Part shown: in pieces, positions 1-64,000 of the stretch | Numbering within the stretch: the first letter of the stretch is position 1 | How the letters are laid out: each line of letters begins with the position of its first letter | NCBI RefSeq assembly: GCF_014196625.1 | Contig: NZ_JACIDZ010000008.1 | Location: 62,001-126,000 of the forward strand | DNA: 64,000 nt | Direction: 5' to 3' | DNA from: Martelella radicis | GTDB taxonomy: Bacteria; Pseudomonadota; Alphaproteobacteria; Rhizobiales; Rhizobiaceae | The notes under the pieces: model-generated | What the model saw: the letters and a program-made list of their open reading frames with translations, nothing else | Database searches by the model: none | What the model was told of the DNA's origin: nothing | Program-made: the position numbers and the translations under genes

Positions 1-471
1 CAGGTGGTGCTGGTGCCGTTCTACCAGACGATTATCGGTCTCAATCTGCTCAATACGCGTATCGGGCTGATCATCTCCTATACGGCATTCTTCCTGCCGT
101 TCTCGGTCTATCTGATGACCTCGTTTTATTCCGGCCTGCCGCGCGAACTGGTGGAGGCCGCCCGCATCGACGGGGCGAAGCTGATCCAGATCTGGTGGCA
201 TGTCATGGTGCCGATGGGCAAACCGGCCCTGATCACGCTCGGCATTCTCAACACGCTTTACTGCTGGAACGACGTGCTGATCTCGCTGCTCGTCCTGCAG
301 GACAAGCGCACGCTGATGGTCGGCATCGCGGCGTTGCGCGGCGAATACACCACCAATGTGCCGCTGCTTTCCGCCGGCATCGTCCTGGCGGCAGCGCCAA
401 TCGTCATTCTCTACATCGTATTCCAGCGCCAGATTGTCAGCGGCATCGCCGTCGGCGCGGTGAAAGGCTAA
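1..471 (+). CDS. Sugar ABC transporter permease, MalG type (5' truncated)
   Basis: This is the C-terminal part of an inner-membrane permease of a CUT1 carbohydrate ABC importer. The reading frame is open from the first base, so the true start lies outside the window. Hydrophobic helices alternate with a cytoplasmic EAA loop ([16 protein letters not shown], about residues 46-61 of the visible part), which is the contact site for the ATPase. It ends four bases before the ATPase gene, so the two are one operon; the periplasmic binding protein and the partner permease must lie upstream. The sugar cannot be told from this fragment. Confidence 0.9.
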
Positions 472-475
472 TTCC

Positions 476-1549
476 ATGGCTCAGCTTGCACTTTCCGATA
501 TCCGCAAGTCCTACGGCTCGGTCGATGTGATTCATGGCGTTTCACTGGAAGTGGAAAAGGGCGAACTTGTCGTCTTCGTCGGCCCGTCGGGCTGCGGCAA
601 GTCCACGCTGTTGCGCATGATAGCAGGGCTTGAGGAAATCTCCGGCGGAGACCTGACGATCGGCGGCAAGCGCATGAACGATATCGAACCGGCGGATCGC
701 GGCGTGGCGATGGTGTTCCAGTCCTACGCTCTCTACCCGCATATGAGCGTGTTCGACAATATGAGCTTCGGCCTCAGGATGACGCATCATCCCAAGGCGG
801 AGATCCAGGAAAAGGTCGGTCGCGCCGCCGATATCCTGCAATTGACCCCGCTTCTCGACCGCAAGCCCTCGCAACTCTCCGGCGGCCAGCGCCAGCGCGT
901 GGCGATCGGGCGGGCGATCGTGCGCAATCCGGACGTGTTTCTGTTCGACGAGCCGCTCTCCAATCTGGATGCGGAGCTTCGGGTGCAGACCCGGGTCGAA
1001 ATCGCCAAGCTGCATGCGGCACTGGGCAACACGATGATCTACGTCACCCACGACCAGACCGAGGCCATGACGCTTGCCGACAGGATCGTGGTGTTGCGCG
1101 GCGGGCGGGTCGAGCAGATCGGCGCTCCGGTTTCACTCTATCACGACCCGGACAACCTTTTCGTTGCGGGCTTCATCGGCTCTCCGCGCATGAATTTTCT
1201 GAAGGCCGTTGCGAATGGCGATGGCTCCGTCACCGTTGCCGGCATCGATGTCAGGCTGCCGACCCTGGAGCGCCCGCTGATCGCCGGCGAGGAAGTAACC
1301 TTCGGCATCCGGCCCGAGCATCTCGACGCGGAAACCGGCAGCGCCTTGTCGCTGACGGTCGACGTGTCGGAGGAGCTCGGCGCAACGACCTATGTTTATG
1401 GCACGGTTGGCGACGGCGAGGCTGTCATCGCCGAACGCCGGAACCATGAGACCCCGTGCCATGGCGACACGATCACGCTGAGCTTCGATCCCGCCAATGC
1501 GCGGCTGTTCGACGGAGACGGCGTCCGGATCCGGGAGGCTGCAGTTTGA
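476..1549 (+). CDS. Sugar ABC transporter ATP-binding protein, UgpC/MalK type
   Basis: Cytoplasmic ATPase that powers the CUT1 importer whose permease precedes it. The 357-residue length is normal for the MalK/UgpC group. Walker A (GPSGCGKST, about residue 37), the signature [14 protein letters not shown] and Walker [12 protein letters not shown] are intact, followed by the switch histidine ([15 protein letters not shown]). A C-terminal TOBE region (about residues 235-350) follows the nucleotide-binding domain. These ATPases often serve several permeases, so the sequence does not define a substrate. It is the last gene of its operon: a 573-base gap with a repeat element follows. Confidence 0.93.
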
Positions 1550-2122
1550 TGCGGCAAAGAACGCGGCGCGCCGGTGACCTCGGGCAACCACGGCGCTTCC
1601 TCCTAAAGTCCCGAGGTCCCGGTGCACCGCGAACCTGAGTCGCGGCGCAGGTGGCGTTTCTTGCAAGACTGCTTGCCGCTATCGGTTCGTTGGCTAGTTT
1701 GCTGACAGACCTACCGTTTTTACCGACGTCATCCTCGGGCTTGTCCCGAGGATCTAACCACCTATCCGCACGAGTAGCGTTGGCGTTTCGCAATGGATTT
1801 CACCGAGACGCTTGTCGCATCGATATGTGCATAGATGCTCGGGACAAGCCCGAGCATGACGGAGGAACGTGGAGCGGGCTTTGTTAGCAGTCTGCTTGGC
1901 TAGTCTTTTTGCCTCCTTCCCGTCACCCGGCCAATTCATCCACATACCTAAAAAACGTCATTCCAGCGCTGCTTTCCCAGGATGGCTGTCGGCAGCTTTG
2001 ATGCAAAATGATGTATTTTGATGACTAATGTTGATTTATAGATCGCGCCTTTCGGCCTAATTTCCCTCGCGAGGTATCACGGTTCCATTTGCCGTGAGGA
2101 GATTGAAAAGAAGGGGAGGAGG
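1550..2122. other. 573-base intergenic region with repeat element and AT-rich leader
   Basis: No credible gene is seen here. The left half is GC-rich, followed by a palindrome-ended repeat (listed separately). The right third (about 1990-2045) is AT-rich and is the likely promoter region of the following operon, although no well-spaced -35/-10 pair could be picked. A strong ribosome-binding site (GGGGAGGAGG) precedes the next start codon at 2123. Confidence 0.6.
1727..1861. repeat. MITE-like intergenic repeat, copy 1 (135 bp)
   Basis: The two ends (1727-1754 and 1834-1861) are 28-base terminal inverted repeats that match at all but two positions. Each end is itself a hairpin (CTCGGG-CTTGT-CCCGAG), so the element could fold into a cruciform or a clover-like RNA. 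There is no open reading frame inside. It closely matches copy 2 at 13400-13535 in length and layout. Short palindromic elements of this type are common between genes in Rhizobiaceae; the family name was not assigned. Confidence 0.75.
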
Positions 2123-3304
2123 ATGGTCCATCTTTATGGAAAGTCCTTGTCGCGCGCCGAACTGGCCGCGCTCAGCGGAAATGTGAGCCATGCGGCGGGC
2201 GTGCGGCTGATGCAGCTCGAAGACGGGCTTGAGCGCGGCATCCGCATGCTGGAGTTCCGTTCCGGCACGGGGCTCCGCTTCACGGTTCTCATCGACCGCG
2301 CCATGGATATCGCCGATTGCGAGTATCGCGGCCAGGGCATCGGCTGGCAGAGCCCTGCTGGCTTTCGTCATCCGGCCCTGCATGAATATGAGGGCGAGGG
2401 CGGCCTTGGCTTCATGCGCAGCTTCTCCGGCATGATGATTACCTGCGGTCTCGACCACATCCTGTTCATGAATGATACGGAGACCAGCTCCTATTTCTAT
2501 GGTCCGCGCGAAAAGGCCTCCCATTCGCTGCACGGTCGTGTCGGCACGATACCGGCGCGGCTGACCGGCTATGGTGAGCGATGGGACGGAGACCGGCTGA
2601 TCCTGTGGGCCGAGGGCGTCGTGACCCAGGCCGCCGTCTTCGGCGAGCATCTCGAACTGCATCGTCGCATCGAGATCGAGGCGGGCACCAATGACATCCG
2701 CCTTACGGACCGGGTCGTCAATGCCGGCTTTTATCGCACGCCGCACATGTTCTGCTACCACATCAATGTCGGCCATCCCGTGCTGGAAGAGGGCGCGCGT
2801 TATCTCGCGCCGATCCGCGATGTGGTCAATGTGGCGCATGCCGAAACCTACGAGAAACAGGGCGTTGGCTATCGCACGCTCTCCGCGCCGCAGATGAATT
2901 TCCACGAACAGGTATGGCAGCACGAAATGGCGGCAGACGACAACGGCTCCGTTCCGGTCGCGCTCGTTAACGACCGTCTCGGCCTCGGCTTCATGGTGAC
3001 GACGAAGAAGGACCAGTTCCCCTGCCAGTATGAATGGCAGAACCTGCAGGCAGGCCAATATGCGCTGGGGATCGAGCCTTCGACCCATCACGTGCTTGGC
3101 AATAACGCGGCGCGTGAGCGCGGCGAGATGATCTGGCTCGAACATGGCGATGAGCGCCGCTACGACACGGTGTTCTCCATCCTGCCTGACGCCGATGCGA
3201 TTACGGCGGCGGAGGCCGAAATCCGCGCCATCGCTGTCCAGCCGGAGACGGACTACCCGGCGCCCAGCGGCAATTTCCGCCCGATCGAGGGGCGTGGAGC
3301 ATGA
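2123..3304 (+). CDS. Aldose 1-epimerase family protein (DUF4432)
   Basis: A galactose-mutarotase-fold protein of 393 residues, the usual size of the DUF4432 group, which is found in sugar and sugar-acid operons. The beta-rich sequence has conserved histidines (CGLDHI, SHSLHGRV, FCYHINVGHP) and a late acidic patch (ALGIEPSTHHV) typical of sugar-binding mutarotase-like enzymes. The predicted role is epimerisation or anomer handling of a sugar or sugar acid in the cytoplasm; the substrate is unknown. It opens the operon that runs to 13340: the strong ribosome-binding site fixes the start, and its end overlaps the next gene by four bases. Confidence 0.85.
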   Translation: MVHLYGKSLSRAELAALSGNVSHAAGVRLMQLEDGLERGIRMLEFRSGTGLRFTVLIDRAMDIADCEYRGQGIGWQSPAGFRHPALHEYEGEGGLGFMRSFSGMMITCGLDHILFMNDTETSSYFYGPREKASHSLHGRVGTIPARLTGYGERWDGDRLILWAEGVVTQAAVFGEHLELHRRIEIEAGTNDIRLTDRVVNAGFYRTPHMFCYHINVGHPVLEEGARYLAPIRDVVNVAHAETYEKQGVGYRTLSAPQMNFHEQVWQHEMAADDNGSVPVALVNDRLGLGFMVTTKKDQFPCQYEWQNLQAGQYALGIEPSTHHVLGNNAARERGEMIWLEHGDERRYDTVFSILPDADAITAAEAEIRAIAVQPETDYPAPSGNFRPIEGRGA

Positions 3305-4062
3305 GCGCGCGCTTTGATGTTGCCAACCGCAAGGTGCTTTACACCGGCGGAGCCGGCGGGCTTGGCACCGAGACCACCCTGGCGCTTCTTGCCGCCGGCG
3401 CCGAGGTGCATGTGCTCGATTTCGACGCCGAGAAGATCGCGACGCTTGAGAGCCGCGCGCCCGAGGGCTCGATCCACCGGCTTCATCTCCACCGGATCGA
3501 CCTTCTCGACAAGCCGTCCCTTGCCGGCTTGCTGGAAAGGCTTGCCGCCGACCGCCCGATCGATGTCGTGATCAACAATGCCGCGTCCTATCCCTCAAAG
3601 CCCTTCGAGGATTACAGCGACGCGGAACTGGCGGCGGTTCACGGGGTCAATGTGGAGGCCGCGCAGCTTTGCACCAGGGCGGCCCTGCCAGGCATGCGGG
3701 CGCAGAACTGGGGTCGCATCCTGAACGTCACTTCGATCACCCTTTCCGGCCAATGGGAGAACCTTGTTCCCTATGTTCAGTCGAAGGGCGCGTTGCTGGG
3801 CCTGACGCGGGCCTGGGCGCGCGAGTTCGGCAAATGGGGCGTTACCGTCAATGCGATCTCGCCGGGCGCCTTTCCGACCGACGCGGAGAAGATCCACCCC
3901 GATCCCGAGGGCTACAACGCCATGGTGCTCGACCGGCAGGCGGTCAAGCGGCGCGGCAATCCGATGGATATCGCCGCCGCCGTCATGTTCCTGGCTTCCG
4001 AAGAAGCCGGTTTCATCACCGGACAATCGCTCGCCGTCAATGGCGGCTGGGTCATGGAGTGA
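3301..4062 (+). CDS. SDR family oxidoreductase
   Basis: Classical short-chain dehydrogenase/reductase of 253 residues. The nucleotide-binding motif is TGGAGGLG (residues 15-22), with an NNAAS motif near 92-96 and a catalytic Tyr158-x3-Lys162 with Ser145 upstream. An acidic residue at the end of beta-2 (VLDFD) favours NAD over NADP. In a sugar operon it probably oxidises a sugar to a lactone or a hydroxyl on a sugar acid. The ATGA overlap with the gene before and the six-base gap to the gene after indicate translational coupling. Confidence 0.9.
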   Translation: MSARFDVANRKVLYTGGAGGLGTETTLALLAAGAEVHVLDFDAEKIATLESRAPEGSIHRLHLHRIDLLDKPSLAGLLERLAADRPIDVVINNAASYPSKPFEDYSDAELAAVHGVNVEAAQLCTRAALPGMRAQNWGRILNVTSITLSGQWENLVPYVQSKGALLGLTRAWAREFGKWGVTVNAISPGAFPTDAEKIHPDPEGYNAMVLDRQAVKRRGNPMDIAAAVMFLASEEAGFITGQSLAVNGGWVME

Positions 4063-4067
4063 GCAAG

Positions 4068-5261
4068 ATGGGAATTTTGAGCGGATATACGGTGCTGGAC
4101 TGTTCCATAGCCATGGCCGGGCCGTTTGCGGCCCAGCGTCTCGGCGATCTCGGCGCTGATGTGATCAAGATCGAGCCTGTGACCGGCGAATGGCAGCGCC
4201 ACGCGCCGGCCGGCGGGGCGACCGGAAACGAGGTCAATGTCTCCTTCCTGTCGCTCAACCGCAACAAGCGGTCTCTGGCGGTTGATCTGAAATCCGACGA
4301 GGGCCGTGCGATCATTCAGCGGCTGGTGAAAACGGCCGACGTGTTCATCCAGAACTATCGCGCCGGCGTCGCCGGGCGTCTGGGCGTGGATTATGAAATG
4401 CTGTCGGCCATCAATCCGGGCCTCATCTATGTGTCGATGACCGGCTTTGGCGAGGATGGCCCCTATGCCAAACGGCCGGGGCAGGACCTGTTGCTGCAGG
4501 CCATGTCCGGGGCGATGATGTCGACCGGGCGCGCCGGCGAGCCGCCGCAGGCCTCAGGCCAGTATATCGTCGACGCGGTGACCGCCTACACGGCGTTCGA
4601 AGGCGCGCTTGCCGCGCTGCTGCACCGCGAGCGCACCGGCGAAGGCCAGAAGGTCGAGGTCAACATGCTCGACGCGATCACCACGATCCAGATGCAGGAA
4701 CTGTCGGTGTTTACCGTTGGGCACAAGCCGCAGGAGCGCAGCGCCGAACCGCATGCCCATGTCTATATCCGCTCGCCCTACGGCACCTTTGCCACCACGG
4801 ACGGCTATATCGCGCTCGCCATGCCGCAATTCGAGGCCATGGCCAAGGCGCTTGACGAGCCCCGCTTTGCCGAACTCGACGAGATGAAGGCCGGCTGGGA
4901 GGACCGCGACGGCGTTTTCGCGCTGACGCGCGAGGCCATCGGCAAGTTTACGACCGAAGACGCGCTGGAACGTTTGAATAGCCACGGCATTTGGGCCGGG
5001 CCGGTCTATACCTATGCCGACCTGGTGGCCGATCCGCAGATCGCTCACAACGGAACATTCGTCGAGTATGATCATCCGACCGAAGGCCGGGTGAAGACGC
5101 CGGGCTTCCCGATTCGTTTTTCGCGCACGCCGTCCGAGGTCCGCTACGGCGCGCCCCGCGTGGGCGAACATACGAGAGAGGTTCTCTCTGCTGCCGGCTT
5201 CTCCGACGCCGAGATCGCGGAAATGGCGAAGTCCGGTGCGATCAAGGGGATGGGCGAATGA
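4068..5261 (+). CDS. Class III CoA-transferase (CaiB/BaiF family)
   Basis: A 397-residue CaiB/BaiF enzyme that would move CoA from a donor acyl-CoA to a carboxylic acid. The N-terminal LGADVIKIEP motif, the NRNKRSLAVDL stretch and the expected nucleophile, Asp202 in VNMLDA, are all present. The start at ATG 4068 matches the family N-terminus; the open frame upstream lies inside the SDR gene. It is unusual in a sugar operon, and with the next two genes (binding-protein-like and enoyl-CoA hydratase) forms an overlapping three-gene unit suggesting CoA activation of the substrate or a product. Confidence 0.9.
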   Translation: MGILSGYTVLDCSIAMAGPFAAQRLGDLGADVIKIEPVTGEWQRHAPAGGATGNEVNVSFLSLNRNKRSLAVDLKSDEGRAIIQRLVKTADVFIQNYRAGVAGRLGVDYEMLSAINPGLIYVSMTGFGEDGPYAKRPGQDLLLQAMSGAMMSTGRAGEPPQASGQYIVDAVTAYTAFEGALAALLHRERTGEGQKVEVNMLDAITTIQMQELSVFTVGHKPQERSAEPHAHVYIRSPYGTFATTDGYIALAMPQFEAMAKALDEPRFAELDEMKAGWEDRDGVFALTREAIGKFTTEDALERLNSHGIWAGPVYTYADLVADPQIAHNGTFVEYDHPTEGRVKTPGFPIRFSRTPSEVRYGAPRVGEHTREVLSAAGFSDAEIAEMAKSGAIKGMGE

Positions 5262-6391
5262 GATTTCGCGGCCTGACATGGGATCATCCGCGCGGCAGGC
5301 TGGCGCTGGAACGCGCCGGCGGGCCGGTGGATTGGGACGTGCAGCCGCTCGAAGGTTTCGAAAGCGCGCCCATTGCCGAGAACTGTGCGAAATACGACCT
5401 CGTCGTGCTCGATCATCCGCATCTGGGCGAGGCGCTTGTCGCCGGCTGCCTGCAGCCGCTCGATGAGATTTTCACCGCCGAAGAATTGACCGCGATCGAC
5501 GCGCGGACCATCGGCCGCTGTCTTGAGAGCTACGAAAGCGGCGGTCGTGTCTATGCCCTGCCGCTCGATGCGGCGACACAGGTCATGGCCTGCCGTCCCG
5601 ACCTCGTTACCGAGCATCCGCAGAACTGGGAGGATGTGCTGACGCTTGCCCGGGAGACCAGTTCTGCCAGCAAACGCGTCGGCCTTTGCCTTGCCGGTCC
5701 GCATGCCTTCCTGTCTTTCCTCTCCGTCGCCCAGGCCATGCAGCCGGAACTGGATCTGCGCAACGGCGACACATGGGTGCCGGATGAGGTGGCTGAGGCG
5801 GCAATCGCGCTTCTTGCTGAACTTGCGGCGATGACGCCGGCAACGACGCGCGGCCTCAACCCGATCGGCATGCTGGAACATATGGCGAGCGCGGATGATG
5901 TTCTGCTCTGCCCGCTGGTCTACGGCTATGTGAATTATGCCGCATTGAGCCGCAGCCGTCCGCTGGCCTTTCATGATGCGCCGCGTGTTGGCGGCGGCCC
6001 GCCCGGAACCATTCTCGGCGGCACTGGTATCGCTGTCTCCACGCGCTGCGCGGTAAACGACGAACTGCGCGCCCATCTTCTGTGGCTGATGAGTGCGGAT
6101 GTGCAGGCCGGTTTCATTCCCGAAAACGCCGGGCAGCCATCCGCAAGGGCGGCATGGCTGAGCGAGGATGTGAACGCGCCTGTCGGCGGGTTCTACCGGA
6201 ACACGGCGGCAAGCCTTGAGGCGGCGGCGATCCGGCCGCGCCATGACGGCTATATCGCCTTCCAGTCGGAGGCCTCGGCCTATCTGAGGCAGGGCTTTGA
6301 CGACAGGACGCCTGAGACCCTTATGGCGCGTGGGCTTGCGGAACTCTTTGCCCGGTCAAAGGAAAAATCACTGGAGGAGGCCAGGACATGA
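5258..6391 (+). CDS. Solute-binding-protein-like cytoplasmic protein (no signal peptide)
   Basis: A 377-residue protein that reads like a family 1 extracellular solute-binding protein (the stretch around RVYALPLDAATQVMACRPDL is typical of the hinge region of such proteins). It starts straight into MRFRGLTWDHPRG, with no hydrophobic signal segment. The start overlaps the CoA-transferase stop (ATGA), so no longer export-competent form is likely. It is therefore probably cytoplasmic. It lies between a CoA-transferase and an enoyl-CoA hydratase, so it may bind or present a substrate to them, or be an enzyme on a binding-protein fold. Function unknown. Confidence 0.75.
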   Translation: MRFRGLTWDHPRGRLALERAGGPVDWDVQPLEGFESAPIAENCAKYDLVVLDHPHLGEALVAGCLQPLDEIFTAEELTAIDARTIGRCLESYESGGRVYALPLDAATQVMACRPDLVTEHPQNWEDVLTLARETSSASKRVGLCLAGPHAFLSFLSVAQAMQPELDLRNGDTWVPDEVAEAAIALLAELAAMTPATTRGLNPIGMLEHMASADDVLLCPLVYGYVNYAALSRSRPLAFHDAPRVGGGPPGTILGGTGIAVSTRCAVNDELRAHLLWLMSADVQAGFIPENAGQPSARAAWLSEDVNAPVGGFYRNTAASLEAAAIRPRHDGYIAFQSEASAYLRQGFDDRTPETLMARGLAELFARSKEKSLEEART

Positions 6392-7167
6392 ACGAGCCCG
6401 ATGCACGGGAACTGACACTGGACGTGTCGGGACATGTTGCCACGATCACCTATAACAGGCCGGCAAAGCTGAATGCCATGACGCCGGAAATGGCGCTGCT
6501 GCTTGAGGAAGCCGTCGCCGCCTGCAACAGCGCCGACGATGTGCGCGTCGTGATCCTGACGGGCACCGGCAAGGCCTTTTGCGCCGGCTCCGACATCGCG
6601 CTGCTTGAGACCTACGAGACACCGTGGGCCTTTCGCAACCGCACGGAATATTGCGACATTCTGCGTCATTTACGCAAACCCTCGATTGCGGCCATCAATG
6701 GCTATGCCTTTGGAGGGGGACTGGAAATGGCCATGTCCTGCGATATCCGCCTGGCCTCGGAAAATGCGAAACTGGGCGCACCGGAGATTAAGCTCGGCTG
6801 GATCGGCGGCGGCGGCATGACGGCGCATCTCGCCCAATCCATCGGCCCGTCGAATGCGGCGTTGATGGTGATGACCGGCGAGCCGGTGAGCGCCGCTCAG
6901 GCCTTGTCCTGGGGGCTGGTCAGCGAAGTCACCGGACCCGAGGCATTGATGGAGCGCGCCCGCGAAATCGCCGGGCAGATCGCCGCCCGCGCGCCGATTG
7001 CCGCGGAAACCGCCAAGGCCAATCTCAAGGCGGCCTTCAACATGCCGCTGGAACAGGCGGTCGCCTATGAACGCGACCTGCAGACGATCTGCTTTGCCAC
7101 CGAGGACGCGCAGGAGGGCCGCGCCGCCTTTTCCGAGAAACGTCCCGCGGCCTTCGCAAAGAGGTAA
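6388..7167 (+). CDS. Enoyl-CoA hydratase/isomerase family protein
   Basis: Crotonase-fold enzyme of 259 residues. The oxyanion-hole stretches (AFCAGSDIALL and GYAFGGGLEMAMSCD) are present, and both acidic residues expected of a hydratase are there: the Glu of GGGLE and the Glu of APEIKLG. It would add water to, or isomerise, an enoyl-CoA. It overlaps the previous gene by four bases and stands seven bases before the permease gene. Its substrate is presumably the CoA ester made by the CoA-transferase at 4068. Confidence 0.88.
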   Translation: MNEPDARELTLDVSGHVATITYNRPAKLNAMTPEMALLLEEAVAACNSADDVRVVILTGTGKAFCAGSDIALLETYETPWAFRNRTEYCDILRHLRKPSIAAINGYAFGGGLEMAMSCDIRLASENAKLGAPEIKLGWIGGGGMTAHLAQSIGPSNAALMVMTGEPVSAAQALSWGLVSEVTGPEALMERAREIAGQIAARAPIAAETAKANLKAAFNMPLEQAVAYERDLQTICFATEDAQEGRAAFSEKRPAAFAKR

Positions 7168-7174
7168 TGGAAGA

Positions 7175-8122
7175 ATGACCCGTCTCAAAACGCTGGTGAA
7201 ACACCGCGAATTTTCCGTCTTTGCGATGCTGATCCTCGTCGCGCTCTACCTGAGCTTTTCGAACGACTATTTCCTGTCGCAGCGCAATCTCATGAATGTC
7301 GGCCGGCAGGGTTCGGTCGTGGCAATCGTCGCTCTCGGCCAGGCGCTGGTGATCATCGCGCGCGGGATCGACTTGTCCGTCGGGTCGGTGATCGGGCTTT
7401 CTGCCGTTTGCGCCGCGATCACGCTGCAGACGACGGATTCGAACATTCTCGCTCTGGCCGCCGGTCTTGGCGCGGGCCTTTTTGCCGGCGGGCTCAACGG
7501 TCTGATGGTGACGCGCTTTCGCATCAACCCCTTCATCGCCACGCTTGGCATGCTGTCGATTGCGCGCGGCGTGGCGCTTTTGATGACCGGCGGCATTCCC
7601 GTCACCTTCATGGGCTGGGCCGAAGTGCTTGGCGCGGGACGCGTCTTCGATATCCCGGTCTCGGTGATCCTGATGATCGGACTTGCCATCATCGTGCATC
7701 TGATCGCAACCCGCACCGTCACGGGCCGCGAAATCTACGCCGTCGGCGACAATCCGAAAGCCGCGCGTCTGGCCGGCATCAATACCAGTCGCATCCGCAT
7801 GGTGGTCTTTGCCTTTTGCGGCCTGCTTGCGGGGCTTGGCGGCATCATTCTCGCCGGCAATCTGGCCAGCGCCGACCCCAATCTGGGCATGGGCTACGAG
7901 CTTGACGTGATTGCTGCCGTCATTCTCGGCGGCACCGCGCTCAGCGGCGGTCGCGGCTCGATTATCGGCGTCTTCATCGGGGCCATGCTGATGGCGCTTT
8001 TGAACAATGCATTCGTTCTGCTGGGCATTTCGGCCTACTGGCAGGTCGTGACCAAGGGGCTCATCATCATCCTCGCCGTGGGGGTGGACGGGCTTCACAG
8101 AGGAGACGAGGCCGAGGATTGA
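7175..8122 (+). CDS. Sugar ABC transporter permease, RbsC type
   Basis: Inner-membrane permease of a CUT2 (ribose/xylose-type) importer, 315 residues with about eight to ten hydrophobic helices. The family motifs are seen: GQALVIIARGIDLSVGS near the N-terminus and AAVILGGTALSGGRGS near the C-terminus. The ATG at 7175 follows GGAAG and gives the normal N-terminus (MTRLKTLVKHREF); the frame further upstream is in the hydratase gene. One permease gene suffices because CUT2 permeases are homodimers. Confidence 0.92.
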   Translation: MTRLKTLVKHREFSVFAMLILVALYLSFSNDYFLSQRNLMNVGRQGSVVAIVALGQALVIIARGIDLSVGSVIGLSAVCAAITLQTTDSNILALAAGLGAGLFAGGLNGLMVTRFRINPFIATLGMLSIARGVALLMTGGIPVTFMGWAEVLGAGRVFDIPVSVILMIGLAIIVHLIATRTVTGREIYAVGDNPKAARLAGINTSRIRMVVFAFCGLLAGLGGIILAGNLASADPNLGMGYELDVIAAVILGGTALSGGRGSIIGVFIGAMLMALLNNAFVLLGISAYWQVVTKGLIIILAVGVDGLHRGDEAED

Positions 8123-8163
8123 TCCGATCAGGATCGCACATGTTGAAACTAGGAGGAAGCAAC

Positions 8164-9129
8164 ATGAAACTGCGTAAATTTGCTGCGGCGCTCGTGGCCG
8201 CAACCGTGTGGAGTGGGGTGGCCATGGCTGATGGCCTGCCGGAAGGCGGCACCGTCGAGGCGGTGGAGAAGGCCGGAGACAATGTCCGCATCGCCTTCCT
8301 GTCCTTCCAGAACAACCCGTTCTGGATCCCGGTCACCGAAGGCGCGATGGCGGCCAAGGACTATCTGGCCGACTTCAACGGCACGCTCGATTATGTCGAT
8401 CTTGGCGACGACCTTTCGGCAGAAGCCGTGGTCTCCGGCATCGAAGCCGCCCTTGCCCAGCAATATGACGGCATTGTCGTTGTGCCGATCTTTGATGGTA
8501 CGGCGCGCATCATCAACGAGGCGACGGAAGAGGGCGTACCGGTCTTCTCCATTATCGCCGAAGGTGCGGTGCCGTCCAAGCGGCTCTCCTTCATGGGCCA
8601 AGACGCGACAGCCGCCGGCCAGCAGATCGGCGCGTTCATCAACGAGAAGATGGACGGCGACGGCAAGCTCGGCGTGATCACCGGCTATTTTGGCGCGACC
8701 CAGCACCAGATGCGCATGAACGGCGCGCTCGACTATCTGAAGGAAAATGCGCCCGGTATCGAGATCATCGGCCCGTTCGAGAACCGCGACAAGGCCGAAA
8801 GCGCCTATTCGCTGGTGCAGGACATGTATACGGCCAATCCCGATCTCGAAATGGTCTATGTCACGGCCGGCGGCCCCTATGGCGCAGCCAAGGCGGTTCA
8901 GGACCTGGGCCTCACCGGCGAGATCGGCGTTGTCGGCTTCGACCACACGCCGGAAAACATGGCCTATCTTGAGAGCGGCGAAATGGTCGGCCTGCTCGAC
9001 CAGGCGCCCTTCCAGCAGGCGTTCGACAGCTCGGTCATGCTGTTCAATCACCTGGTTGCCGGCACCGAAGTGCCCGAACTGATCGAGGCCGACGGCAATC
9101 TCATCACGCCGACGGATGTCGCGAAATGA
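8164..9129 (+). CDS. Sugar ABC transporter substrate-binding protein, RbsB type
   Basis: Periplasmic binding protein of the CUT2 importer, 321 residues. It has a Sec signal peptide (MKLRKFAAALVAATVWSGVAMA, written here as a short run MKLRKFAAAL...GVAMA) followed by the Peripla_BP_4 fold (IAFLSFQNNPFW, then DGIVVVPIF). The start at 8164 is chosen because AGGAGGA lies just ahead; the in-frame codons from 8119 lack such a site. The 41-base gap before it is the largest in the transporter set. Confidence 0.92.
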   Translation: MKLRKFAAALVAATVWSGVAMADGLPEGGTVEAVEKAGDNVRIAFLSFQNNPFWIPVTEGAMAAKDYLADFNGTLDYVDLGDDLSAEAVVSGIEAALAQQYDGIVVVPIFDGTARIINEATEEGVPVFSIIAEGAVPSKRLSFMGQDATAAGQQIGAFINEKMDGDGKLGVITGYFGATQHQMRMNGALDYLKENAPGIEIIGPFENRDKAESAYSLVQDMYTANPDLEMVYVTAGGPYGAAKAVQDLGLTGEIGVVGFDHTPENMAYLESGEMVGLLDQAPFQQAFDSSVMLFNHLVAGTEVPELIEADGNLITPTDVAK

Positions 9130-10673
9130 ACCCGCTAGCGGGCCATAAACCGATCGGGGGCAGCGGCAATGCTGCCCCCAGGATCAGGTTGACCGGGATT
9201 TCCAAGAGCTTCGGTCCGGTCAATGTGCTGGAAGATGTCTCGCTGACGCTCGGGCCCGGCGAGGTTATCGGCCTTCTCGGCGAAAACGGCGCGGGCAAAT
9301 CGACGATGATGAACATCGTTTCCGGCGGCCTGAAGCCGGATACCGGCGAAATTCTCTATGACGGCAGGGAAACGCAGTTTGCCTCCATCGCCGAGGGGAT
9401 CGAGGCGGGCATCGCCTTCGTCCACCAGGAACTCTCTGTGGTCGGCGCGCTCAGCGTTGCCGAAAACCTTTTTCTGGGCCGTATGCCCCGCAATGCCGCA
9501 GGCCTTGTTGACCGCAAGCGGATGCGCGAAGAGGCGCAGGGCATGCTGGACGCGGTCGGGGCGGGAAGCATCAATGCGACCCGCTTGGCGGGCACGCTTC
9601 GTGCCGGCGAGCAGCAGCTTGTCGAGATCGCCCGCGCGGGCGCGCGCAATCCGCGGCTTCTGATCCTCGATGAGCCGACATCGTCGCTGACGCCGCATGA
9701 GGTCGAGGGGTTTCTCGATTTCGTTCGCCGCGCGCGCGATGCCGGCACGGCCATCATTTTCATCACCCATCGCCTGGAAGAGGCGATGTCGATCTGCGAC
9801 CGCCTGCTCGTGCTGCGCAATGGCTGCGTCGTCTCCGACCGCAAACCGGAAGACACGACGAAGGACCAGATCATTGCCGACATGACCGGAAAATCGGCGC
9901 TCTTTGCCCATCCGGACCGGACGATCACGTCGGATGAGACCGCGCTGGAACTCGCGGGCGTCAGCGTGCCGCATGTGCTGGAGGATGTGAGTTTTTCGGT
10001 GCGCAAGGGCGAGATTTTCGGCCTGTTCGGTCTTGTCGGGGCCGGGCGGACCGAGCTTCTGGAAACCATTTGCGGCGCACGACGCAAGGCCGCCGGCGCA
10101 ATCACGCTTGATGGCGCGCCGCTTGCGCCGCGCAATCCGGCAGAGGCGCTGCAACGCGGCATCGCTCTGGTGCCGGAAGGCCGCAAGACCGCGGGGATCC
10201 TGCCGCAGCATTCGGTTCGGCGGAATGCCTCGGCCTCCTCGCTCAGGAGCTTCGCCCGCTTCGGCGTGGTTTCCGGCAGGCGCGAGGCCGGGGCGGTTGC
10301 CAATGAACTCTCCGCGCTTTCGGTTCGCATGGAACATGATGGCCGGCCGATCACGACGCTTTCCGGCGGCAACCAGCAGAAGGTGATCTTTGCCCGCGCG
10401 CTCCTTTCGGGACCGACGCTGCTTTTGCTGGATGAGCCGACCCACGGGGTGGATGTCGGCGCCAAGGCCGAGATTTACGACATCGTGCGCGCCGCCGCCG
10501 ATGAGGGGCTGACGGTGATCGTCGCTTCGTCCGAGCTGCCCGAGATCACCGGCCTTTGCGACCGCGTCGGTGTCCTGTCGAAAGGCCGGCTGGCTGGCGT
10601 TCTGGCGCGTGAGGAGATGGACGAGGCCCATATTCTGCGCCTCGCCTTCAGCGAACATGAAAGAGAGACATGA
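9126..10673 (+). CDS. Sugar ABC transporter ATP-binding protein, RbsA type
   Basis: Tandem-ATPase subunit of 515 residues. The N-terminal half has a full Walker A (GENGAGKST) and a divergent signature (LRAGEQQLVEIARA); the C-terminal half has a degenerate Walker A (GLVGAGRTE) and a full signature (LSGGNQQKV) and Walker B (LLLLDEPTHGVD). This is the normal pattern for RbsA/XylG. It overlaps both the binding-protein gene and the next gene by four bases, so uptake and breakdown are translationally linked. Confidence 0.93.
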   Translation: MNPLAGHKPIGGSGNAAPRIRLTGISKSFGPVNVLEDVSLTLGPGEVIGLLGENGAGKSTMMNIVSGGLKPDTGEILYDGRETQFASIAEGIEAGIAFVHQELSVVGALSVAENLFLGRMPRNAAGLVDRKRMREEAQGMLDAVGAGSINATRLAGTLRAGEQQLVEIARAGARNPRLLILDEPTSSLTPHEVEGFLDFVRRARDAGTAIIFITHRLEEAMSICDRLLVLRNGCVVSDRKPEDTTKDQIIADMTGKSALFAHPDRTITSDETALELAGVSVPHVLEDVSFSVRKGEIFGLFGLVGAGRTELLETICGARRKAAGAITLDGAPLAPRNPAEALQRGIALVPEGRKTAGILPQHSVRRNASASSLRSFARFGVVSGRREAGAVANELSALSVRMEHDGRPITTLSGGNQQKVIFARALLSGPTLLLLDEPTHGVDVGAKAEIYDIVRAAADEGLTVIVASSELPEITGLCDRVGVLSKGRLAGVLAREEMDEAHILRLAFSEHERET

Positions 10674-11815
10674 CGCATTTTGATCTGGACGAAAACGGCA
10701 TCTGGCTGGGACGGGTATGGCTACCCGAAGTGGAAGGGCCTGCCGTGGTCACCTGCCGCAACGGGCGGGTGATCGACATTTCCGCCAGGGGCGGCGCCAC
10801 CGTCAGCGACATCTGCGAGATGGAAGACCCCGCCGCCTATGTTGAAGAAGCGCCGGGCCGTGATCTCGGTGCGCTTGCCGATCTTCTTGCCGCCGATCCG
10901 GGCAGCAGGACGGCTGTGCATTTCCTGGCGCCGAACGATCTGCAGGCGATCAAGGCCTGCGGCGTGACCTTTGCCCGTTCCATGGTCGAACGCGTGATCG
11001 AGGAACAGGCGGCCGGCGACCCGAAACGCGCCGAGACGATCCGCGCGCGCATCGGCACGCTGATCGGCGACAGTCTGCGCAATATCAAGGCCGGCTCCGA
11101 GGAGGCCCAGAAGGTCAAGGCGGCGCTTCAGGCCGAAGGGCTGTGGAGCCAGTATCTGGAAGTCGGCATCGGTCCGGATGCCGAGGTCTTCTCCAAGTCG
11201 CAGCCGATGTCCGCCGTCGGCTACGGGGCGGAGGTCGGCATTCTGCAGATCTCGCAGTGGAACAATCCGGAGCCGGAAGTCGTGCTCCTGGTCAACAGCC
11301 GCGGCGAGATACTCGGCGCAACGCTCGGCAACGACGTGAACCTGCGCGATGTCGAGGGGCGCTCGGCGCTTCTGCTCGGCAAGGCCAAGGACAACAATGC
11401 CTCCTGCGCCCTCGGCCCGATGTTCCGCCTGTTCGGCAAGGGTTTCGGGATGGATGATGTGCGGGCGATGCAGCTTGGCCTTCGCGTCGATGGGCCGGAG
11501 GGCTATGTGCTTCACGGCCAGTCATCGATGGCGGAGATCAGCCGCGATCCGGCGGATCTCGTGCGCCAGACTGTTGGCGCGCATCACCAGTATCCCGACG
11601 GTTTCATCCTGTTCCTCGGCACGCTTTTCGCGCCGACCGAGGACCGCGATGTGCCGGGCGAGGGCTTTACCCACAAGACCGGCGACCGGGTGACCATTTC
11701 CAACCCCGCGCTTGGCGCGCTTTCCAACACGGTGCGCTACGCCTCCGACTGCGCGCCCTGGATCTTCGGAACCGGCGCGCTGATGAAGAACCTCGCCGCA
11801 CGAAATCTTCTCTGA
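10670..11815 (+). CDS. 2-keto-3-deoxy sugar acid dehydratase, FAH family (XylX-like)
   Basis: A 381-residue fumarylacetoacetate-hydrolase-fold protein. The run NNPEPEVVLLV...GNDVNLRDVEGRSALL carries the metal-binding Glu, Glu and Asp, with LLGKAKDNNASCALGP after it. From memory this closely resembles Caulobacter XylX, which dehydrates 2-keto-3-deoxy-D-xylonate to 2-oxoglutarate semialdehyde. The next gene encodes the matching semialdehyde dehydrogenase, supporting that assignment. The exact pentonate (xylonate, arabinonate) or a longer acid cannot be fixed; the sugar-acid dehydratase that would supply the substrate is not in the window. Confidence 0.85.
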   Translation: MTHFDLDENGIWLGRVWLPEVEGPAVVTCRNGRVIDISARGGATVSDICEMEDPAAYVEEAPGRDLGALADLLAADPGSRTAVHFLAPNDLQAIKACGVTFARSMVERVIEEQAAGDPKRAETIRARIGTLIGDSLRNIKAGSEEAQKVKAALQAEGLWSQYLEVGIGPDAEVFSKSQPMSAVGYGAEVGILQISQWNNPEPEVVLLVNSRGEILGATLGNDVNLRDVEGRSALLLGKAKDNNASCALGPMFRLFGKGFGMDDVRAMQLGLRVDGPEGYVLHGQSSMAEISRDPADLVRQTVGAHHQYPDGFILFLGTLFAPTEDRDVPGEGFTHKTGDRVTISNPALGALSNTVRYASDCAPWIFGTGALMKNLAARNLL

Positions 11816-11825
11816 AAGGACCGTC

Positions 11826-13340
11826 ATGACCTACACTCCCCACGGCAAACACCTGATTGCCGGTGAATGGATCGCGACCGAAAACAGGTTCCAGTCCGAG
11901 CCAGCGCGCGGTCCGGCGCACGACTTCTCCGTCGGCACGCCGGAACTCGTGGCAAAGGCCTGCGAGGCGGCGGAAGAGGCCTTCTGGCGCTATAGCGAGG
12001 CGAGCCGCGAGGAACGCGCCGCCTTTCTCAACGCGATTGCCGATGAAATCGAGGCGCGCGGCGAAAGGATCACCGAGATCGGCACGCAGGAAACCGGTCT
12101 TCCGGAAGCGCGTCTTGATGGCGAACGCGGGCGAACCACCGGCCAGCTTCGGCTTTTCGCAAGCCATATCCTGAAGGGCGACTATCTCGACCGCCGCCAT
12201 GACAAGGCCCTGCCGGATCGCAAGCCGGCGCCGCGCCCGGACCTTAGAATGATGGAGCAGCCGATCGGGCCGGTCGCCGTCTTCGGCGCGTCCAATTTCC
12301 CGCTGGCGTTCTCGACGGCGGGCGGCGATACGGCGGCAGCACTTGCCGCCGGTTGCCCGGTTGTCGTCAAGGGGCACAGCGCCCATCCCGGAACCGGCGA
12401 GATCGTCGCCGAGGCGGTGCTGGCGGCGGTGAAATCCTGCGGCATGCCTGATGGCGTATTTTCGCTGATTCAGGGTGGCAACAGGGCCGTCGGCTCCGCT
12501 CTGGTGCAGCATCCGTTGATCAAGGCGGTGGGCTTTACCGGATCGCTTGGCGGCGGTCGCGCTCTGTTTGATCTCTGCGCCGCGCGGCCCGAGCCGATCC
12601 CCTTCTTCGGCGAGCTCGGCTCGGTCAATCCGATGTTCATGCTGCCTGAAGCGATTTCCAGTCGCGGTGCGGAACTCGGCAAGGGCTGGGCCGGATCGCT
12701 GACCATGGGCGCCGGTCAGTTCTGCACCAATCCCGGCATCGCCGTGGTGATCGAGGGCGCCGAGGCCGATGCCTTCATCGAAACGGCGCAGACCGCACTG
12801 GGCGAAGGCGGCGCGCAGACCATGCTGACGGAGGGGATTGCCAAAGCCTATCGCGAGGGCGCTGAAACCATTGGCGCTGCCACCGGCGTGCAGGCGCTCC
12901 TCACGTCCATGTGCGACCAGCGCTCGGCAAAGCCCTTCCTCTACAAGGTCGCAGCGTCTGACTGGCTCGCCAATCACGCGCTCTGCGAAGAGGTGTTTGG
13001 ACCGCTTGGCCTTGTCGTGGTGGCGAAGGATGTCGAGGAGCTTGTCCGGGTTGCCCTGAGTTTCCGGGGCCAGCTTACCGCGACGCTGCACATGGATGAT
13101 GCCGATGCCGACCTGGCCCGGCGGCTTCTGCCTGTGCTGCAGCGCAAGGCCGGTCGCGTGCTGGCCAACGGCTTCCCGACCGGCGTCGAGGTCTGCGATA
13201 GCATGGTGCATGGCGGCCCATACCCGGCCTCGACCAATTTCGGCGCAACCTCGGTCGGCACCCTGTCGATCCGGCGTTTCCTGCGGCCGGTCTGCTATCA
13301 GAACCTGCCCGAGAACCTTCTGCCGGTGGATGTGAGATAG
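11826..13340 (+). CDS. 2-oxoglutarate semialdehyde dehydrogenase (aldehyde dehydrogenase, NADP type)
   Basis: Aldehyde dehydrogenase of 504 residues. The catalytic Cys300 lies in GAGQFCTNPG and the general-base Glu263 in FFGELGSVNP; the nucleotide site includes FTGSLGGGR. The FGELGSVNP variant marks the ketoglutarate semialdehyde dehydrogenase branch. It would oxidise 2-oxoglutarate semialdehyde to 2-oxoglutarate, delivering carbon to the TCA cycle, after the dehydratase encoded just upstream. The ribosome-binding site GAAAGGA precedes the start. It is the last gene of the operon. Confidence 0.88.
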   Translation: MTYTPHGKHLIAGEWIATENRFQSEPARGPAHDFSVGTPELVAKACEAAEEAFWRYSEASREERAAFLNAIADEIEARGERITEIGTQETGLPEARLDGERGRTTGQLRLFASHILKGDYLDRRHDKALPDRKPAPRPDLRMMEQPIGPVAVFGASNFPLAFSTAGGDTAAALAAGCPVVVKGHSAHPGTGEIVAEAVLAAVKSCGMPDGVFSLIQGGNRAVGSALVQHPLIKAVGFTGSLGGGRALFDLCAARPEPIPFFGELGSVNPMFMLPEAISSRGAELGKGWAGSLTMGAGQFCTNPGIAVVIEGAEADAFIETAQTALGEGGAQTMLTEGIAKAYREGAETIGAATGVQALLTSMCDQRSAKPFLYKVAASDWLANHALCEEVFGPLGLVVVAKDVEELVRVALSFRGQLTATLHMDDADADLARRLLPVLQRKAGRVLANGFPTGVEVCDSMVHGGPYPASTNFGATSVGTLSIRRFLRPVCYQNLPENLLPVDVR

Positions 13341-13399
13341 GACAAATGATTATGCGGCCTGGCTTCGGGTGAGCCACGGTCGCGATCGAAACCTCCACT

Positions 13400-13535
13400 C
13401 CTCTCCTCCGTCATGCCGGCCTTGAGCCGGCATCCAGGGCCGAACACCGAGGTGCCTTTCAGCTTAAGATACTGTCACGAAGATTGTTTTTGTAGCCCTG
13501 GACCCCGGCTCAAGGCCGGGGTGACGGAGGAGAGG
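13400..13535. repeat. MITE-like intergenic repeat, copy 2 (136 bp)
   Basis: Terminal inverted repeats of 41 bases (13400-13440 and 13495-13535) differ at only a few positions. Each end contains a hairpin: TGCCGG...CCGGCA on the left and CCCCGG...CCGGGG on the right, so the differences keep the stems paired. No open reading frame is inside. It lies between the convergent dehydrogenase and lacI-type genes, where it could act as a bidirectional terminator. Confidence 0.78.
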
Positions 13536-13581
13536 AAGGCGCTGTCGCGTAGCTGCAAGGGAGGTTCGCCACCACCCGGGC

Positions 13582-14589
13582 TCACCGCATCGGTATATTC
13601 TCGCGAAAGATGACCTGGAGCCGGGGCGGATATTCCGGCTCCATCTGACCGCGAACGGCCGCCGAGAGCATGCGTAGCACCTCTCGCGCCTCGATGCGCG
13701 GGTTCTGGTCGATCACCGCATCCATGGTGCGGTCGAGAAGGGCCGTTCGAGTGGTGTCGGTGAGGTCGTGGCCGATGAACACGACCTCGCGACCCCTTCG
13801 TGTTTCCTTGAGCGCCTGGACAATGCCCTGATTGCCTGCGCCGATGCTGTAGATGCCATCGATATCCGCGCGCTCCAGCAATTGTCTGGTTTCCTGATAG
13901 GCCTTGGCGCGGTCATCGCCGACTTCGGCGAAATGCACGATCTCCAGATCGGGGAAATCCTCCGCCAGCATCGAGCGAAACCCCATCTCGCGCTCCTCAT
14001 GGCCGCGATAGGCGAGCGAGCCGATGAAGACGGCGATCTTGTAGCGCTTTCCATGGTTGAGAAACCGCCCGAGCAGAAGTCCGGCAAGCCGGCCGGCGGC
14101 GCGATTGTCGATACCGACATAGCCGACCTTCGAGATCGCCGAAATATCGGAGACGAGCGTGGCAATGCGGACACCCTTCCTGGAAAGCTGCGTCAGTTCC
14201 TCGCGCAGCATCGGGTGATCCGGCGCAACGATGCCGATCGCGTCGCACTTGCCCTCGACGGCGCGCAATGCCGCGACATAGGCGTCGGGGCTGGGGTTGA
14301 CGACCTCTTCCACCTGCACCGAGACGTCCGAGCGGGCCTGGGCTTCCTCCAGAAGCTGGGTGCGCAGCCCGCGCATGAAGGAGTTGGGCCCCTCGGGCAG
14401 AAAGAAGATGATGCGGACCGCCTTGCTGCTCTGGCTTTCTGACAATCCGAAATAGCCGAGCTGTCGAGCGGCCTCCATGACGATCGTGCGCGTGCGCCCG
14501 CGCACGCCGGCGCGGTCGTTCAGAACGCGGTCCACGGTCGCCGGAGAAACGCCCGCAAGCCTTGCGATCTCGGACATGGTGACGCGCAT
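13582..14589 (-). CDS. LacI family transcriptional regulator
   Basis: DNA-binding repressor of 335 residues. The N-terminal helix-turn-helix and hinge helix (MSEIARLAGVSPATVDRVLN, residues 5-24) are followed by a sugar-binding periplasmic-protein-like domain (Peripla_BP_4 type). The ATG at 14589 is chosen because GGAGGG precedes it; an in-frame ATG at 14637 has no such site. It is convergent with the sugar operon, and its likely target is the promoter ahead of 2123 with a sugar or sugar acid as inducer. That link is inferred from position only. Confidence 0.9.
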   Translation of the reverse strand: MRVTMSEIARLAGVSPATVDRVLNDRAGVRGRTRTIVMEAARQLGYFGLSESQSSKAVRIIFFLPEGPNSFMRGLRTQLLEEAQARSDVSVQVEEVVNPSPDAYVAALRAVEGKCDAIGIVAPDHPMLREELTQLSRKGVRIATLVSDISAISKVGYVGIDNRAAGRLAGLLLGRFLNHGKRYKIAVFIGSLAYRGHEEREMGFRSMLAEDFPDLEIVHFAEVGDDRAKAYQETRQLLERADIDGIYSIGAGNQGIVQALKETRRGREVVFIGHDLTDTTRTALLDRTMDAVIDQNPRIEAREVLRMLSAAVRGQMEPEYPPRLQVIFRENIPMR

Positions 14590-14723
14590 GATGGCCCTCC
14601 GGATGATTGCGTCAGGAAGAACATCATTTTCAATCATCAGAAGGTGTGAATCAACGGACTATCGGCAATGATTGCAATGTTTTACACGCTTTCTGAGGTG
14701 GAGCGAAAATCGCTGTTCCGTGC

Positions 14724-14760
14724 CGATCTCACCCGCGGCAACGAGCCGCGGGTGAGATCG
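14724..14760 (-). terminator. 16-bp perfect hairpin, probable terminator of the methyltransferase gene
   Basis: The arms CGATCTCACCCGCGGC and its exact complement surround a five-base loop (AACGA). It starts 18 bases after the stop of the minus-strand gene that ends at 14778. No clear U-tract follows on either strand, so it may stop transcription with Rho or protect the 3' end rather than act as a classical intrinsic terminator. Confidence 0.6.
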
Positions 14761-14777
14761 GGAGAACATCAGACTCG

Positions 14778-15872
14778 TCAGGCTTCGCCCCAAAGGTCGT
14801 GTGCGACCTTGACGACGAGTTCGAGCTTGCGGCGCTGGTCGTCCTCGGTCAGCGCATTGCCGTGTTCGGTAGAGGCAAAACCACATTGCGGGGCGATGCC
14901 GAGCTGGTCCATGTCGACATATTTCGCGGCCTTGTCGAACTGGCCGCGAATCCAGTCCATGCTTTCCAGTTCCGGCGTTTTGGTGGTGATGAAGCCGGCC
15001 ATCACGCGCTTCTTGCCCTTGGGCAGAAGCTTCAGCGGTTCCAGGCCGCCGGCGCGGTCGGTGTCGTATTCCATGAAGTAGATGTCGACGCCGGTCTTGT
15101 TGAAGATGGCATCCGCAGCCGCGTCATAGCCGCCCGACGCCGCATAGGTGGAGCGGAAATTGCCGCGGCACATATGCATGCCGATCAGCATGTCGGCAGG
15201 ACGGTCCTTGATCGCCTCGTTCAGCATCCATGCATAACGGTCAATCAGCCAGTCGGGATCCTGACCCATGGCCTTGCGCTGTTCGCGCTGCTGAGCATCG
15301 CCGAGATAGGCGAAGAAGATATCGTCGAGCTGCAGGTAGCGGCAGCCGGCAGCGTAAAAGGCGTCGACCGCCTGCTTGTAGGTGGCTGCGATTTCCGCAA
15401 AGAGGACATCCGGGTCCTTGTATTCAGCCGGCAGGACATCGGCCGGATCGGTGCGGAAATGGACGCAGGAGGGGCCGGGGATCGAGATCTTCGGGCAGAC
15501 TTTCGTATGCTCCTTCACGAAGGTGAAGTGCTCCAGCATCGGGTGATCGGCGGGAAAGCCGAGCTTGCCGTTTATGACCGGGCGGACCGGCGGGATCTTG
15601 GTGCCGTGGAACTGCACGCCTTCGTCGCGCGTCTGCATCTCCATGCCGTCCAGCATTCCCATGAAGTCGAAATGCCAGAAGGCGCGGCGGGCTTCGCCGT
15701 CGGTGACGACCTTCAGCCCCACATCCTCCTGCATCCTGATCAGCGCCGGAATCGCCGCATCCTCGATGGCGCGGAGCTCATCGGCGGGAACATGCGCGTT
15801 GCGGGCGTCTGCGATCGGACGGGGGCGAAGAAGACTGCCGACATGGTCGGCGCGGAACGGGGGTGTGGGCAT
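14778..15872 (-). CDS. MetE C-terminal-domain-like methyltransferase (cobalamin-independent methionine synthase II family)
   Basis: A 364-residue protein corresponding to only the catalytic barrel of MetE. The zinc ligands expected for thiol activation are visible: His233 and Cys235 (GMHMCRGN), Glu268 (YFMEYD) and Cys330 (APQCGFAS). It therefore probably transfers a methyl group to homocysteine or another thiol. Full MetE is about 750 residues with an N-terminal half that is absent here, so the methyl donor may not be methyl-tetrahydrofolate. It stands alone on the minus strand, away from methionine genes. Confidence 0.82.
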   Translation of the reverse strand: MPTPPFRADHVGSLLRPRPIADARNAHVPADELRAIEDAAIPALIRMQEDVGLKVVTDGEARRAFWHFDFMGMLDGMEMQTRDEGVQFHGTKIPPVRPVINGKLGFPADHPMLEHFTFVKEHTKVCPKISIPGPSCVHFRTDPADVLPAEYKDPDVLFAEIAATYKQAVDAFYAAGCRYLQLDDIFFAYLGDAQQREQRKAMGQDPDWLIDRYAWMLNEAIKDRPADMLIGMHMCRGNFRSTYAASGGYDAAADAIFNKTGVDIYFMEYDTDRAGGLEPLKLLPKGKKRVMAGFITTKTPELESMDWIRGQFDKAAKYVDMDQLGIAPQCGFASTEHGNALTEDDQRRKLELVVKVAHDLWGEA

Positions 15873-16045
15873 GGCTTACTCCTCACTTTGGAAGCGGTGT
15901 TGTTGCATAGGGCATTTTGCGGTCGAGTGAAATCATGCGGCTTTGGCGACAAGGCGCCGAAACGGACAGAGGGAGCGCGGTTCCTTTTCGGGCGGCGGCG
16001 GTCCGGACCGGCGGTCTCTCATGGCATGCATTTTTCCCGGGTGCA

Positions 16046-16465
16046 TCATCTGCGCGGCTTCACATAGATCTCGAGTTTGTGGCTGACGATCGAAAAGCCG
16101 TGTCTGCGGGCGATCTCTTCCTGAAGCCGCTCGATCTCGTCGGAGCGGAATTCGATGACGTCGCCGGTCTCGACATTGATCAGGTGATCATGGTGGGGAT
16201 GATCGGCGCTTTCGAAGCGGGCAGGGCCGTCGCCGAATTTGTGCTTTTCGAGGATGCCTTTTTCCTCGAGCAGCTTGAGCGTGCGATAGACGGTGGCAAG
16301 CGCGATGCCGGGATCGATTTCCGCCACGCGCCGATGCAATTCCAGGGCGTCGGGATGGTCTTCCATGCTGGACAGAACCTGCAATATGACGCGGCGCGGC
16401 TTGGTCAGGCGGAGCCCGTTCTCGGCGCAAAGGCTTTCAATGTCCATGCGATCAGGCCCTTTCAT
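16046..16465 (-). CDS. mur: Fur family manganese-responsive regulator Mur
   Basis: Fur-family repressor of 139 residues: N-terminal winged helix (LRLTKPRRVILQVLSS, then ALATVYRTLKLLEEKGI) and C-terminal metal/dimer domain with the HPHHDHLI ligand cluster. The CxxC pairs of zinc-type Fur are missing, as in rhizobial Mur/Fur. It is directly downstream of sitABCD on the same strand; in rhizobia the Fur homologue next to sit genes responds to Mn(II) and represses sitABCD. The start could instead be the in-frame ATG at 16447, which has AAAGGG upstream. Iron sensing cannot be excluded from sequence. Confidence 0.85.
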   Translation of the reverse strand: MKGPDRMDIESLCAENGLRLTKPRRVILQVLSSMEDHPDALELHRRVAEIDPGIALATVYRTLKLLEEKGILEKHKFGDGPARFESADHPHHDHLINVETGDVIEFRSDEIERLQEEIARRHGFSIVSHKLEIYVKPRR

Positions 16466-16516
16466 TGGCTCAAGCGGGTGGCGACCTGCCTTTCAACCGA
16501 GGAACGCCTCGCTTTC

Positions 16517-16547
16517 GCAACTAAGCCAGTTGCGTCGCAATTGCAAC
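16517..16547. promoter_or_regulatory. Clustered GTTGC/GCAAC repeats upstream of mur (possible operator)
   Basis: Between sitD and mur lies GCAACT-aagcc-AGTTGC followed by GCAATTGC and GCAAC. The nested inverted repeats include TTGCAA-like words also seen upstream of sitA (20272-20292). This could be an autoregulatory site for mur; no promoter elements were confirmed. Confidence 0.3.
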
Positions 16548-16557
16548 ATTTCCGGAC

Positions 16558-17406
16558 CTATTCGGGCTCCCGCCGGCTTTCTGCCCGGGCCACTCGTCGT
16601 GTGGAATAGATGAAAACGGCGATGAAGGCGGCAGACAGCAGAAGCACGATTGTCGGCGCCGGCGAACTGTCGATGAAGAACGACAGGTATATGCCGAGGA
16701 AGGACGACAACACGGCGATGATCACCGACAGGATCAGCATGGCCGAGAAATTTCGGGTCAGCAGAAAGGCGATGGCACCCGGCGCGATCATCATCGAGAT
16801 GGCGAGAATGATGCCGACCGCCTTGAGCGCCGCGACCACCGTTAGCGAGATCATGGCGAGCAGTCCGTAATGCAGGACATTGACCCTGAGGCCGACGGCG
16901 CGCGCCTGTGCCGGGTCGAAGGCGTGAAGCAGGAAGTCCTTCCATTTGAAACCGAGCGCGCCGACGACGAGAACGGAGATCGCGGTCGTTTCCGCGATAT
17001 CGCCCCAGGAAACGCCGAGCATGTCGCCGAAGAGGATATGGTCGAGATGGACCGAAGACTGGATCTTCACATACATGACCAGGCCGAGGCCGAACATGCC
17101 GGCAAACACGATGCCCATCACCGTGTCCTGCTTGATCCGGCTGTTTTCGCTCAAGTAACCGGTAGCCAGAGCGCAGACCATGCCTGCCGCAAACGCCCCA
17201 ATGGCATAGGGAAAGCCGATGATGTAGGCGATGACGACGCCGGGAAAGACCGCGTGCGAGATGGCGTCGCCCATCAGCGACCAGCCCTTGAGCACGAGAA
17301 AGCAGGAGAGCAGCGCCATGGGCACGGCGACCATGGTCGAGATGATCAGGGCGCGGACCATGAATTCGAACTGGAACGGCATGATGAGCGCGTCGATGGG
17401 GTTCAT
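16558..17406 (-). CDS. sitD: Manganese/iron ABC transporter permease SitD
   Basis: Inner-membrane permease of the ABC-3 family (SitD/ZnuB type), 282 residues with about eight hydrophobic helices. The family stretch LKGWSLMGDAISHAVFPGVV is present near residues 40-60. It starts at ATG 17406, which overlaps the stop of sitC by four bases; the longer open frame upstream lies within sitC. It pairs with SitC to form the membrane channel of the Mn(II)/Fe(II) importer. Confidence 0.92.
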   Translation of the reverse strand: MNPIDALIMPFQFEFMVRALIISTMVAVPMALLSCFLVLKGWSLMGDAISHAVFPGVVIAYIIGFPYAIGAFAAGMVCALATGYLSENSRIKQDTVMGIVFAGMFGLGLVMYVKIQSSVHLDHILFGDMLGVSWGDIAETTAISVLVVGALGFKWKDFLLHAFDPAQARAVGLRVNVLHYGLLAMISLTVVAALKAVGIILAISMMIAPGAIAFLLTRNFSAMLILSVIIAVLSSFLGIYLSFFIDSSPAPTIVLLLSAAFIAVFIYSTRRVARAESRREPE

Positions 17407-18260
17407 CGCTCGGCCTCCAGCGCCTGTCTGGCGCGTTGCCTGGCCGCCCGGACGCCATGTTTCGGCGCGAAGACGAAGGCTGTCAGGAATATTGCAGTCT
17501 GCAGGACGACGATGATGCCGCCGGTCGCGCCGTCGAGGAAATAGCTCGCATAGGCGCCGACAAAGCTCGTCAGCGTGCCGATGACGACAGCGAGGATCAG
17601 CAGGCGGGGGAAGCGGTCGGTCAGGAGATAGGCCGTCGCCCCCGGCGTGACGACCATGCAGATCACCAGAAACGCGCCGACGGTCTGAAGTGCGGCAACG
17701 GTGGAGGCGGCAAGCAGCGTGAAGAAGACGGCCTTCAAAAGCCCCGGCCGAAGTCCGATTGAACGCGCATGGTTCTCGTCGAAGAAGGTGACCATCATGT
17801 CTTTCCACTTGAAAAGAAGGATTGCCAGCGAGACGAAGCCGATGATCGCGAGTTGCAGCGTGTCCTCCGGCGTGATCGCCAGGATGTTGCCGAGCACGAT
17901 CGTCTGGATATTGACCGATGTCGGCGAGATCGACGCCATGAACAGGCCGAGGCCGAAGAACGAGGAGAAGATCAGCCCGATGATCGCGTCTTCCTTCAGC
18001 TTGGTGCGCTGATTGAGAAACAGCATGGCCGCAGCCGCCAGCCCGCCGGAAAAGAAGGCGCCGATGGAAAAGGGCAGGCCGAGCATGAAGGCGCCAGCAA
18101 CGCCCGGAACGATCGAATGCGAAAGCGCGTCGCCGATCAGCGACCAGCCTTTCAGCATCAGGAAACAGGAGAGGAAGGCGCAGACCCCGCCCACCAAGGC
18201 CGAGACCCACATGGCATTGGTCATGTAGGCGTAGCTGAAGGGCTCGAAGATGAGAGACAT
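17403..18260 (-). CDS. sitC: Manganese/iron ABC transporter permease SitC
   Basis: ABC-3 family permease, 285 residues, paralogous to SitD (it shares LKGWSLIGDALSHSIVPGVA). Its start codon shares one base with the sitB stop (TGATG), and its stop overlaps the sitD start, so translation of B, C and D is coupled. It forms the channel with SitD. Confidence 0.92.
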   Translation of the reverse strand: MSLIFEPFSYAYMTNAMWVSALVGGVCAFLSCFLMLKGWSLIGDALSHSIVPGVAGAFMLGLPFSIGAFFSGGLAAAAMLFLNQRTKLKEDAIIGLIFSSFFGLGLFMASISPTSVNIQTIVLGNILAITPEDTLQLAIIGFVSLAILLFKWKDMMVTFFDENHARSIGLRPGLLKAVFFTLLAASTVAALQTVGAFLVICMVVTPGATAYLLTDRFPRLLILAVVIGTLTSFVGAYASYFLDGATGGIIVVLQTAIFLTAFVFAPKHGVRAARQRARQALEAER

Positions 18261-19168
18261 CAGCGCTCGTCCTCCGCCTTGCCGTCTTCGTCTCGCTTTT
18301 GCGCAATGCCGTCGCGAAAGATCAGGGGGCGCTCGTCATCGGAGAAAATGCCGACAGGGTTCGGCCGCTCGTGTTTTGCGCCGTTGTTCAGCATAAAGTG
18401 CCTGAGCACTCCGCCAAAGGCCTGTTCCAGGTTGGCCTCGGTAAAGGTTTCCTCCGTCGGGCCGTAGGCAAGCACCGTACCCTTGACCAACACGGTCTGG
18501 TCGCAGAATTCCGGCACGGAGCCGAGATTATGGGTAGACACAAGCATCACCCTGCCTTCGTCGCGCAAATCCCGCAAGAGCCTGATGATCTGGTCCTCGG
18601 TCTTGACGTCGACGCCGGTAAACGGTTCGTCGAGCAGGATGACCCAGCCATCCTGCGCCAGCGCGCGCGCCAGGAAGACGCGCTTCTTCTGCCCGCCGGA
18701 GAGCTCGCCGATCTGGCGATGTCGGAATTCGTTCATGTTGACGCGTGCAAGGGCCTTGTCGACGGCCTCGTGATCGGCCTTCTTGGCGCGGCGCAGCGGT
18801 CCCATATGGCCATAGCGGCCCATCATCACCACGTCTTCGACCAGAACCGGAAAATTCCAGTCGACCTCTTCGGCCTGCGGCACATAGGCGACGAGGTTCC
18901 TTTTCAGCGCTGCGCTGACCGGCATGCCGAGAACGGATATCTCGCCCTTGGCCAGCCGCACGAAGCCCATGATCGCCTTGAAAAGGGTGGACTTGCCGGC
19001 GCCGTTGACCCCGACCAGGGCGGCGATCGTGCCGCGCGGGATCGTAAATGACGCTTCGGTCAGCGCCGTATGGCCGTTGCGATAGGTCACGGTCGCGTCG
19101 TTGACAGCAATACCGGTTTCCTGGTCCTGCCCTGTCTGGTCCGGGCGCCAGTCCGCGCGCTTGTTCAT
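18260..19168 (-). CDS. sitB: Manganese/iron ABC transporter ATP-binding protein SitB
   Basis: ATPase of 302 residues with Walker A (GVNGAGKST), signature [14 protein letters not shown] and Walker [13 protein letters not shown], followed by the switch histidine (LVSTHNLGS). The ATG at 19168 ([10 protein letters not shown]) gives a normal length. An in-frame ATG at 19261 would add 31 poorly conserved residues. A C-terminal extension of about 30 charged residues follows the ATPase core. It powers the SitABCD importer. Confidence 0.9.
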
Positions 19169-19295
19169 TCCGCCAATACCTTTGGTTTTCAGATGCATCG
19201 CATCCCTGCACAAGACTGCGGGGCTGCAGGTGCTGTCGATGATAGGGCAAGGGCCTGACAATGAAAGACACCGCGCGGCCGAACTGCCCTATGGG

Positions 19296-20219
19296 TTACA
19301 GGTTGGACGAAAGTCCCTTGGCGATCCGGTCCGATGTCACCTTCAGAAGATCGATATAGGTCGGGACCGCGCCATCCGGGTCGCTCAGCGAGTCGACATA
19401 GAGCACGCCACCATATTCGGCATCGGTCTCGCGGGCGACCTGCTGGGCAGGCGCAGGCGAAATCGTGCTTTCGGAGAAGACCACCGGAATATCGTTCTCG
19501 CGCACGACATCGATGACATGGCGCACCTGCTGCGGCGTGCCCTGCTGGTCGGCGTTGATCGGCCAGAGGTAAAGCTCCTTCAGGCCGAAATCGCGGGCAA
19601 GGTAGGAGAATGCGCCTTCGCTGGAGACCAGCCAGCGCTTGTCTTCCGGCACGGCATCGATTTCCGCCTTGATCGGATCGATGACAGCGCGGATCTCTTC
19701 CTTGTAGGCCTCCGCATTGGCGGCATAGGCGTCGGCATTGTCCGGATCATATTCCGTGAAGGCATCGCGGATGTTGTCAACATAGATCAGCGCGGAGGTC
19801 GGCGACATCCACGCGTGCGGGTTGGGCTTGCCCTCGTAAGGCCCGGACGAAATGCTCATCGGTTCCACGCCGTCGGAGACGACCACGCTCGGCACGTCGT
19901 CGAGGTTCTGGAAGAATTTTTCGAACCAGAGTTCCAGATTAAGCCCGTTCCACAGGATCAGGTCGGCGTCCTGAGCCCGCAGGATATCCCGCGGCGTCGG
20001 TGCATAATTGTGAATCTCGGCGCCCGGCTTGGTGATTGACTCCACGATGGCCGCGTCGCCGGCGACATTCTGGGCGATGTCCGCGATCACCGTAAACGTC
20101 GTCACGGCCTTGAACTTGCCGTCTTCGGCCGCCGCCGCCGGCATCGCGGCCGTCGTCGCCGCGGTGACTGCCAGGGCCGTCATGGCCGTCAGTATGGACC
20201 GCCGGGTCGCATCAAACAT
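19296..20219 (-). CDS. sitA: Manganese/iron ABC transporter substrate-binding protein SitA
   Basis: Periplasmic cluster A-I metal-binding protein of 307 residues. A Sec signal peptide with an AAAAE cleavage region precedes the mature protein. The four metal ligands of the family are visible: His in AEIHNYAPTP, His in PNPHAWMSP, Glu in SSEGAFSY and Asp in YVDSLSDPDG. It starts at ATG 20219, preceded by AGGAGAG. The operon order sitA-B-C-D-mur is that of rhizobial manganese uptake. Confidence 0.93.
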   Translation of the reverse strand: MFDATRRSILTAMTALAVTAATTAAMPAAAAEDGKFKAVTTFTVIADIAQNVAGDAAIVESITKPGAEIHNYAPTPRDILRAQDADLILWNGLNLELWFEKFFQNLDDVPSVVVSDGVEPMSISSGPYEGKPNPHAWMSPTSALIYVDNIRDAFTEYDPDNADAYAANAEAYKEEIRAVIDPIKAEIDAVPEDKRWLVSSEGAFSYLARDFGLKELYLWPINADQQGTPQQVRHVIDVVRENDIPVVFSESTISPAPAQQVARETDAEYGGVLYVDSLSDPDGAVPTYIDLLKVTSDRIAKGLSSNL

Positions 20220-20271
20220 TTCTCTCTCCTGTTGCAAATGCGTCTAGGAAGCAAGGTTTCTATTTTTTTAA

Positions 20272-20292
20272 TGTAATTGAGAATTATTTGCA
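20272..20292. promoter_or_regulatory. Candidate Mur/Fur operator upstream of sitA
   Basis: An AT-rich stretch 53 bases upstream of the sitA start contains AATTGAGAATT, a perfect dyad (AATT-N3-AATT), extended by TGTA on one side and ATTTGCA on the other. Metal regulators of the Fur family bind such AT-rich interrupted palindromes. The site is upstream of sitA, where Mur is expected to act. Confidence 0.45.
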
Positions 20293-20465
20293 ATAAGGAT
20301 GATGAAGAATCCGGATTTTGGTTTTCCGGTGTGGAGAGTCACCTGATGCAGCGTGAGATGAGCCTTCTTTGCCAGCAGCTTCGTCCAGTGTACCCAGTTG
20401 ACCCTTTTCCCTGTTTCATGTGTCCGCGAACCAAATTCATCCAAAAAACATTTGCCATTCCAATT

Positions 20466-20494
20466 TATATACGTATATATGAAGAAACATATAT
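20466..20494. promoter_or_regulatory. Two nested palindromes ahead of the SQR-like gene
   Basis: TATATACGTATATA (20466-20479) is a perfect 14-base palindrome. It overlaps a second inverted repeat, ATATATG-aagaaa-CATATAT (20475-20494). They end 15 bases before the start codon, so a bound protein would block the start region or the -10 box. ArsR-type sulfide regulators (BigR/SqrR) use AT-rich palindromes near such genes, but no such regulator is in the window. Confidence 0.5.
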
Positions 20495-20509
20495 TACAGG
20501 CGTGACGAT

Positions 20510-21655
20510 ATGACCAACGTGACCATCATCGGTACCGGCTTTGCGGCGCTCACCACCGCGCGAAGTTTGCGCAGGCGAAATGGCGACGTGACGATCCGGA
20601 TGATTTCGCCGCGCGACCAGCTTCACTATCTTCCAAGTTCGATCTGGCTTCCTGCGGACCTGCGCTCGGGCGAGGACCTGAAAATACCGCTTGCGGGTTT
20701 CTTTGCGGAACACGATATCGAATATGTCCGCGCCAGCGTCACCGGCCTTGGCGAAGATGGCTGCACGGTGCTGACCGACGATGGCGACTATCGGGCCGAC
20801 CAGCTCGTGATTGCCTCCGGCGCCCGCTTCATCAAAAAACTTCCCGGTATCGAGCACGCATTGGTGCCCTGTGAGGGCATTGCCGTCGGCGAGGAGATTG
20901 CGCGGCGGCTTCAGGCCATGGACGGCGGCACGATCGCGGTCGGCTTTGCCTCCAATCCGAAGGAACAGGGGGCGGTGCGCGGCGGGCCGATGTTCGAATT
21001 CCTGTTCATCATCGATACCCTGCTTCGCAAACAGAAGCGGCGCGACAAGTTCCGCCTGGTCTTCTTCAACCCGTCCGAGCGGCCGGGCCAGAGGCTTGGC
21101 GACAAGGCCGTCGATGGCCTGCTGAGGGAGATGGAGCGGCGCGATATCGAGACCCGTCTCGGACACAAGATGGTCCGGTTCGAGAAGGACCAGGTGGTCA
21201 CGGAGGGCGGCGCCTTTCCCGCCGACCTGATCCTGTTCATGCCTGGGCTGACGGGGCCGGCATGGCTGGAAGAAACCGATCTGCCGCTTTCGCCCGGCGG
21301 CATGATCGCGGCCGATGAGATGTGCCGGGTCAAGGACCGCAAAAATCTCTGGGTCGTCGGCGATGCCGGGTCGTTCCCCGGACCGGAATGGATGCCGAAA
21401 CAGGCCCATCAGGCGGATCTGCAGGGTATGGCTGCGGCGGAGAATATCGCACTCGCTCTCAAGGGTGCGCCGCCCCGCCGCGCCTTCAAGCCGGAGCTTA
21501 TCTGCATCGTCGATACGCTCGATGCCGGCATGCTCGTGTTCCGCAATCTGAAGCACAACATCCTCTTGCCGAAGAGCCGCGTCTTCCACTGGCTGAAGCG
21601 TTATTTCGAAAGGCATTATCTGAAGGCTTTTCGCGGCGCCGCAACCAGGCGCTGA
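20510..21655 (+). CDS. Sulfide:quinone oxidoreductase-like FAD-dependent oxidoreductase
   Basis: Flavoprotein of 381 residues with an N-terminal FAD site (VTIIGTGFAALTTARSL) and a late FAD contact (LWVVGDAGSF). The organisation follows sulfide:quinone oxidoreductase / type 2 NADH dehydrogenase. Cys121 and Cys332 line up with two of the three SQR cysteines, but the middle one appears replaced by Arg157 (AVRGGPMFEF). A C-terminal amphipathic tail (HWLKRYFERHYLKAF) could anchor it to the membrane. It may oxidise sulfide or a persulfide, or another reductant, with quinone. Confidence 0.75.
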   Translation: MTNVTIIGTGFAALTTARSLRRRNGDVTIRMISPRDQLHYLPSSIWLPADLRSGEDLKIPLAGFFAEHDIEYVRASVTGLGEDGCTVLTDDGDYRADQLVIASGARFIKKLPGIEHALVPCEGIAVGEEIARRLQAMDGGTIAVGFASNPKEQGAVRGGPMFEFLFIIDTLLRKQKRRDKFRLVFFNPSERPGQRLGDKAVDGLLREMERRDIETRLGHKMVRFEKDQVVTEGGAFPADLILFMPGLTGPAWLEETDLPLSPGGMIAADEMCRVKDRKNLWVVGDAGSFPGPEWMPKQAHQADLQGMAAAENIALALKGAPPRRAFKPELICIVDTLDAGMLVFRNLKHNILLPKSRVFHWLKRYFERHYLKAFRGAATRR

Positions 21656-21778
21656 GGCCGTCCCCGTTTCTTGGCGAGACAGGCCCTATATCGTCGGCTG
21701 CGCGGAGGATTTCGCGCGGCCCTTGTCCAGAACCGTCGGCGCGAGACGGCCTCGCCGCCAAAACAACGAGCAATCCCG

Positions 21779-21988
21779 ATGAAGCGACGCGAGTTTCTAT
21801 CGCTTGGCGCGGTCGCGGCCATATGGCTCCTGCTCGCGACGACGCATTCCCGGCTTTCGGACATGGGCGGCCCTGTCGATGTAATGGTCCTTCTGGCCGT
21901 GGCCCTTGCCGGGGCGATCGGGATGGCCATATTTGTCTATACGATCGGTTCATTGATCACTGGCCCGCGCGCCCGGCGGCGGGCGTGA
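21779..21988 (+). CDS. Small two-helix membrane protein, unknown function
   Basis: A 69-residue protein beginning MKRREFLSLGAVAAIWLLL, with two hydrophobic helices (about residues 8-20 and 31-54) and a basic end (GPRARRRA). The start is set at 21779 because upstream in-frame codons encode an Arg-rich, low-complexity stretch. KRREFLSLG resembles a twin-arginine-like motif, but there is no exported domain after it. It sits between the SQR-like and bacterioferritin genes on the same strand. I do not recognise the family. Confidence 0.55.
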   Translation: MKRREFLSLGAVAAIWLLLATTHSRLSDMGGPVDVMVLLAVALAGAIGMAIFVYTIGSLITGPRARRRA

Positions 21989-22026
21989 ACGACCCTGAAC
22001 CACCGAACCAGAAAAGGATGTTGGCG

Positions 22027-22518
22027 ATGAAAAACACCAAGCTGATCGAATATCTTCAGCGCGCGGTCAATATGGAGATGAGCGCTGCCCATCAGTATCA
22101 GCTTCACGCGCATACGCTTGAGGATTGGGGCCTGACGAAAATGGCCGCGAAGATGCGCGAGGAGATGTCGGAGGAACTCGGTCATTCCGATCTGTTTATC
22201 GAACGGCTGTTCTTCCTCAAGGCCTCGCCCAGGATCGCCTTCGACAAGGAGCCGCACAAGGCCGAATCCCTGCCGGACATGTTCAAATCCGACAAGGCCG
22301 ACGAGGAGGAGGCGATTTCGGTCTACACTGAGGCGGCGAAGCATGCTGCCGAGCTTGGCGACATCGGCACGCGCACGCTGTTTGAGAAGATCGTGCTGGA
22401 CGAGGAAGGCCACAAGGCGTGGTTGGAGCTTCAGCTCGACCTGATCGAACGTCTCGGCGAGAAGACCTACAGCGCCAAGCTCGTCTCCTTCGACGAAGAC
22501 GAGGAAGCCGAGGACTGA
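22027..22518 (+). CDS. Bacterioferritin-like ferritin lacking the haem-ligand Met
   Basis: Four-helix iron-storage protein of 163 residues that aligns with E. coli Bfr with a one-residue offset. All six ferroxidase ligands are present: Glu17, Glu50, His53, Glu93, Glu126 and His129. The haem-coordinating Met (Met52 in E. coli) is Leu51 here. So it should oxidise and store iron but bind haem poorly or not at all. ATG 22027 is preferred to 22018 because AAAAGG precedes it. An acidic tail (FDEDEEAED) ends the protein. Confidence 0.88.
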   Translation: MKNTKLIEYLQRAVNMEMSAAHQYQLHAHTLEDWGLTKMAAKMREEMSEELGHSDLFIERLFFLKASPRIAFDKEPHKAESLPDMFKSDKADEEEAISVYTEAAKHAAELGDIGTRTLFEKIVLDEEGHKAWLELQLDLIERLGEKTYSAKLVSFDEDEEAED

Positions 22519-22601
22519 AATCAACCTCGGGCGCCTTGCGCCCCGAGCAGGCATGATGCGGTGCAGCCGTCTTCCCGGAGATGCGCCGCCGCCCGATAGC
22601 G

Positions 22602-22638
22602 GAACCGCGTTTCATCGAGACGCGGTTCTTTTGTTTCT
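22602..22638 (+). terminator. Intrinsic terminator after the bacterioferritin gene
   Basis: GAACCGCGTTTC and GAGACGCGGTTC form a 12-bp stem (one G-T pair) with a three-base loop, followed by TTTTGTTTCTT. This is a classical Rho-independent terminator for plus-strand transcription. A weaker hairpin (22526-22547) lies just after the stop codon. Confidence 0.85.
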
Positions 22639-22686
22639 TGCGCCCCTCATAGGGGGCCAGGCATGCCTTTGCGGTCTGGGAGGGCT

Positions 22687-23913
22687 CTACTCGGCCCTGG
22701 CCGTCGTCTTCGGTTTCGACCAGAGTTCCCTGTCGCGTCTGGCCGTCAGGGCGGCGCCGGCCTCGATCATGGTTTCGATGATGCCCTCGTCGTATCCGAG
22801 CGTCCTCAGGATCTCTGCCGTGTCCTCGCCGAGAAGCGGCGGAGCGTCGGCTCGACCCTGCGTGCGCAGAAGCGCCGGTATCGGGAAGTCTGGCGAGGCG
22901 AAGTCGTAATCGCCAAACACGAATTCGGAGACCTTGTCGCCGGCCATGGCCTGCGGGGCCGCGAGCACCCTGTCTGCGGAGAGGATTTCGGTGAAGCCGA
23001 CGCCCTGCCGGGAGAGCTTCTCGGTCAGGACGTCGTAATCCTCTGCGCCGACGGCAGTGGCCACCATCTCTTCCACGCGCGGGCGCTCGCGTCTGCGGTC
23101 GCGAAGGCCCGCAAGCGTCGGGTCGGGAGCGATGCCAGCCGCCGCGCAGAATTTACGCCAATGATCGTCCGTCAGCATCACGAGATAGATCCAGCGTTTG
23201 TCCCGCGTCTCGTAGGCGCCATAGCCGGGTATGCTGAACTCCGCCGAGGGTTCTGTCTCCGGACGTCCGAGAAGCTGTGATTTGAGCTGAACGCCAAGCA
23301 GATCGCGAGCGGCGATGTGCAGTCCGGTTTCGTAAAGTCCAAGCTCGATATTGCGCTTGGCCGGATCGTCCGAAAGAAGCGCCGAGAGGACGGCGATTAC
23401 CGCATAGCAGCCGGCGAACTGATCATGATAGGACGGGCCAAGCCTGGAGGGGCGGCCGTTGACGCGGTTGGAAAACATCACGCCCGTTGCCGCTTCGGCG
23501 ATCGGGTTCGACGCTACCTCTTCTTCAAGCGGTCCCGCGCCATAGCCTTTAATATGGCAGAAAATGATCTCGGGATTGAGCCTGATGCAGTCCTGATATG
23601 TCGCCCCGAGCTTTCGCGCCGCCGATGGGGAGAGATTGTGCACGACGATGTCGCAATCTTCGATGAGACGACGGAAGACCGCTCGTCCCTGATCCGACTG
23701 AAGGTCGAGGCAGAGGCTTTTCTTGCCGCGGTTGAAGGCGAGATAGCTGCCGCTCGGGCCGCCACGCACCAGTTTGCGGGTCGTTTCGCCGGCCGGCGGT
23801 TCGATCTTGATCACCGTTGCGCCCAGTTGCTGGAGAATGTGCGTGGCGAAGGGCGCGGCGATCATGCTGCCGAGTTCCAGCACCGTCTTGCCCGCCAATA
23901 TCCCGTTTTTCAT
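22687..23913 (-). CDS. Class III CoA-transferase (CaiB/BaiF family), Glu variant
   Basis: CaiB/BaiF-family protein of 408 residues with LGATVIKIEPPAGE and NRGKKSLCLDL in the N-terminal CoA-binding part. Where most members carry the nucleophilic Asp in an xxDA/xxDS motif, this one has Glu195 (LGLYETGLH). It may still transfer CoA, work as part of a hetero-oligomer, or be a racemase-like relative. It starts at 23913 after GAGGGAGG. It is divergent from the Liv transporter operon, and the shared gap holds two copies of the AAAATGCAT motif, so the two are probably co-regulated. Confidence 0.85.
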   Translation of the reverse strand: MKNGILAGKTVLELGSMIAAPFATHILQQLGATVIKIEPPAGETTRKLVRGGPSGSYLAFNRGKKSLCLDLQSDQGRAVFRRLIEDCDIVVHNLSPSAARKLGATYQDCIRLNPEIIFCHIKGYGAGPLEEEVASNPIAEAATGVMFSNRVNGRPSRLGPSYHDQFAGCYAVIAVLSALLSDDPAKRNIELGLYETGLHIAARDLLGVQLKSQLLGRPETEPSAEFSIPGYGAYETRDKRWIYLVMLTDDHWRKFCAAAGIAPDPTLAGLRDRRRERPRVEEMVATAVGAEDYDVLTEKLSRQGVGFTEILSADRVLAAPQAMAGDKVSEFVFGDYDFASPDFPIPALLRTQGRADAPPLLGEDTAEILRTLGYDEGIIETMIEAGAALTARRDRELWSKPKTTARAE

Positions 23914-23994
23914 TCACGCCTCCCTCATCGCGCCGCGCCGCAATGGCACCGATTGGCGCTATGACTGTCAGGTTCGTGGCGATTTGACAAGATT

Positions 23995-24009
23995 AAAATG
24001 CATTATTTT
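23995..24009. promoter_or_regulatory. Operator motif copy A (AAAATGCATTATTTT)
   Basis: A 15-base near-palindrome, identical base for base with the copy at 32756-32770. It stands 82 bases upstream of the divergent CoA-transferase gene. The probable ligand is the GntR/FCD regulator encoded at 31366. Confidence 0.6.
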
Positions 24010-24116
24010 GGGCGAACGAGGACGATGTTGACGCAGTCATCGAACCAGGGATGGAGCGAAAAGACCGAAATATAGCGCTTTTTAATTGAGGCCAAGCCGG
24101 ATTCGTCACTCAAAAA

Positions 24117-24135
24117 TAAAATAAGATGCATTTTC
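24117..24135. promoter_or_regulatory. Operator motif copy B (AATAAGATGCATTTT)
   Basis: Read on the minus strand it begins AAAATGCAT, sharing the core of copies A, D and E with an altered right half. It lies just upstream of the -35 box of the transporter operon. Confidence 0.55.
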
Positions 24136-24137
24136 TA

Positions 24138-24165
24138 TTGACCTCTTGGCGGGGCCTGCTATCGT
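24138..24165 (+). promoter_or_regulatory. Candidate promoter of the Liv-type transporter operon
   Basis: TTGACC (24138-24143) and TATCGT (24160-24165) are separated by 16 bases, about 40 bases ahead of the binding-protein start codon and next to operator copy B. The -10 box is a moderate match. Confidence 0.45.
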
Positions 24166-24203
24166 CAGGCTGGAGGAACGAAACATGTTCGGGAGGAGAT
24201 CAC

Positions 24204-25412
24204 ATGTTTTCGAGACTGAGAAGGGTGGCCCCTGCGGCCGCCATTGGCGCAGTGCTGCTTTCCGCGGGGCCGCTGGCCGCTGCCGATCCCGGCATTGATG
24301 CCGAGAACAAGGTCGTCACCATCGGCGCTTTCACGCCGGTTACGGGACCTGTGCCATTCTATGCCATCCTGACCCATGCCGCAGAGGCTTATTACAAGAA
24401 CCTCAACGACAATGGCGGCATTGATGGCTGGACCATCAATTACGTGACCAAGGACGATGGCTACGAGCCCGCGCGCTCGGTCGCCGTTACCCGGCAGATG
24501 GTCGAGGATGACGGCATTTTCGCGCTGTCGGCGCCGATTGGCACGGCAACCAACGTCGCCGTTCTGCCCTATGCGCGCGAAGTTGATCTGCCCGTGGTCG
24601 GGCCGATCGGGGGCGCAAGCGCCTTCTTCGTCGAGCCGACCGTGTTTCCGCTGCTGCCGGATTATGGCTGGTCGGCGGCATCCAATGCGGACTACGCGAT
24701 CAACACGCTCGGCCACAAGAAGATTGCCCTGCTGTGGGAAAATGACGAACTCGGCAAATCGGCAAAGCGCGGTTTTGACGCCTATATGGCCGACCTCGGC
24801 CTGGAGCCGGCGGAGTCGATTCCCTTCGACGTGAAGACCACGAGTTTCAGTCCGCATATCCGTCGCGTTGCCAATTCCGGCGCGGATGCCGTGATCCTGT
24901 TCGGCTCCAACGCCAACCTGGCGGCCGCGCTGAAGGCGGCCGATCTGCAGGGGCTTGATGTCGACTGGTTCGCGCCGTTCTTCACCGCGGATCCATCCAC
25001 TTTCAAATTGGCCGGCGATCTGCTGGATGGCGTCTATTTCTCGTCCTGGCTTTTGCCCGTCAGTTCCGATGTGACGGATATTGCCGCCTACCGGGATTCG
25101 ATCAAGAAATACTATCCCGACGATCCGGTCGGCGTCTTCGGCCTCAATGGCTGGAGCAATGCGGCGATCTTCCACAAGGGATTCGAGGCGCTTCTGGCCT
25201 CCGGCAACGAACTGACCCGTGAAAACCTGATTGCCGCGCTGGAGACGCTGAAGGATGCCGATGTCGGCGGCGCGAAGGGCGTGACCTTCGAGCCCGGCGA
25301 TCATCGCGGCACCCGTCAGGAAGGCATCATCCAGGCCAAGGGCGACAGTTTCGAGCTGGTGCAGCCGTTCCGACCCTATCCCGCCGTGGTCTTCGACGCC
25401 AAGGCTGAGTAA
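24204..25412 (+). CDS. Branched-chain amino acid-type ABC transporter substrate-binding protein (LivK-like)
   Basis: Periplasmic binding protein of 402 residues with a Sec signal peptide (MFSRLRRVAPAAAIG...AAADP) and a Peripla_BP_6 fold (VTIGAFTPVTGPVPFY at the mature start, then KIALLWENDELGKSAKRG). The ATG at 24204 follows GGGAGGAG; the in-frame ATG at 24126 lies inside the operator and is rejected. HAAT-family binding proteins take amino acids but also aromatic and dicarboxylic acids, amides and urea. The neighbouring CoA enzymes favour an organic acid here. Confidence 0.9.
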   Translation: MFSRLRRVAPAAAIGAVLLSAGPLAAADPGIDAENKVVTIGAFTPVTGPVPFYAILTHAAEAYYKNLNDNGGIDGWTINYVTKDDGYEPARSVAVTRQMVEDDGIFALSAPIGTATNVAVLPYAREVDLPVVGPIGGASAFFVEPTVFPLLPDYGWSAASNADYAINTLGHKKIALLWENDELGKSAKRGFDAYMADLGLEPAESIPFDVKTTSFSPHIRRVANSGADAVILFGSNANLAAALKAADLQGLDVDWFAPFFTADPSTFKLAGDLLDGVYFSSWLLPVSSDVTDIAAYRDSIKKYYPDDPVGVFGLNGWSNAAIFHKGFEALLASGNELTRENLIAALETLKDADVGGAKGVTFEPGDHRGTRQEGIIQAKGDSFELVQPFRPYPAVVFDAKAE

Positions 25413-25420
25413 CAACCCTC

Positions 25421-25456
25421 GCGCGCCGCGTCAAAAGCGCGGCGCGCCTTTCTTTT
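25421..25456 (+). terminator. Hairpin with T-rich tail after the binding-protein gene
   Basis: GCGCGCCGCG and CGCGGCGCGC form a 10-bp stem with a seven-base loop, followed by CTTTCTTTT. It looks like an intrinsic terminator. Inside the operon it probably gives partial termination, leaving more binding-protein mRNA than mRNA for the downstream genes. Confidence 0.75.
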
Positions 25457-25491
25457 GAATTTGCAGATTTGAATGACGGGAGAACACAGGG

Positions 25492-26241
25492 ATGTCCCTG
25501 ATACCAGTCAGCGCACCGGCGCGGATGGACGGAAAGATCGCATTTGTAACAGGCGCTGCCGGCGGCATCGGCCGCGCCACGACGCTGGCGCTCGCAGAAG
25601 CGGGCGCGACGGTGATTGCCACCGATATCGCGGAAACGGCGGCGTTCGACCATCCGGCGGTCAGCTATCGCCGCTATGACGTGACCTCGCGGGAAGAGAC
25701 CGACGCGCTGGTGGCCGATATCCGCTCCGAACATGGCCGCATCGATGCGCTTATTCTGTGCGCCGGCACGATCTCGCACCGTCCGCTCGGCGAAAGCACC
25801 GATGAGGAATGGCGCGCCATTCTCGACGTCAACCTGATGGGCGTCGTCAATCCGGTGCGGGCAGTGTTCCCGGTCATGGCCGAGCAGGGCATGGGCAAGA
25901 TGGTGGCGCTCGGTTCCATCGCCGCCAAGATCGGCGGCGTCGCCTCCGGTCCGTCCTATGTTGCGGCGAAATCGGCCGTTCACGGGCTGATGAAATGGGT
26001 GGCCAAGGCCGGCGCGCCCCAGGGCGTCTATGCCAGCATCATCGCGCCCGGCCCGGTGGAAACGCCGATGTGGGAAACCGTGACCCAGCGCGCCGCGCCC
26101 TCTGCCAACGGCAATGTGCCGCTCGGCCGTTTCGGCCAGCCGGAGGATATCGCGCAGGCGATCCTGTTCCTGTGCTCGCCCGCCTCAAACTGGATCACCG
26201 GCACCGTTCTGGATGTGAACGGCGGCATGTTGATGGATTGA
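25492..26241 (+). CDS. SDR family oxidoreductase
   Basis: Short-chain dehydrogenase of 249 residues. The motifs TGAAGGIG (residues 20-27), CAG (90-92), Ser142, Tyr156 and Lys160 are all in place. ATDIAE after beta-2 suggests NAD. It is probably an alcohol or hydroxy-acid dehydrogenase acting on the imported compound. One base separates it from the next gene. Confidence 0.9.
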   Translation: MSLIPVSAPARMDGKIAFVTGAAGGIGRATTLALAEAGATVIATDIAETAAFDHPAVSYRRYDVTSREETDALVADIRSEHGRIDALILCAGTISHRPLGESTDEEWRAILDVNLMGVVNPVRAVFPVMAEQGMGKMVALGSIAAKIGGVASGPSYVAAKSAVHGLMKWVAKAGAPQGVYASIIAPGPVETPMWETVTQRAAPSANGNVPLGRFGQPEDIAQAILFLCSPASNWITGTVLDVNGGMLMD

Positions 26242-26242
26242 T

Positions 26243-27151
26243 ATGATGAGCAACAACGAGACGATCGGATTTATCGGGCTTGGCGTCATGGGCGGGCCGA
26301 TGTGCGCCAATATGGCGCAAAAGCATGGCGGCAAGGTTCTGGCCTTCGACCTTTCCGAGGCGGCGCTTGCGGCGGTGGAAGAGGCTGGCGCCGAGCGGGT
26401 CGGCTCGGTCGCGGCGCTGGCCGGTGAGGCCGACGTGATTTTTCTGTCGCTGCCCGGCGGGCCGCAGGTGGAAGCGGTGGCAGGTGAGATCGCGAAGGTT
26501 TCCGGCCGGTGCTCGCTGGTCGTCGACCTTTCGACCACGCCGGTGGCGACGGCCCGGAAGGTTGCCGCCAATCTTGCCGGACACGGCATCGATTTTGCCG
26601 ATGCCCCTGTCGCCCGCACCCGCGAGGCAGCCCGCAAGGGCGCGCTCGCGATCATGGTTGGCGCGTCCGATGCGGTTTACGCGCGTATCCGGTCGATGCT
26701 CGACTATATCGCCACCGACGTTACCCATGGCGGCGATGTCGGCGCGGGGCAGGTGCTGAAGCTGGTCAACAACATGCTGGTCTTCGCCAATACGGTGGCG
26801 CTGGCGGAAATGATGGTGCTCGGTGAAAAGGCCGGCGTTGCCCCCGATGTGCTGCTGGACGCGGTTTCCAAGGGCTCGGGCGACAGCTTCGTGCTGCGCA
26901 ATCACGGGCTGAAGGCAATGCTGCCGCGTGAATTTCCGGACAAGGCATTTTCACCGGAATATGTACTGAAGGACATTTCCTACGTGTTCGAACTGGCGGA
27001 GCAAGCCGGCGTGGCGCTGCCGTCCGCCGATGCGGCGCGTCGTTACTATGAGGTCGCGACCACGACGGATCTGTCGGGGCGCTATTTCCCCGGGGTGATC
27101 GAACTGGTGGAGCGCGGCGTCATGTCGGGCGACACGGGAGAGGAAGCATGA
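26243..27151 (+). CDS. NAD(P)-dependent beta-hydroxyacid dehydrogenase (3-hydroxyisobutyrate dehydrogenase family)
   Basis: A 302-residue protein of the HIBADH / tartronate semialdehyde reductase family. The nucleotide motif is GFIGLGVMGGPM (residues 9-20) and the catalytic Lys173 lies in GQVLKLVNNML. The substrate-binding motif, usually DAPVSGG, reads DAPVART (120-126), so the acid it recognises differs from that of the common enzymes. Two start codons are adjacent (26243, 26246). It overlaps the permease gene by four bases. Confidence 0.87.
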   Translation: MMSNNETIGFIGLGVMGGPMCANMAQKHGGKVLAFDLSEAALAAVEEAGAERVGSVAALAGEADVIFLSLPGGPQVEAVAGEIAKVSGRCSLVVDLSTTPVATARKVAANLAGHGIDFADAPVARTREAARKGALAIMVGASDAVYARIRSMLDYIATDVTHGGDVGAGQVLKLVNNMLVFANTVALAEMMVLGEKAGVAPDVLLDAVSKGSGDSFVLRNHGLKAMLPREFPDKAFSPEYVLKDISYVFELAEQAGVALPSADAARRYYEVATTTDLSGRYFPGVIELVERGVMSGDTGEEA

Positions 27152-28038
27152 GCGACATTTTCCGCGACCTCTTCCCGCTGCTCTGGTCGGGCATGATCAC
27201 CGGCTGCCTCTATGCGCTCGGCGCGCTGGGGTTGGTGATGATCTTCAAATCCTCGCGCGTGGTCAATTTCAGCCATGGCAATGTCGCCGGCTTCGCCGCC
27301 TTCCTGATCTACGGTTTCTCCAGCGGCGCGCTGATGCAGCTGAGCTGGGGCGCGGCGGTGCTGCTCGCCATCCTGGCGGTCATCGCGATTGCCTGCCTCA
27401 CCTATGCGGTGATTGCGCCGCTGGTGTTTGAAAGCGATCTCACCGCCACCATCGCGACGCTCGGCATCGGCTTGATCGCGCAGGGCGCGACGCTGCTGAT
27501 CTTCGGGGCGGATATCGTCAGCCTCGATCTGCCGGTGCCGCGCTTCGGCATGTCGGTGCTCGGGCTGTTCATCACTGGCTATGACCTGACCGTGCTCGCG
27601 GTCGCGGTCGTCACCATCGCGCTATTGTTTTTCGTCGTCGACTTCACCAAGCTCGGCGTCGCCTTCCGGGCGATCTCGATCAACCCCTTCGCGGCGGAGG
27701 TCTGCGGCCTCAACCTGCGCTCGGTCCACCTGTTTTCCTGGATCGTCGCGGCCGTGCTCGGCGTCGTCGGCGCGCTTCTGATCGTGCCGACCACGTTCCT
27801 GAGCGTCACCACGGTCGCCGCCTTCATGCTGCAGGCCTTTGCCGCCGCGGTCATCGGCGGCTTCGCCAGCCTGCCGGGCGCGCTCGTCGGCGGCATTCTG
27901 ATCGGTGTCCTGATGAACCTTTTTACCTTCTATGTCTCGCCGGAATTTTCCAGCACCTTCCTGCTGGGCGTTATCCTTCTGGCGCTGAACATCTTCCCGA
28001 ACGGCATTCTCGCCCGGGTGGGAGGCAGCCGTGTCTGA
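27148..28038 (+). CDS. Branched-chain amino acid-type ABC transporter permease (LivH-like)
   Basis: First HAAT permease, 296 residues, with about eight hydrophobic helices and the typical N-terminus (LWSGMITGCLYALGALGLVM) and SHGNVAGFAAF motif. It forms a heterodimer with the next gene product. Overlaps with both neighbours show coupled translation. Confidence 0.92.
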   Translation: MSDIFRDLFPLLWSGMITGCLYALGALGLVMIFKSSRVVNFSHGNVAGFAAFLIYGFSSGALMQLSWGAAVLLAILAVIAIACLTYAVIAPLVFESDLTATIATLGIGLIAQGATLLIFGADIVSLDLPVPRFGMSVLGLFITGYDLTVLAVAVVTIALLFFVVDFTKLGVAFRAISINPFAAEVCGLNLRSVHLFSWIVAAVLGVVGALLIVPTTFLSVTTVAAFMLQAFAAAVIGGFASLPGALVGGILIGVLMNLFTFYVSPEFSSTFLLGVILLALNIFPNGILARVGGSRV

Positions 28039-29011
28039 TCATCCCGCAAGTCTGCAGAACGACCGTATCCTGCCGGCCCGGCTCGCATTGCGAAGCGACA
28101 TGCTGAACCTCGCGCTTCTCGCGGTGCTGCTGGTTCTGCCCTTCCTGCTCGGTGGGTCCTGGACTTTCGCGCTGGGCCTCTGCTTTGCCAATGCCATCGG
28201 CGTGCTGTCGGTGTCCGTGCTGGTGCGCTATGGCGGCGAGGTTTCGATCGGCCATACCTTTTTCGCGGCGGTGGGCGCCTATTCGGTTGCGGTGCTCGAC
28301 ACGCGCTACGGTCTTTCTGTGATCTTCAGCCTGCCGCTGGCGCTGGCGCTCGGCGTCGTCAGCGGCATCGCCTTTGCCTGGCCCTCGCGCAAGCTCTCGG
28401 GCATCTACCTCGCGGTCTCGACCATGGCGCTGGCGCTTGCCGTGCCGGAACTGATCAACAATATGGACGGGCTGACCGGCGGCTATGAGGGGCTCTATGT
28501 GGCGACCCCGGTCATCCCCGGCATGCCGATGGGATTGCAGCGTTATTATGTGGCCCTTCTGGTGCTTGCGGTCGCCGTCTATGGCGTGTCGCGGTTGCGC
28601 CATTCGCGGCAGGGGCTGGTCCTGTTGCTGTCGAAATCGCACCCGGCTGCCGCCGATGCCTTTGGCACGCGCCAGGTCTGGGCGCGGGTCGCCGTCATGG
28701 GCATCAGCGGCGGGATTGCGGCGCTGTGCGGCGCCATGCTCGGCTTTGCCGGATCGACCGTCAGCCCCAGCGGCTTCACCTTCTGGTCGGCGATCTTCCT
28801 GCTGGTCGGCTCCGTCGTCAGTTTCTACGGCCTCAGCCTGTGGCGGGCCCTGCTCGGCGGCGCGTTTCTGACGCTGGTGCCGCAATTGCTGTCCTCCTCG
28901 GGCGCGTGGATACCGGTGTTCTACGGCGTCGCCCTGCTCGCGATGATCCTTGCCGGCCATTACCTGCCGCGCCTTCGCGCGCTTGCGGCCAAGACAAAGG
29001 GAGACGACTGA
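28031..29011 (+). CDS. Branched-chain amino acid-type ABC transporter permease (LivM-like)
   Basis: Second HAAT permease, 326 residues, with the family motifs LVRYGGEVSIGHTFF and LSGIYLAVSTMALAL. It uses a GTG start (28031) and overlaps the livH-like gene by eight bases; GGGAGGCAGCC just upstream supplies the ribosome-binding site. Confidence 0.91.
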   Translation: MSDHPASLQNDRILPARLALRSDMLNLALLAVLLVLPFLLGGSWTFALGLCFANAIGVLSVSVLVRYGGEVSIGHTFFAAVGAYSVAVLDTRYGLSVIFSLPLALALGVVSGIAFAWPSRKLSGIYLAVSTMALALAVPELINNMDGLTGGYEGLYVATPVIPGMPMGLQRYYVALLVLAVAVYGVSRLRHSRQGLVLLLSKSHPAAADAFGTRQVWARVAVMGISGGIAALCGAMLGFAGSTVSPSGFTFWSAIFLLVGSVVSFYGLSLWRALLGGAFLTLVPQLLSSSGAWIPVFYGVALLAMILAGHYLPRLRALAAKTKGDD

Positions 29012-29787
29012 TGGACGCGATGGCAAAGGCGCTTCGCGGCGACGGCATTTCCTTGTCCTTCGGCGGCATCACCGTTCTGAAGGACCTTGATGTCGAATTC
29101 CGCGCCGGCGAAATCACCGGACTGATTGGTCCCAATGGCGCGGGAAAGACCAGCCTGTTCAACTGCATGACCGGCGCCTACCGGCCCCAGGGCGGCGCGA
29201 TCACCTATGCCGGCGAGAGCCTCGATGGCCTGCCGCCGGCAGCGCGCGCCGGCAAGGGCATCGTGCGCAGCTTTCAGCATGTGGCGCTGAGCCCCGATCT
29301 CACCGTGCTGGAAAACGTGATGATCGGCGTTGCCCGCAATTATCACGCCGGCTGGGCCCATGCCTTCCTACCGACAGCGCGCGGGCGCAACGAAATGGCA
29401 GCGATGCGCGAGGCCGCGATGGCGGCACTCGCCGAGCTCGGTCTGGCCCAGGCGGTGGACAAGATGCCGTCGCAACTGCCGCCCGGCATGCTGCGCCTCG
29501 TCGAGATTGCCCGCGCGATCGTCGGCAAGCCGGATGTGCTTTTGCTGGACGAGCCGGCGGCGGGCCTGAACAATTCGGAGACCCGCGACCTGATGCGCAG
29601 CCTCAGGCGGCTGGTCTCGCCCGATCTCGTCATGGTCGTGGTGGAGCACGACATGGACCTCGTCATGTCGATCTGCGACCGCATCTACGTGATGAATTTC
29701 GGCGCGCTCGTCACCTGCGGCGCGCCGGCCGATGTGCGCAGGAACGAGGATGTGATCCGTATCTATCTGGGGAGCGACGATGACTGA
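29011..29787 (+). CDS. Branched-chain amino acid-type ABC transporter ATP-binding protein (LivG-like)
   Basis: ATPase of 258 residues with Walker A (GPNGAGKTS), a divergent signature region (MPSQLPPGMLRLVEIARA) and Walker B VLLLDEPAAGLN. The signature lacks the usual LSYG/LSGG run: SQLPPG takes its place. The start at 29011 follows AAAGGGAGA and shares one base with the previous stop; the open frame before it is inside the permease gene. Confidence 0.9.
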   Translation: MDAMAKALRGDGISLSFGGITVLKDLDVEFRAGEITGLIGPNGAGKTSLFNCMTGAYRPQGGAITYAGESLDGLPPAARAGKGIVRSFQHVALSPDLTVLENVMIGVARNYHAGWAHAFLPTARGRNEMAAMREAAMAALAELGLAQAVDKMPSQLPPGMLRLVEIARAIVGKPDVLLLDEPAAGLNNSETRDLMRSLRRLVSPDLVMVVVEHDMDLVMSICDRIYVMNFGALVTCGAPADVRRNEDVIRIYLGSDDD

Positions 29788-30514
29788 TCTTCTGACCATA
29801 TCGGATCTCTCCGTCTTCTACGGCGCAAGTGCGCAGGCGGTGGACAGCGTCTCGTTTTCCGTGCCGACCGGTTCGGTCGTCGCGCTTTTGGGCGCCAACG
29901 GCGCGGGCAAGACCTCGATCATGAAGGCGATCGCCGGACTGATCCCTTCGGAAGGGCGCCAGGTCTTCAAGGGCGAGGATGTCTCGGGGCTTGCCGCACG
30001 CGAAAGGGTGAAGCGTGGCATTGTCTATGTGCCGGAAGGACGCGAAATCGTCGGCGACATGACGGTGCGCGAAAACCTGACCCTGGGCGGCTATCACCTC
30101 GGCGGCAGGGAACGGAAAACGCGTGCGGAGATGGTGCTGGACCTGTTTCCCGAAATCGCCAACAAGGCCGACCGGCACGCATGGCGGCTTTCCGGCGGCG
30201 AACAGCAGATGCTGGCGATCGGTCGCGGGCTGATGGCTAAGCCAAAGTTGTTGCTGCTCGACGAGCCTTCGCTCGGGCTTGCGCCGATGCTGGTCAGGCG
30301 GGTGTTCGACCGGCTGGGCGCGTTTCGCAGCGAAAGCGACCTGGCGATCGTGCTGGTCGAGCAGAACCTGGCGATGACGATGCGGATCTGTGACGAGCTG
30401 CATTTCCTGCGCGGCGGACAGCTTGTCGGCCACCGCACGGCCGAGGAATTGAGCGACAGCGCCGCCCGCCAGGAGGCGATCGATGCCTATCTTGGCGCCG
30501 CATCGGCAGCGTGA
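29780..30514 (+). CDS. Branched-chain amino acid-type ABC transporter ATP-binding protein (LivF-like)
   Basis: Second ATPase, 244 residues, with Walker A (GANGAGKTS), signature LSGGEQQMLAIGRG and Walker B LLLLDEPSLGLAP. YVPEGREIVGDMTVRENL is the LivF hallmark. It overlaps the livG-like gene by eight bases and completes the HAAT system SBP-H-M-G-F. Confidence 0.93.
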   Translation: MTDLLTISDLSVFYGASAQAVDSVSFSVPTGSVVALLGANGAGKTSIMKAIAGLIPSEGRQVFKGEDVSGLAARERVKRGIVYVPEGREIVGDMTVRENLTLGGYHLGGRERKTRAEMVLDLFPEIANKADRHAWRLSGGEQQMLAIGRGLMAKPKLLLLDEPSLGLAPMLVRRVFDRLGAFRSESDLAIVLVEQNLAMTMRICDELHFLRGGQLVGHRTAEELSDSAARQEAIDAYLGAASAA

Positions 30515-30525
30515 GGGGGGCGGCG

Positions 30526-31332
30526 ATGAGCGAGACCATCTGGAAGATCTACGGCATCCGCCACGCGATCAACCCGACGCGGACGCGCGGGCAGAACTTC
30601 ATCCTCGAAAGCGATCCGGAGGACAGCCTGCCGCTCGATTTCTATTCCTGGCTGCTGGTGAGCGATGACCGGGTCATCGTCGTGGATACCGGCATGGATC
30701 CGGCCAAGGCGGAAAAGCACGGCCATACCCATGTGCTGAGCCCGGTCGACGCGCTTTCAAGGCTGGGCGTTTCGGCGCGTGATGCTGACACGGTCATTCT
30801 GACCCATGCGCATTATGATCATCTCGGTTTTCTCGATGCGTTCGAGAAGGCGCATTTCTTCATGCAGGCCGAGGAAATGGCCTACGTCACCGGCCCGTGG
30901 ATGGAGAAATGGTGGTTTCGCCGGGCCTATGAGCCGGACGAGATCAACCGGCTGGTCAACCTGCTGCATGGCGGCCGGCTGACCCTGCACGGGCGTGAAA
31001 GCGAGATTGCCGACGGCGTGACGGTGCACTGGGTCGGCGGCCATTGCGCAGGCCAGGAAATCGTGCGGGTACGGACCGCACGCGGCCATGTGGTTCTCGC
31101 CTCCGATGCGCTCCATTACTACGAGGAATATGAGCGCGGCGTGCCCTTTGCCGTGGTGTTCAACTCCTCCGACATGATTGCCGCGCACGACACCATCCGC
31201 GCCCTTGCCGACAGCGATGATCATGTTCTGCCGGCGCATGATCCGCGCTTGGCCGAGATTTACCCCCGGCATGACGGTGAAGAGCATATTCTTCGCCTCG
31301 ATGCCGCACCAAAAGCTTGGAGCAATCCGTGA
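30526..31332 (+). CDS. Metallo-beta-lactamase fold hydrolase (N-acyl homoserine lactonase family)
   Basis: A 268-residue protein with the dinuclear zinc motif HxHxDH (His94, His96, Asp98, His99 in LTHAHYDHLG), a third-ligand region WVGGHCAGQE and the bridging Asp in LASDALHYYE. Relatives (AttM/AiiA group) open homoserine lactones, but here the gene is the last of a transporter operon, so a lactone or thioester in the same pathway is as likely. ATG 30526 after GGGGGGCGGCG is preferred to GTG 30511. Confidence 0.82.
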   Translation: MSETIWKIYGIRHAINPTRTRGQNFILESDPEDSLPLDFYSWLLVSDDRVIVVDTGMDPAKAEKHGHTHVLSPVDALSRLGVSARDADTVILTHAHYDHLGFLDAFEKAHFFMQAEEMAYVTGPWMEKWWFRRAYEPDEINRLVNLLHGGRLTLHGRESEIADGVTVHWVGGHCAGQEIVRVRTARGHVVLASDALHYYEEYERGVPFAVVFNSSDMIAAHDTIRALADSDDHVLPAHDPRLAEIYPRHDGEEHILRLDAAPKAWSNP

Positions 31333-31336
31333 AATA

Positions 31337-31367
31337 TTGCATTATCCCGGTGGAGCACTGGTATAGT
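31337..31367 (+). promoter_or_regulatory. Candidate promoter and operator-like word ahead of the GntR gene
   Basis: TTGCAT (31337-31342) and TATAGT (31362-31367) are 19 bases apart. The -35 word lies within TATTGCATTAT, which shares TGCATTAT with operator copies A and D. If this promoter is real, transcription starts after the GTG codon at 31366, and translation would begin at TTG 31399. Confidence 0.35.
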
Positions 31368-32034
31368 GGTTCGCGAAATTTCATGGAAGGTCAATACGTT
31401 GAAGCATCAGACCAAGGAAGAGCAAGTCGCGGATTACCTCAGAGAAGGCATTATTTCGGGCAAGTTTCCGCGCGGGTCGAAGCTGAAACAGGCCGAAATC
31501 GCCGAGAGCATCGGCATGAGCATCACGCCGGTGCGCGAGGCGCTGAAGCTGCTCGCGGCGGAAGGTTTCATTCTGGGAACATCGCATCGCGGCGCGACGG
31601 TCGCGCCTTTCGATATCAATGCGACGGAAGAGATCGTCGATCTGCGCGTGACGCTGGAATCGAAACTGGCGCTGCGCGGCATGGAGCGGCTGACCTCGCA
31701 GCAGGTCGACGAGCTGCGCGATCTGCAGGCGCAGCTGGAGGCGGCTGCCGCGCGCGACGACAAGGACGCGGTGCGCTCCATCAATTACCGCTTTCACGAA
31801 GTGCTTTATCTCGCGGCCGGTCTGCCGCAGACGCTGCGTTTCGTCCGGGCGCTGTGGGCGCGCTACCCCTTCGACCTGATCAACAGGCTGGAAAACCGGA
31901 TCGACCGCGCTTCCAAGGAGCATCGCGAGATGCTGGGCGCAATCCTGTCGCGCGACGAGGGGGCGATGCTGTCGGCATTGCGCAGCCACATTCGCGCCGG
32001 CTGGGACGAGTTCAAGGCCAGCTACACCGGCTAG
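31366..32034 (+). CDS. GntR family regulator, FCD subfamily
   Basis: Repressor of 222 residues (211 if it starts at TTG 31399, which has GGAAGG eight bases ahead). The winged helix covers about residues 17-85 (VADYLREGIISGKFPRGSKL, then MSITPVREALKLLAAEGF). The C-terminal FCD ligand domain has the metal-type histidines in NYRFHEVLYL and near KEHREML and RSHIRAGW. FCD regulators answer to small organic acids. It is the only regulator gene in the 22.7-38 kb island and the natural candidate for the repeated AAAATGCAT sites. Confidence 0.88.
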   Translation: MVREISWKVNTLKHQTKEEQVADYLREGIISGKFPRGSKLKQAEIAESIGMSITPVREALKLLAAEGFILGTSHRGATVAPFDINATEEIVDLRVTLESKLALRGMERLTSQQVDELRDLQAQLEAAAARDDKDAVRSINYRFHEVLYLAAGLPQTLRFVRALWARYPFDLINRLENRIDRASKEHREMLGAILSRDEGAMLSALRSHIRAGWDEFKASYTG

Positions 32035-32091
32035 GGCATCCTTCTGCCTGTTCCGGCCGGTTCGCCGAAACATTGCAGAGAGGAGACCCGA

Positions 32092-32673
32092 ATGCCTGCA
32101 GATAGCATCCTGCTTGTCATGGACATGCTCAACGACCTCGTTCATCCCCACGGGATGGGCGCAAAGACCTATGTTCCGCAGTGCCAGGAACGGGGCGTCT
32201 ATACCAATACGGAGCTTGCCATCCGCCGGGCGCGCGCAGCCGGGGTTATGGTTGGCTATGTCCGCGTCGGCTTTTCGCCCAGCTATGCGGAATGCCCGCC
32301 CACATCTCCGGTTTTCGCCAAGGCGCGCGATGCCGGGGTCTTCCAACTTGGAAGCTGGGGCACGGAAGTCTATTCGGACTTCGCGCCGCAGGAGGGCGAT
32401 CCGGATATCATCAAGCACAGGGTCAGTCCGTTCTACGCGACCAAGCTGGAGCCGCTGCTGCGTGCCCAGAGCATCAAACGGCTGATCCTCTGCGGCGTTT
32501 CCACCAATGGCGTGGTCTCCGCCGCCGTGCGCGAGGGGCACGACCGCGATTATGCCTGCGTGGTGCTGGAGGACTGCTGCGCCGGCGCGAACGCGGAGGA
32601 GCATGATTTCGCGCTCGCCGGCCTGCGCCGCTATGCCGAGATCACGACGGCCTCGGACGTCTCGTTCTCATAG
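32092..32673 (+). CDS. Isochorismatase-like cysteine hydrolase
   Basis: A 193-residue protein of the isochorismatase/nicotinamidase fold. The catalytic triad is Asp11 (LLVMDMLND), Lys108 (DIIKHRVS) and Cys134 (LILCGVSTNG), with the cis-peptide region after it. The cysteine indicates an amidase-type hydrolysis (such as maleamate, N-carbamoyl or nicotinamide-like substrates) rather than isochorismate. AGAGGAG precedes the start. It suggests the imported compound carries an amide or that a pathway intermediate does. Confidence 0.85.
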   Translation: MPADSILLVMDMLNDLVHPHGMGAKTYVPQCQERGVYTNTELAIRRARAAGVMVGYVRVGFSPSYAECPPTSPVFAKARDAGVFQLGSWGTEVYSDFAPQEGDPDIIKHRVSPFYATKLEPLLRAQSIKRLILCGVSTNGVVSAAVREGHDRDYACVVLEDCCAGANAEEHDFALAGLRRYAEITTASDVSFS

Positions 32674-32685
32674 AATGCATTTTAT
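32674..32685. promoter_or_regulatory. Operator motif copy C (AATGCATTTTAT)
   Basis: A shorter relative of the AAAATGCAT motif immediately after the cysteine hydrolase stop codon, 196 bases upstream of the dehydratase operon. Confidence 0.4.
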
Positions 32686-32755
32686 GGAGAGAGAATCCGG
32701 AAAATCGTGCCGGATTTCACTCCAATGCTTCGTTTTTCAAATGAATTTGCCGATA

Positions 32756-32770
32756 AAAATGCATTATTTT
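32756..32770. promoter_or_regulatory. Operator motif copy D (AAAATGCATTATTTT)
   Basis: Identical over 15 bases to copy A at 23995-24009, nearly 9 kb away. It lies 12 bases ahead of a TTGACC -35 word. Confidence 0.6.
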
Positions 32771-32781
32771 CTGAAAAATGA

Positions 32782-32810
32782 TTGACCAGAGAAAATAAAA
32801 TGCATTAACT
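32782..32810 (+). promoter_or_regulatory. Candidate promoter with operator copy E in the spacer
   Basis: TTGACC (32782-32787) and a weak -10 word TTAACT (32805-32810) are 17 bases apart. The word AAAATGCATTA (32797-32807), which matches copies A and D over 11 bases, lies between and over them, as expected for repression by steric block. Confidence 0.45.
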
Positions 32811-32880
32811 GGCCATCAGAAACGAAGTTTGAAGTTGGCGCGGGGAGCGTCGGCTGAGCGTCTTGAGAGGAGACTGACAC

Positions 32881-34101
32881 GTGACCATGGGCGACACCAA
32901 AGAGCAGACCAAGAAAGCCGTCGGCGGCGCGCCGGCCGAAGGACTGATCACGGACGAGGCAGTTGCGGCCGCCCGCAACATGATCGGCCTGCAGCTTCGC
33001 CCGGAAGGGCCCTATCTGCAGGACGCCACCACGGATACGCTGCGCAACTGGTGCAACGGCATCGGCGATCTGAACGCGCTCTATCGCGAACAGGAATATG
33101 GCCGCAATTCGCGTTACGGCGGCCAGGTGGGCCATCCGATGTTCCCCATGGCCTTTGGCTGGGTCGGACGCACCCGCTGGGGCCTGCCGGGCGTGCACGG
33201 CTTCTACGCCGGTAATGACTGGGAACTGTTCCGCCATATCCGTCCCGGCGATCGCATCAGCGCGATCGAGCGCGTTGTCGGCGTCGAGGAGAAGCAGAGC
33301 AAGTTCTCCGGCCGCCTGGTGCTGCAATATGTCGAGGCGAGCTATTCCAATCAGCGCGGCGAGCTTGTCGCCCGCGCGCTTGGCACCTGCACCCGCCACG
33401 AGCGCAAGGCCGCCCGCGATGCCGGCAAGTACAAGGACATCAAGACCCACGAATATACGGCTGACGAATATGAGGCGCTCGACGACGCGATCATGCGCGA
33501 GCCGGAACGCATTCGCGGCGCCAATGTACGCTACTTCGAGGATGTGACGGAAGGCGAGAGCCTCGACCCGATCGTGCGCGGCCCGCTGTCGCTGATGGAT
33601 ACGATGGGCTTCCTCGTCGGCTGCGGCCGCGGCCACACCCATGGCGTCGTGTTCCAGGCGGCGATGAAGCATCCGGGCCACTTCTTCCGCAATCCGGAAG
33701 CCGGTGGCGGCATTGAATATACCGGCATCGGCCACCACCGCGAAAGCACGGCCAAGGAGGTCGGCGTGCCCGGCGTCTATGATTACGGTCCGCAGCGGTC
33801 TTCGTGGATGGCCTCGCTGGTGACCAACTGGATGGGCGACGCCGCCTTCCTCAAGCGGGTCCGCACCGAAATGCGCCGTTTCAACACCATGGGCGACAGC
33901 ACCTGGTGCAAGGGCAAGGTCTCGCGCAAATACGTCAAGGACGGTCACGCGCTCGTCGACCTGGAGATCTGGGGCGAGAACCAGCGCGGCGAAGTCACCA
34001 CGCCGGGCGTGGCGACCGTGATCCTGCCGAGCCGCGATCCCGAGCTCAGGGTGTTCTTCGACGGTTCGGCGCTCGATCTCGAGCTCCCCGTCGTACGCTG
34101 A
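32881..34101 (+). CDS. MaoC / FAS1-type dehydratase domain protein (double hot-dog)
   Basis: A 406-residue acyl-CoA dehydratase/hydratase-like protein with two hot-dog folds (roughly residues 25-175 and 205-390). It is a paralogue of the gene at 42508: the run GVYDYGPQRSSW...VTNWMGD is shared nearly unchanged. The usual hydratase-2 motif GDxNPxH reads GDLNALY (62-68), with Tyr68 for the catalytic His. GTG 32881 is preferred because GAGAGGAGACTGACAC precedes it. It opens the CoA-transferase operon. Confidence 0.83.
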   Translation: MTMGDTKEQTKKAVGGAPAEGLITDEAVAAARNMIGLQLRPEGPYLQDATTDTLRNWCNGIGDLNALYREQEYGRNSRYGGQVGHPMFPMAFGWVGRTRWGLPGVHGFYAGNDWELFRHIRPGDRISAIERVVGVEEKQSKFSGRLVLQYVEASYSNQRGELVARALGTCTRHERKAARDAGKYKDIKTHEYTADEYEALDDAIMREPERIRGANVRYFEDVTEGESLDPIVRGPLSLMDTMGFLVGCGRGHTHGVVFQAAMKHPGHFFRNPEAGGGIEYTGIGHHRESTAKEVGVPGVYDYGPQRSSWMASLVTNWMGDAAFLKRVRTEMRRFNTMGDSTWCKGKVSRKYVKDGHALVDLEIWGENQRGEVTTPGVATVILPSRDPELRVFFDGSALDLELPVVR

Positions 34102-34110
34102 CGATGAAGC

Positions 34111-34147
34111 GCTCCCGCCGGGCCCGAAGAATGAGGCCCGGCGGAGC
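34111..34147 (+). terminator. GC-rich hairpin after the dehydratase gene
   Basis: GCTCCCGCCGGGCC and GGCCCGGCGGAGC pair with one bulged base around a ten-base loop, 9 bases after the stop codon. There is no U-tract, so it more likely stabilises the upstream mRNA or attenuates than fully terminates. Confidence 0.45.
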
Positions 34148-34211
34148 ACGATCGCAATGCCGGCGCGTCCCGCAACGGGAGCGCTCCGGGACTTGAGGAG
34201 GAGGTCCCGCC

Positions 34212-35372
34212 ATGCAACAGGACACGCCGCTCAGCGGCATCAGGATTGTCGAGCACGCCAGCGGCGTCGCCGGAGCCTGGGCCGGACGCCTGCTTGCCGC
34301 CATGGGGGCGGAGGTGATCATGGTCGAGCCCCCCGGGCTCTGCCCCTTGCGCAAGCGCGCGTCGCTTTTCGAAAACGGCAGCAGCGCGCTTTTCGCCTAT
34401 GTCGCGGCCGACAAGCGCAGCGTGGTTCTGGATCTTGCAACAACGGAAGGCCGGGGCGAGCTGGATGCCCTGCTTGCGGGCGCTGCCATCCTGATCGACG
34501 ACACGCCGCTTGGCGAGCGCGAGGCGCTCGGCCTCGATGAGGCCGCCATCGCCGCCCGTCACCCGGATCTTGTGCATCTTTCCGTGCTGCCTTTCGGCGC
34601 GACGGGCCCGAAGGCGGACTGGAAGGGCGAGGAAATCAATCTCATTCATGCCGGCGGCGAGGGCTATCTTCTGCCCAATGGGCTTTCGGCAACGCTGTTC
34701 CCGGACCGACCGCCGCTCAAGATCGCCGGCCACTTCGCCGAGATGCAGGGCGGCGTCGCCGCAGCGCTTGCCGGCCTTGCCGCGCTCTGGTCGGGCGAGG
34801 GGCAATTCGTCGACGTCTCGGTTCAGGACGCCAATCTCGCCGTCGGCGCCTTTGCGCTTCAGCGTTACGGCGACGGTTCGATCGAGCATCGGCTGACGCG
34901 TTCCTTCCGCTATGGCGGCGTGATCGAATGTCGCGACGGCTATGTCGAGCTGCTGACGCTGGAAGAGCGGCAGTGGCGCGGGCTTGTCGAACTCATGGGC
35001 CACCCTGAATGGGCCGCCGATGACGCCTTCAACGACGCCGTCGAACGCAGTGCGCGGGGCGAGATGATCAACCGCGAAATCCACGCCTTCGCGCGCGCCC
35101 ATGATGTCGGGGACATCGTGGCGCGGGCGCAGAAGCTCGGCGTGCCGATGGCGCGCTACAATGCGCCCGAACAGGTGCTTGCCGGCGCGCATGAGACCGC
35201 GCGCGGCATCTTCCAGAACCAGGAATGGCCGGGCGTCGGTGCATTCTCGGTGCAGACAGCGCCGTTCCGTTTCGGCGCAGAGGCGCCGCGGCTCGTAGCG
35301 CCAGCGCCTCAGCCGGGCGCCGATCAGGCGCTTGTCTCCTCGGCAACGGAAAAACGGAGGGCTTCGGCATGA
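34212..35372 (+). CDS. Class III CoA-transferase, Asp subunit of a tandem pair
   Basis: CaiB/BaiF-family protein of 386 residues with MGAEVIMVEP and DKRSVVLDL in the CoA-binding part. The expected nucleophile is Asp206 (DVSVQDANL). It overlaps the next CaiB gene by four bases (ATGA). Adjacent class III genes can encode heteromeric enzymes, as in benzylsuccinate CoA-transferase BbsEF. GAGGAGGAGG precedes the start. The predicted role is to load CoA onto the pathway acid in the cytoplasm. Confidence 0.87.
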   Translation: MQQDTPLSGIRIVEHASGVAGAWAGRLLAAMGAEVIMVEPPGLCPLRKRASLFENGSSALFAYVAADKRSVVLDLATTEGRGELDALLAGAAILIDDTPLGEREALGLDEAAIAARHPDLVHLSVLPFGATGPKADWKGEEINLIHAGGEGYLLPNGLSATLFPDRPPLKIAGHFAEMQGGVAAALAGLAALWSGEGQFVDVSVQDANLAVGAFALQRYGDGSIEHRLTRSFRYGGVIECRDGYVELLTLEERQWRGLVELMGHPEWAADDAFNDAVERSARGEMINREIHAFARAHDVGDIVARAQKLGVPMARYNAPEQVLAGAHETARGIFQNQEWPGVGAFSVQTAPFRFGAEAPRLVAPAPQPGADQALVSSATEKRRASA

Positions 35373-36562
35373 AACCGCTTGCCGGCATCAGGATCGCCGA
35401 TTTCACCGTTCATGCAGCAGGTCCCTTCTGCACGCATATGCTGTCGCAGCTCGGCGCCGAATGCATCAAGATCGAGACCGCGCTTCGGCCCGATATCTTT
35501 CGCAAATCCCATGCGGTCTACGGCCGCGCGGGACCGGCGACCTTCGACCAGGTGGCCTCCAACAAATTGTCGGTGCGGCTGAACCTCAAGCATCCCGAGG
35601 GCGTGGCGCTGGCCAAGCGGCTGGTTGCAAGCTCCGACCTGGCCGCCGAAAGCTTCCGCGCCGGGGTGATGGAGCGGCTGGGGCTCGGCTATGAGGCGCT
35701 GAAGGCGGTCAGACCCGATATCGTCATGGTCTCCGTCTCGTCATCAGGCCAGTCCGGTCCCGACAGCCATTTTGCCGGCTATGCGCCGCTGTTCGGCGCC
35801 TGGGGCGGGCTTGGGCATTTGACCGGCTACGAGGACGGTCCCCCGGTGGAAATGCGCCATGTCATGGATCATTCGGTTGGCATGAACGCAGCGCTTGCCG
35901 CCGTTGCCGCCCTGACGCGGCGCAGGCGAACGGGCGAAGGCTGCCATGTGGATATCGCCGCGCGCGAGGTTGCTTCGTCGCTCGCCGGCGACGCGATCAC
36001 GGCGGCGTCGGCCGGCGTGCCCCAGCATCGCAGGGGCAATGCCGACCCGCAATTCGCTCCGCACGGGCTTTATGCCACGCGCGAGGAAGACCGCTGGCTC
36101 TCCATCGCCGTCACCTCGGATGCCGAATGGGCAGCGCTTGCCGGCATCATCGGTCATCCGGAGCTTGCGGGGGATTCCCGTTTCGCAACCGCTGCGGCGC
36201 GCATCGAAGCGCGCGCGGCGCTGGACGCGATCATCGCCGCATGGGCGGCGGGCGTGGAGGCCGAAGCGGCGGCACGCGACCTTCAGACAAAGGGCATTGC
36301 CGCGCATGTTTCCTGGCGCGCCGCCGATATCGCCGCCGATCCTCATATGCGCGGCCGCGGCAGCGTGGTGGAGGTGACCGAGACCGACGGGAGCAAGCGC
36401 ATGGCGGCCGGCTTTCCCGCACGGTTCTCGGCAAGCGATGCGCCGGGCATGACGCGCGGCACGCCGGGTCTCGGCGAACATGAGGAATATGTTTACGGCG
36501 CGCTTCTGGGGCTTGGCCGCAAGGAACGCGCCCGGCTCGTGGAAGAGCAGGTCATCTACTGA
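35369..36562 (+). CDS. Class III CoA-transferase, Glu subunit of a tandem pair
   Basis: CaiB/BaiF-family protein of 397 residues. The N-terminus (LAGIRIADFTVHAAGPF) and LGAECIKIE motif are normal. At the nucleophile position it has Glu200 (VDIAAREVA) instead of Asp. The translational overlap with the Asp-containing gene before it suggests a heterodimer in which this subunit is structural or has altered chemistry. The start ATG 35369 is fixed by the family N-terminus; the open frame upstream lies inside the preceding gene. Confidence 0.86.
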   Translation: MKPLAGIRIADFTVHAAGPFCTHMLSQLGAECIKIETALRPDIFRKSHAVYGRAGPATFDQVASNKLSVRLNLKHPEGVALAKRLVASSDLAAESFRAGVMERLGLGYEALKAVRPDIVMVSVSSSGQSGPDSHFAGYAPLFGAWGGLGHLTGYEDGPPVEMRHVMDHSVGMNAALAAVAALTRRRRTGEGCHVDIAAREVASSLAGDAITAASAGVPQHRRGNADPQFAPHGLYATREEDRWLSIAVTSDAEWAALAGIIGHPELAGDSRFATAAARIEARAALDAIIAAWAAGVEAEAAARDLQTKGIAAHVSWRAADIAADPHMRGRGSVVEVTETDGSKRMAAGFPARFSASDAPGMTRGTPGLGEHEEYVYGALLGLGRKERARLVEEQVIY

Positions 36563-36591
36563 TCGCGACGCTGATTTGAGGGAGAGAGAGT

Positions 36592-37458
36592 TTGACAGTT
36601 GAAGCCGCAATGCGCGAGGCAGGTCCCGAAAGCGCCATCGGGCGCCGTGAGAGCAAAACCGAGACGATCCTGGCAGAACGGGTTGCAGCGCTCGTTGAGA
36701 CGCTGGAACTGCCGGACATGCCGGTTGCAGGCCAGGCCTTGCCGGCGGGGTTTCACTGGCTGTTCTTCAACCCCTTCGTCCGTCGTTCCAGTCTCGGCGT
36801 CGATGGTCATCCGAAGACCGGCGGCTTCCTGCCCGATACCGGCCTGCCGCGTCGCATGTGGGCCGGCGGCCGCATCTCCTATCACGCGCCGCTTGCCGTC
36901 GGCGCGGTCGCCGAGAAGGAGAGCGAAATCCTCGATGTCGTCGAAAAGAACGGTCGCGCCGGACGCCTTGTCTTCGTCACCGTCCGCCACCGGATTTCAA
37001 GTGGCGGGACGCTTTGCATCGAGGAGGAACAGGACATCGTCTATCGCGAGCCGCCGGCGGCCGATGCGCCGAAGCCGGTTCCGGCCGCAGCCCCCGACGG
37101 GGCGGCCTGGACCAGGGAGGTCAAGCCTGATCCCGTCCTGCTGTTCCGTTATTCGGCGCTGACCTATAACGGCCATCGCATCCATTACGACCGACCCTAT
37201 GCCACGCAAGAGGAGGGCTATCTGGGCCTCGTCGTCCACGGGCCGCTGGTCGCCACGCTGCTGCAGGATTTCGCCCATCGCTGCCGGCCGGAGGAAAGGC
37301 TGACGCGGTTCGAATTTCGCGGCATGGCGCCGCTCTTCGTCGATGACAGCTTTGCGCTGGAAGCAGCGGAAGGCGAGACGCCGGACCGCCTTTCGCTCTG
37401 GGCCAGGGGCCCTAACGGCGAACTGGCGATGAAGGCCGAAGCGGTGTTCGGGGGGTGA
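36592..37458 (+). CDS. Mesaconyl/itaconyl-CoA hydratase-like protein (FAS1-DH/MaoC, HTD2 type)
   Basis: A 288-residue double hot-dog protein. The stretch FRYSALTYNGHRIHYDRPYA followed by GLVVHGPLVATLL is the hallmark of the group containing mesaconyl-C4-CoA hydratase and itaconyl-CoA hydratase, and it includes the His and Asp expected for catalysis. It likely hydrates an unsaturated dicarboxylic acyl-CoA made by the CoA-transferase pair. The start is a TTG (36592) after GGGAGAGAGAG; ATG 36610 is an alternative. The stop shares one base with the lyase start. Confidence 0.85.
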   Translation: MTVEAAMREAGPESAIGRRESKTETILAERVAALVETLELPDMPVAGQALPAGFHWLFFNPFVRRSSLGVDGHPKTGGFLPDTGLPRRMWAGGRISYHAPLAVGAVAEKESEILDVVEKNGRAGRLVFVTVRHRISSGGTLCIEEEQDIVYREPPAADAPKPVPAAAPDGAAWTREVKPDPVLLFRYSALTYNGHRIHYDRPYATQEEGYLGLVVHGPLVATLLQDFAHRCRPEERLTRFEFRGMAPLFVDDSFALEAAEGETPDRLSLWARGPNGELAMKAEAVFGG

Positions 37459-38261
37459 TGTCGATGACCATCCCACGAAGCTATCTGTTCGTGCCGGGAA
37501 GCCGCCCCGACCGTTTCGCAAAGGCCGCGGCCGCCGGGGCAGGTGCGGTGATCTTCGATCTCGAGGATGCCGTCGGTCACGAGGACAAGGATGCCGCCCG
37601 TGCCCATGTCGCGCAATGGTTCGCCGAGGGCGGCGATGGCCTTGTGCGCATCAACGGGATCGATACGCCCTGGCATGACGACGATATCGCGGCGCTGCGC
37701 GATATTGCGGCAGAGATCATGGTTCCCAAGGCCGCGCCGGCGGCGATGGCGGATGTTGCGGCACGGCTTCCCGGGCGCCAGCTGCTGGCGCTGGTGGAAA
37801 CCGTTGCTGGTTTTGCCGCGCTGCGCGACACGGTCAATACGCCAGGCCTGATGCGACTTGCCTTCGGCAATCTCGATTTCAGTGCCGATGCGCGCATTCC
37901 CGAGGGCGGCCACGGGCTGGATCACGCCCGTTTCGAGCTTGTGCTTGCCTCGCGGCTCGGTGGCCTCCTGCCGCCGATCGACGGCGTCACCACGGCGCTT
38001 GCCGATCCGGAGGCGATCGCGCGCGACGTGCGCCATGCCCGGTCGATGGGCTTCGGCGCCAAACTGTGCATCCATCCGGCTCAGGTCGCGCCTGTCAATG
38101 AGGGCTTCGCGCCGAGCAACGAGGAAGTCGTCTGGGCGCGCCGGGTGATCGCGGCGCTTGAGGGCGCGAAGGGCGCGGCCGTGCAACTCGACGGCAAGAT
38201 GATCGACCGCCCGCTGATCGATCACGCACGGCACATCCTTCAGGGCATCGATCCGGCATAG
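37458..38261 (+). CDS. CitE-like acyl-CoA lyase (HpcH/HpaI family; malyl/citramalyl-CoA lyase type)
   Basis: A 267-residue TIM-barrel lyase close to citrate lyase beta. The motifs SYLFVPGSRPDRF, GAVIFDLEDAV and KLCIHPAQV are intact, giving the Arg, Glu and Asp for Mg and substrate. Following an unsaturated-acyl-CoA hydratase it would split a hydroxyacyl-CoA such as citramalyl-, malyl- or methylmalyl-CoA into an acetyl- or propionyl-CoA and a keto acid. ATG 37458 overlaps the preceding stop (TGATG); GTG 37455 is less likely. Last gene of the operon. Confidence 0.88.
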   Translation: MSMTIPRSYLFVPGSRPDRFAKAAAAGAGAVIFDLEDAVGHEDKDAARAHVAQWFAEGGDGLVRINGIDTPWHDDDIAALRDIAAEIMVPKAAPAAMADVAARLPGRQLLALVETVAGFAALRDTVNTPGLMRLAFGNLDFSADARIPEGGHGLDHARFELVLASRLGGLLPPIDGVTTALADPEAIARDVRHARSMGFGAKLCIHPAQVAPVNEGFAPSNEEVVWARRVIAALEGAKGAAVQLDGKMIDRPLIDHARHILQGIDPA

Positions 38262-38289
38262 GAGCGGACGGCCGCTTGCGAATTCATCG

Positions 38290-38309
38290 GTTGCGGCAGG
38301 ACCCGCAAC
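38290..38309. terminator. Hairpin between convergent genes
   Basis: GTTGCGG-CAGGAC-CCGCAAC lies in the 63-base gap between the lyase gene (plus) and a CoA-transferase gene (minus). It probably serves as a bidirectional terminator; only a short T-run follows on the plus strand. Confidence 0.5.
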
Positions 38310-38324
38310 TCAGTGCGGTTTTCC

Positions 38325-39563
38325 TCAACCATCCTGTGTACAGCTTCCCATGCGTGCGCCTATGGCGGAGCGCGCAAGCAACTCCTCGCACTCCTCTCTG
38401 GAATAGCCGAGTTCTTCCATCAGCACGGCTTGCGTGTCTTCGCCAAGCCGTGAGGGCGCGAAGGCATTGCTGGCCGGCTTGCCGTCAAACAGGATCGGCC
38501 CGCGCACCATTTTCAACTCGCCGATCTCGGGATGTCGGACCGTCTCGACCAGACCATGCGCCTTCACATGGTCCTGTTCCAGCGCTTCGCCGATCGAGAG
38601 GATCGGCGCATTGGGCACGTCGAAGGTCGACAGTCTCTCCAGCCAGTAGGCCGTGTCGTCCCGGATCATGCGTTCATTGATGATCGGCTCCAGCAGATCA
38701 CGGTTTTCAAGCCGTGCCTGATAGAGGGAAAACCGGGGGTCGTCGATCAGATCCTCGCGTCCGAGACACCTGGCGAAATTGTGCCAGAAGCGCTCGGTCA
38801 GGCAGGCGACGATGACATAGCCGTCCGATGTCGGGAACGAGCCGTAGGGCACGATGCTCTGGTGTTTCGTGCCGACCGGTTTCGGGCTCTCGCCGGTCAG
38901 GAAATAGATCTGCGAAAGATAGCCCTGCATGGCGATCAGGCTGTCGAGCATGGCCACTTCCACATGCCGCCCGTGTCCCGTCACGTCGCGCTCATGCAAG
39001 GCGGCGAGAATGCCGAACACGGAGAAGATGCTGCCCGCCATGTCGCCAAGCGGCAGGCCGAGCTTGTTGGGCGGCTGGCCGGGCTCGCGGTTGACGCTCA
39101 TCACGCCCGAAAGCGCCTGGGCAACGATGTCGAAGGCCGGGCGGTCGCGGTGCGGACTGTTGGCGCCGAAGCCCGAGATCGAGCAGTAGATCAGGCCCGG
39201 ATTTTCCGCCTTCAACGCCTCATGGCCGAGCCCGAGGCGATCCATGACGCCCGGCCGGAAGTTTTCCAGAACGATATCGCTTCTGGCGGCAAGTTCGCGG
39301 GCGACCTTGACGCCCTCGGGCTTTTTCAGGTCGAGAGCGACGCTCTTCTTGGAGCGGTTGAGCGCGATGTAATAGTGGCTCATGCCGTCCCTGAAGGGCG
39401 GAAAGCCGCGCGTTTCATCGCCCTTTTCGATCGGCTCGACCTTGATGACCTCGGCGCCGAGATCGGCCAGCACCATGGATGCGTAGGGGCCGGAGAGGAT
39501 GCGCGAGAAATCGAGAACCCTGATGCCCGAAAGAGGGCCCTTGCTTTCGCTATTGTCTGTCAT
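38325..39563 (-). CDS. Class III CoA-transferase (CaiB/BaiF family)
   Basis: CaiB/BaiF enzyme of 412 residues, a standard member: LSGIRVLDFSRILSGPYASM, LGAEVIKVEP, LNRSKKSVALDL and the nucleophile Asp207 in VAMLDSL. ATG 39563 is chosen because AAGGGAGGG stands just ahead. It overlaps the thioesterase gene by 14 bases and is transcribed with it and iclR. It could exchange CoA between the pathway acid and succinyl- or acetyl-CoA, as an alternative to the ATP-driven ligase on the other strand. Confidence 0.9.
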   Translation of the reverse strand: MTDNSESKGPLSGIRVLDFSRILSGPYASMVLADLGAEVIKVEPIEKGDETRGFPPFRDGMSHYYIALNRSKKSVALDLKKPEGVKVARELAARSDIVLENFRPGVMDRLGLGHEALKAENPGLIYCSISGFGANSPHRDRPAFDIVAQALSGVMSVNREPGQPPNKLGLPLGDMAGSIFSVFGILAALHERDVTGHGRHVEVAMLDSLIAMQGYLSQIYFLTGESPKPVGTKHQSIVPYGSFPTSDGYVIVACLTERFWHNFARCLGREDLIDDPRFSLYQARLENRDLLEPIINERMIRDDTAYWLERLSTFDVPNAPILSIGEALEQDHVKAHGLVETVRHPEIGELKMVRGPILFDGKPASNAFAPSRLGEDTQAVLMEELGYSREECEELLARSAIGARMGSCTQDG

Positions 39564-39981
39564 CCGGCCCTCCCTTTCGTGCAATCTTCATCACGGCGGT
39601 TGCCAGCGCGACGGTGCGTTCCCCCTCGCACACTTCCGCGTCGAGGAAGACCAGCGAACCGGCGACATGCCGCACATTCGCTTTTGCCTCAAGGCGCGCA
39701 CCGGGTTTCGCGCTGGCGGCAAAACGCGTGTCGATCTGAACCGTCACCACCGGCGCCCTGCCTGCGGCGTGCCAGGCGACGAGCGCGATGGCCTGATCGA
39801 CGAGCCCCGTGATCACGCCGCCATGCACCAGGCCGAGCGCGTTGGCGTGCGCCTCGCCGGTTTCAAGCGCATAGGTGAAGCCGCCGTCCTGCCGCCGCCT
39901 TGCATGAAGCGGCCCGATGCCGGCCATGAACCCGCCTGCCTTCAGGGGCTTCCAGCCTTCCTCCTCCCGAATTTCCGTCAC
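39550..39981 (-). CDS. PaaI family hot-dog thioesterase
   Basis: A 143-residue single hot-dog thioesterase with the family stretch LGLVHGGVITGLVDQAIALVAW (active-site His-Gly-Gly plus the following acidic residue). It hydrolyses acyl-CoAs, here probably releasing CoA trapped in dead-end esters of the local pathway. It lies three bases after the iclR stop and overlaps the CoA-transferase start. Confidence 0.85.
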   Translation of the reverse strand: MTEIREEEGWKPLKAGGFMAGIGPLHARRRQDGGFTYALETGEAHANALGLVHGGVITGLVDQAIALVAWHAAGRAPVVTVQIDTRFAASAKPGARLEAKANVRHVAGSLVFLDAEVCEGERTVALATAVMKIARKGGPDDRQ

Positions 39982-39984
39982 GTC

Positions 39985-40770
39985 TCAACTCCCTGTCGAA
40001 ATTTCCATCTGCTCTATCTCGCCGCGCACGGCCTTCAGCGCCTCGGCGAGTTTCGGCACATCCTCCTTCTCGAGGCGTTCGGTGATGCCGATCGCGACCA
40101 GCGAGCGGATCATCTGGCCCTTGGCATTGAAGATCGGCACGGCGACCACGGTGACCCCGGAAATGTAGATGCCGCGATCGACGGCATAGCCGCGCGTCCG
40201 GGCCTCGCCGATCTCGGCAAGCCAGTCCTCGAATGTCGGCGGGTGATCCCAGATCAGCTTCTCGAACCTTTTCCGCAGCGCATCCTCGTCGAGCGCGCTG
40301 AAGGCCGCGAACAGCCGGCCTGTGGCCGAGATCAGGACCGGAAAGCGCGAACCGAGGTCGACCTGCAGGCGAAAGGGCAGGGTCGACTGCGAGAGCGCGA
40401 CCACCACCATCTGCCCCGGCTCGGCGAGCTGGGTCGCAATCGCGGTGACGCCGAAGCGCGTCGACAGGGCAGAAAGATGCGGCTGCACAAGCGTGGAGAA
40501 GGTGTTCTTCTGCAGCGCCGCGCGGGCAAGCGGCAGGATGCCGATGCCGATCGAATAACGCTTGGTCTGCGTGTCGAACTCGACCAGCCCCTCATCCTGC
40601 AGGACGCGCAGGATGTGCAGGCAGGTGCTGGGAATAAGGCCCAGTTCGCGGGCGATCGGGTTCACGCCGGCCGGCTCGCTGCTGCGCGCCAGAAACCGCA
40701 ATATCGCCACCGCTCGGGTGACGGCGGGCACCTGCCGCTTGTTCGTCTGACCGCTCTCGTCCTCAGCCAT
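39985..40770 (-). CDS. IclR family transcriptional regulator
   Basis: A 261-residue regulator with an N-terminal winged helix (AVAILRFLARSSEPAGVNPIAREL, quoted in part as AVAILRFLA and IARELGLIP) and a C-terminal GAF-like effector domain (residues about 90-255). GGGAGGG precedes the start. It is divergent from the acyl-CoA ligase operon, and the shared 141-base gap holds palindromes. IclR proteins often control aromatic or short organic acid breakdown and may activate or repress. Confidence 0.9.
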   Translation of the reverse strand: MAEDESGQTNKRQVPAVTRAVAILRFLARSSEPAGVNPIARELGLIPSTCLHILRVLQDEGLVEFDTQTKRYSIGIGILPLARAALQKNTFSTLVQPHLSALSTRFGVTAIATQLAEPGQMVVVALSQSTLPFRLQVDLGSRFPVLISATGRLFAAFSALDEDALRKRFEKLIWDHPPTFEDWLAEIGEARTRGYAVDRGIYISGVTVVAVPIFNAKGQMIRSLVAIGITERLEKEDVPKLAEALKAVRGEIEQMEISTGS

Positions 40771-40796
40771 TTCATCCCTCCCGAATGTCCATTTTC

Positions 40797-40833
40797 ATTG
40801 TATATATACAATAAGAATAACATATTGACAATA
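40797..40833. promoter_or_regulatory. Two perfect palindromes in the iclR/ligase divergent promoter
   Basis: ATTGTATATATACAAT (40797-40812, 16 bases) and TATTGACAATA (40823-40833, odd-centred) are perfect dyads. The second contains a TTGACA -35 word for rightward transcription. TTGACAA (40825-40831) is mirrored by TTGTCAA (40854-40860). They are the best candidates for IclR operators. Confidence 0.6.
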
Positions 40834-40911
40834 AGCTAGATGTTTCTCTACCTTTGTCAATGAGCACGGCGGCGGAACAAGCCGCTGTGGAGGAATTGGG
40901 AGGAGAGCTGC

Positions 40912-42471
40912 ATGGTCCGGTTGACGGATTTCACGTCCTATGCGGATGCGCAGAAGCACTACAGCAAGGAAGCGCTCTGGGAGCTGTTCGACGGCGACCG
41001 GGCACATTTCAACATCGCGCATGAATGTATCGACCGGCATGCCGACGGCGACCGGGTTGCCCTCAGGATCGCCCATGCCGATGGTCACGACGAGATCATC
41101 ACCTTCGAGGAAATCGCCCGCCGGTCTTCGCAGATCGCGCATTTTCTCAAAGGGAAGGGCATCGGCAAGGGCGACCGCATCGCGGTGATGATCGAGCCGT
41201 CCCTGCCATTTTATGCGGCGATCTTCGGGGCAATGAAGCTTGGCGCCGTGGCCGTGCCGCTGTTCACGCTCTTCGGGCCCGAAGGCATCCGCCTCAGGGT
41301 CAATGACTGCAAGCCGAAGCTGTTCTTCACCAATGCCGAAAAGGCCGATGATGCGCGCGAGGCGGGGGCCGGGAACGTGACGGTTGCCGACAGCGACCTT
41401 CTTGCAAGCCTCGATGATCTTCCCGTCCGGTTCGAATGCGAAACGGCGGGCAATGATCTTGCGGTCCTGCAATACACATCCGGCACGACAAGGCTTCTGC
41501 CGGCGGCCGTGGAGCACTCTCACCGTTCCATCGTGACGCTGATGGTGGCAGCGCTCTATGCCACGGGCATCCGTCCCGGCGACCGTTTCTTCTGCCCGTC
41601 ATCGCCCGCCTGGGGGCATGGCCTGTGGCATGGCACGCTGGCACCGCTGGCGCTCGGTGTGTCGACCGGCACGTTCTCCGGCAAGTTCGATCCGGTCCGC
41701 CTCCTGAAGGCGCTGCATGATTTCGAGATCACCAATCTGACGGCCGCCGCCACCCATTACCGGATGATGCGCAATTGCGGCGAGGCGGAGAACTACGACT
41801 ACTGTTTCGACAAGCTGTCCTTTACCGGCGAGCCGATCGACAGCGAGACCGCGGCCTATGTCGAGCGGGTGTTCGGCACCAAGGTGCGCTCCATGTACGG
41901 CACCACCGAGATCGGCGTGATCATCGCCAATTATCCGGGCGCCGACGATCTCGAAGTTCGCGACGGCGCCATGGGCAAGCCGGTCCCCGGTGTCGAGGTC
42001 GCCGTGCACCGGCCCGACGGCACGGACTGCGACCCCGGCGAGACCGGCGAGCTGATGGTGCTGAAGGGCGGCGAGTGGTTCCCGACAAAGGATCTCGGCA
42101 GGGTCGATGAGGACGGCTATTTCTATCACGGCGGCCGCGCCGACGATGTCATCATTTCCGCAGGCTGGACCATTGGCGCGGTCGAGGTCGAGGACGCGAT
42201 CCTCAGCCATCCCGCCGTTGCCGAATGCGGCGTGATCGGCACGCCCGACAGCGTGCGCGGCCAGGTCGTCAAGGCCTATATCATTTTGAAGGGCGAGGAG
42301 GAGGACGGGCTGAAGCAGAGCATTCAGGATCATGTCCGCGCCCGCCTCGCCCGCCACGAATATCCGCGCCAGATCGCCTTCGTTTCCGAACTGCCAAAGA
42401 CGCAGGCCGGCAAGGTGAACCGCAAGATCCTGCGGGCGCAGGACCAGGAGAATTTGGCCGCCGCCCGCTAG
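40912..42471 (+). CDS. AMP-forming acyl-CoA synthetase
   Basis: Adenylate-forming ligase of 519 residues that would activate a carboxylic acid with ATP and CoA. The AMP-binding loop is YTSGTTRLLPAAVEHSH, a variant of the usual TSGTTGxPKG. The A5 motif (MYGTTEIGV), the A7/A8 hinge region and the C-terminal catalytic Lys in PKTQAGKVNRKIL are present. GGGAGGAG precedes the start. As first gene of an operon with a TRAP transporter and MCC, it most likely activates the imported acid. Confidence 0.9.
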   Translation: MVRLTDFTSYADAQKHYSKEALWELFDGDRAHFNIAHECIDRHADGDRVALRIAHADGHDEIITFEEIARRSSQIAHFLKGKGIGKGDRIAVMIEPSLPFYAAIFGAMKLGAVAVPLFTLFGPEGIRLRVNDCKPKLFFTNAEKADDAREAGAGNVTVADSDLLASLDDLPVRFECETAGNDLAVLQYTSGTTRLLPAAVEHSHRSIVTLMVAALYATGIRPGDRFFCPSSPAWGHGLWHGTLAPLALGVSTGTFSGKFDPVRLLKALHDFEITNLTAAATHYRMMRNCGEAENYDYCFDKLSFTGEPIDSETAAYVERVFGTKVRSMYGTTEIGVIIANYPGADDLEVRDGAMGKPVPGVEVAVHRPDGTDCDPGETGELMVLKGGEWFPTKDLGRVDEDGYFYHGGRADDVIISAGWTIGAVEVEDAILSHPAVAECGVIGTPDSVRGQVVKAYIILKGEEEDGLKQSIQDHVRARLARHEYPRQIAFVSELPKTQAGKVNRKILRAQDQENLAAAR

Positions 42472-42507
42472 GCGGCAGCGCGCAATCATCTTCCAAGGAG
42501 GAACAAG

Positions 42508-43644
42508 ATGAACGAAATGGTAAGGAAGTTTCCGAAGATCACCGAGGAGGGGCTGGACGATCTGCGCAGCCGCATCGGCGTCAAGATCGGCAAGACCGTC
42601 GAGCCCTGGTGCTACGAGGCGACGCGCGACAATATCCGTCACTATGCCCATGGCATCGGTGACGACAATCCGCTGTGGTGTGATCCGGACTATGCGAAGA
42701 CCACGCGTTACGGCGATGTCATCGCCCTGCCGAGCTTCCTATTTTCCACCAGCCGGATCATTTCCGGCTATGTCGGCGGCCTGCCCGGCGTTCACGCCAT
42801 GTGGTCGGGCGCCGACTGGAACTGGCACAAGGTCATTCCGCGCAACACCGAACTCAGAACCGAGGCCTATCTGAAGGACCTGATCGAGCACGATACCCGC
42901 TTTGCCGGAAAGGCCATCCAGCAGATCTATCACGTCGATTTCTACGACGCGAAGACCGGCGACCTGCTCGCCGATGCCGATAGCTGGTGCTTCCGCACCG
43001 ACCGCGACCAGGCGCGCGAGAACGGCACCAAATACACCGAGGCCCGCGAACGGGGCAGGCGGGTCTACACGCAGGAAGAGCTCGACTCCTATTACAAATA
43101 TTACGAGGCGGAAGAAATCCGCGGCAGCAATACGCGTTACTTCGACGATGTCAACGAGGGCGACGAACTGCCGGTGATGGTCAAGGGGCCGATGACGGCA
43201 ACCGGCTTCATCGCCTATGCGCAAGGCTGGGGCGGGCTTTATATCCGCGCCAACAAGCTTGCATGGAAGCTTCAGCAGAAGCATCCCTCCGCCGGCATCA
43301 AGAACCGTTTCGGCATTCCCGATTGCCCCGAACGCGTCCACTGGGAAGAGGAGTTCGCGCTCGAGGTCGGCGCCCCCGGCGCCTATGACTACGGGCCCGA
43401 GCGCGCGTCCTGGCTGACCCATCAGGTGACCAACTGGATGGGCGATGACGGCTTCCTGCGCCAGGCGAAGAGCCAGGTGCGGCGTCACAACCCGGAAGGC
43501 GACATCATCCTCATTCACGCCAAGGTGGAGCGCAAATATGAGGAGAACGGCCGCCACCTGGTCGAGATCAAGCAGCGGGCGGAGCAGCAGGACGGGGAAC
43601 TCTCCGCCATCGGCTCGGCCATCGTCGAACTGCCGAAGCGCTGA
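42508..43644 (+). CDS. MaoC / FAS1-type dehydratase domain protein (double hot-dog)
   Basis: A 378-residue paralogue of the protein at 32881, with two hot-dog regions (about 25-165 and 190-370) and the shared run GAYDYGPERASW...VTNWMGDDGF. The hydratase motif reads GDDNPLW (51-57) with Trp57 at the expected His, so catalysis must differ or use other residues. AAGGAGGAAC precedes the start. Its place after an acyl-CoA ligase suggests dehydration or hydration of the newly made acyl-CoA. Confidence 0.83.
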   Translation: MNEMVRKFPKITEEGLDDLRSRIGVKIGKTVEPWCYEATRDNIRHYAHGIGDDNPLWCDPDYAKTTRYGDVIALPSFLFSTSRIISGYVGGLPGVHAMWSGADWNWHKVIPRNTELRTEAYLKDLIEHDTRFAGKAIQQIYHVDFYDAKTGDLLADADSWCFRTDRDQARENGTKYTEARERGRRVYTQEELDSYYKYYEAEEIRGSNTRYFDDVNEGDELPVMVKGPMTATGFIAYAQGWGGLYIRANKLAWKLQQKHPSAGIKNRFGIPDCPERVHWEEEFALEVGAPGAYDYGPERASWLTHQVTNWMGDDGFLRQAKSQVRRHNPEGDIILIHAKVERKYEENGRHLVEIKQRAEQQDGELSAIGSAIVELPKR

Positions 43645-43692
43645 CGCCTCATCGCTTGTGCAAGGCCGCCATCAACCATCTGGGAGGTAAGG

Positions 43693-44190
43693 TTGAACGT
43701 TCTGGGACACATCCTGAAGAAGCTCGAGGATATCCTGCATTTTCTGGGGTGTCTCGGCCTTGTCACCGTGGTCGTTCTGATCAACGCGGACATTCTGCTC
43801 CGGCTCATTTTCAAGACGCCGGTGCAGTTCCAGTTCGAGTTCACCGAACTCTACCTGATGCCCGCTCTGGCCACCTTGTCGCTCTCGCGCGTCTTTCGCG
43901 AGGGCGGGCATCTGGCGCTCGATTTCATGCCCGAGCGCCTTCCCGGCCTTACCGGTGCGGTGATCGCGAAGTTGCGATTGCTGCTTCCGGCGGCATTCTT
44001 CGCCGCCGTCACCGTCATGTCCGGGATCTTCGCCTTTCATGCCTTCGCGGGGAAAGACGTCGAATATGGCGTGTACGACTGGCCGCTCGGCTGGGCCTAT
44101 GCCGTTGTCCCTCTGGGATGCGGCGTGCTGGTCCTGCGGCTGCTTTTTGACGCTTGCTCAAGGCAGGCGCCGGAGCCGATGCAAACGTAA
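43693..44190 (+). CDS. TRAP transporter small permease (DctQ)
   Basis: Four-helix inner-membrane subunit of 165 residues. VNVLINAD-type helices and the stretch FTELYLMPALATLSLSRVFR match the DctQ family. It uses a TTG start (43693) five bases after GGGAGGTAAGG. It links the periplasmic binding protein cycle to the large permease. Order Q-P-M is seen here, with P between the two membrane genes. Confidence 0.88.
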   Translation: MNVLGHILKKLEDILHFLGCLGLVTVVVLINADILLRLIFKTPVQFQFEFTELYLMPALATLSLSRVFREGGHLALDFMPERLPGLTGAVIAKLRLLLPAAFFAAVTVMSGIFAFHAFAGKDVEYGVYDWPLGWAYAVVPLGCGVLVLRLLFDACSRQAPEPMQT

Positions 44191-44214
44191 ATTCATTCAA
44201 GGGAGGAGAATGAA

Positions 44215-45216
44215 ATGACCATAGCAGCCAAGATTTTCGCCGGGATGGCGAGCATGCTGGTTCTGGGCGCGGCGACCGCCCAGGCGGAGACCCTGAGCCT
44301 CGGGGACTTCCAGTCCACCAACCATATCGTTTCCGTCGAGGGTACGACCAAGTGGATGCAGGCGGTCGAGGAGGCGACCGGCGGCAAGATCGATTTCGAC
44401 CATTTTCCCTCGGAACAGGCCGCCAAGGCCAAGGCGCAGCTCGATGCGGTGAATAACGGCATCCTCGATGCTGCCCTCATCGGCGCGTCCTATCATGCCG
44501 AAACCCTGCCGCTGAACTCCGTCGTCGGGCTGCCCGGCTATTACGGTTCGGCCGTTCAGGGCACCAAGGCGCTGCAGGCTATGCTCGCCGAAGGCCCGCT
44601 GCGGGATGAGGTCCTCGCCGCAGGCGTCACGCCGATTTTCGGCTTCGTCCTGCCGCCCTATCAGGTTCTCGCCAAGGAGCGCCTCGGCGGTCCGGCCGAC
44701 TGGGAGGCGCTCGATGTCAGAACCTCCGGCGCGACGCAGGCCATGACGGCGCGCAGCCTCGGCGGCGTCGGCATCTCGATTCCGGGTCCGGAAGTCTACA
44801 CCGCCGTCGAGCGCGGCCGTCTCGACGCCGTCCTGTTCCCGCTCGCCTCGGTGCCCGGCTACAAGCTGAACGAGGTGGTGAGCCACATTTCCACCAACGG
44901 CTCCTTCGGCGGCTACAGCTTCATCATGGTGGTGCGCAGCGATCTCTTCGACAGTCTGGACCCGGACGTCCAGGAGGCGATGATCTCGACCGGCAACGAA
45001 ATCGCCCTGCATGTAGCAAAGGCCCAGGACGACAGCGTGGATGTGCTGATCGAACAGTGGAAGGCCGACGGCATCGATACCTACAGCTTTACGGACGAAG
45101 AACTTGCGGCGCTGCGCGACGACATGGCGCTTGTCACCCAGGACTGGGTCGAGCGGATCGGCGGCGACAAGACGCAGGAAGTGCTTGAGACCTATAGCGA
45201 ACTGACAAGCCAGTAA
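44215..45216 (+). CDS. TRAP transporter substrate-binding protein (DctP)
   Basis: Periplasmic binding protein of 333 residues with a Sec signal peptide ending near TAQAE. The DctP core is clear (VRTSGATQAMTARSLGGVGISI), where the conserved Arg at the start would hold the ligand carboxylate. The imported compound is therefore expected to be an organic acid. AAGGGAGGAG precedes the start. Confidence 0.9.
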   Translation: MTIAAKIFAGMASMLVLGAATAQAETLSLGDFQSTNHIVSVEGTTKWMQAVEEATGGKIDFDHFPSEQAAKAKAQLDAVNNGILDAALIGASYHAETLPLNSVVGLPGYYGSAVQGTKALQAMLAEGPLRDEVLAAGVTPIFGFVLPPYQVLAKERLGGPADWEALDVRTSGATQAMTARSLGGVGISIPGPEVYTAVERGRLDAVLFPLASVPGYKLNEVVSHISTNGSFGGYSFIMVVRSDLFDSLDPDVQEAMISTGNEIALHVAKAQDDSVDVLIEQWKADGIDTYSFTDEELAALRDDMALVTQDWVERIGGDKTQEVLETYSELTSQ

Positions 45217-45242
45217 GCATCCGCCAAACATCCATCAAACCC

Positions 45243-45276
45243 GGCCTGCAACCGCCTCCTGTCGCGGCTGCAGGCC
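45243..45276 (+). other. Hairpin between dctP and dctM
   Basis: GGCCTGCAACCGC and GCGGCTGCAGGCC pair with a single A-C mismatch around an eight-base loop in the 82-base gap. There is no U-tract. It may stabilise the abundant binding-protein message or reduce read-through into dctM. Confidence 0.5.
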
Positions 45277-45298
45277 ACAGGGAGCTTCCGCCCGCACG

Positions 45299-46588
45299 AT
45301 GCTGACATTCCTCGTCATCTCCGTTCTTCTGGCCCTGTTCATGGTCTTCCGCATGCCCGTCGCCTTTGCCATGGGGCTTGCAGGTTTCCTGGGGCTTGCC
45401 GTGCAACTCGGCCCGAAGCCCGCGCTCTCGGTTCTGGAGCGAACCTTTTTCGACAGCACCTCCTCGTTCATTCTGGTTGCGATCCCGCTGTTCATCCTGA
45501 TGGCGGAGCTTCTGACGGCGGGGCAGGTGACGCGGCGCGCGATCATTGCCTGCCAGAGCTGGATCGGCCATGTGAAGGGCGGGCTTGCCATGGCGACGAT
45601 TGCCGCCTCGGTCATCCTGGCCGCACTCGTCGGCAGTTCCACCGCCTCGACGGCGGCCATGGCCGCTTCCGCCTTTCCGGAGATGCGCAATCACAATTAC
45701 TCGCAGCGCCTCGCCGCGGCCGTCGTCTCCGTCGGCGGAACGCTCGCCGTCGTCGTCCCGCCCTCGATCGTGCTCGTCGTCTATGGCGTGCTGACCGAAA
45801 CCTCGATCGGCAAACTGTTCATTGCCGGCATCATTCCCGGCCTTCTGACGGCGACGGGCTTTGTCATCGTCATCAAGCTGATCGCCCATCTGACGGATCA
45901 GGCCCCGCGCGGCGACAAGTTCAATCTCAAGAAGGCGGCGAAGGACAGCCGCTACGTGCTGCCCATGGGCGCGCTTCTCATTCTGGTGATCGGCGCGATC
46001 TATGGCGGGCTTGCCTCGCCGTCGGAGGCCGCCGCGCTCGGCGTCATGGGCTCGCTGATCATCGTCATCGCCCAGCGCACGATCAGCGTCGCGGGCTTTA
46101 CCAGCTCCGTCTCGCGTTCCGTCCGGGCGACGGTGATGATCGTCGCCATCGTCGCCTGTTCGGCGATCTTCTCGAATTATCTGGCCTTTACCCGCATCAC
46201 CCATACGCTCCTCGATTTCGTTGCCACCACCGACATGCCGCGCTGGCTGATCATGGCGATCATCATCGTCACGCTTCTGGTCATGGGCATGTTCATGGAC
46301 CAGCTCGCGATCCTGTCGCTCGCCATGCCGCTTGCCTTCCCGATCGCGCTGGCGCTGGATTTCGACCCGGTCTGGTTCGGCATCGTCGTGACCAAGACGG
46401 TCGAGATCGGCCTCCTGACGCCGCCGCTCGGGCTCAATGCCTATGTCGCCGCCGCGCAAACGGGCGTGCCGCTGCGCAAGGTCTTCCTCGGGGTCATGCC
46501 GTTTCTGGTCATGGAAATGCTGGTCCTGCTGCTCTTGCTGTTTTTCCCGCAGATCACCCTTTGGCTGCCGGGGCTGATGGCGCGATGA
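45299..46588 (+). CDS. TRAP transporter large permease (DctM)
   Basis: Sodium-coupled large membrane subunit, 429 residues with about 12 hydrophobic helices. The motifs VAIPLFILMAELLTAG, LVGSSTASTAAMA and LTPPLGLNAYVAA are family hallmarks. It works with the DctQ and DctP genes upstream. No strong ribosome-binding site precedes the start (GGAGC, 14 bases ahead). Confidence 0.92.
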   Translation: MLTFLVISVLLALFMVFRMPVAFAMGLAGFLGLAVQLGPKPALSVLERTFFDSTSSFILVAIPLFILMAELLTAGQVTRRAIIACQSWIGHVKGGLAMATIAASVILAALVGSSTASTAAMAASAFPEMRNHNYSQRLAAAVVSVGGTLAVVVPPSIVLVVYGVLTETSIGKLFIAGIIPGLLTATGFVIVIKLIAHLTDQAPRGDKFNLKKAAKDSRYVLPMGALLILVIGAIYGGLASPSEAAALGVMGSLIIVIAQRTISVAGFTSSVSRSVRATVMIVAIVACSAIFSNYLAFTRITHTLLDFVATTDMPRWLIMAIIIVTLLVMGMFMDQLAILSLAMPLAFPIALALDFDPVWFGIVVTKTVEIGLLTPPLGLNAYVAAAQTGVPLRKVFLGVMPFLVMEMLVLLLLLFFPQITLWLPGLMAR

Positions 46589-46645
46589 AAAGGCGGTCTG
46601 CCGCACCCACCGAAAATGTCTGTCTTGCCGACAGGAGTTGAGTGA

Positions 46646-48253
46646 ATGACGATACTGAAAAGCGCCGTTGACGCGGCAAGTCCCGAATTTGCCGAAAACC
46701 GCGCCGCCATGGAGGCGCAGGCAGAGGCGATCCGCGTTGAAGCCGGGCGGATCATGCAGGGCGGCAGCGAGGCCTCGCGCGCGCGCCATCATGCCCGCGG
46801 CAAGCTCCTGCCGCGCGAACGCATTGCCGCGCTGCTGGACCCCGGCTCACCCTTCCTCGAGATCGGCCTGTTTGCCGCCAGCGGTCACTATAATGACGAA
46901 GTGCCCGCCGCCGGCGCGATCGCCGGGATCGGCAAGGTTTCCGGGCGCGACTGCATGGTGCTTTGCAATGACGCGACGGTGAAGGGCGGCACCTATTTTC
47001 CGCTGACGGTGAAGAAACACCTTCGGGCGCAGGAAATCGCCGAAGAAAACGCGCTGCCCTGCCTCTATCTGGTCGACAGCGGCGGCGCCAATCTCAACAA
47101 CCAGGACGAGGTGTTTCCCGACCGCGATCACTTCGGCCGCATCTTCTACAACCAGGCGCGGATGAGCGCGAAGGGGATTGCCCAGATCGCCGTGGTGATG
47201 GGCTCGTGCACGGCCGGCGGGGCCTATGTGCCGGCGATGAGCGACCAGACCATCATCGTGCGCAATCAGGGCACGATCTTTCTCGCCGGCCCGCCGCTGG
47301 TGAAAGTGGCGACCGGCGAGGAGATCGATGCCGAGACGCTCGGCGGCGGCGACACGCATACCCGCCTTTCCGGCGTCGCCGATTATCTCGCCGATGACGA
47401 CCGCCACGCGCTGGCGCTTGCCCGCGAGATCGTCTCGCATCTGGCGCCCGTGCCCTCATCGGGCGTTGCCGTGCGCACGCCCGTCGCGCCGCTTTATCCG
47501 CAAGACGAGATCATGGGCGTGGTGCCGGCCAATGAGAAGACGCCCTTCGACGTCCGCGAGATCATCGCCCGCATCGTCGACGGGTCCGAGTTCGCCGAGT
47601 TCAAGCCGCGCTACGGCACGACGCTTGTCACCGGCTTTGCCCATGTCGACGGCGTGCCGGTCGGCATCATCGCCAATAACGGCGTCCTGTTTTCCGAAAG
47701 CTCGCTGAAGGGCGCGCATTTCATCGAGCTCTGCTGCCAGCGCCGCATTCCGCTTTTGTTCCTGCAGAACATCACCGGCTTCATGGTCGGCTCGAAATAC
47801 GAGGCGGGCGGCATCGCCAGAGACGGCGCCAAGCTGGTCACGGCCGTTTCCACTGCCGCCGTGCCCAAGGTCACCGTCATCATCGGCGGCTCCTATGGCG
47901 CGGGTAACTACGGCATGTGCGGGCGCGCCTTCGGGCCGCGCTTCGTGTGGATGTGGCCGAATGCGCGCATCGCCGTGATGGGCGGCGCGCAGGCCGCAGG
48001 CGTGCTTGCCAATGTGAAGCGCGCCGGGATCGAGGCGCGCGGCGGCGAATGGTCCGAGGCCGAAGAGGCGGACTTCAAGCGACCGACGCTTGAGATGTTC
48101 GAGCGCCAGTCCAGGCCGCTCTATGCCTCTTCCCGTCTCTGGGACGACGGCATCATCGACCCGCGTTCGACCCGCGATGTTGTAGCGCTGTCGCTGCGCG
48201 CGACGCTCAACACGCCCGTTGAGAATACCAAATTCGGCCTGTTCAGGATGTGA
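46646..48253 (+). CDS. liuB: Methylcrotonyl-CoA carboxylase, carboxyltransferase (beta) subunit
   Basis: A 535-residue acyl-CoA carboxylase beta subunit. The crotonase-type carboxyltransferase halves are complete; the runs [20 protein letters not shown] and [20 protein letters not shown] are typical of 3-methylcrotonyl-CoA carboxylase rather than propionyl-CoA carboxylase. It transfers CO2 from biotin to 3-methylcrotonyl-CoA. AGGAG precedes the start. The downstream alpha subunit, HMG-CoA lyase and LiuC-type hydratase support the leucine-pathway role. Geranyl-CoA carboxylase is an alternative that cannot be excluded. Confidence 0.88.
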
Positions 48254-48255
48254 CG

Positions 48256-50244
48256 ATGCACGCTTGTTTCAAGAAGATACTGATTGCCAATCGCGGCGAG
48301 ATCGCCTGCCGAGTCATCCGCACGGCCCACCGCATGGGCATGAATACGGTCGCCGTCTATTCCGACGCCGATCGCGAAAGCCTTCACGTCGAGATGGCGG
48401 GCGAGGCCGTTCATATCGGACCTTCGCCCGTCGGGGAAAGCTATCTTGTCGGCGAACGGATCATCGCCGCAGCGCTTGAGACGGGCGCGCAGGCGATCCA
48501 TCCCGGCTATGGCTTTCTCTCTGAAAATCCCGGCTTCGTCGAGGCAGTCGAAGCTGCCGGTCTCACCTTCATCGGCCCGTCCCCCGATGCGATCCGGGCC
48601 ATGGGACTGAAGGATGCCGCCAAGGACCTGATGGAAAAGGCCGGCGTTCCGGTGGTGCCGGGCTATCAGGGAAGCCGCCAGGAGCTGGCGTTTCTGGCCG
48701 AGGAGGCCGAAGGGATCGGCTATCCGGTGCTGATCAAGGCGCGCGCCGGCGGCGGCGGCAAGGGTATGCGCAAGGTCGAGCGGGCAGAGGATTTTGCCGA
48801 TGCGCTGAAATCGGCCTCCCGCGAGGCGGCAGCCGCCTTCGGCGATCCGCATGTCCTGATCGAAAAGTTCATCACCGCGCCGCGCCATATCGAGGTGCAG
48901 GTCTTCGGCGACAGCCACGGCAATGTCGTTCATCTGTTCGAGCGCGACTGCTCGCTGCAGCGCCGCCACCAGAAGGTGATCGAGGAGGCGCCCGCGCCGG
49001 GCATGAGCGCTGCGGTGCGCGCGGCGATGACGCAAGCCGCCGTCAAGGCCGCTGAGGCGATCGGCTATCGCGGGGCAGGCACGATCGAGTTCATCGCCGA
49101 TGGCTCGGGGTCGCTTAGGCCCGACGGGTTCTGGTTCATGGAAATGAACACCCGCCTGCAGGTCGAGCATCCGGTGACGGAAATGATCACCAGCATCGAT
49201 CTCGTCGAATGGCAGTTGCGGGTTGCCGCCGGCGCGCCTCTGCCGCTTACGCAATCAGAGATAGCCATGAACGGCCACGCCTTCGAGGCGCGGCTCTATG
49301 CGGAGGATCCGGCAAGGGACTTCCTCCCTGTGACCGGCCGTCTGGAGCATCTGGAATTTCCGCCCGAGGGCCGCTTCGATACGGGCGTGCGCACGGGCGA
49401 TGTCATCACCCCCTTCTACGATCCGATGATCGCCAAGGTGATCACCCAGGGAGAAGATCGCGAGACCGCGCTCTCAAGGCTGAGCGCGGCGCTCGATGAC
49501 ACCCATGTCGCCGGGACGGCAACCAATGCGGCCTTCCTGGCCGCGCTCTCCCGGCAGGCGGATTTCGTCGCCGGCACCTTCGATACGGGGCTGATCGAGC
49601 GTGAGCTGGCGTCACTGACGGTAGCGGTGGCTCCGGCGGAAGAGCATGTGGCTCTGGCTGCCATTCTGGCGCTCGGGATTGATCCCGACATGCCGCATCT
49701 CGGCTGGCGGGCTTTCGGCGAGGCTTTTCACGACGTCCGCCTCACGGCCCGTGATCGCGCCTATGAGCGGTGCCTTTCGCTTGGAAAAGATGGCGTCATG
49801 ACCCTTTCCGGCGGCGCCGAGCCTGTCACGCTGGCAGAAATCGCCATTGACGACGCATTGATCTCCGCCCGGTGCGGCGCGGCGCGAAGGCGCCTCACGG
49901 CGGGGTTCGCCAGGGTTCGCCAGCCGGGCGGCTTGCTGGTTTCGGTGCATCTGAATGGCCGCACGGAAGATTTTCTGCTGGTTGACGAACGCGCCGGCGC
50001 GGCGGCGCTGGTTGACGCGACCGATGCCGTGATCGCGCCGATGACGGGAACGATCGTGCAGCTTTCCGTTTCGGCCGGCGACGTGGTCGAGGCGGGCCAG
50101 AAACTCGGCGTCATGGAGGCGATGAAGATGGAGACGACGCTTGTCGCGCCGCGTGCGGGCCGCGTGGCCGCCGTCGAATGCAAGGAGGGCGCGACGGTGT
50201 CGGACGGGGCGGTGCTGGTGACCTTCGAGGAGGAGACGCCATGA
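48256..50244 (+). CDS. liuD: Methylcrotonyl-CoA carboxylase, biotin-containing (alpha) subunit
   Basis: A 662-residue protein with biotin carboxylase (residues 1-450: KILIANRGEIACRVI, ATP-grasp loop KARAGGGGKGMR, catalytic QRRHQKVIEEAP), a linker region, and a C-terminal biotinyl domain with the acceptor Lys624 in VMEAMKMET. It carboxylates its own biotin with bicarbonate and ATP. ATG 48256 follows the liuB stop by two bases; GTG 48250 would overlap it. Confidence 0.9.
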   Translation: MHACFKKILIANRGEIACRVIRTAHRMGMNTVAVYSDADRESLHVEMAGEAVHIGPSPVGESYLVGERIIAAALETGAQAIHPGYGFLSENPGFVEAVEAAGLTFIGPSPDAIRAMGLKDAAKDLMEKAGVPVVPGYQGSRQELAFLAEEAEGIGYPVLIKARAGGGGKGMRKVERAEDFADALKSASREAAAAFGDPHVLIEKFITAPRHIEVQVFGDSHGNVVHLFERDCSLQRRHQKVIEEAPAPGMSAAVRAAMTQAAVKAAEAIGYRGAGTIEFIADGSGSLRPDGFWFMEMNTRLQVEHPVTEMITSIDLVEWQLRVAAGAPLPLTQSEIAMNGHAFEARLYAEDPARDFLPVTGRLEHLEFPPEGRFDTGVRTGDVITPFYDPMIAKVITQGEDRETALSRLSAALDDTHVAGTATNAAFLAALSRQADFVAGTFDTGLIERELASLTVAVAPAEEHVALAAILALGIDPDMPHLGWRAFGEAFHDVRLTARDRAYERCLSLGKDGVMTLSGGAEPVTLAEIAIDDALISARCGAARRRLTAGFARVRQPGGLLVSVHLNGRTEDFLLVDERAGAAALVDATDAVIAPMTGTIVQLSVSAGDVVEAGQKLGVMEAMKMETTLVAPRAGRVAAVECKEGATVSDGAVLVTFEEETP

Positions 50245-51101
50245 GCGACCACGTTCGCATCTACGAAGTCGGACCGCGCGACGGATTGCAGAACGAGGCC
50301 ATGCTGATCCCGGCCGTCGCCAAGATCGCCCTGATCGACCTTTTGTCTGACGCGGGGTTTACGAAGATCGAGGCCACCAGCTTCGTTTCGCCCAAATGGG
50401 TGCCGCAACTGGCGGACGCCGAAGCGGTGCTTTCCGGCATCAGGCGCAGGCCGGGCACCGACTATGCCGCCCTGACCCCCAACATGAAGGGTTACGAACG
50501 GGCGCTGGCCGCGGGCGCGGACGAGGTTGCTGTGTTCGCCTCGGCCTCGGAAGGCTTCAGCAGGAACAACATCAACTGCTCGATTGCCGAAAGCCTCCAG
50601 CGCTTCGAGCTTTTGCTGGAGGCGGCAAAAAAGGATGGCATGCGCGTGCGCGGCTATGTCTCCTGCGTCATCGCCTGTCCTTATGACGGACCGGTTGCGC
50701 CCGAAGCCGTGCGCGATGTTGCCATGGCGCTTCTCGATATGGGCTGCTACGAGATTTCGCTCGGCGATACGATTGGCGCAGGTACGCCCGAGACCGTCTC
50801 GGCGATGCTTGAAGCGGTTCTCCCGAGCCTGCCGGCCAAGCGGCTGGCCGGCCATTTCCACGATACGCGCGACAATGCGCTTGAGAATGTCACGGCCGCG
50901 CTCGATCTGGGTCTGCGGGTCTTCGACAGCGCCGTCGGCGGCCTCGGCGGCTGTCCCTATGCACCGGGCGCGAAGGGCAATCTGGCGACGGGGCCGCTGG
51001 TCGAACTGCTCGAACGGTCCGGTTTTTCCACGGGCATCGATTGCGACGCGCTCAAGAAGGCCGAGGCCTATCTGCAAACCATCACCCGTGCATCTGCCTG
51101 A
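50241..51101 (+). CDS. liuE: Hydroxymethylglutaryl-CoA lyase
   Basis: A 286-residue TIM-barrel lyase. The N-terminal YEVGPRDGLQNE carries the catalytic Arg and metal-binding Asp, HFHDT the metal histidines, and GGCPYAPGAKGN the catalytic Cys loop. It cleaves HMG-CoA into acetoacetate and acetyl-CoA. The start at 50241 overlaps the carboxylase stop (ATGA) and follows GAGGAGGAG. Confidence 0.93.
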   Translation: MSDHVRIYEVGPRDGLQNEAMLIPAVAKIALIDLLSDAGFTKIEATSFVSPKWVPQLADAEAVLSGIRRRPGTDYAALTPNMKGYERALAAGADEVAVFASASEGFSRNNINCSIAESLQRFELLLEAAKKDGMRVRGYVSCVIACPYDGPVAPEAVRDVAMALLDMGCYEISLGDTIGAGTPETVSAMLEAVLPSLPAKRLAGHFHDTRDNALENVTAALDLGLRVFDSAVGGLGGCPYAPGAKGNLATGPLVELLERSGFSTGIDCDALKKAEAYLQTITRASA

Positions 51102-51110
51102 GGAAAAGCC

Positions 51111-51890
51111 ATGTCCGCGACCTACGAAACGATCTCACTGAACATCGATGACCGGCAGGTGGCGACCGTCAGCCTGGCGCGACCAGAAAAACACAATGCC
51201 ATGAACGCGACGATGATCGCCGAACTCGCCGCCGTCGCAGCCGCTCTTGCGGAGAATGACGGCGTCAGGGTCGTCGTCCTGCGCGCCGAGGGACGGACCT
51301 TTTGCGCGGGAGGCGATCTCTCCTGGATGCGCGCGCAAAGTGAAAAGGACCGTGCCGGCAAGATCGCCGAGGCGCTGACGCTGGCGCGCATGCTGAAGCT
51401 CTGGAACGAACTGCCGAAGCCGGTGATCGCCAGGGTTCAGGGGCCAGCCTATGGCGGTGGGCTCGGTCTGATTGCCGTAAGCGACATTGTCGTGGCGGAG
51501 GAAACCGCCAGGTTCGCGCTGACCGAAACCCGGCTCGGTCTGATCCCGGCCACGATCGGCCCCTTCGTGGTCAGAAAATTCGGCGAGGCCTTCGCCCGGC
51601 AGGTGTTCTTCAGCGCCCGGCCCTTTGGCGTTGATTTCATGCACCGCGCCGGCGCTGTCGCCCGCGCCTGCTCAGCGGGCGATATCGATGCCGCGATCGA
51701 AGAAGAGGTGGGTGCCTGCCTCCAATGCGCTCCCGGCGCAGTGAGCGCGGCAAAGGCGCTTTGCATGTCATTGCCGGACATAGATCCGAAGGACGCGATG
51801 CGGATATCGGCCGAAGCGCTTGCCGATCGCTGGGAAACCGAAGAGGCCCGGACCGGCATCGCCGCCTTCTTTGACCGCAGGAAGGACTGA
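51111..51890 (+). CDS. liuC: Methylglutaconyl-CoA hydratase (enoyl-CoA hydratase family)
   Basis: Crotonase-fold hydratase of 259 residues. FCAGGDLSWM and YGGGLGLIAVSDIV form the oxyanion hole; ALTETRLGLIPATIGPFV carries the conserved Glu and is the LiuC-type signature (P-A-x-I-x-P-F-V). The first Glu of ordinary hydratases is Gly here (GGGLG), as in LiuC. It converts 3-methylglutaconyl-CoA to HMG-CoA. It is last in the operon; no clear terminator follows before the convergent rfbA. Confidence 0.88.
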   Translation: MSATYETISLNIDDRQVATVSLARPEKHNAMNATMIAELAAVAAALAENDGVRVVVLRAEGRTFCAGGDLSWMRAQSEKDRAGKIAEALTLARMLKLWNELPKPVIARVQGPAYGGGLGLIAVSDIVVAEETARFALTETRLGLIPATIGPFVVRKFGEAFARQVFFSARPFGVDFMHRAGAVARACSAGDIDAAIEEEVGACLQCAPGAVSAAKALCMSLPDIDPKDAMRISAEALADRWETEEARTGIAAFFDRRKD

Positions 51891-52062
51891 GCGTCGATTT
51901 TGCCAATCCGACCGTGCAGACAAAGCAGCGGCCCGCGATGTCGACAAGAGCGACGGACCGATCGAAGGTTATCTTTCCGCACAGATGCTGGACCGGGAAG
52001 GGCTTGGTGCGCTCTGCGCCAGGCAGAAACGAGGAAATACGGGAAAGTTCACCGGCCAGCCT

Positions 52063-52959
52063 TCAGCCGACGGGATGTTGTGGCGAGGCTTCGAGAAGGC
52101 CAAACAGGAAACGGCCATAGGCGGTCTTCTTGAACTTTTCGGCATGGCTTCGCAATTGATCCCCGTCGATCCAGCCCTGGCGATAGGCGATCTCCTCGGG
52201 GCATCCCGATTGCATGCCCTGACGAACGGCAAGCGTGCGAACGAAGTTGCCGGCATCAAGAAGGCTTGAATGGGTACCGGTATCCAGCCATGCATAGCCC
52301 CGGCCCATGCGCTCCACGCTGAGCGCGCCGTCCCTCAGATAGCTTTCCAGCAGTGTGACGATCTCAAGTTCACCGCGGGGAGAAGGCTTGACTTCGCGCG
52401 CGCGTCTCGGTGCATCGCCATCCAGAAAATAAAGTCCGGTTACGGCATAGTTCGACGGCGGAACCTCGGGTTTCTCGATGATCTCGCTGACCTGGCCCTC
52501 ACCGTCAAAGGCAACGACGCCATAACGTTCGGGGTCGGCAACATAATAGCCGAACACCGTGCCTCCCTCTTTCCGGCCGTCCGCCTTTGCCAGAATTTCC
52601 GGCAGGCCGTGGCCGAAATAGATATTGTCGCCGAGGATCATGGCGGATGGCGCGCCGTCCAGGAAATCCTCAGCGAGAATATAGGCCTGCGCCAACCCGT
52701 CGGGAGAAGGCTGTACGATATAGGTGAACGCCATGCCCCATTGGCTGCCGTCTCCCAGAAGCCGCACGAACTGCTCCTGATCTTCCGGCGTCGTTATGAT
52801 CGCGATCTCGCGGATCCCGCTCAGCATCAGGACTGAAAGCGGGTAATATATCATCGGCTTGTCGTAGACCGGCATAAGCTGTTTGGAGATCGCAAGCGTC
52901 AGCGGGTAGAGCCGCGTTCCGGAGCCGCCGGCCAGTATGATGCCCTTCCGTGATGTCAT
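52063..52959 (-). CDS. rfbA: Glucose-1-phosphate thymidylyltransferase
   Basis: RmlA of 298 residues, which makes dTDP-glucose from glucose-1-phosphate and dTTP. The nucleotide-binding GGSGTRLYPLT and the runs SKQLMPVYDKPMIYYPLSV (abbreviated from the family core), ILGDNIYFG and WLDTGTHSSLLDA are intact. It overlaps the rfbD stop by four bases and is the last gene of the rfbC-B-D-A unit on the minus strand. Confidence 0.95.
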   Translation of the reverse strand: MTSRKGIILAGGSGTRLYPLTLAISKQLMPVYDKPMIYYPLSVLMLSGIREIAIITTPEDQEQFVRLLGDGSQWGMAFTYIVQPSPDGLAQAYILAEDFLDGAPSAMILGDNIYFGHGLPEILAKADGRKEGGTVFGYYVADPERYGVVAFDGEGQVSEIIEKPEVPPSNYAVTGLYFLDGDAPRRAREVKPSPRGELEIVTLLESYLRDGALSVERMGRGYAWLDTGTHSSLLDAGNFVRTLAVRQGMQSGCPEEIAYRQGWIDGDQLRSHAEKFKKTAYGRFLFGLLEASPQHPVG

Positions 52960-53804
52960 GTTCTCACCTCAAGCTTTGCGATCACATCCTCAAGCTCGGG
53001 CTTCCAGTCGGGCCGTGAGAGGCCGAAGACGTTCAGCGACGAACAGTCGAGGCGTGAATTCAGCGGCCGAGCGGCCGGCGTCGGATAGTCGGATGTCGGA
53101 ATGTCATTGACCCTGACGTTCTTGCCGGCGGTTTCGAAAATGGCCCGGGCGAAATCCGCCCAGCTCACATCCGGGCTTCCCGAAAAGTGATAGATGCCCG
53201 ACTTTTGCGGTGTGGCGATCAACTGGCGTGCCATCGTCGCGCAGGCCCGTGCGATCGAACGGGCAGACGTCGGTCCGCCGATCTGGTCAGCGACCACATT
53301 GAGGCTTTCGCGGGTTTCGGCAAGCCGTAGCATGGTTTTCACGAAATTGCCGCCGAACGACGAAAACACCCAGCTTGTTCGCAAGACCGCAAACGCTGCG
53401 CCGGATGCCTGAATGCCCTTTTCTCCCGCAAGCTTGGTGCGGCCGTAGGCGCCGAGCGGCTCCACCGGATAGTCGGGCGGAAAGGGCGTGTCACCATTGC
53501 CGTCAAAGACGTAGTCCGTGGAGATATGAACAATGGGAATGCCGAGCGTTGCGCAAGCCTCGGCCATGGCGGTCGGAGCATCGCCATTGACGATCATGGC
53601 CCTGTCTTCGTCGTCCTCGGCCTTGTCCACCGCGGTATAGGCGGCAGCGTTGATGACGGCGTCGGGACGCGTCGACAGGATATGCTCGGCGCAGGCCTGC
53701 GGATCCGAAAGATCGGCATCATCGCGCGAAAGAAACCGCGCATCCGCGATGATCGCCTGGAGTTCGCAGGCCACCTGGCCGGATTTTCCGAATACCAGGA
53801 TCAT
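52956..53804 (-). CDS. rfbD: dTDP-4-dehydrorhamnose reductase
   Basis: RmlD of 282 residues: [10 protein letters not shown] nucleotide motif, [10 protein letters not shown], and the catalytic YGRTK. It makes dTDP-L-rhamnose with NAD(P)H. ATG 53804 (MILVFGKSG) gives the normal N-terminus and overlaps the rfbB stop; a longer frame upstream is only the rfbB 3' end. Confidence 0.94.
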
Positions 53805-54844
53805 GATTTCGCCCCCAGTCTTTCCCCCACGCCCTTGCGGCTCAGCAGGTTTCGCCACCAGTCCTCGTTGTCGAGATACCACTGGACCGTTCTTTCAAGG
53901 CCCTGCTCGACGGAAACGGAAGGTTGCCAGCCGAGTTCGGTGCGCACGCGGGTCGGATCGATCGCATAGCGCATGTCATGACCGGGACGATCCGTCACGA
54001 ATGCGATCTGATCGGCATAGGAGCCGGATGCAAGCGGCCGGCTCCGATCCAGGATCGCGCAGATGGTGTTGACGAGTTCGAGGTTGGTGCGTTCGTTCTC
54101 GCCGCCGATATTGTAGCTGCGGCCGGGCTTGCCCCGACGGACAACGGTCAGGAGTGCGTCGGCATGATCTTCGACATAGAGCCAGTCGCGAATATTCTCG
54201 CCCTTGCCGTAGACCGGTATCGCTTTGCCCGCCAACGCGTTGAGGATAACGACCGGGATCAGCTTCTCCGGAAAATGATAAGGTCCATAGTTATTCGAAC
54301 AATTGGTGATCAGCACCGGCAGGCCATAGGTCTCGTGCCATGCGCGAACCAGATGATCCGATGCCGCCTTGGACGCCGAATAGGGCGAGCGCGGATCATA
54401 GGCGCTGTCCTCGGTAAACATTCCCGTCGGGCCAAGCGAGCCGAACACTTCATCCGTCGAGATATGGTGAAAGCGGAATTCCGACGGCCGGCCTTCGGCT
54501 ACCCAATAGCTGCGGGCTGCCTCGAGCATGTTATAGGTACCGTTGATATTGGTCTCGACGAAGTCGCCGGGACCATCGATGGAGCGGTCGACATGGCTTT
54601 CGGCCGCCAGATGCATGACGGCGTCCGGCCGGTGTTGCGCGAAGATGCGGTCAAGAGCTGCCCGGTCACGGATATCGGCGTGCTCGAAAACGTAGCCCGG
54701 ATCGTCGGAAACGCTTTTTACATTATCGAGACAGGATGCATAGGTCAGGGCATCGAGATTGACGACGGCATAGCCTTTGGCAATGGCCGCGCGAACCACG
54801 GCTGAACCGATAAAACCGGCGCCACCGGTGACGAGGAGTTTCAT
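53801..54844 (-). CDS. rfbB: dTDP-glucose 4,6-dehydratase
   Basis: RmlB of 347 residues, an extended [11 protein letters not shown] (6-13), catalytic Asp131-Glu132 in STDEVFG and Tyr155-x3-Lys159 in YSASK. It converts dTDP-glucose to the 4-keto-6-deoxy sugar. Nine bases separate it from rfbC upstream in the operon. Confidence 0.95.
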
Positions 54845-54853
54845 GCTGGTCCC

Positions 54854-55462
54854 TCAGAATGAAAACGGATTGTCAAACGCGGCGAAAGACGGCGCCTCCC
54901 GGTCCTTGGCGGAGACCGTGAATTCAATGTCTTTCAGCGGCCAGTCAATGCCGATATCAGGATCATCGAAGCGCACCGCGCCGTCACATTCAGGCGCGTA
55001 GTAGTCCGAACACTTGTAGATGATTTCGGTATCCGGTTCGAGCGTCATGAAGCCGTGCAGAAAGCCCTCCGGAACCAGCAATTGTCTGCCGTTTTCGAAG
55101 GACAGCTCGACACCGTACCACCGGCCGAAGGTCGGTGATCCCTTGCGCGCATCGACTACAACGTCAAAGAGCCGGCCGTGACCGCATCGCACAAGCTTGG
55201 CCTGGGCGTGCGGCGGCGCTTGGAAATGCAGCCCCCTTACCGTGCCGACAGCGCTGGAGAGCGAATGGTTGTCCTGAACGAAATCGATCTCGATGCCGAT
55301 GTCCGACAACGTCTTCCGGTTCCAGCTTTCGGAGAAGAAGCCGCGCTCATCGCCAAAACGCCTGGGCGCCAATAGCATCAGGCCCGGAAGAGGCAAACGT
55401 TCCGTATACAAATTTTCACTCCGCAGAGATGGAGACCAAAACGGTCTGTCGTTGGAAAACAC
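54854..55462 (-). CDS. rfbC: dTDP-4-dehydrorhamnose 3,5-epimerase
   Basis: RmlC cupin of 202 residues, with the active-site His79 in VRGLHFQ, the VVVDAR strand and the Tyr/Cys region YKCSDYYAPE. It is about 20 residues longer at the N-terminus than the usual protein, so an internal start is possible (none with a clear ribosome-binding site was picked). First gene of the rfbC-B-D-A operon; its promoter must lie in the 195-base gap to the UDP-glucose dehydrogenase gene, where nothing else was recognised. Confidence 0.92.
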   Translation of the reverse strand: MFSNDRPFWSPSLRSENLYTERLPLPGLMLLAPRRFGDERGFFSESWNRKTLSDIGIEIDFVQDNHSLSSAVGTVRGLHFQAPPHAQAKLVRCGHGRLFDVVVDARKGSPTFGRWYGVELSFENGRQLLVPEGFLHGFMTLEPDTEIIYKCSDYYAPECDGAVRFDDPDIGIDWPLKDIEFTVSAKDREAPSFAAFDNPFSF

Positions 55463-55657
55463 AAAGGAAATTCGGGCGCGACCATGCCAATTCCGGCTTC
55501 ATTACGCAAGCAAATGTGTCTGGTCGCACGTTTCAGGCCCAACGCTCACCGACGGCCGGCGGCATGGGATCGACGGCATGGGATCTGCTGCCGTTCGACG
55601 ACGGCGAAGCCGAAGGCTCAGATGCTCGAGTTTCGCGGCGGCGGTTCAGGCCGCTGG

Positions 55658-56824
55658 CTAGTCATAACCGAACAAATCCCGCGTAAAGACCTTATCGCTC
55701 ACATCCCGGATCTCGTTGGTAACCCTGTTGGCGACGATGACGTCGGCTTGCTGCTTGAAGAGTTCGAGCTGATTGACAACCTTTGAGCGGAAGAATTCGG
55801 GGTCCTTGAGGACCGGTTCGTAGACAATGACGCGGATGCCCTTGGCCTTGATGCGCTTCATGATGCCCTGAACGGAGGAATCGCGATAATTGTCCGAACC
55901 GGCCTTCATTACCAGCCTGTAGATGCCGACGGTCTCCGGATTCAGGGCTATGACGCGTTCGGCGATGAAATCCTTGCGCGTGGTATTGGCATCCACGATG
56001 GCCCGGATCAGGTTTTGCGGCACTTCCGCATAATTTGCCAGAAGCTGCTTCGTATCCTTCGGCAGACAATATCCCCCGTAGCCGAAAGAGGGATTGTTGT
56101 AGTGGCTTCCGATCCTGGGATCGAGCCCGATGCCGTCGACAATCTGACGGGTGTCCATCCCGTGTGCCATGGCATAGCTGTCAACCTCGTTGAAATAAGC
56201 CACGCGCATGGCGAGGTAGGTATTGGCGAAGAGTTTGATCGCCTCCGCTTCGGGCGGATTGGTGAACAGTACGGGCGTGTCCTTTTTGATCGCACCCTCG
56301 AGAAGGAGACCGGCAAATCTGCGCGCGCGCTCGGAGCGTTCGCCGACAACGATGCGCGAGGGATGCAGATTGTCGTAAAGCGCATGGCCTTCCCGCAGAA
56401 ATTCGGGCGAAAAGATAACCTGATCCGTGCCGAACTCGCTGCGAATGCGTTCGATATATCCAACCGGGATCGTTGACTTGATGACGATGGTCGCATCGGT
56501 GTTGACGGCCCTGACCGCGCGGATGACCGCTTCGACCGAGGACGTGTCGAAGTAATTCGTTTCCGTGCTGTAATTGGTCGGGGTCGCGATGATGACAAAA
56601 CAGGCGTCCGAGAAAGCCAGGTTCGGGTCGGTCGTCGCGGTCAGCCGGAGCGGACGGTTTTTGAGGTAGTCCTCGATCTCGGCGTCAATGATCGGGCTTT
56701 TCCTGGCATTGACCTGAAGGACGCGCTCCTCGTTCAGATCAACGGCGGTGACATCGTGATTCTGGGAAAGCAGGACCGCGTTGGAAAGTCCGACATAGCC
56801 AAGTCCGGCGACAGCGATTTTCAT
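55658..56824 (-). CDS. ugd: UDP-glucose 6-dehydrogenase
   Basis: Nucleotide-sugar dehydrogenase of 388 residues, the same length as E. coli Ugd. [13 protein letters not shown] binds [12 protein letters not shown] and [11 protein letters not shown] (catalytic Cys253) are intact. It oxidises UDP-glucose to UDP-glucuronate for surface polysaccharide. It is on the same strand as, and upstream of, the rhamnose genes. Another UDP-hexose as substrate cannot be excluded from sequence. Confidence 0.92.
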
Positions 56825-57051
56825 GATCAGCTCTCAAAATCAATAGGTTATTGTGCTGTGAAGTGTCCTTGGTCGGCGCGGCACTGTTGCGCCGAAGCAT
56901 CCGGTCGCCCGGACTTTGCCGGCATGTTTCCGTCGATACCGCGTTGCGGCAATTGGCTGGACGAACAAAGGCCGCTCAAGCCGGTCGAATTGAAATGCTG
57001 CGGCACGCTACTCCGGTTTCGCATTCACTTTCAAGGCTCATCGGTCCCCGG

Positions 57052-58878
57052 TCATAACTGGTAGTAGAACGGCGCCAGTATGGCAAAGACAAGGGCCATG
57101 ATGATGACCAGCGGAAGCCCGCCGCGGATGAAGTCCGCGAAGGTATAGTGGCCGGGGCCCATGACCATCAGATTGGTCTGATAGCCCATCGGTGTTGCGA
57201 AGGAGCAGTTGGCGGCAAAGATGACTGCGGCGGCAAAGGCAAGCGGCGGCGCGCCGATACGGCCCGCCATGTCCAGCGCTATCGGCATGAAGAGTGCCGC
57301 TGCCGCGTTGTTGGAGATCACGTTGGTCAGGATCGCCACGGCGATGAACAGGATCGTTATGGCGATGGCGGGCGAAGAGCCGCCGGACAATGCTATCGCG
57401 CCGCTTGCAATAAGCGATGCTCCGCCGGATACCTCCAGCGCGGTCGCCATGGCGATTGACGTTCCGATCAGCAGGAATATCTGCCGGTCGAAGGCGCGCG
57501 CGGCCTGCTGCAGCGTGATGCAGCCCGTCGCGATCATGGCCAGGGCGCCTAGAACGGCATTGACAGCGATCGGCGAAACGCCGGTTGCGGAAAGAAGCAC
57601 GACGGCCGCGAAGATGAGCGCTGCGACAAGAGCCCGGCTTCGCGGCGGAACCGACTGGGCGGAGTGTTCGAGCAGCAGGATGTCGTGATTGCCCCGCATC
57701 GACATGATGTCGTCTTCGATGCCGCCGAGAAGAAGCGTGTCACCGGCCTCGAGCCTCAGGAATCCGAAAGGTCCGCGGCCCATCCGGTTCTTTCGCCTGA
57801 TCCCGACGATGGAAACGTGAAACTGGGGCTGGATGCCGCAGAAACGCACCGTCCTGCCTTCAAAGCGCGAGCCCGGGGCGATCACGGCCTCGGCAAGGTG
57901 ATAATGCGGACCGGGCCTGCGAGGGGCGCTTTCGCCAGGGCTTTCAGGATCCTGGCCGAATGTCACCGCTTCGCCGCTGGCGATGACGTCCAGAAAGGCC
58001 TTGCGGCTTGCGGCGACTTCCAGCAGGTCGCCGGGCAGAAGCCTTATGTCGTCGTGAAATGGCGGCAGAAGCACTTCGTCGGCGCGCACGATGGAATGCA
58101 ACGAAAACGGAGCGATCTGGGGGAAAAAGCCGGAACGCGGCGCAAGTCCGGCGAACCGGCTTGTCGCGGAAATCGCGATCTCGCCGACAAACTGCCCGCC
58201 ATCGCCGTTCGTGCTGGCATCATGTTCGGTCTTTCTTGCCTGCAGCACGCGAGGAAGAAACAAAAGAACATAAACATAGCCGACAAGCGCCAGTATGACG
58301 CCCAGACCGGTGATGTCGAAAAGACTGATATGAAGGCCGCGTTCCGCGGCGATGCCGGCGGCAATCATATTGGTGGAGGAGCCGATAACGGTTGTCATGC
58401 CGCCAAGGATCGTGACGAAGGAGAGCGGCATGAAGATCTGGTAGGGCGGAATTTTGAAGCTCGCGGCCAGCGAGGTCAGCACGGGGATGAAGATCACGAC
58501 GACCGGCGTATTGTTGAGGAAGGCCGATGTCGAACCGGCGGCGACGAGAATAAGGGCGATCCCGGACCGCGGCCGGCTTCCGCAGAGCCGGCTGGCATGC
58601 CGGGTTATGCCTTCCATGGCATCAGTCGCAAACAGGCCTTTGCCGACGATCAGAAGGGCCAGAACCGTGACGAGCGCGGGCGAAGAAAAGCCGGACAGAA
58701 GCTCCGCGGATGACAGGCTTTCTCCATTGTCACCTTGATAGGGGACGAGGCCGTAGATTGCCAGAAGCGCCGCAAGAACGCCAAGCGACACCGCTTCGAT
58801 TGAAAAGCGGTCGGTGGCGAACGCGATAATCGCGCCCAAAACAACGAAAAGCGTCGAAGTCAGATAGAAATAATCCAA
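57052..58878 (-). CDS. SLC13/DASS family anion permease with two TrkA-C domains (probable sulfate transporter)
   Basis: A 608-residue membrane protein: an N-terminal group of helices, two cytoplasmic RCK-C (TrkA-C) domains (about residues 200-410) and a C-terminal helix group. The repeated transport motifs SAFLNNTPVVVIFIPV and TNVISNNAAAALFMPIA are present. Bacterial members of this architecture often carry sulfate. Its divergent pairing with cysD and cysNC supports sulfate uptake, although dicarboxylates cannot be excluded. Confidence 0.88.
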   Translation of the reverse strand: MDYFYLTSTLFVVLGAIIAFATDRFSIEAVSLGVLAALLAIYGLVPYQGDNGESLSSAELLSGFSSPALVTVLALLIVGKGLFATDAMEGITRHASRLCGSRPRSGIALILVAAGSTSAFLNNTPVVVIFIPVLTSLAASFKIPPYQIFMPLSFVTILGGMTTVIGSSTNMIAAGIAAERGLHISLFDITGLGVILALVGYVYVLLFLPRVLQARKTEHDASTNGDGGQFVGEIAISATSRFAGLAPRSGFFPQIAPFSLHSIVRADEVLLPPFHDDIRLLPGDLLEVAASRKAFLDVIASGEAVTFGQDPESPGESAPRRPGPHYHLAEAVIAPGSRFEGRTVRFCGIQPQFHVSIVGIRRKNRMGRGPFGFLRLEAGDTLLLGGIEDDIMSMRGNHDILLLEHSAQSVPPRSRALVAALIFAAVVLLSATGVSPIAVNAVLGALAMIATGCITLQQAARAFDRQIFLLIGTSIAMATALEVSGGASLIASGAIALSGGSSPAIAITILFIAVAILTNVISNNAAAALFMPIALDMAGRIGAPPLAFAAAVIFAANCSFATPMGYQTNLMVMGPGHYTFADFIRGGLPLVIIMALVFAILAPFYYQL

Positions 58879-59316
58879 GTTCGTGCGACCTGAAAATTCG
58901 CGTCAAATTTTTTTTGCAAATACGAAGGCTTTCGTAGCAAACATGAACGCCTTTCGCTACTGCGGGCGCGTCAGATTGACTTCACAATCGCGCTGTGAGG
59001 GAAAGTTAATTTTTCGGCGCGTCGCGAATTGACTTCGGCCTTTTGCCGATCTTGCACGGGTCCTTCTTCTATGAAAGGATAATGGCCGAAATTCAAATTC
59101 TTATTTGATTTATTTTCAGCCGCCACGGGTAACTGTTTCAGTCTCCGTCGTTGTTCCTGGCTTTCGGCGCCTTTTTTGATCGGGCCGGCCGAACGCCGAT
59201 TTTGTCGCGGAAAGAGAAAACTCAGGAATGTAAAATTTGTCGGTTTAGGCTACGCCCGCAACAGGCTGAGGTTTTCGCTCGGCGCCAATCTACAGAGTTC
59301 AGTTTCAGGAATCGCA
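58879..59316. other. 438-base divergent intergenic region, SLC13 / cysD
   Basis: AT-rich gap between the divergent anion transporter and cysD genes. It contains one clear dyad (58921-58936, listed separately) and a low-GC stretch at about 59085-59120. No small gene is credible here. It must hold both promoters, but no confident -35/-10 pair was chosen. Confidence 0.55.
58913..58941. promoter_or_regulatory. Dyad operator candidate ahead of the SLC13 transporter
   Basis: TACGAA-ggct-TTCGTA (58921-58936) is flanked by TTTGC on the left and GCAAA on the right, making an extended inverted repeat. It starts about 35 bases upstream of the transporter start codon. It could bind a sulfur-status regulator; no matching regulator gene is in the window. 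Confidence 0.45.
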
Positions 59317-60216
59317 ATGTCTCTTACGCACCTGCAGAGGCTGGAAGCAGAGTCCATTCATATTTTCCGCGAAGTGGCGGCGAATTTTACAAGACCGGTC
59401 ATGCTTTATTCCATCGGCAAGGATTCATCGGTGATGATGCACCTGGCCAGAAAAGCCTTCTATCCGGCAAAACCGCCCTTTCCCTTTCTGCATGTCGACA
59501 CGACCTGGAAATTCAAGGCCATGTACGCGTTCCGCGAGCGGATGACCCGGGAACTCGGCATTGATCTGCTCGTCCATGTCAATCCGGAAGGGGTCGAGGG
59601 CGCAATCAATCCGTTTGACCACGGCTCAAGCACGCATACCCACATCTGGAAGACGGTGGGCCTGAGACAGGCGCTCGACAAATACGGTTTCGATGCGGCC
59701 TTCGGCGGGGCCCGGCGCGACGAGGAAAAATCGCGCGCCAAGGAACGTATCTTCTCCTTCCGCAACGCCCAGCATGCCTGGGATCCGAAGTCCCAGCGTC
59801 CTGAGATGTGGAAGACCTACAATACCCGCGTCGGCAAGGGTGAATCGATCCGCGTGTTCCCTTTGTCGAACTGGACCGAGCTCGATATCTGGCAGTACAT
59901 CATGAAGGAGAATGTACCGATCGTGCCGCTTTATTTTGCGGCAAAGCGCCCCGTCGTCGAAAGAGACGGGATGCTGGTCATGGTCGATGACGAGCGCATG
60001 CGGGTTAGCCCCGACGAAAAGGTCGAGGAGAAGATGGTCCGGTTTCGCACCCTTGGATGCTATCCTTTGACTGGCGCCGTCGAATCCGATGCCGTTGACC
60101 TGCAGGGCATTGTCCGTGAGATGCTGACGGCGCGAACCTCCGAGCGACAGGGCAGGGCGATCGACAAGGACGAAGCCGGTTCCATGGAGAAGAAAAAGCG
60201 CGAGGGATATTTCTGA
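59317..60216 (+). CDS. cysD: Sulfate adenylyltransferase subunit 2
   Basis: CysD of 299 residues, a PP-loop ATP pyrophosphatase ([15 protein letters not shown]) with the family runs [10 protein letters not shown] and [18 protein letters not shown] (shortened where quoted). With CysN it makes adenosine 5'-phosphosulfate from sulfate and ATP. ATG 59317 is the family start; the open frame upstream has no similarity. One base is shared with the stop/start of cysNC. Confidence 0.95.
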
Positions 60217-62114
60217 TGACGGATCTCTCCGATTTTTCCGGCGACATGATAGAGTATCTTGCCGTGCAGGAACAGAAAACGCTGCTGCGTTTTCTCACAT
60301 GCGGATCGGTGGATGATGGCAAGTCGACCCTGATCGGCCGCCTGCTTTACGATACGAAGCTGATTTTCGAGGATCAGCTTGCCTCGCTTGAACGCGACAG
60401 CGCAAAACACGGCACGACCGGCGAAGACATCGATTTCGCCTTGCTTGTCGACGGCCTGGAATCTGAGCGGGAACAAGGCATCACGATCGATGTCGCTTAC
60501 CGTTTTTTTGCAACGGCGAAGCGGAAATTCATCGTTGCCGATACGCCCGGCCATGAGGAATACACTCGCAACATGGCGACCGGAGCCTCGACGGCGGACC
60601 TCGCGGTCGTGCTCGTGGACAGCCGGCAGGGTATCCTGCGTCAGACGCGCCGTCACTCCTACATCGCGTCATTGCTGGGGATCCGCCACATCGTCGTTGC
60701 GATCAACAAGATCGACCTGATGGGTTTTTCTCAGGAGGTCTATGATCGGATCGTTGCAGACTACATGGAGTTCGCAAAGGACCTCGGTTTCGAGACGGTC
60801 GTGCCTATTCCCATGTCGGCGCGCTACGGCGACAATGTCACCGTGCGCTCGGAGAATATGCCATGGTATAAAGGCCCGGTTCTTCTGGAACATCTGGAGG
60901 CGGTTCCGGTCGAATCCGACATGGTCGAAAAGCCGTTCCGCATGCCGGTTCAGCTCGTCACGCGGCCAAACCTCAATTTCCGCGGATTTTCGGGGCAGCT
61001 TGCTTCCGGCAGGATCGCCGTGGGCGACATGGTGACTGTTGCGAAATCCGGCCAGGCCTCGAAGGTCAAGCTGATTTCCACGATGGATGGAGATCTGCCT
61101 TCGGCGGAGGCGGGACAGGCTGTGACGCTTGTGCTCGAGGATGAGATCGAGGTGTCGCGTGGCAATATTCTGGTTGCGCCAGAGGCGCGGTCCAGCGTCG
61201 CCGACCAGTTCCAGGCCAAGGTTATCTGGTTCGATGCCGAAGCGATGATCCCCGGCCGCTCCTATATCCTGCGCACCGAGGCGGATACGACATCTGCTAC
61301 CGTTACCGCACTGAAATATCATGTAAACGTCAACACATTCGCGCATGAGGCTGCCAAAACCCTGCGGATGAACGAAGTTGGCGTCTGCAATTTCTCGACC
61401 CAATCGCCGATCGCTTTCGATGCCTACAGGGACAATCGCGCAACCGGCAATTTCGTCATCATCGACCGCCTCACCAACAAGACGGTCGGGGCGGGCATGA
61501 TCGATTTTCCGTTGCGCCGTTCCCAGAACGTCCAATGGCAGGCCGTCGATGTCAACAAGCAGGCCCATGCCGAACTGAAGGCCCAGAAGCCTGCTGTGTT
61601 GTGGTTTACCGGGCTGCCGGGATCGGGCAAGTCGACCCTGGCCAATACGCTGGAAAAGCTTCTGCATGCCAAGGGCAAGCATACCTATCTGCTCGACGGC
61701 GACAATATCCGCCACGGGCTCAGCCGTGACCTCGGCTTTACCGCCGAGGACCGCGTTGAAAATATCCGCCGCGTCGCGGAAGTTGCGCGGCTGATGGCGG
61801 ATGCAGGCCTGATTGTGCTCGTCTCGTTTATCTCTCCCTTCCGTTCCGAACGGCGCCTGGCGCGCGAGATGATGGACGATGGCGAGTTTATCGAGATCTT
61901 CGTCGATACGCCTCTCGAAGTCTGCGCCGAGCGCGATCCGAAAGGCCTCTATAAGAAGGCACGGGCCGGTGAGATCGAGAATTTCACGGGCGTTTCGTCG
62001 CCCTATGAGGTGCCGGAAAGCCCTGAGGTCCATCTCCACACCGTCGGGCACGATCCCTTCGAGCTTGCAAGCCGGATTGAGGACTATCTCACGCGGATGG
62101 AGCGGAAGGACTGA
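60216..62114 (+). CDS. cysNC: Bifunctional sulfate adenylyltransferase subunit 1 / adenylylsulfate kinase (CysN-CysC, NodQ type)
   Basis: A 632-residue fusion. The N-terminal CysN GTPase (residues about 20-430) shows [26 protein letters not shown] and NKIDLM, followed by EF-Tu-like beta barrels. The C-terminal CysC kinase (about 450-625) has [12 protein letters not shown] and FISPFRSER. It couples GTP hydrolysis to APS formation and phosphorylates APS to PAPS, the sulfate donor. In rhizobia such fusions feed either cysteine synthesis or sulfation of surface or Nod molecules. Confidence 0.94.
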
Positions 62115-62914
62115 TGCGGAAAGCGGACATGAACCAGGTCTTCGTCGAGGCGGCGCTGGAAGCCGGCAAGGCCATCATGACGATCTACGAAGGCTGCATC
62201 GATGTTTCCTACAAGGACGACGCATCGCCTGTCACGATCGCCGATGAAAAGGCCGAGGAGATCATCCTGGGCCATCTCGGCAAGGCGTTTCCGGATATTC
62301 CGGTTGTCGCCGAAGAGTCCGTTGCTGCCGGACATATCCCGGACATTTCCGGAGGGCCTTTCTTTCTGGTCGATCCGCTGGACGGCACGAAGGAGTTCAT
62401 CAACAGGCGCGAGGATTTCACCGTCAACATCGCGCTGATCGAAAACGGCGTGCCGGTTGCGGGGATTGTCTACGCCCCGGCGCGGGGCGTGGCCTATCGC
62501 ACAATGCAAGGCGGTGCGGAGAAGCTGAGCATCGTCGACGGCAGGGTGACGGGTTCTGTTCCGATTTCCTGCAGGCAGAAAGGGGACGCGCTCGTCGCAG
62601 TCGCCAGCCGGCTGCACAACAATCCGGAAACCGAGGCCTTCATGCGGAAAATTGGCGTGACAGAGTTCACGTCGGTCGGCTCGTCGCTGAAGTTCTGCAT
62701 TGTTGCCGAAGGCCTTGCCGATGTCTATCCGCGCTTCGGGCGGACCATGGAATGGGATACCGCTGCCGGCGACGCTGTGCTGAGAGCCGCCGGCGGAATG
62801 ACCTATTGCACAGACAACACAATTTTCGTGTATGGTAAGACCGATCAGGCCGGCGACAGCGATTTCGCCAACCCTTTTTTCGTGGTATGGGGAGCTTTTA
62901 CCGATCTGGCTTGA
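62114..62914 (+). CDS. cysQ: 3'(2'),5'-bisphosphate nucleotidase CysQ
   Basis: Inositol-monophosphatase-fold phosphatase of 266 residues. The Mg-binding motifs are present: VVAEESV, DPLDGTKEFINR and the late EWDTAAGDAVLRAAGG. It removes the phosphate from PAP left after sulfotransfer or PAPS reduction. The start shares one base with the cysNC stop; a second in-frame ATG lies at 62129. Its coupling to PAPS synthesis means a heavy sulfate flux is expected. Confidence 0.93.
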   Translation: MRKADMNQVFVEAALEAGKAIMTIYEGCIDVSYKDDASPVTIADEKAEEIILGHLGKAFPDIPVVAEESVAAGHIPDISGGPFFLVDPLDGTKEFINRREDFTVNIALIENGVPVAGIVYAPARGVAYRTMQGGAEKLSIVDGRVTGSVPISCRQKGDALVAVASRLHNNPETEAFMRKIGVTEFTSVGSSLKFCIVAEGLADVYPRFGRTMEWDTAAGDAVLRAAGGMTYCTDNTIFVYGKTDQAGDSDFANPFFVVWGAFTDLA

Positions 62915-63009
62915 CTTTCACGGCATGAAGTCAGCATGATTTCAATCGAGACATATTTAGACGATTTTCATTTTATGGTTTTTGCAGCGTCATTTCAAAA
63001 AATGGCTTG

Positions 63010-64000
63010 ATGGATAAAAATGCTCATATGCGTCTTCTCATTATAGGCATCAATTATTCGCCTGAAATCATCTCGACTGCGGTCTACACGTCCGGCCTGG
63101 CCGAGCATTTCGCGGGCGAAGGCATGAGGACGGACGTCGTCACCGCGCTGCCCTATTACCCCCGCTGGGAGGTCTTCGAGGGCTGGAAGGGGATTGCGTG
63201 GCGAAGAGAACGCAGTGCCTGCGGCGTTCGCGCCGTGCACTGCCCGCTTTATGTTCCGAAGAACCCGACCGGAGCACGGCGTATTCTGCATCATGCGAGC
63301 TTCGCCATCACGGCGCTTCCCGTTGTCTTGTGGAAGGCGCTGACTGGCCGGCCCGATATCGTCTTCGTTGTGGCGCCATCGATGGTGTCCGCCCCCGTGG
63401 GCTGGCTCGGCGCCCGGATTTGCGGGGCCAAGGCCTGGCTGCACATTCAGGATTACGAAGTCGAGGCGGCATTCGCGACAGGCCTGATTGCGGAAGACAG
63501 CCGCATGGGGCGCATTGCAAGGGCTTTCGAGCGCTTTGTGTTGAGGCGTTTCGATTGCATCAGCTCCATCTCAAAGCCGATGGTGGAAAAGCTTCGGAAG
63601 AAGAATGTTCCCGAAAACCGGATCTACGAGCTGCGGAACTGGGCGAACCTTGAGAAGATCCGGCCTGTAGAAGGCCTGTCGCCGCTCAAGGCCGAACTCG
63701 GTATCACGACGCCCTTTGTGGCGCTTTACTCGGGAAATCTCGCGAACAAGCAAGGGCTTGAAATTCTGGTCGAGATCGCCCGGCGGCTCAAGCACCGCAA
63801 TGACCTGACCATCGTGGTCTGCGGTGACGGACCGATGCGGTCCCAGCTTGTTCGCGAGAGCGAAGATCTTCCGATGATTCGCTTTTTCCCGCTTCAGCCG
63901 GTCGAGAAGCTGAGTGATCTTCTGGGCATGGCCGATGTTCACCTCCTGCCGCAGATTGCCGGCGCGGCCGATCTGGTGCTGCCGTCGAAACTGACGAACA
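63010..64000 (+). CDS. Glycosyltransferase, WcaI type (3' truncated)
   Basis: The start of a GT4-family glycosyltransferase that runs off the window. The N-terminal domain begins MRLLIIGINYSPEIISTAVY, followed by YYPRWEVFEGWKG and LHIQDYEVEAAF, as in colanic-acid WcaI; the second domain begins near ALYSGNLANKQGLEIL. It probably adds a sugar to a lipid-linked polysaccharide repeat at the inner membrane. ATG 63010 or the in-frame ATG 63028 may be the start; neither has a strong ribosome-binding site. Upstream sequence (62915-63009) is AT-rich and may carry a promoter. Confidence 0.88.
   Translation, partial: MDKNAHMRLLIIGINYSPEIISTAVYTSGLAEHFAGEGMRTDVVTALPYYPRWEVFEGWKGIAWRRERSACGVRAVHCPLYVPKNPTGARRILHHASFAITALPVVLWKALTGRPDIVFVVAPSMVSAPVGWLGARICGAKAWLHIQDYEVEAAFATGLIAEDSRMGRIARAFERFVLRRFDCISSISKPMVEKLRKKNVPENRIYELRNWANLEKIRPVEGLSPLKAELGITTPFVALYSGNLANKQGLEILVEIARRLKHRNDLTIVVCGDGPMRSQLVRESEDLPMIRFFPLQPVEKLSDLLGMADVHLLPQIAGAADLVLPSKLTN

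Follow-up and report, generated by a model that had tools for sequence, protein, structure and literature searches.

Candidate operators of an FCD-type GntR regulator at three transcription units of a catabolic module in Martelella radicis

Among the described relatives of the regulator analysed here, BioR regulates biotin genes, and McbR and the TM0439-type proteins regulate genes other than those of the present locus. McbR and the TM0439-type GntR proteins (PDB 4p9f and 3fms/3sxy) constitute its best solved sequence relatives, at low similarity (58.8-68.7 bits), and McbR shares with it the recognition stretch GMSITPVREAL. A survey of the FadR subfamily (PMC4494728) describes a GntR winged helix combined with an FCD domain and palindromic AT-rich operators, features common to our regulator and its candidate sites; it also reports that an additional half-site may lie 7-12 nt away from the operator centre, and itself names members that fall outside the family's operator consensus. 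That consensus reads TKGT/ACMA or NyGTNxACNy, whereas the window operator has a central TG|CA and no GT...AC.

Here we analyse a window of 64,000 nucleotides, the whole stretch of DNA under study, in which a sequence-only reading had proposed that a repeated operator ties three transcription units into one GntR/FCD regulon. The units proved to be organized as it stated: a CoA-transferase gene, a Liv-type operon ending with the regulator and a hydrolase gene, and a dehydratase operon. The leftward unit holds a family III (CaiB) CoA-transferase gene, caiB1 (22687..23913, minus strand; Pfam PF02515, 1.5e-77). The plus-strand Liv-type unit (24204..31332) encodes a substrate-binding protein, an SDR, a 3-hydroxyisobutyrate-dehydrogenase-like (HIBADH-like) protein, livHMGF-like components and a metallo-beta-lactamase-fold (MBL) hydrolase, with Pfam matches for six of nine genes (binding protein, SDR, HIBADH-like, livH, livF and MBL); an isochorismatase-like hydrolase gene (32092..32673, plus strand; Pfam PF00857, 6e-40) is the last of the unit, and the gene order is kept in those close loci, as defined below, that extend this far. 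The dehydratase operon (32881..38261, plus strand), assigned with Pfam and NCBIfam, comprises a MaoC-like dehydratase, two CaiB CoA-transferases, an itaconyl-CoA-hydratase-like gene (36592-37458, plus strand) and a citramalyl-CoA-lyase-like CitE gene (37455-38261, plus strand). Itaconyl-CoA hydratase and citramalyl-CoA lyase relatives appear among the PDB matches (8khg and 8khl; 239 and 188 bits), and the NCBIfam RipC/Ccl model scores 149.6 against a cut-off of 375; the pathway would presumably end in reactions of the itaconate/citramalyl-CoA type.

The FCD-type GntR regulator gene (31399..32034, plus strand) lies in an open frame that begins at GTG 31366, and its likely true start is TTG 31399, with methionine as the majority residue at the matching place in the distant orthologues. 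The protein carries an N-terminal GntR winged helix-turn-helix (PF00392, residues 18-79, 53.0 bits against a cut-off of 27) and a C-terminal FCD domain (PF07729, residues 89-210, 76.2 bits against a cut-off of 24.3), with Pfam E-values on the longer frame from GTG 31366 of 2.7e-14 and 4e-21, respectively. Residues 52-59 (SITPVREA) are identical in 80/80 orthologues, and H144, H186 and H208 reach at least 90% conservation in each of the two orthologue groups, the histidines of a metal or ligand pocket being an FCD-type feature. In the alignment with FadR, A43 and I53 of the window regulator stand opposite R35 and R45.

The two identical 15-mers on which the proposal was built (AAAATGCATTATTTT, at 23995-24009 and 32756-32770) are present and form a unique pair, being the only exact copies in the 4,985,483-base genome; with up to three mismatches the window contains 10 matches against 0.44 expected, a number reached in 0 of 100 shuffles. 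The 15-mer is not, for all that, the natural unit; what is conserved is an even palindrome of 12-16 bp centred on TG|CA, with consensus ATAATGCATTAT and extended form RNAWAATGCATTWTNY, which was recovered de novo in both close and distant relatives by an EM search allowing at most one site per region, with a first-order background, over the regions upstream of the dehydratase, binding-protein and caiB1 genes. A search of the close set under other settings drifted to plain AT-rich sequence. The GT...AC boxes (TKGT/ACMA) that are usual but not obligatory in the family are absent from ATAATGCATTAT. A 13-bp odd palindrome, ATGCATNATGCAT, was considered as the true unit and rejected, since the even 12-bp form outscores the odd 13-bp form in the close (371 vs 195) and distant (562 vs 457) sets. 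At larger widths, even 16 bp leads odd 17 bp in the close set (419 vs 302) and ties with it in the distant set (613 vs 615), while odd 21 bp leads even 20 bp in the close set (350 vs 241, where the even run may sit in a poor optimum) and falls slightly behind it in the distant set (703 vs 710). The even palindrome is settled for the core, the outer layout excepted.

Scanning of the whole genome bore out the expectation that the motif would not be frequent outside the island. Four of the 23 genomic occurrences of AATGCATT lie in the island and 18 elsewhere, outside the window; the former carry 4, 3, 3 and 3 of the four extended flank letters, and the latter carry three once and one or two in all other cases. 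Places within one mismatch of RNANAATGCATTNTNY number 21 in the genome, seven of which, as counted from the list, fall in the island stretch of about 9 kb, one of them inside the regulator gene and probably there by chance; the window holds eight such matches against 0.31 expected (0/100 shuffles). With a scoring matrix built from the close loci and excluding the window, the five main sites of the sequence-only reading are the five best in the window (19.7-26.2), followed by the weak site before the regulator (15.6), and the best score outside the island is 13.3. Scores within the close loci are not independent, because the matrix derives from them.

Six sites were delimited; they include the weaker word noted at 31338 as well as each of the related copies near 24120, 32670 and 32797. 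O1 (23993..24008, TTAAAATGCATTATTT, score 26.2) covers most of the first 15-mer. O2 (24121..24136, ATAAGATGCATTTTCT, score 19.7) is centred 9 bp before the TTGACC at 24138-24143 of the Liv-type operon. The weak O3 (31332..31347, AAATATTGCATTATCC, score 15.6) precedes the regulator, and autoregulation is possible. O4 (32670..32685, ATAGAATGCATTTTAT, score 25.0), the genome's only perfect RNANAATGCATTNTNY, overlaps the stop codon of the isochorismatase-like hydrolase gene. It is followed after 84 bp by O5 (32754..32769, TAAAAATGCATTATTT, score 25.4), which covers most of the second 15-mer, and after a further 41 bp by O6 (32795..32810, ATAAAATGCATTAACT, score 23.1), which lies over the spacer and presumed -10 of the dehydratase promoter. 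The presumed -35 word of this promoter, read from the sequence, is TTGACC (32782..32787, plus strand) and the presumed -10 word TTAACT (32805-32810), TTGAC beginning 21 bp before the O6 centre. Of the sites suggested to sit next to TTGACC -35 words or divergent starts, O2 and O6 have a TTGACC beside them in the fitting direction; O4 has none, O5 lies 20 bp before the TTGACC of O6, and for O1 the plus strand shows a TTGACA 17 bp ahead of the centre, while TTGAC is missing in the direction of the gene that this site would control. A further match within the regulator gene (31441-31456) was discarded as an operator, and is taken as chance because a score of at least 12 occurs there in only 1/25 close loci. 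No helical phasing of the operators is asserted: distances of about 42, 84 and 126 bp amount to whole turns, yet distances of 96-97, 108-110, 118-119, 133, 149 and 157 bp are found as well.

Related islands keep the motif. Every close locus has AATGCATT (25/25), with 89 non-coding and one coding occurrences, and in 55 distant loci, where the regulator is 50-57% identical and gene order often different, it lies outside genes in 45, with 75 non-coding against 8 coding occurrences; it is absent outside genes in the remaining 10/55, seven of which lack AATGCATT altogether. These sets include near-duplicates, such as L043/L044. AT-rich promoters in a GC-rich genome could give rise to such words by chance, or the words could belong to a dispersed repeat, but the palindrome counts and shuffled-region scores refute this explanation, which we regard as having virtually no chance of being correct: among 64 palindromes of like composition AATGCATT ranks first and the runner-up reaches 5 occurrences in the close and 6 in the distant loci, and a score of 14 is attained by no more than 1.3% of letter-shuffled upstream regions from close loci and by no more than 4.1% (livH) of those from distant loci.

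In the close loci, sites precede the genes that lead units, not the inner genes. Within 300 bp upstream of caiB1 a site scoring at least 14 is found in 21/23 close loci, and none of the inner genes has an upstream site of its own in the 22-25 close loci available for each. The regulator's own upstream site is weak and patchy, reaching 14 in 6/25 close and 8/54 distant loci. Among distant dehydratase upstream regions, 10/47 have no site at score 14; in loci of the L052/L061 type the operators are placed elsewhere. An extra ScpC-like CoA-transferase gene has two upstream sites in 5/5 loci, at two different places. The motif accompanies the GntR gene across different gene orders and extends to this additional gene. 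L107 and L108, considered as module copies devoid of the regulator, were discarded, being the same as L061 and L052, both of which carry it. The one remaining informative case is L110 (dehydratase 63% identical, best GntR match of the genome 36%), with no ATGCAT in 4.2 kb. In L109 (dehydratase 82%, with a 53% GntR encoded on a different contig) ATGCAT is also missing from the 3.2 kb available, of which just 476 bp are upstream; this case is uninformative or slightly against the GntR-operator reading.

Binding of the sites by another protein, such as an IclR-type or a global regulator, is very improbable. The claim that the island has no other regulator gene calls for a qualification, as an IclR-type gene (39985-40770, minus strand) lies 1.7 kb beyond the module. 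A tblastn gene map (E 1e-10) revealed no match to this gene in any close locus, four of the 25 ending early at contig ends, and only two weak ones (29-34%, L062 and L030) in distant loci. By this distribution no regulator other than the FCD-type GntR is conserved with the module, to which the nearby IclR gene does not belong. O2 resembles the NsrR half-site AAGATGCATTT. NsrR sites pair two ATGCAT words 11 bp apart, but this offset occurs once around close and twice around distant sites, whereas a second word at 7 bp occurs 20 times around 89 close and 49 times around 74 distant sites, no other offset exceeding 4. Nor would a global regulator place 58 of 84 ANAATGCATTNT sites (hand count, 21 carrier genomes) into regulator loci; the other 26 lie outside them, two within 0.7 kb. 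Since the word recurs at module promoters and co-occurs with one regulator gene in many bacteria, it is very probably the operator of that FCD-type GntR regulator, and the proposed single regulon over three units, with a motif that is rare elsewhere, conserved and attached to the GntR gene, is well supported.

The arrangement of promoter words suggests how such a regulator might act. Ahead of the dehydratase operon, the window and 24/25 close loci have a TTGAC that begins 20-23 bp before an operator centre, and the operator covers the spacer and the -10; caiB1 has a double site whose centre follows TTGAC by 20.5 bp in 8/21 loci. A GntR dimer would read the palindrome (R)N-A-W-AATGCATT-W-T-N(Y), and the six sites would control a self-contained catabolic module made up of the leftward CaiB gene, a rightward unit for Liv-type transport and oxidation that includes the regulator, and the dehydratase operon. 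With one operator between TTGACC and TTAACT and partners 41 and 125 bp upstream, bound protein would block polymerase at the dehydratase promoter, until the repressor is released by a ligand in its His-rich FCD pocket, a carboxylic acid or CoA-ester derived from the compound being degraded. The Liv-type promoter has its operator centred 9 bp ahead of the -35 word, a position from which it could block or activate; this site fits simple blocking less well than the dehydratase site. A variant compatible with this scheme, in which the GntR protein acts as activator or dual regulator, seems rather unlikely given the blocking positions at the dehydratase and caiB1 promoters, even though the Liv-type operator centre falls 9-10 bp before TTGAC in 11/21 examinable divergent close loci (12/22 with the window), near position -44, where activators can sit, and E. 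coli FadR is annotated as a dual regulator. Taken as a whole, operators of a GntR regulator (31399-32034) that represses the module until ligand release are, with high probability, the best explanation of the repeats.

We put forward more tentatively, as an idea on the doubtful side, that this GntR lineage switched its DNA-reading code, the loss of two FadR-type arginines going together with an operator that lacks GT/AC, is centred on ATGCAT and can occur in overlapping 7-bp registers, and that the regulator may move between hosts with its entire regulon, including the promoters and operators, and may activate the transporter promoter while it blocks some of the others. The roughly 80 naturally varied regulator-operator pairs offer material on DNA reading by GntR proteins without the usual arginines, and the candidate operator, regulator and target list are directly testable for a module spread over several classes of Proteobacteria. 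No account of the operator or regulator was found among the matches listed in titles and beginnings of abstracts, nor was the catabolic module found described in the literature searched. The locus would be a new and clear-cut example of gene regulation of an ordinary sort, in an acid-degradation cluster that is patchily distributed. The module resembles the itaconate/methylsuccinate degradation cluster of Pseudomonas and Cupriavidus (PMC12290011) in its itaconyl-CoA-hydratase-like and citramalyl-CoA-lyase-like genes. It differs in that these stand together with a MaoC-like dehydratase, more than one CaiB gene, a transporter of the Liv type and the GntR regulator; the main text of that paper does not contain the words GntR, LysR or regulator. 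Within the FadR subfamily (PMC4494728), BioR offers a parallel in its operator TTATMKATAA, also a short, even, AT-rich palindrome off the consensus, though of different sequence, and the extra half-site of the subfamily can be likened to the second word found here at 7 bp.

The sequence-only reading proposed that a repeated 15-base word is the operator of a GntR/FCD regulon covering three transcription units: the leftward CoA-transferase gene caiB1, a Liv-type operon that includes the regulator, and a dehydratase operon. That these sites and units form one regulon is well supported, with sites conserved in related loci and few strong matches elsewhere in the genome. Both identical 15-mers, AAAATGCATTATTTT, are present at 23995-24009 and 32756-32770, all the related copies that had been named were found in the window, and a search of the whole 4.99-Mb genome returned these two exact copies only. 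With up to three mismatches, AAAATGCATTATTTT matches the window 10 times against 0.44 expected. Across the genome RNANAATGCATTNTNY fits perfectly only at operator O4 and, with at most one mismatch, at 21 places, 7 of them within the island. The shorter core AATGCATT occurs 23 times, with four copies in the island, one at window position 8006 and 18 elsewhere; the island copies carry 4, 3, 3 and 3 of at most four extended flank letters, and the 18 carry three in one case and one or two in the others.

Candidate operators were scored with a 16-bp matrix derived from 129 sites in close loci, the window being excluded from training. The six best matches in the window are O1 (23993, score 26.2), O5 (32754, 25.4), O4 (32670, 25.0), O6 (32795, 23.1), O2 (24121, 19.7) and O3 (31332, 15.6), the last lying ahead of the regulator gene, and the top score outside the island is 13.3. 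A further match at 31441 (13.9), within the regulator gene, was rejected because its position is not conserved.

Related loci were divided into 25 close loci (L003-L027), with a GntR orthologue of at least 70% identity, and 55 distant loci (L028-L082), with a regulator 50-57% identical. With genes taken as BLAST hits plus long open frames, so that the coding split is approximate, and with near-duplicates included in locus counts, AATGCATT occurs in the close loci 89 times in non-coding and once in coding sequence (25/25 loci), and in the distant loci 75 times and 8 times, respectively, with a non-coding copy in 45/55. The runner-up among the 64 palindromes of six A/T and two G/C letters occurs 5 times in close loci and the distant runner-up 6 times; some GC-rich 8-mers reach as many distant loci as AATGCATT, as expected for GC-rich DNA. 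De novo search under palindromic symmetry recovered ATAATGCATTAT in both groups. Flanking AATGCATT, position -2 is A (+2 is T) on 88% of sides in close loci and 94% in distant loci; position -4 is a purine on about 80% and 93%, respectively. Double sites of the form ATGCATAATGCAT, in a 7-bp register, lie upstream of caiB1 in L006, L008, L010, L011, L012, L016, L018 and L027, and in distant loci a second ATGCAT-like word stands 7 bp away in 49 cases around 74 sites.

A site was called at a score of at least 14 no more than 300 bp upstream of a gene. Because the matrix was built from the same loci, the close-locus counts are descriptive and no independent test: a site precedes the binding-protein gene in 23/23 loci, caiB1 in 21/23 (the two mostly sharing one divergent region), the dehydratase gene in 25/25 and the regulator in 6/25, with none ahead of SDR, HIBADH, livH, livF, MBL, isochorismatase-like, caiB2, caiB3, hydratase-like or citE genes (22-25 loci each) and at most 1.3% in letter-shuffled regions at that score. 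The distant loci form a set independent of the matrix, in which gene order differs and other genes head the units; sites there precede the dehydratase gene in 37/47, caiB1 in 25/29, the binding-protein gene in 9/9, livH in 8/17, the hydratase-like gene in 8/26, the regulator in 8/54 and citE in 4/19; none precedes SDR (n=15), HIBADH (31), livF (20), MBL (1), isochorismatase-like (41), caiB2 (45) or caiB3 (44) genes. Shuffled regions gave 4.1% for livH and at most 0.5% for other genes.

Site placement relative to promoter words is regular. Upstream of the dehydratase gene, the start of TTGAC precedes an operator centre by 21 bp (17 times), 22 (6), 20 (1) or 23 (1), in the window and 24/25 close loci, with no TTGAC at such spacing in L026; this would place the putative operator over the spacer and presumed -10 of the promoter. 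Partner operators lie 41 and 125 bp upstream of O6. Within 32670-32810 the operators are spaced by 84 and 41 bp, close to whole turns of DNA, and L004, L005, L007 and L013 resemble the window (42-43 and 84-85 bp); other loci differ. The divergent region was compared in 22 stretches, from the window and 21/25 close loci (two without a pair and two not divergent were left out): the operator centre lies 9-10 bp before the TTGAC facing the Liv-type operon in 12 and 22 bp after it in 2, and a double site lies 17 and 24 bp after the TTGAC facing caiB1 in 8. No TTGAC facing caiB1 was seen at O1 in the window.

The module genes and this GntR gene recur together in several orders, with the operators accompanying them; that the regulator binds these operators, whether it represses or activates, and what ligand it responds to are matters of inference. 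The suggestion that this is the island's only regulator gene holds for the conserved module on the gene map of related loci; it does not extend beyond 38.3 kb, where an IclR gene (39985-40770, minus strand) lies outside that module. This gene belongs to an adjacent, separate catabolic block (38325-44190), with CaiB, thioesterase-like and acyl-CoA ligase genes, another MaoC-like dehydratase that shares about 34% identity with the first, and a TRAP-like gene assigned by eye only.

In 21 carrier genomes, selected from the 80 named loci plus Pararhizobium ih9, ANAATGCATTNT has 84 sites, 58 inside the fetched loci (each up to about 20 kb) and 26 outside, including two no more than 0.7 kb from a locus end; the carrier of L003 has none in strict form, and the same-genus genome G081, which lacks the regulator, has 2. 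A gene resembling the succinyl-CoA:acetate CoA-transferase ScpC adjoins the module in five close loci, left of caiB1 in L008, L010, L011 and L018 (L018:1-1041, a piece clipped by the locus end and scoring 490.5 against a cut-off of 500) and right of the module in L015 (20129-20650). Two sites lie upstream in all five (scores 18.5-29.3), and these genes with their paired sites are a predicted extension of the regulon in relatives. A search of the window's genome at E 1e-60 found no ScpC-like gene; of five other carriers, two encode a 44-47% relative at another place in the genome. A diverged module copy on contig C92 of G610 (L110, L118; dehydratase 63%) is without ATGCAT, the GntR on that contig being only 36% identical, and offers a natural case for seeking an alternative operator.

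The hydratase-like enzyme matches itaconyl-CoA hydratase (PDB 8khg, 239 bits) and the CitE-like enzyme citramalyl-CoA lyase (PDB 8khl, 188 bits), resemblances from which a branched C5 acid would probably be broken down to acetyl-CoA and pyruvate at the end of the pathway. Among solved structures the dehydratase has only weak relatives, of the MaoC type. Distribution of the module is patchy: counting the window's genome, the regulator occurs in 2/151 genomes of the family (E 1e-40), and the dehydratase in 8/397 of the order and 3/385 of the class sample (both E 1e-100). In a tree built from 42 of the 81 regulator rows, the window falls with Jiella, Rhodobium, Maritimibacter and Salipiger (support about 80-89), and Pararhizobium ih9 (G121), of the window's own family, lies among mostly Rhodobacterales (96/85). 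Horizontal spread is the likely explanation.

The regulator's FCD and GntR domains score well over the Pfam cut-off, and histidines 144, 186 and 208 are in keeping with the usual FCD pocket. Its open frame begins at GTG 31366, and TTG 31399 is the likely true start, since most distant orthologues have Met at this position and GGAAGG lies just upstream. Among the papers listed by literature searches, none was found to describe this operator or regulator. SITPVREA (52-59) and KQ (41-42) are identical in 80/80 orthologues. Relative to E. coli FadR (public record), R49 is retained as R57, whereas R45 aligns to I53 (I in 80/80) and R35 to A43, where orthologues carry A, Q, T, V, L or D (79/80 named). 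A survey (PMC4494728) links Arg at the first place, which we read as FadR R35, to the G of TKGT; loss of this arginine would fit, as a correlation, an operator free of GT...AC. The operator lies outside the usual family consensus and is a new, unusually clean GntR case.
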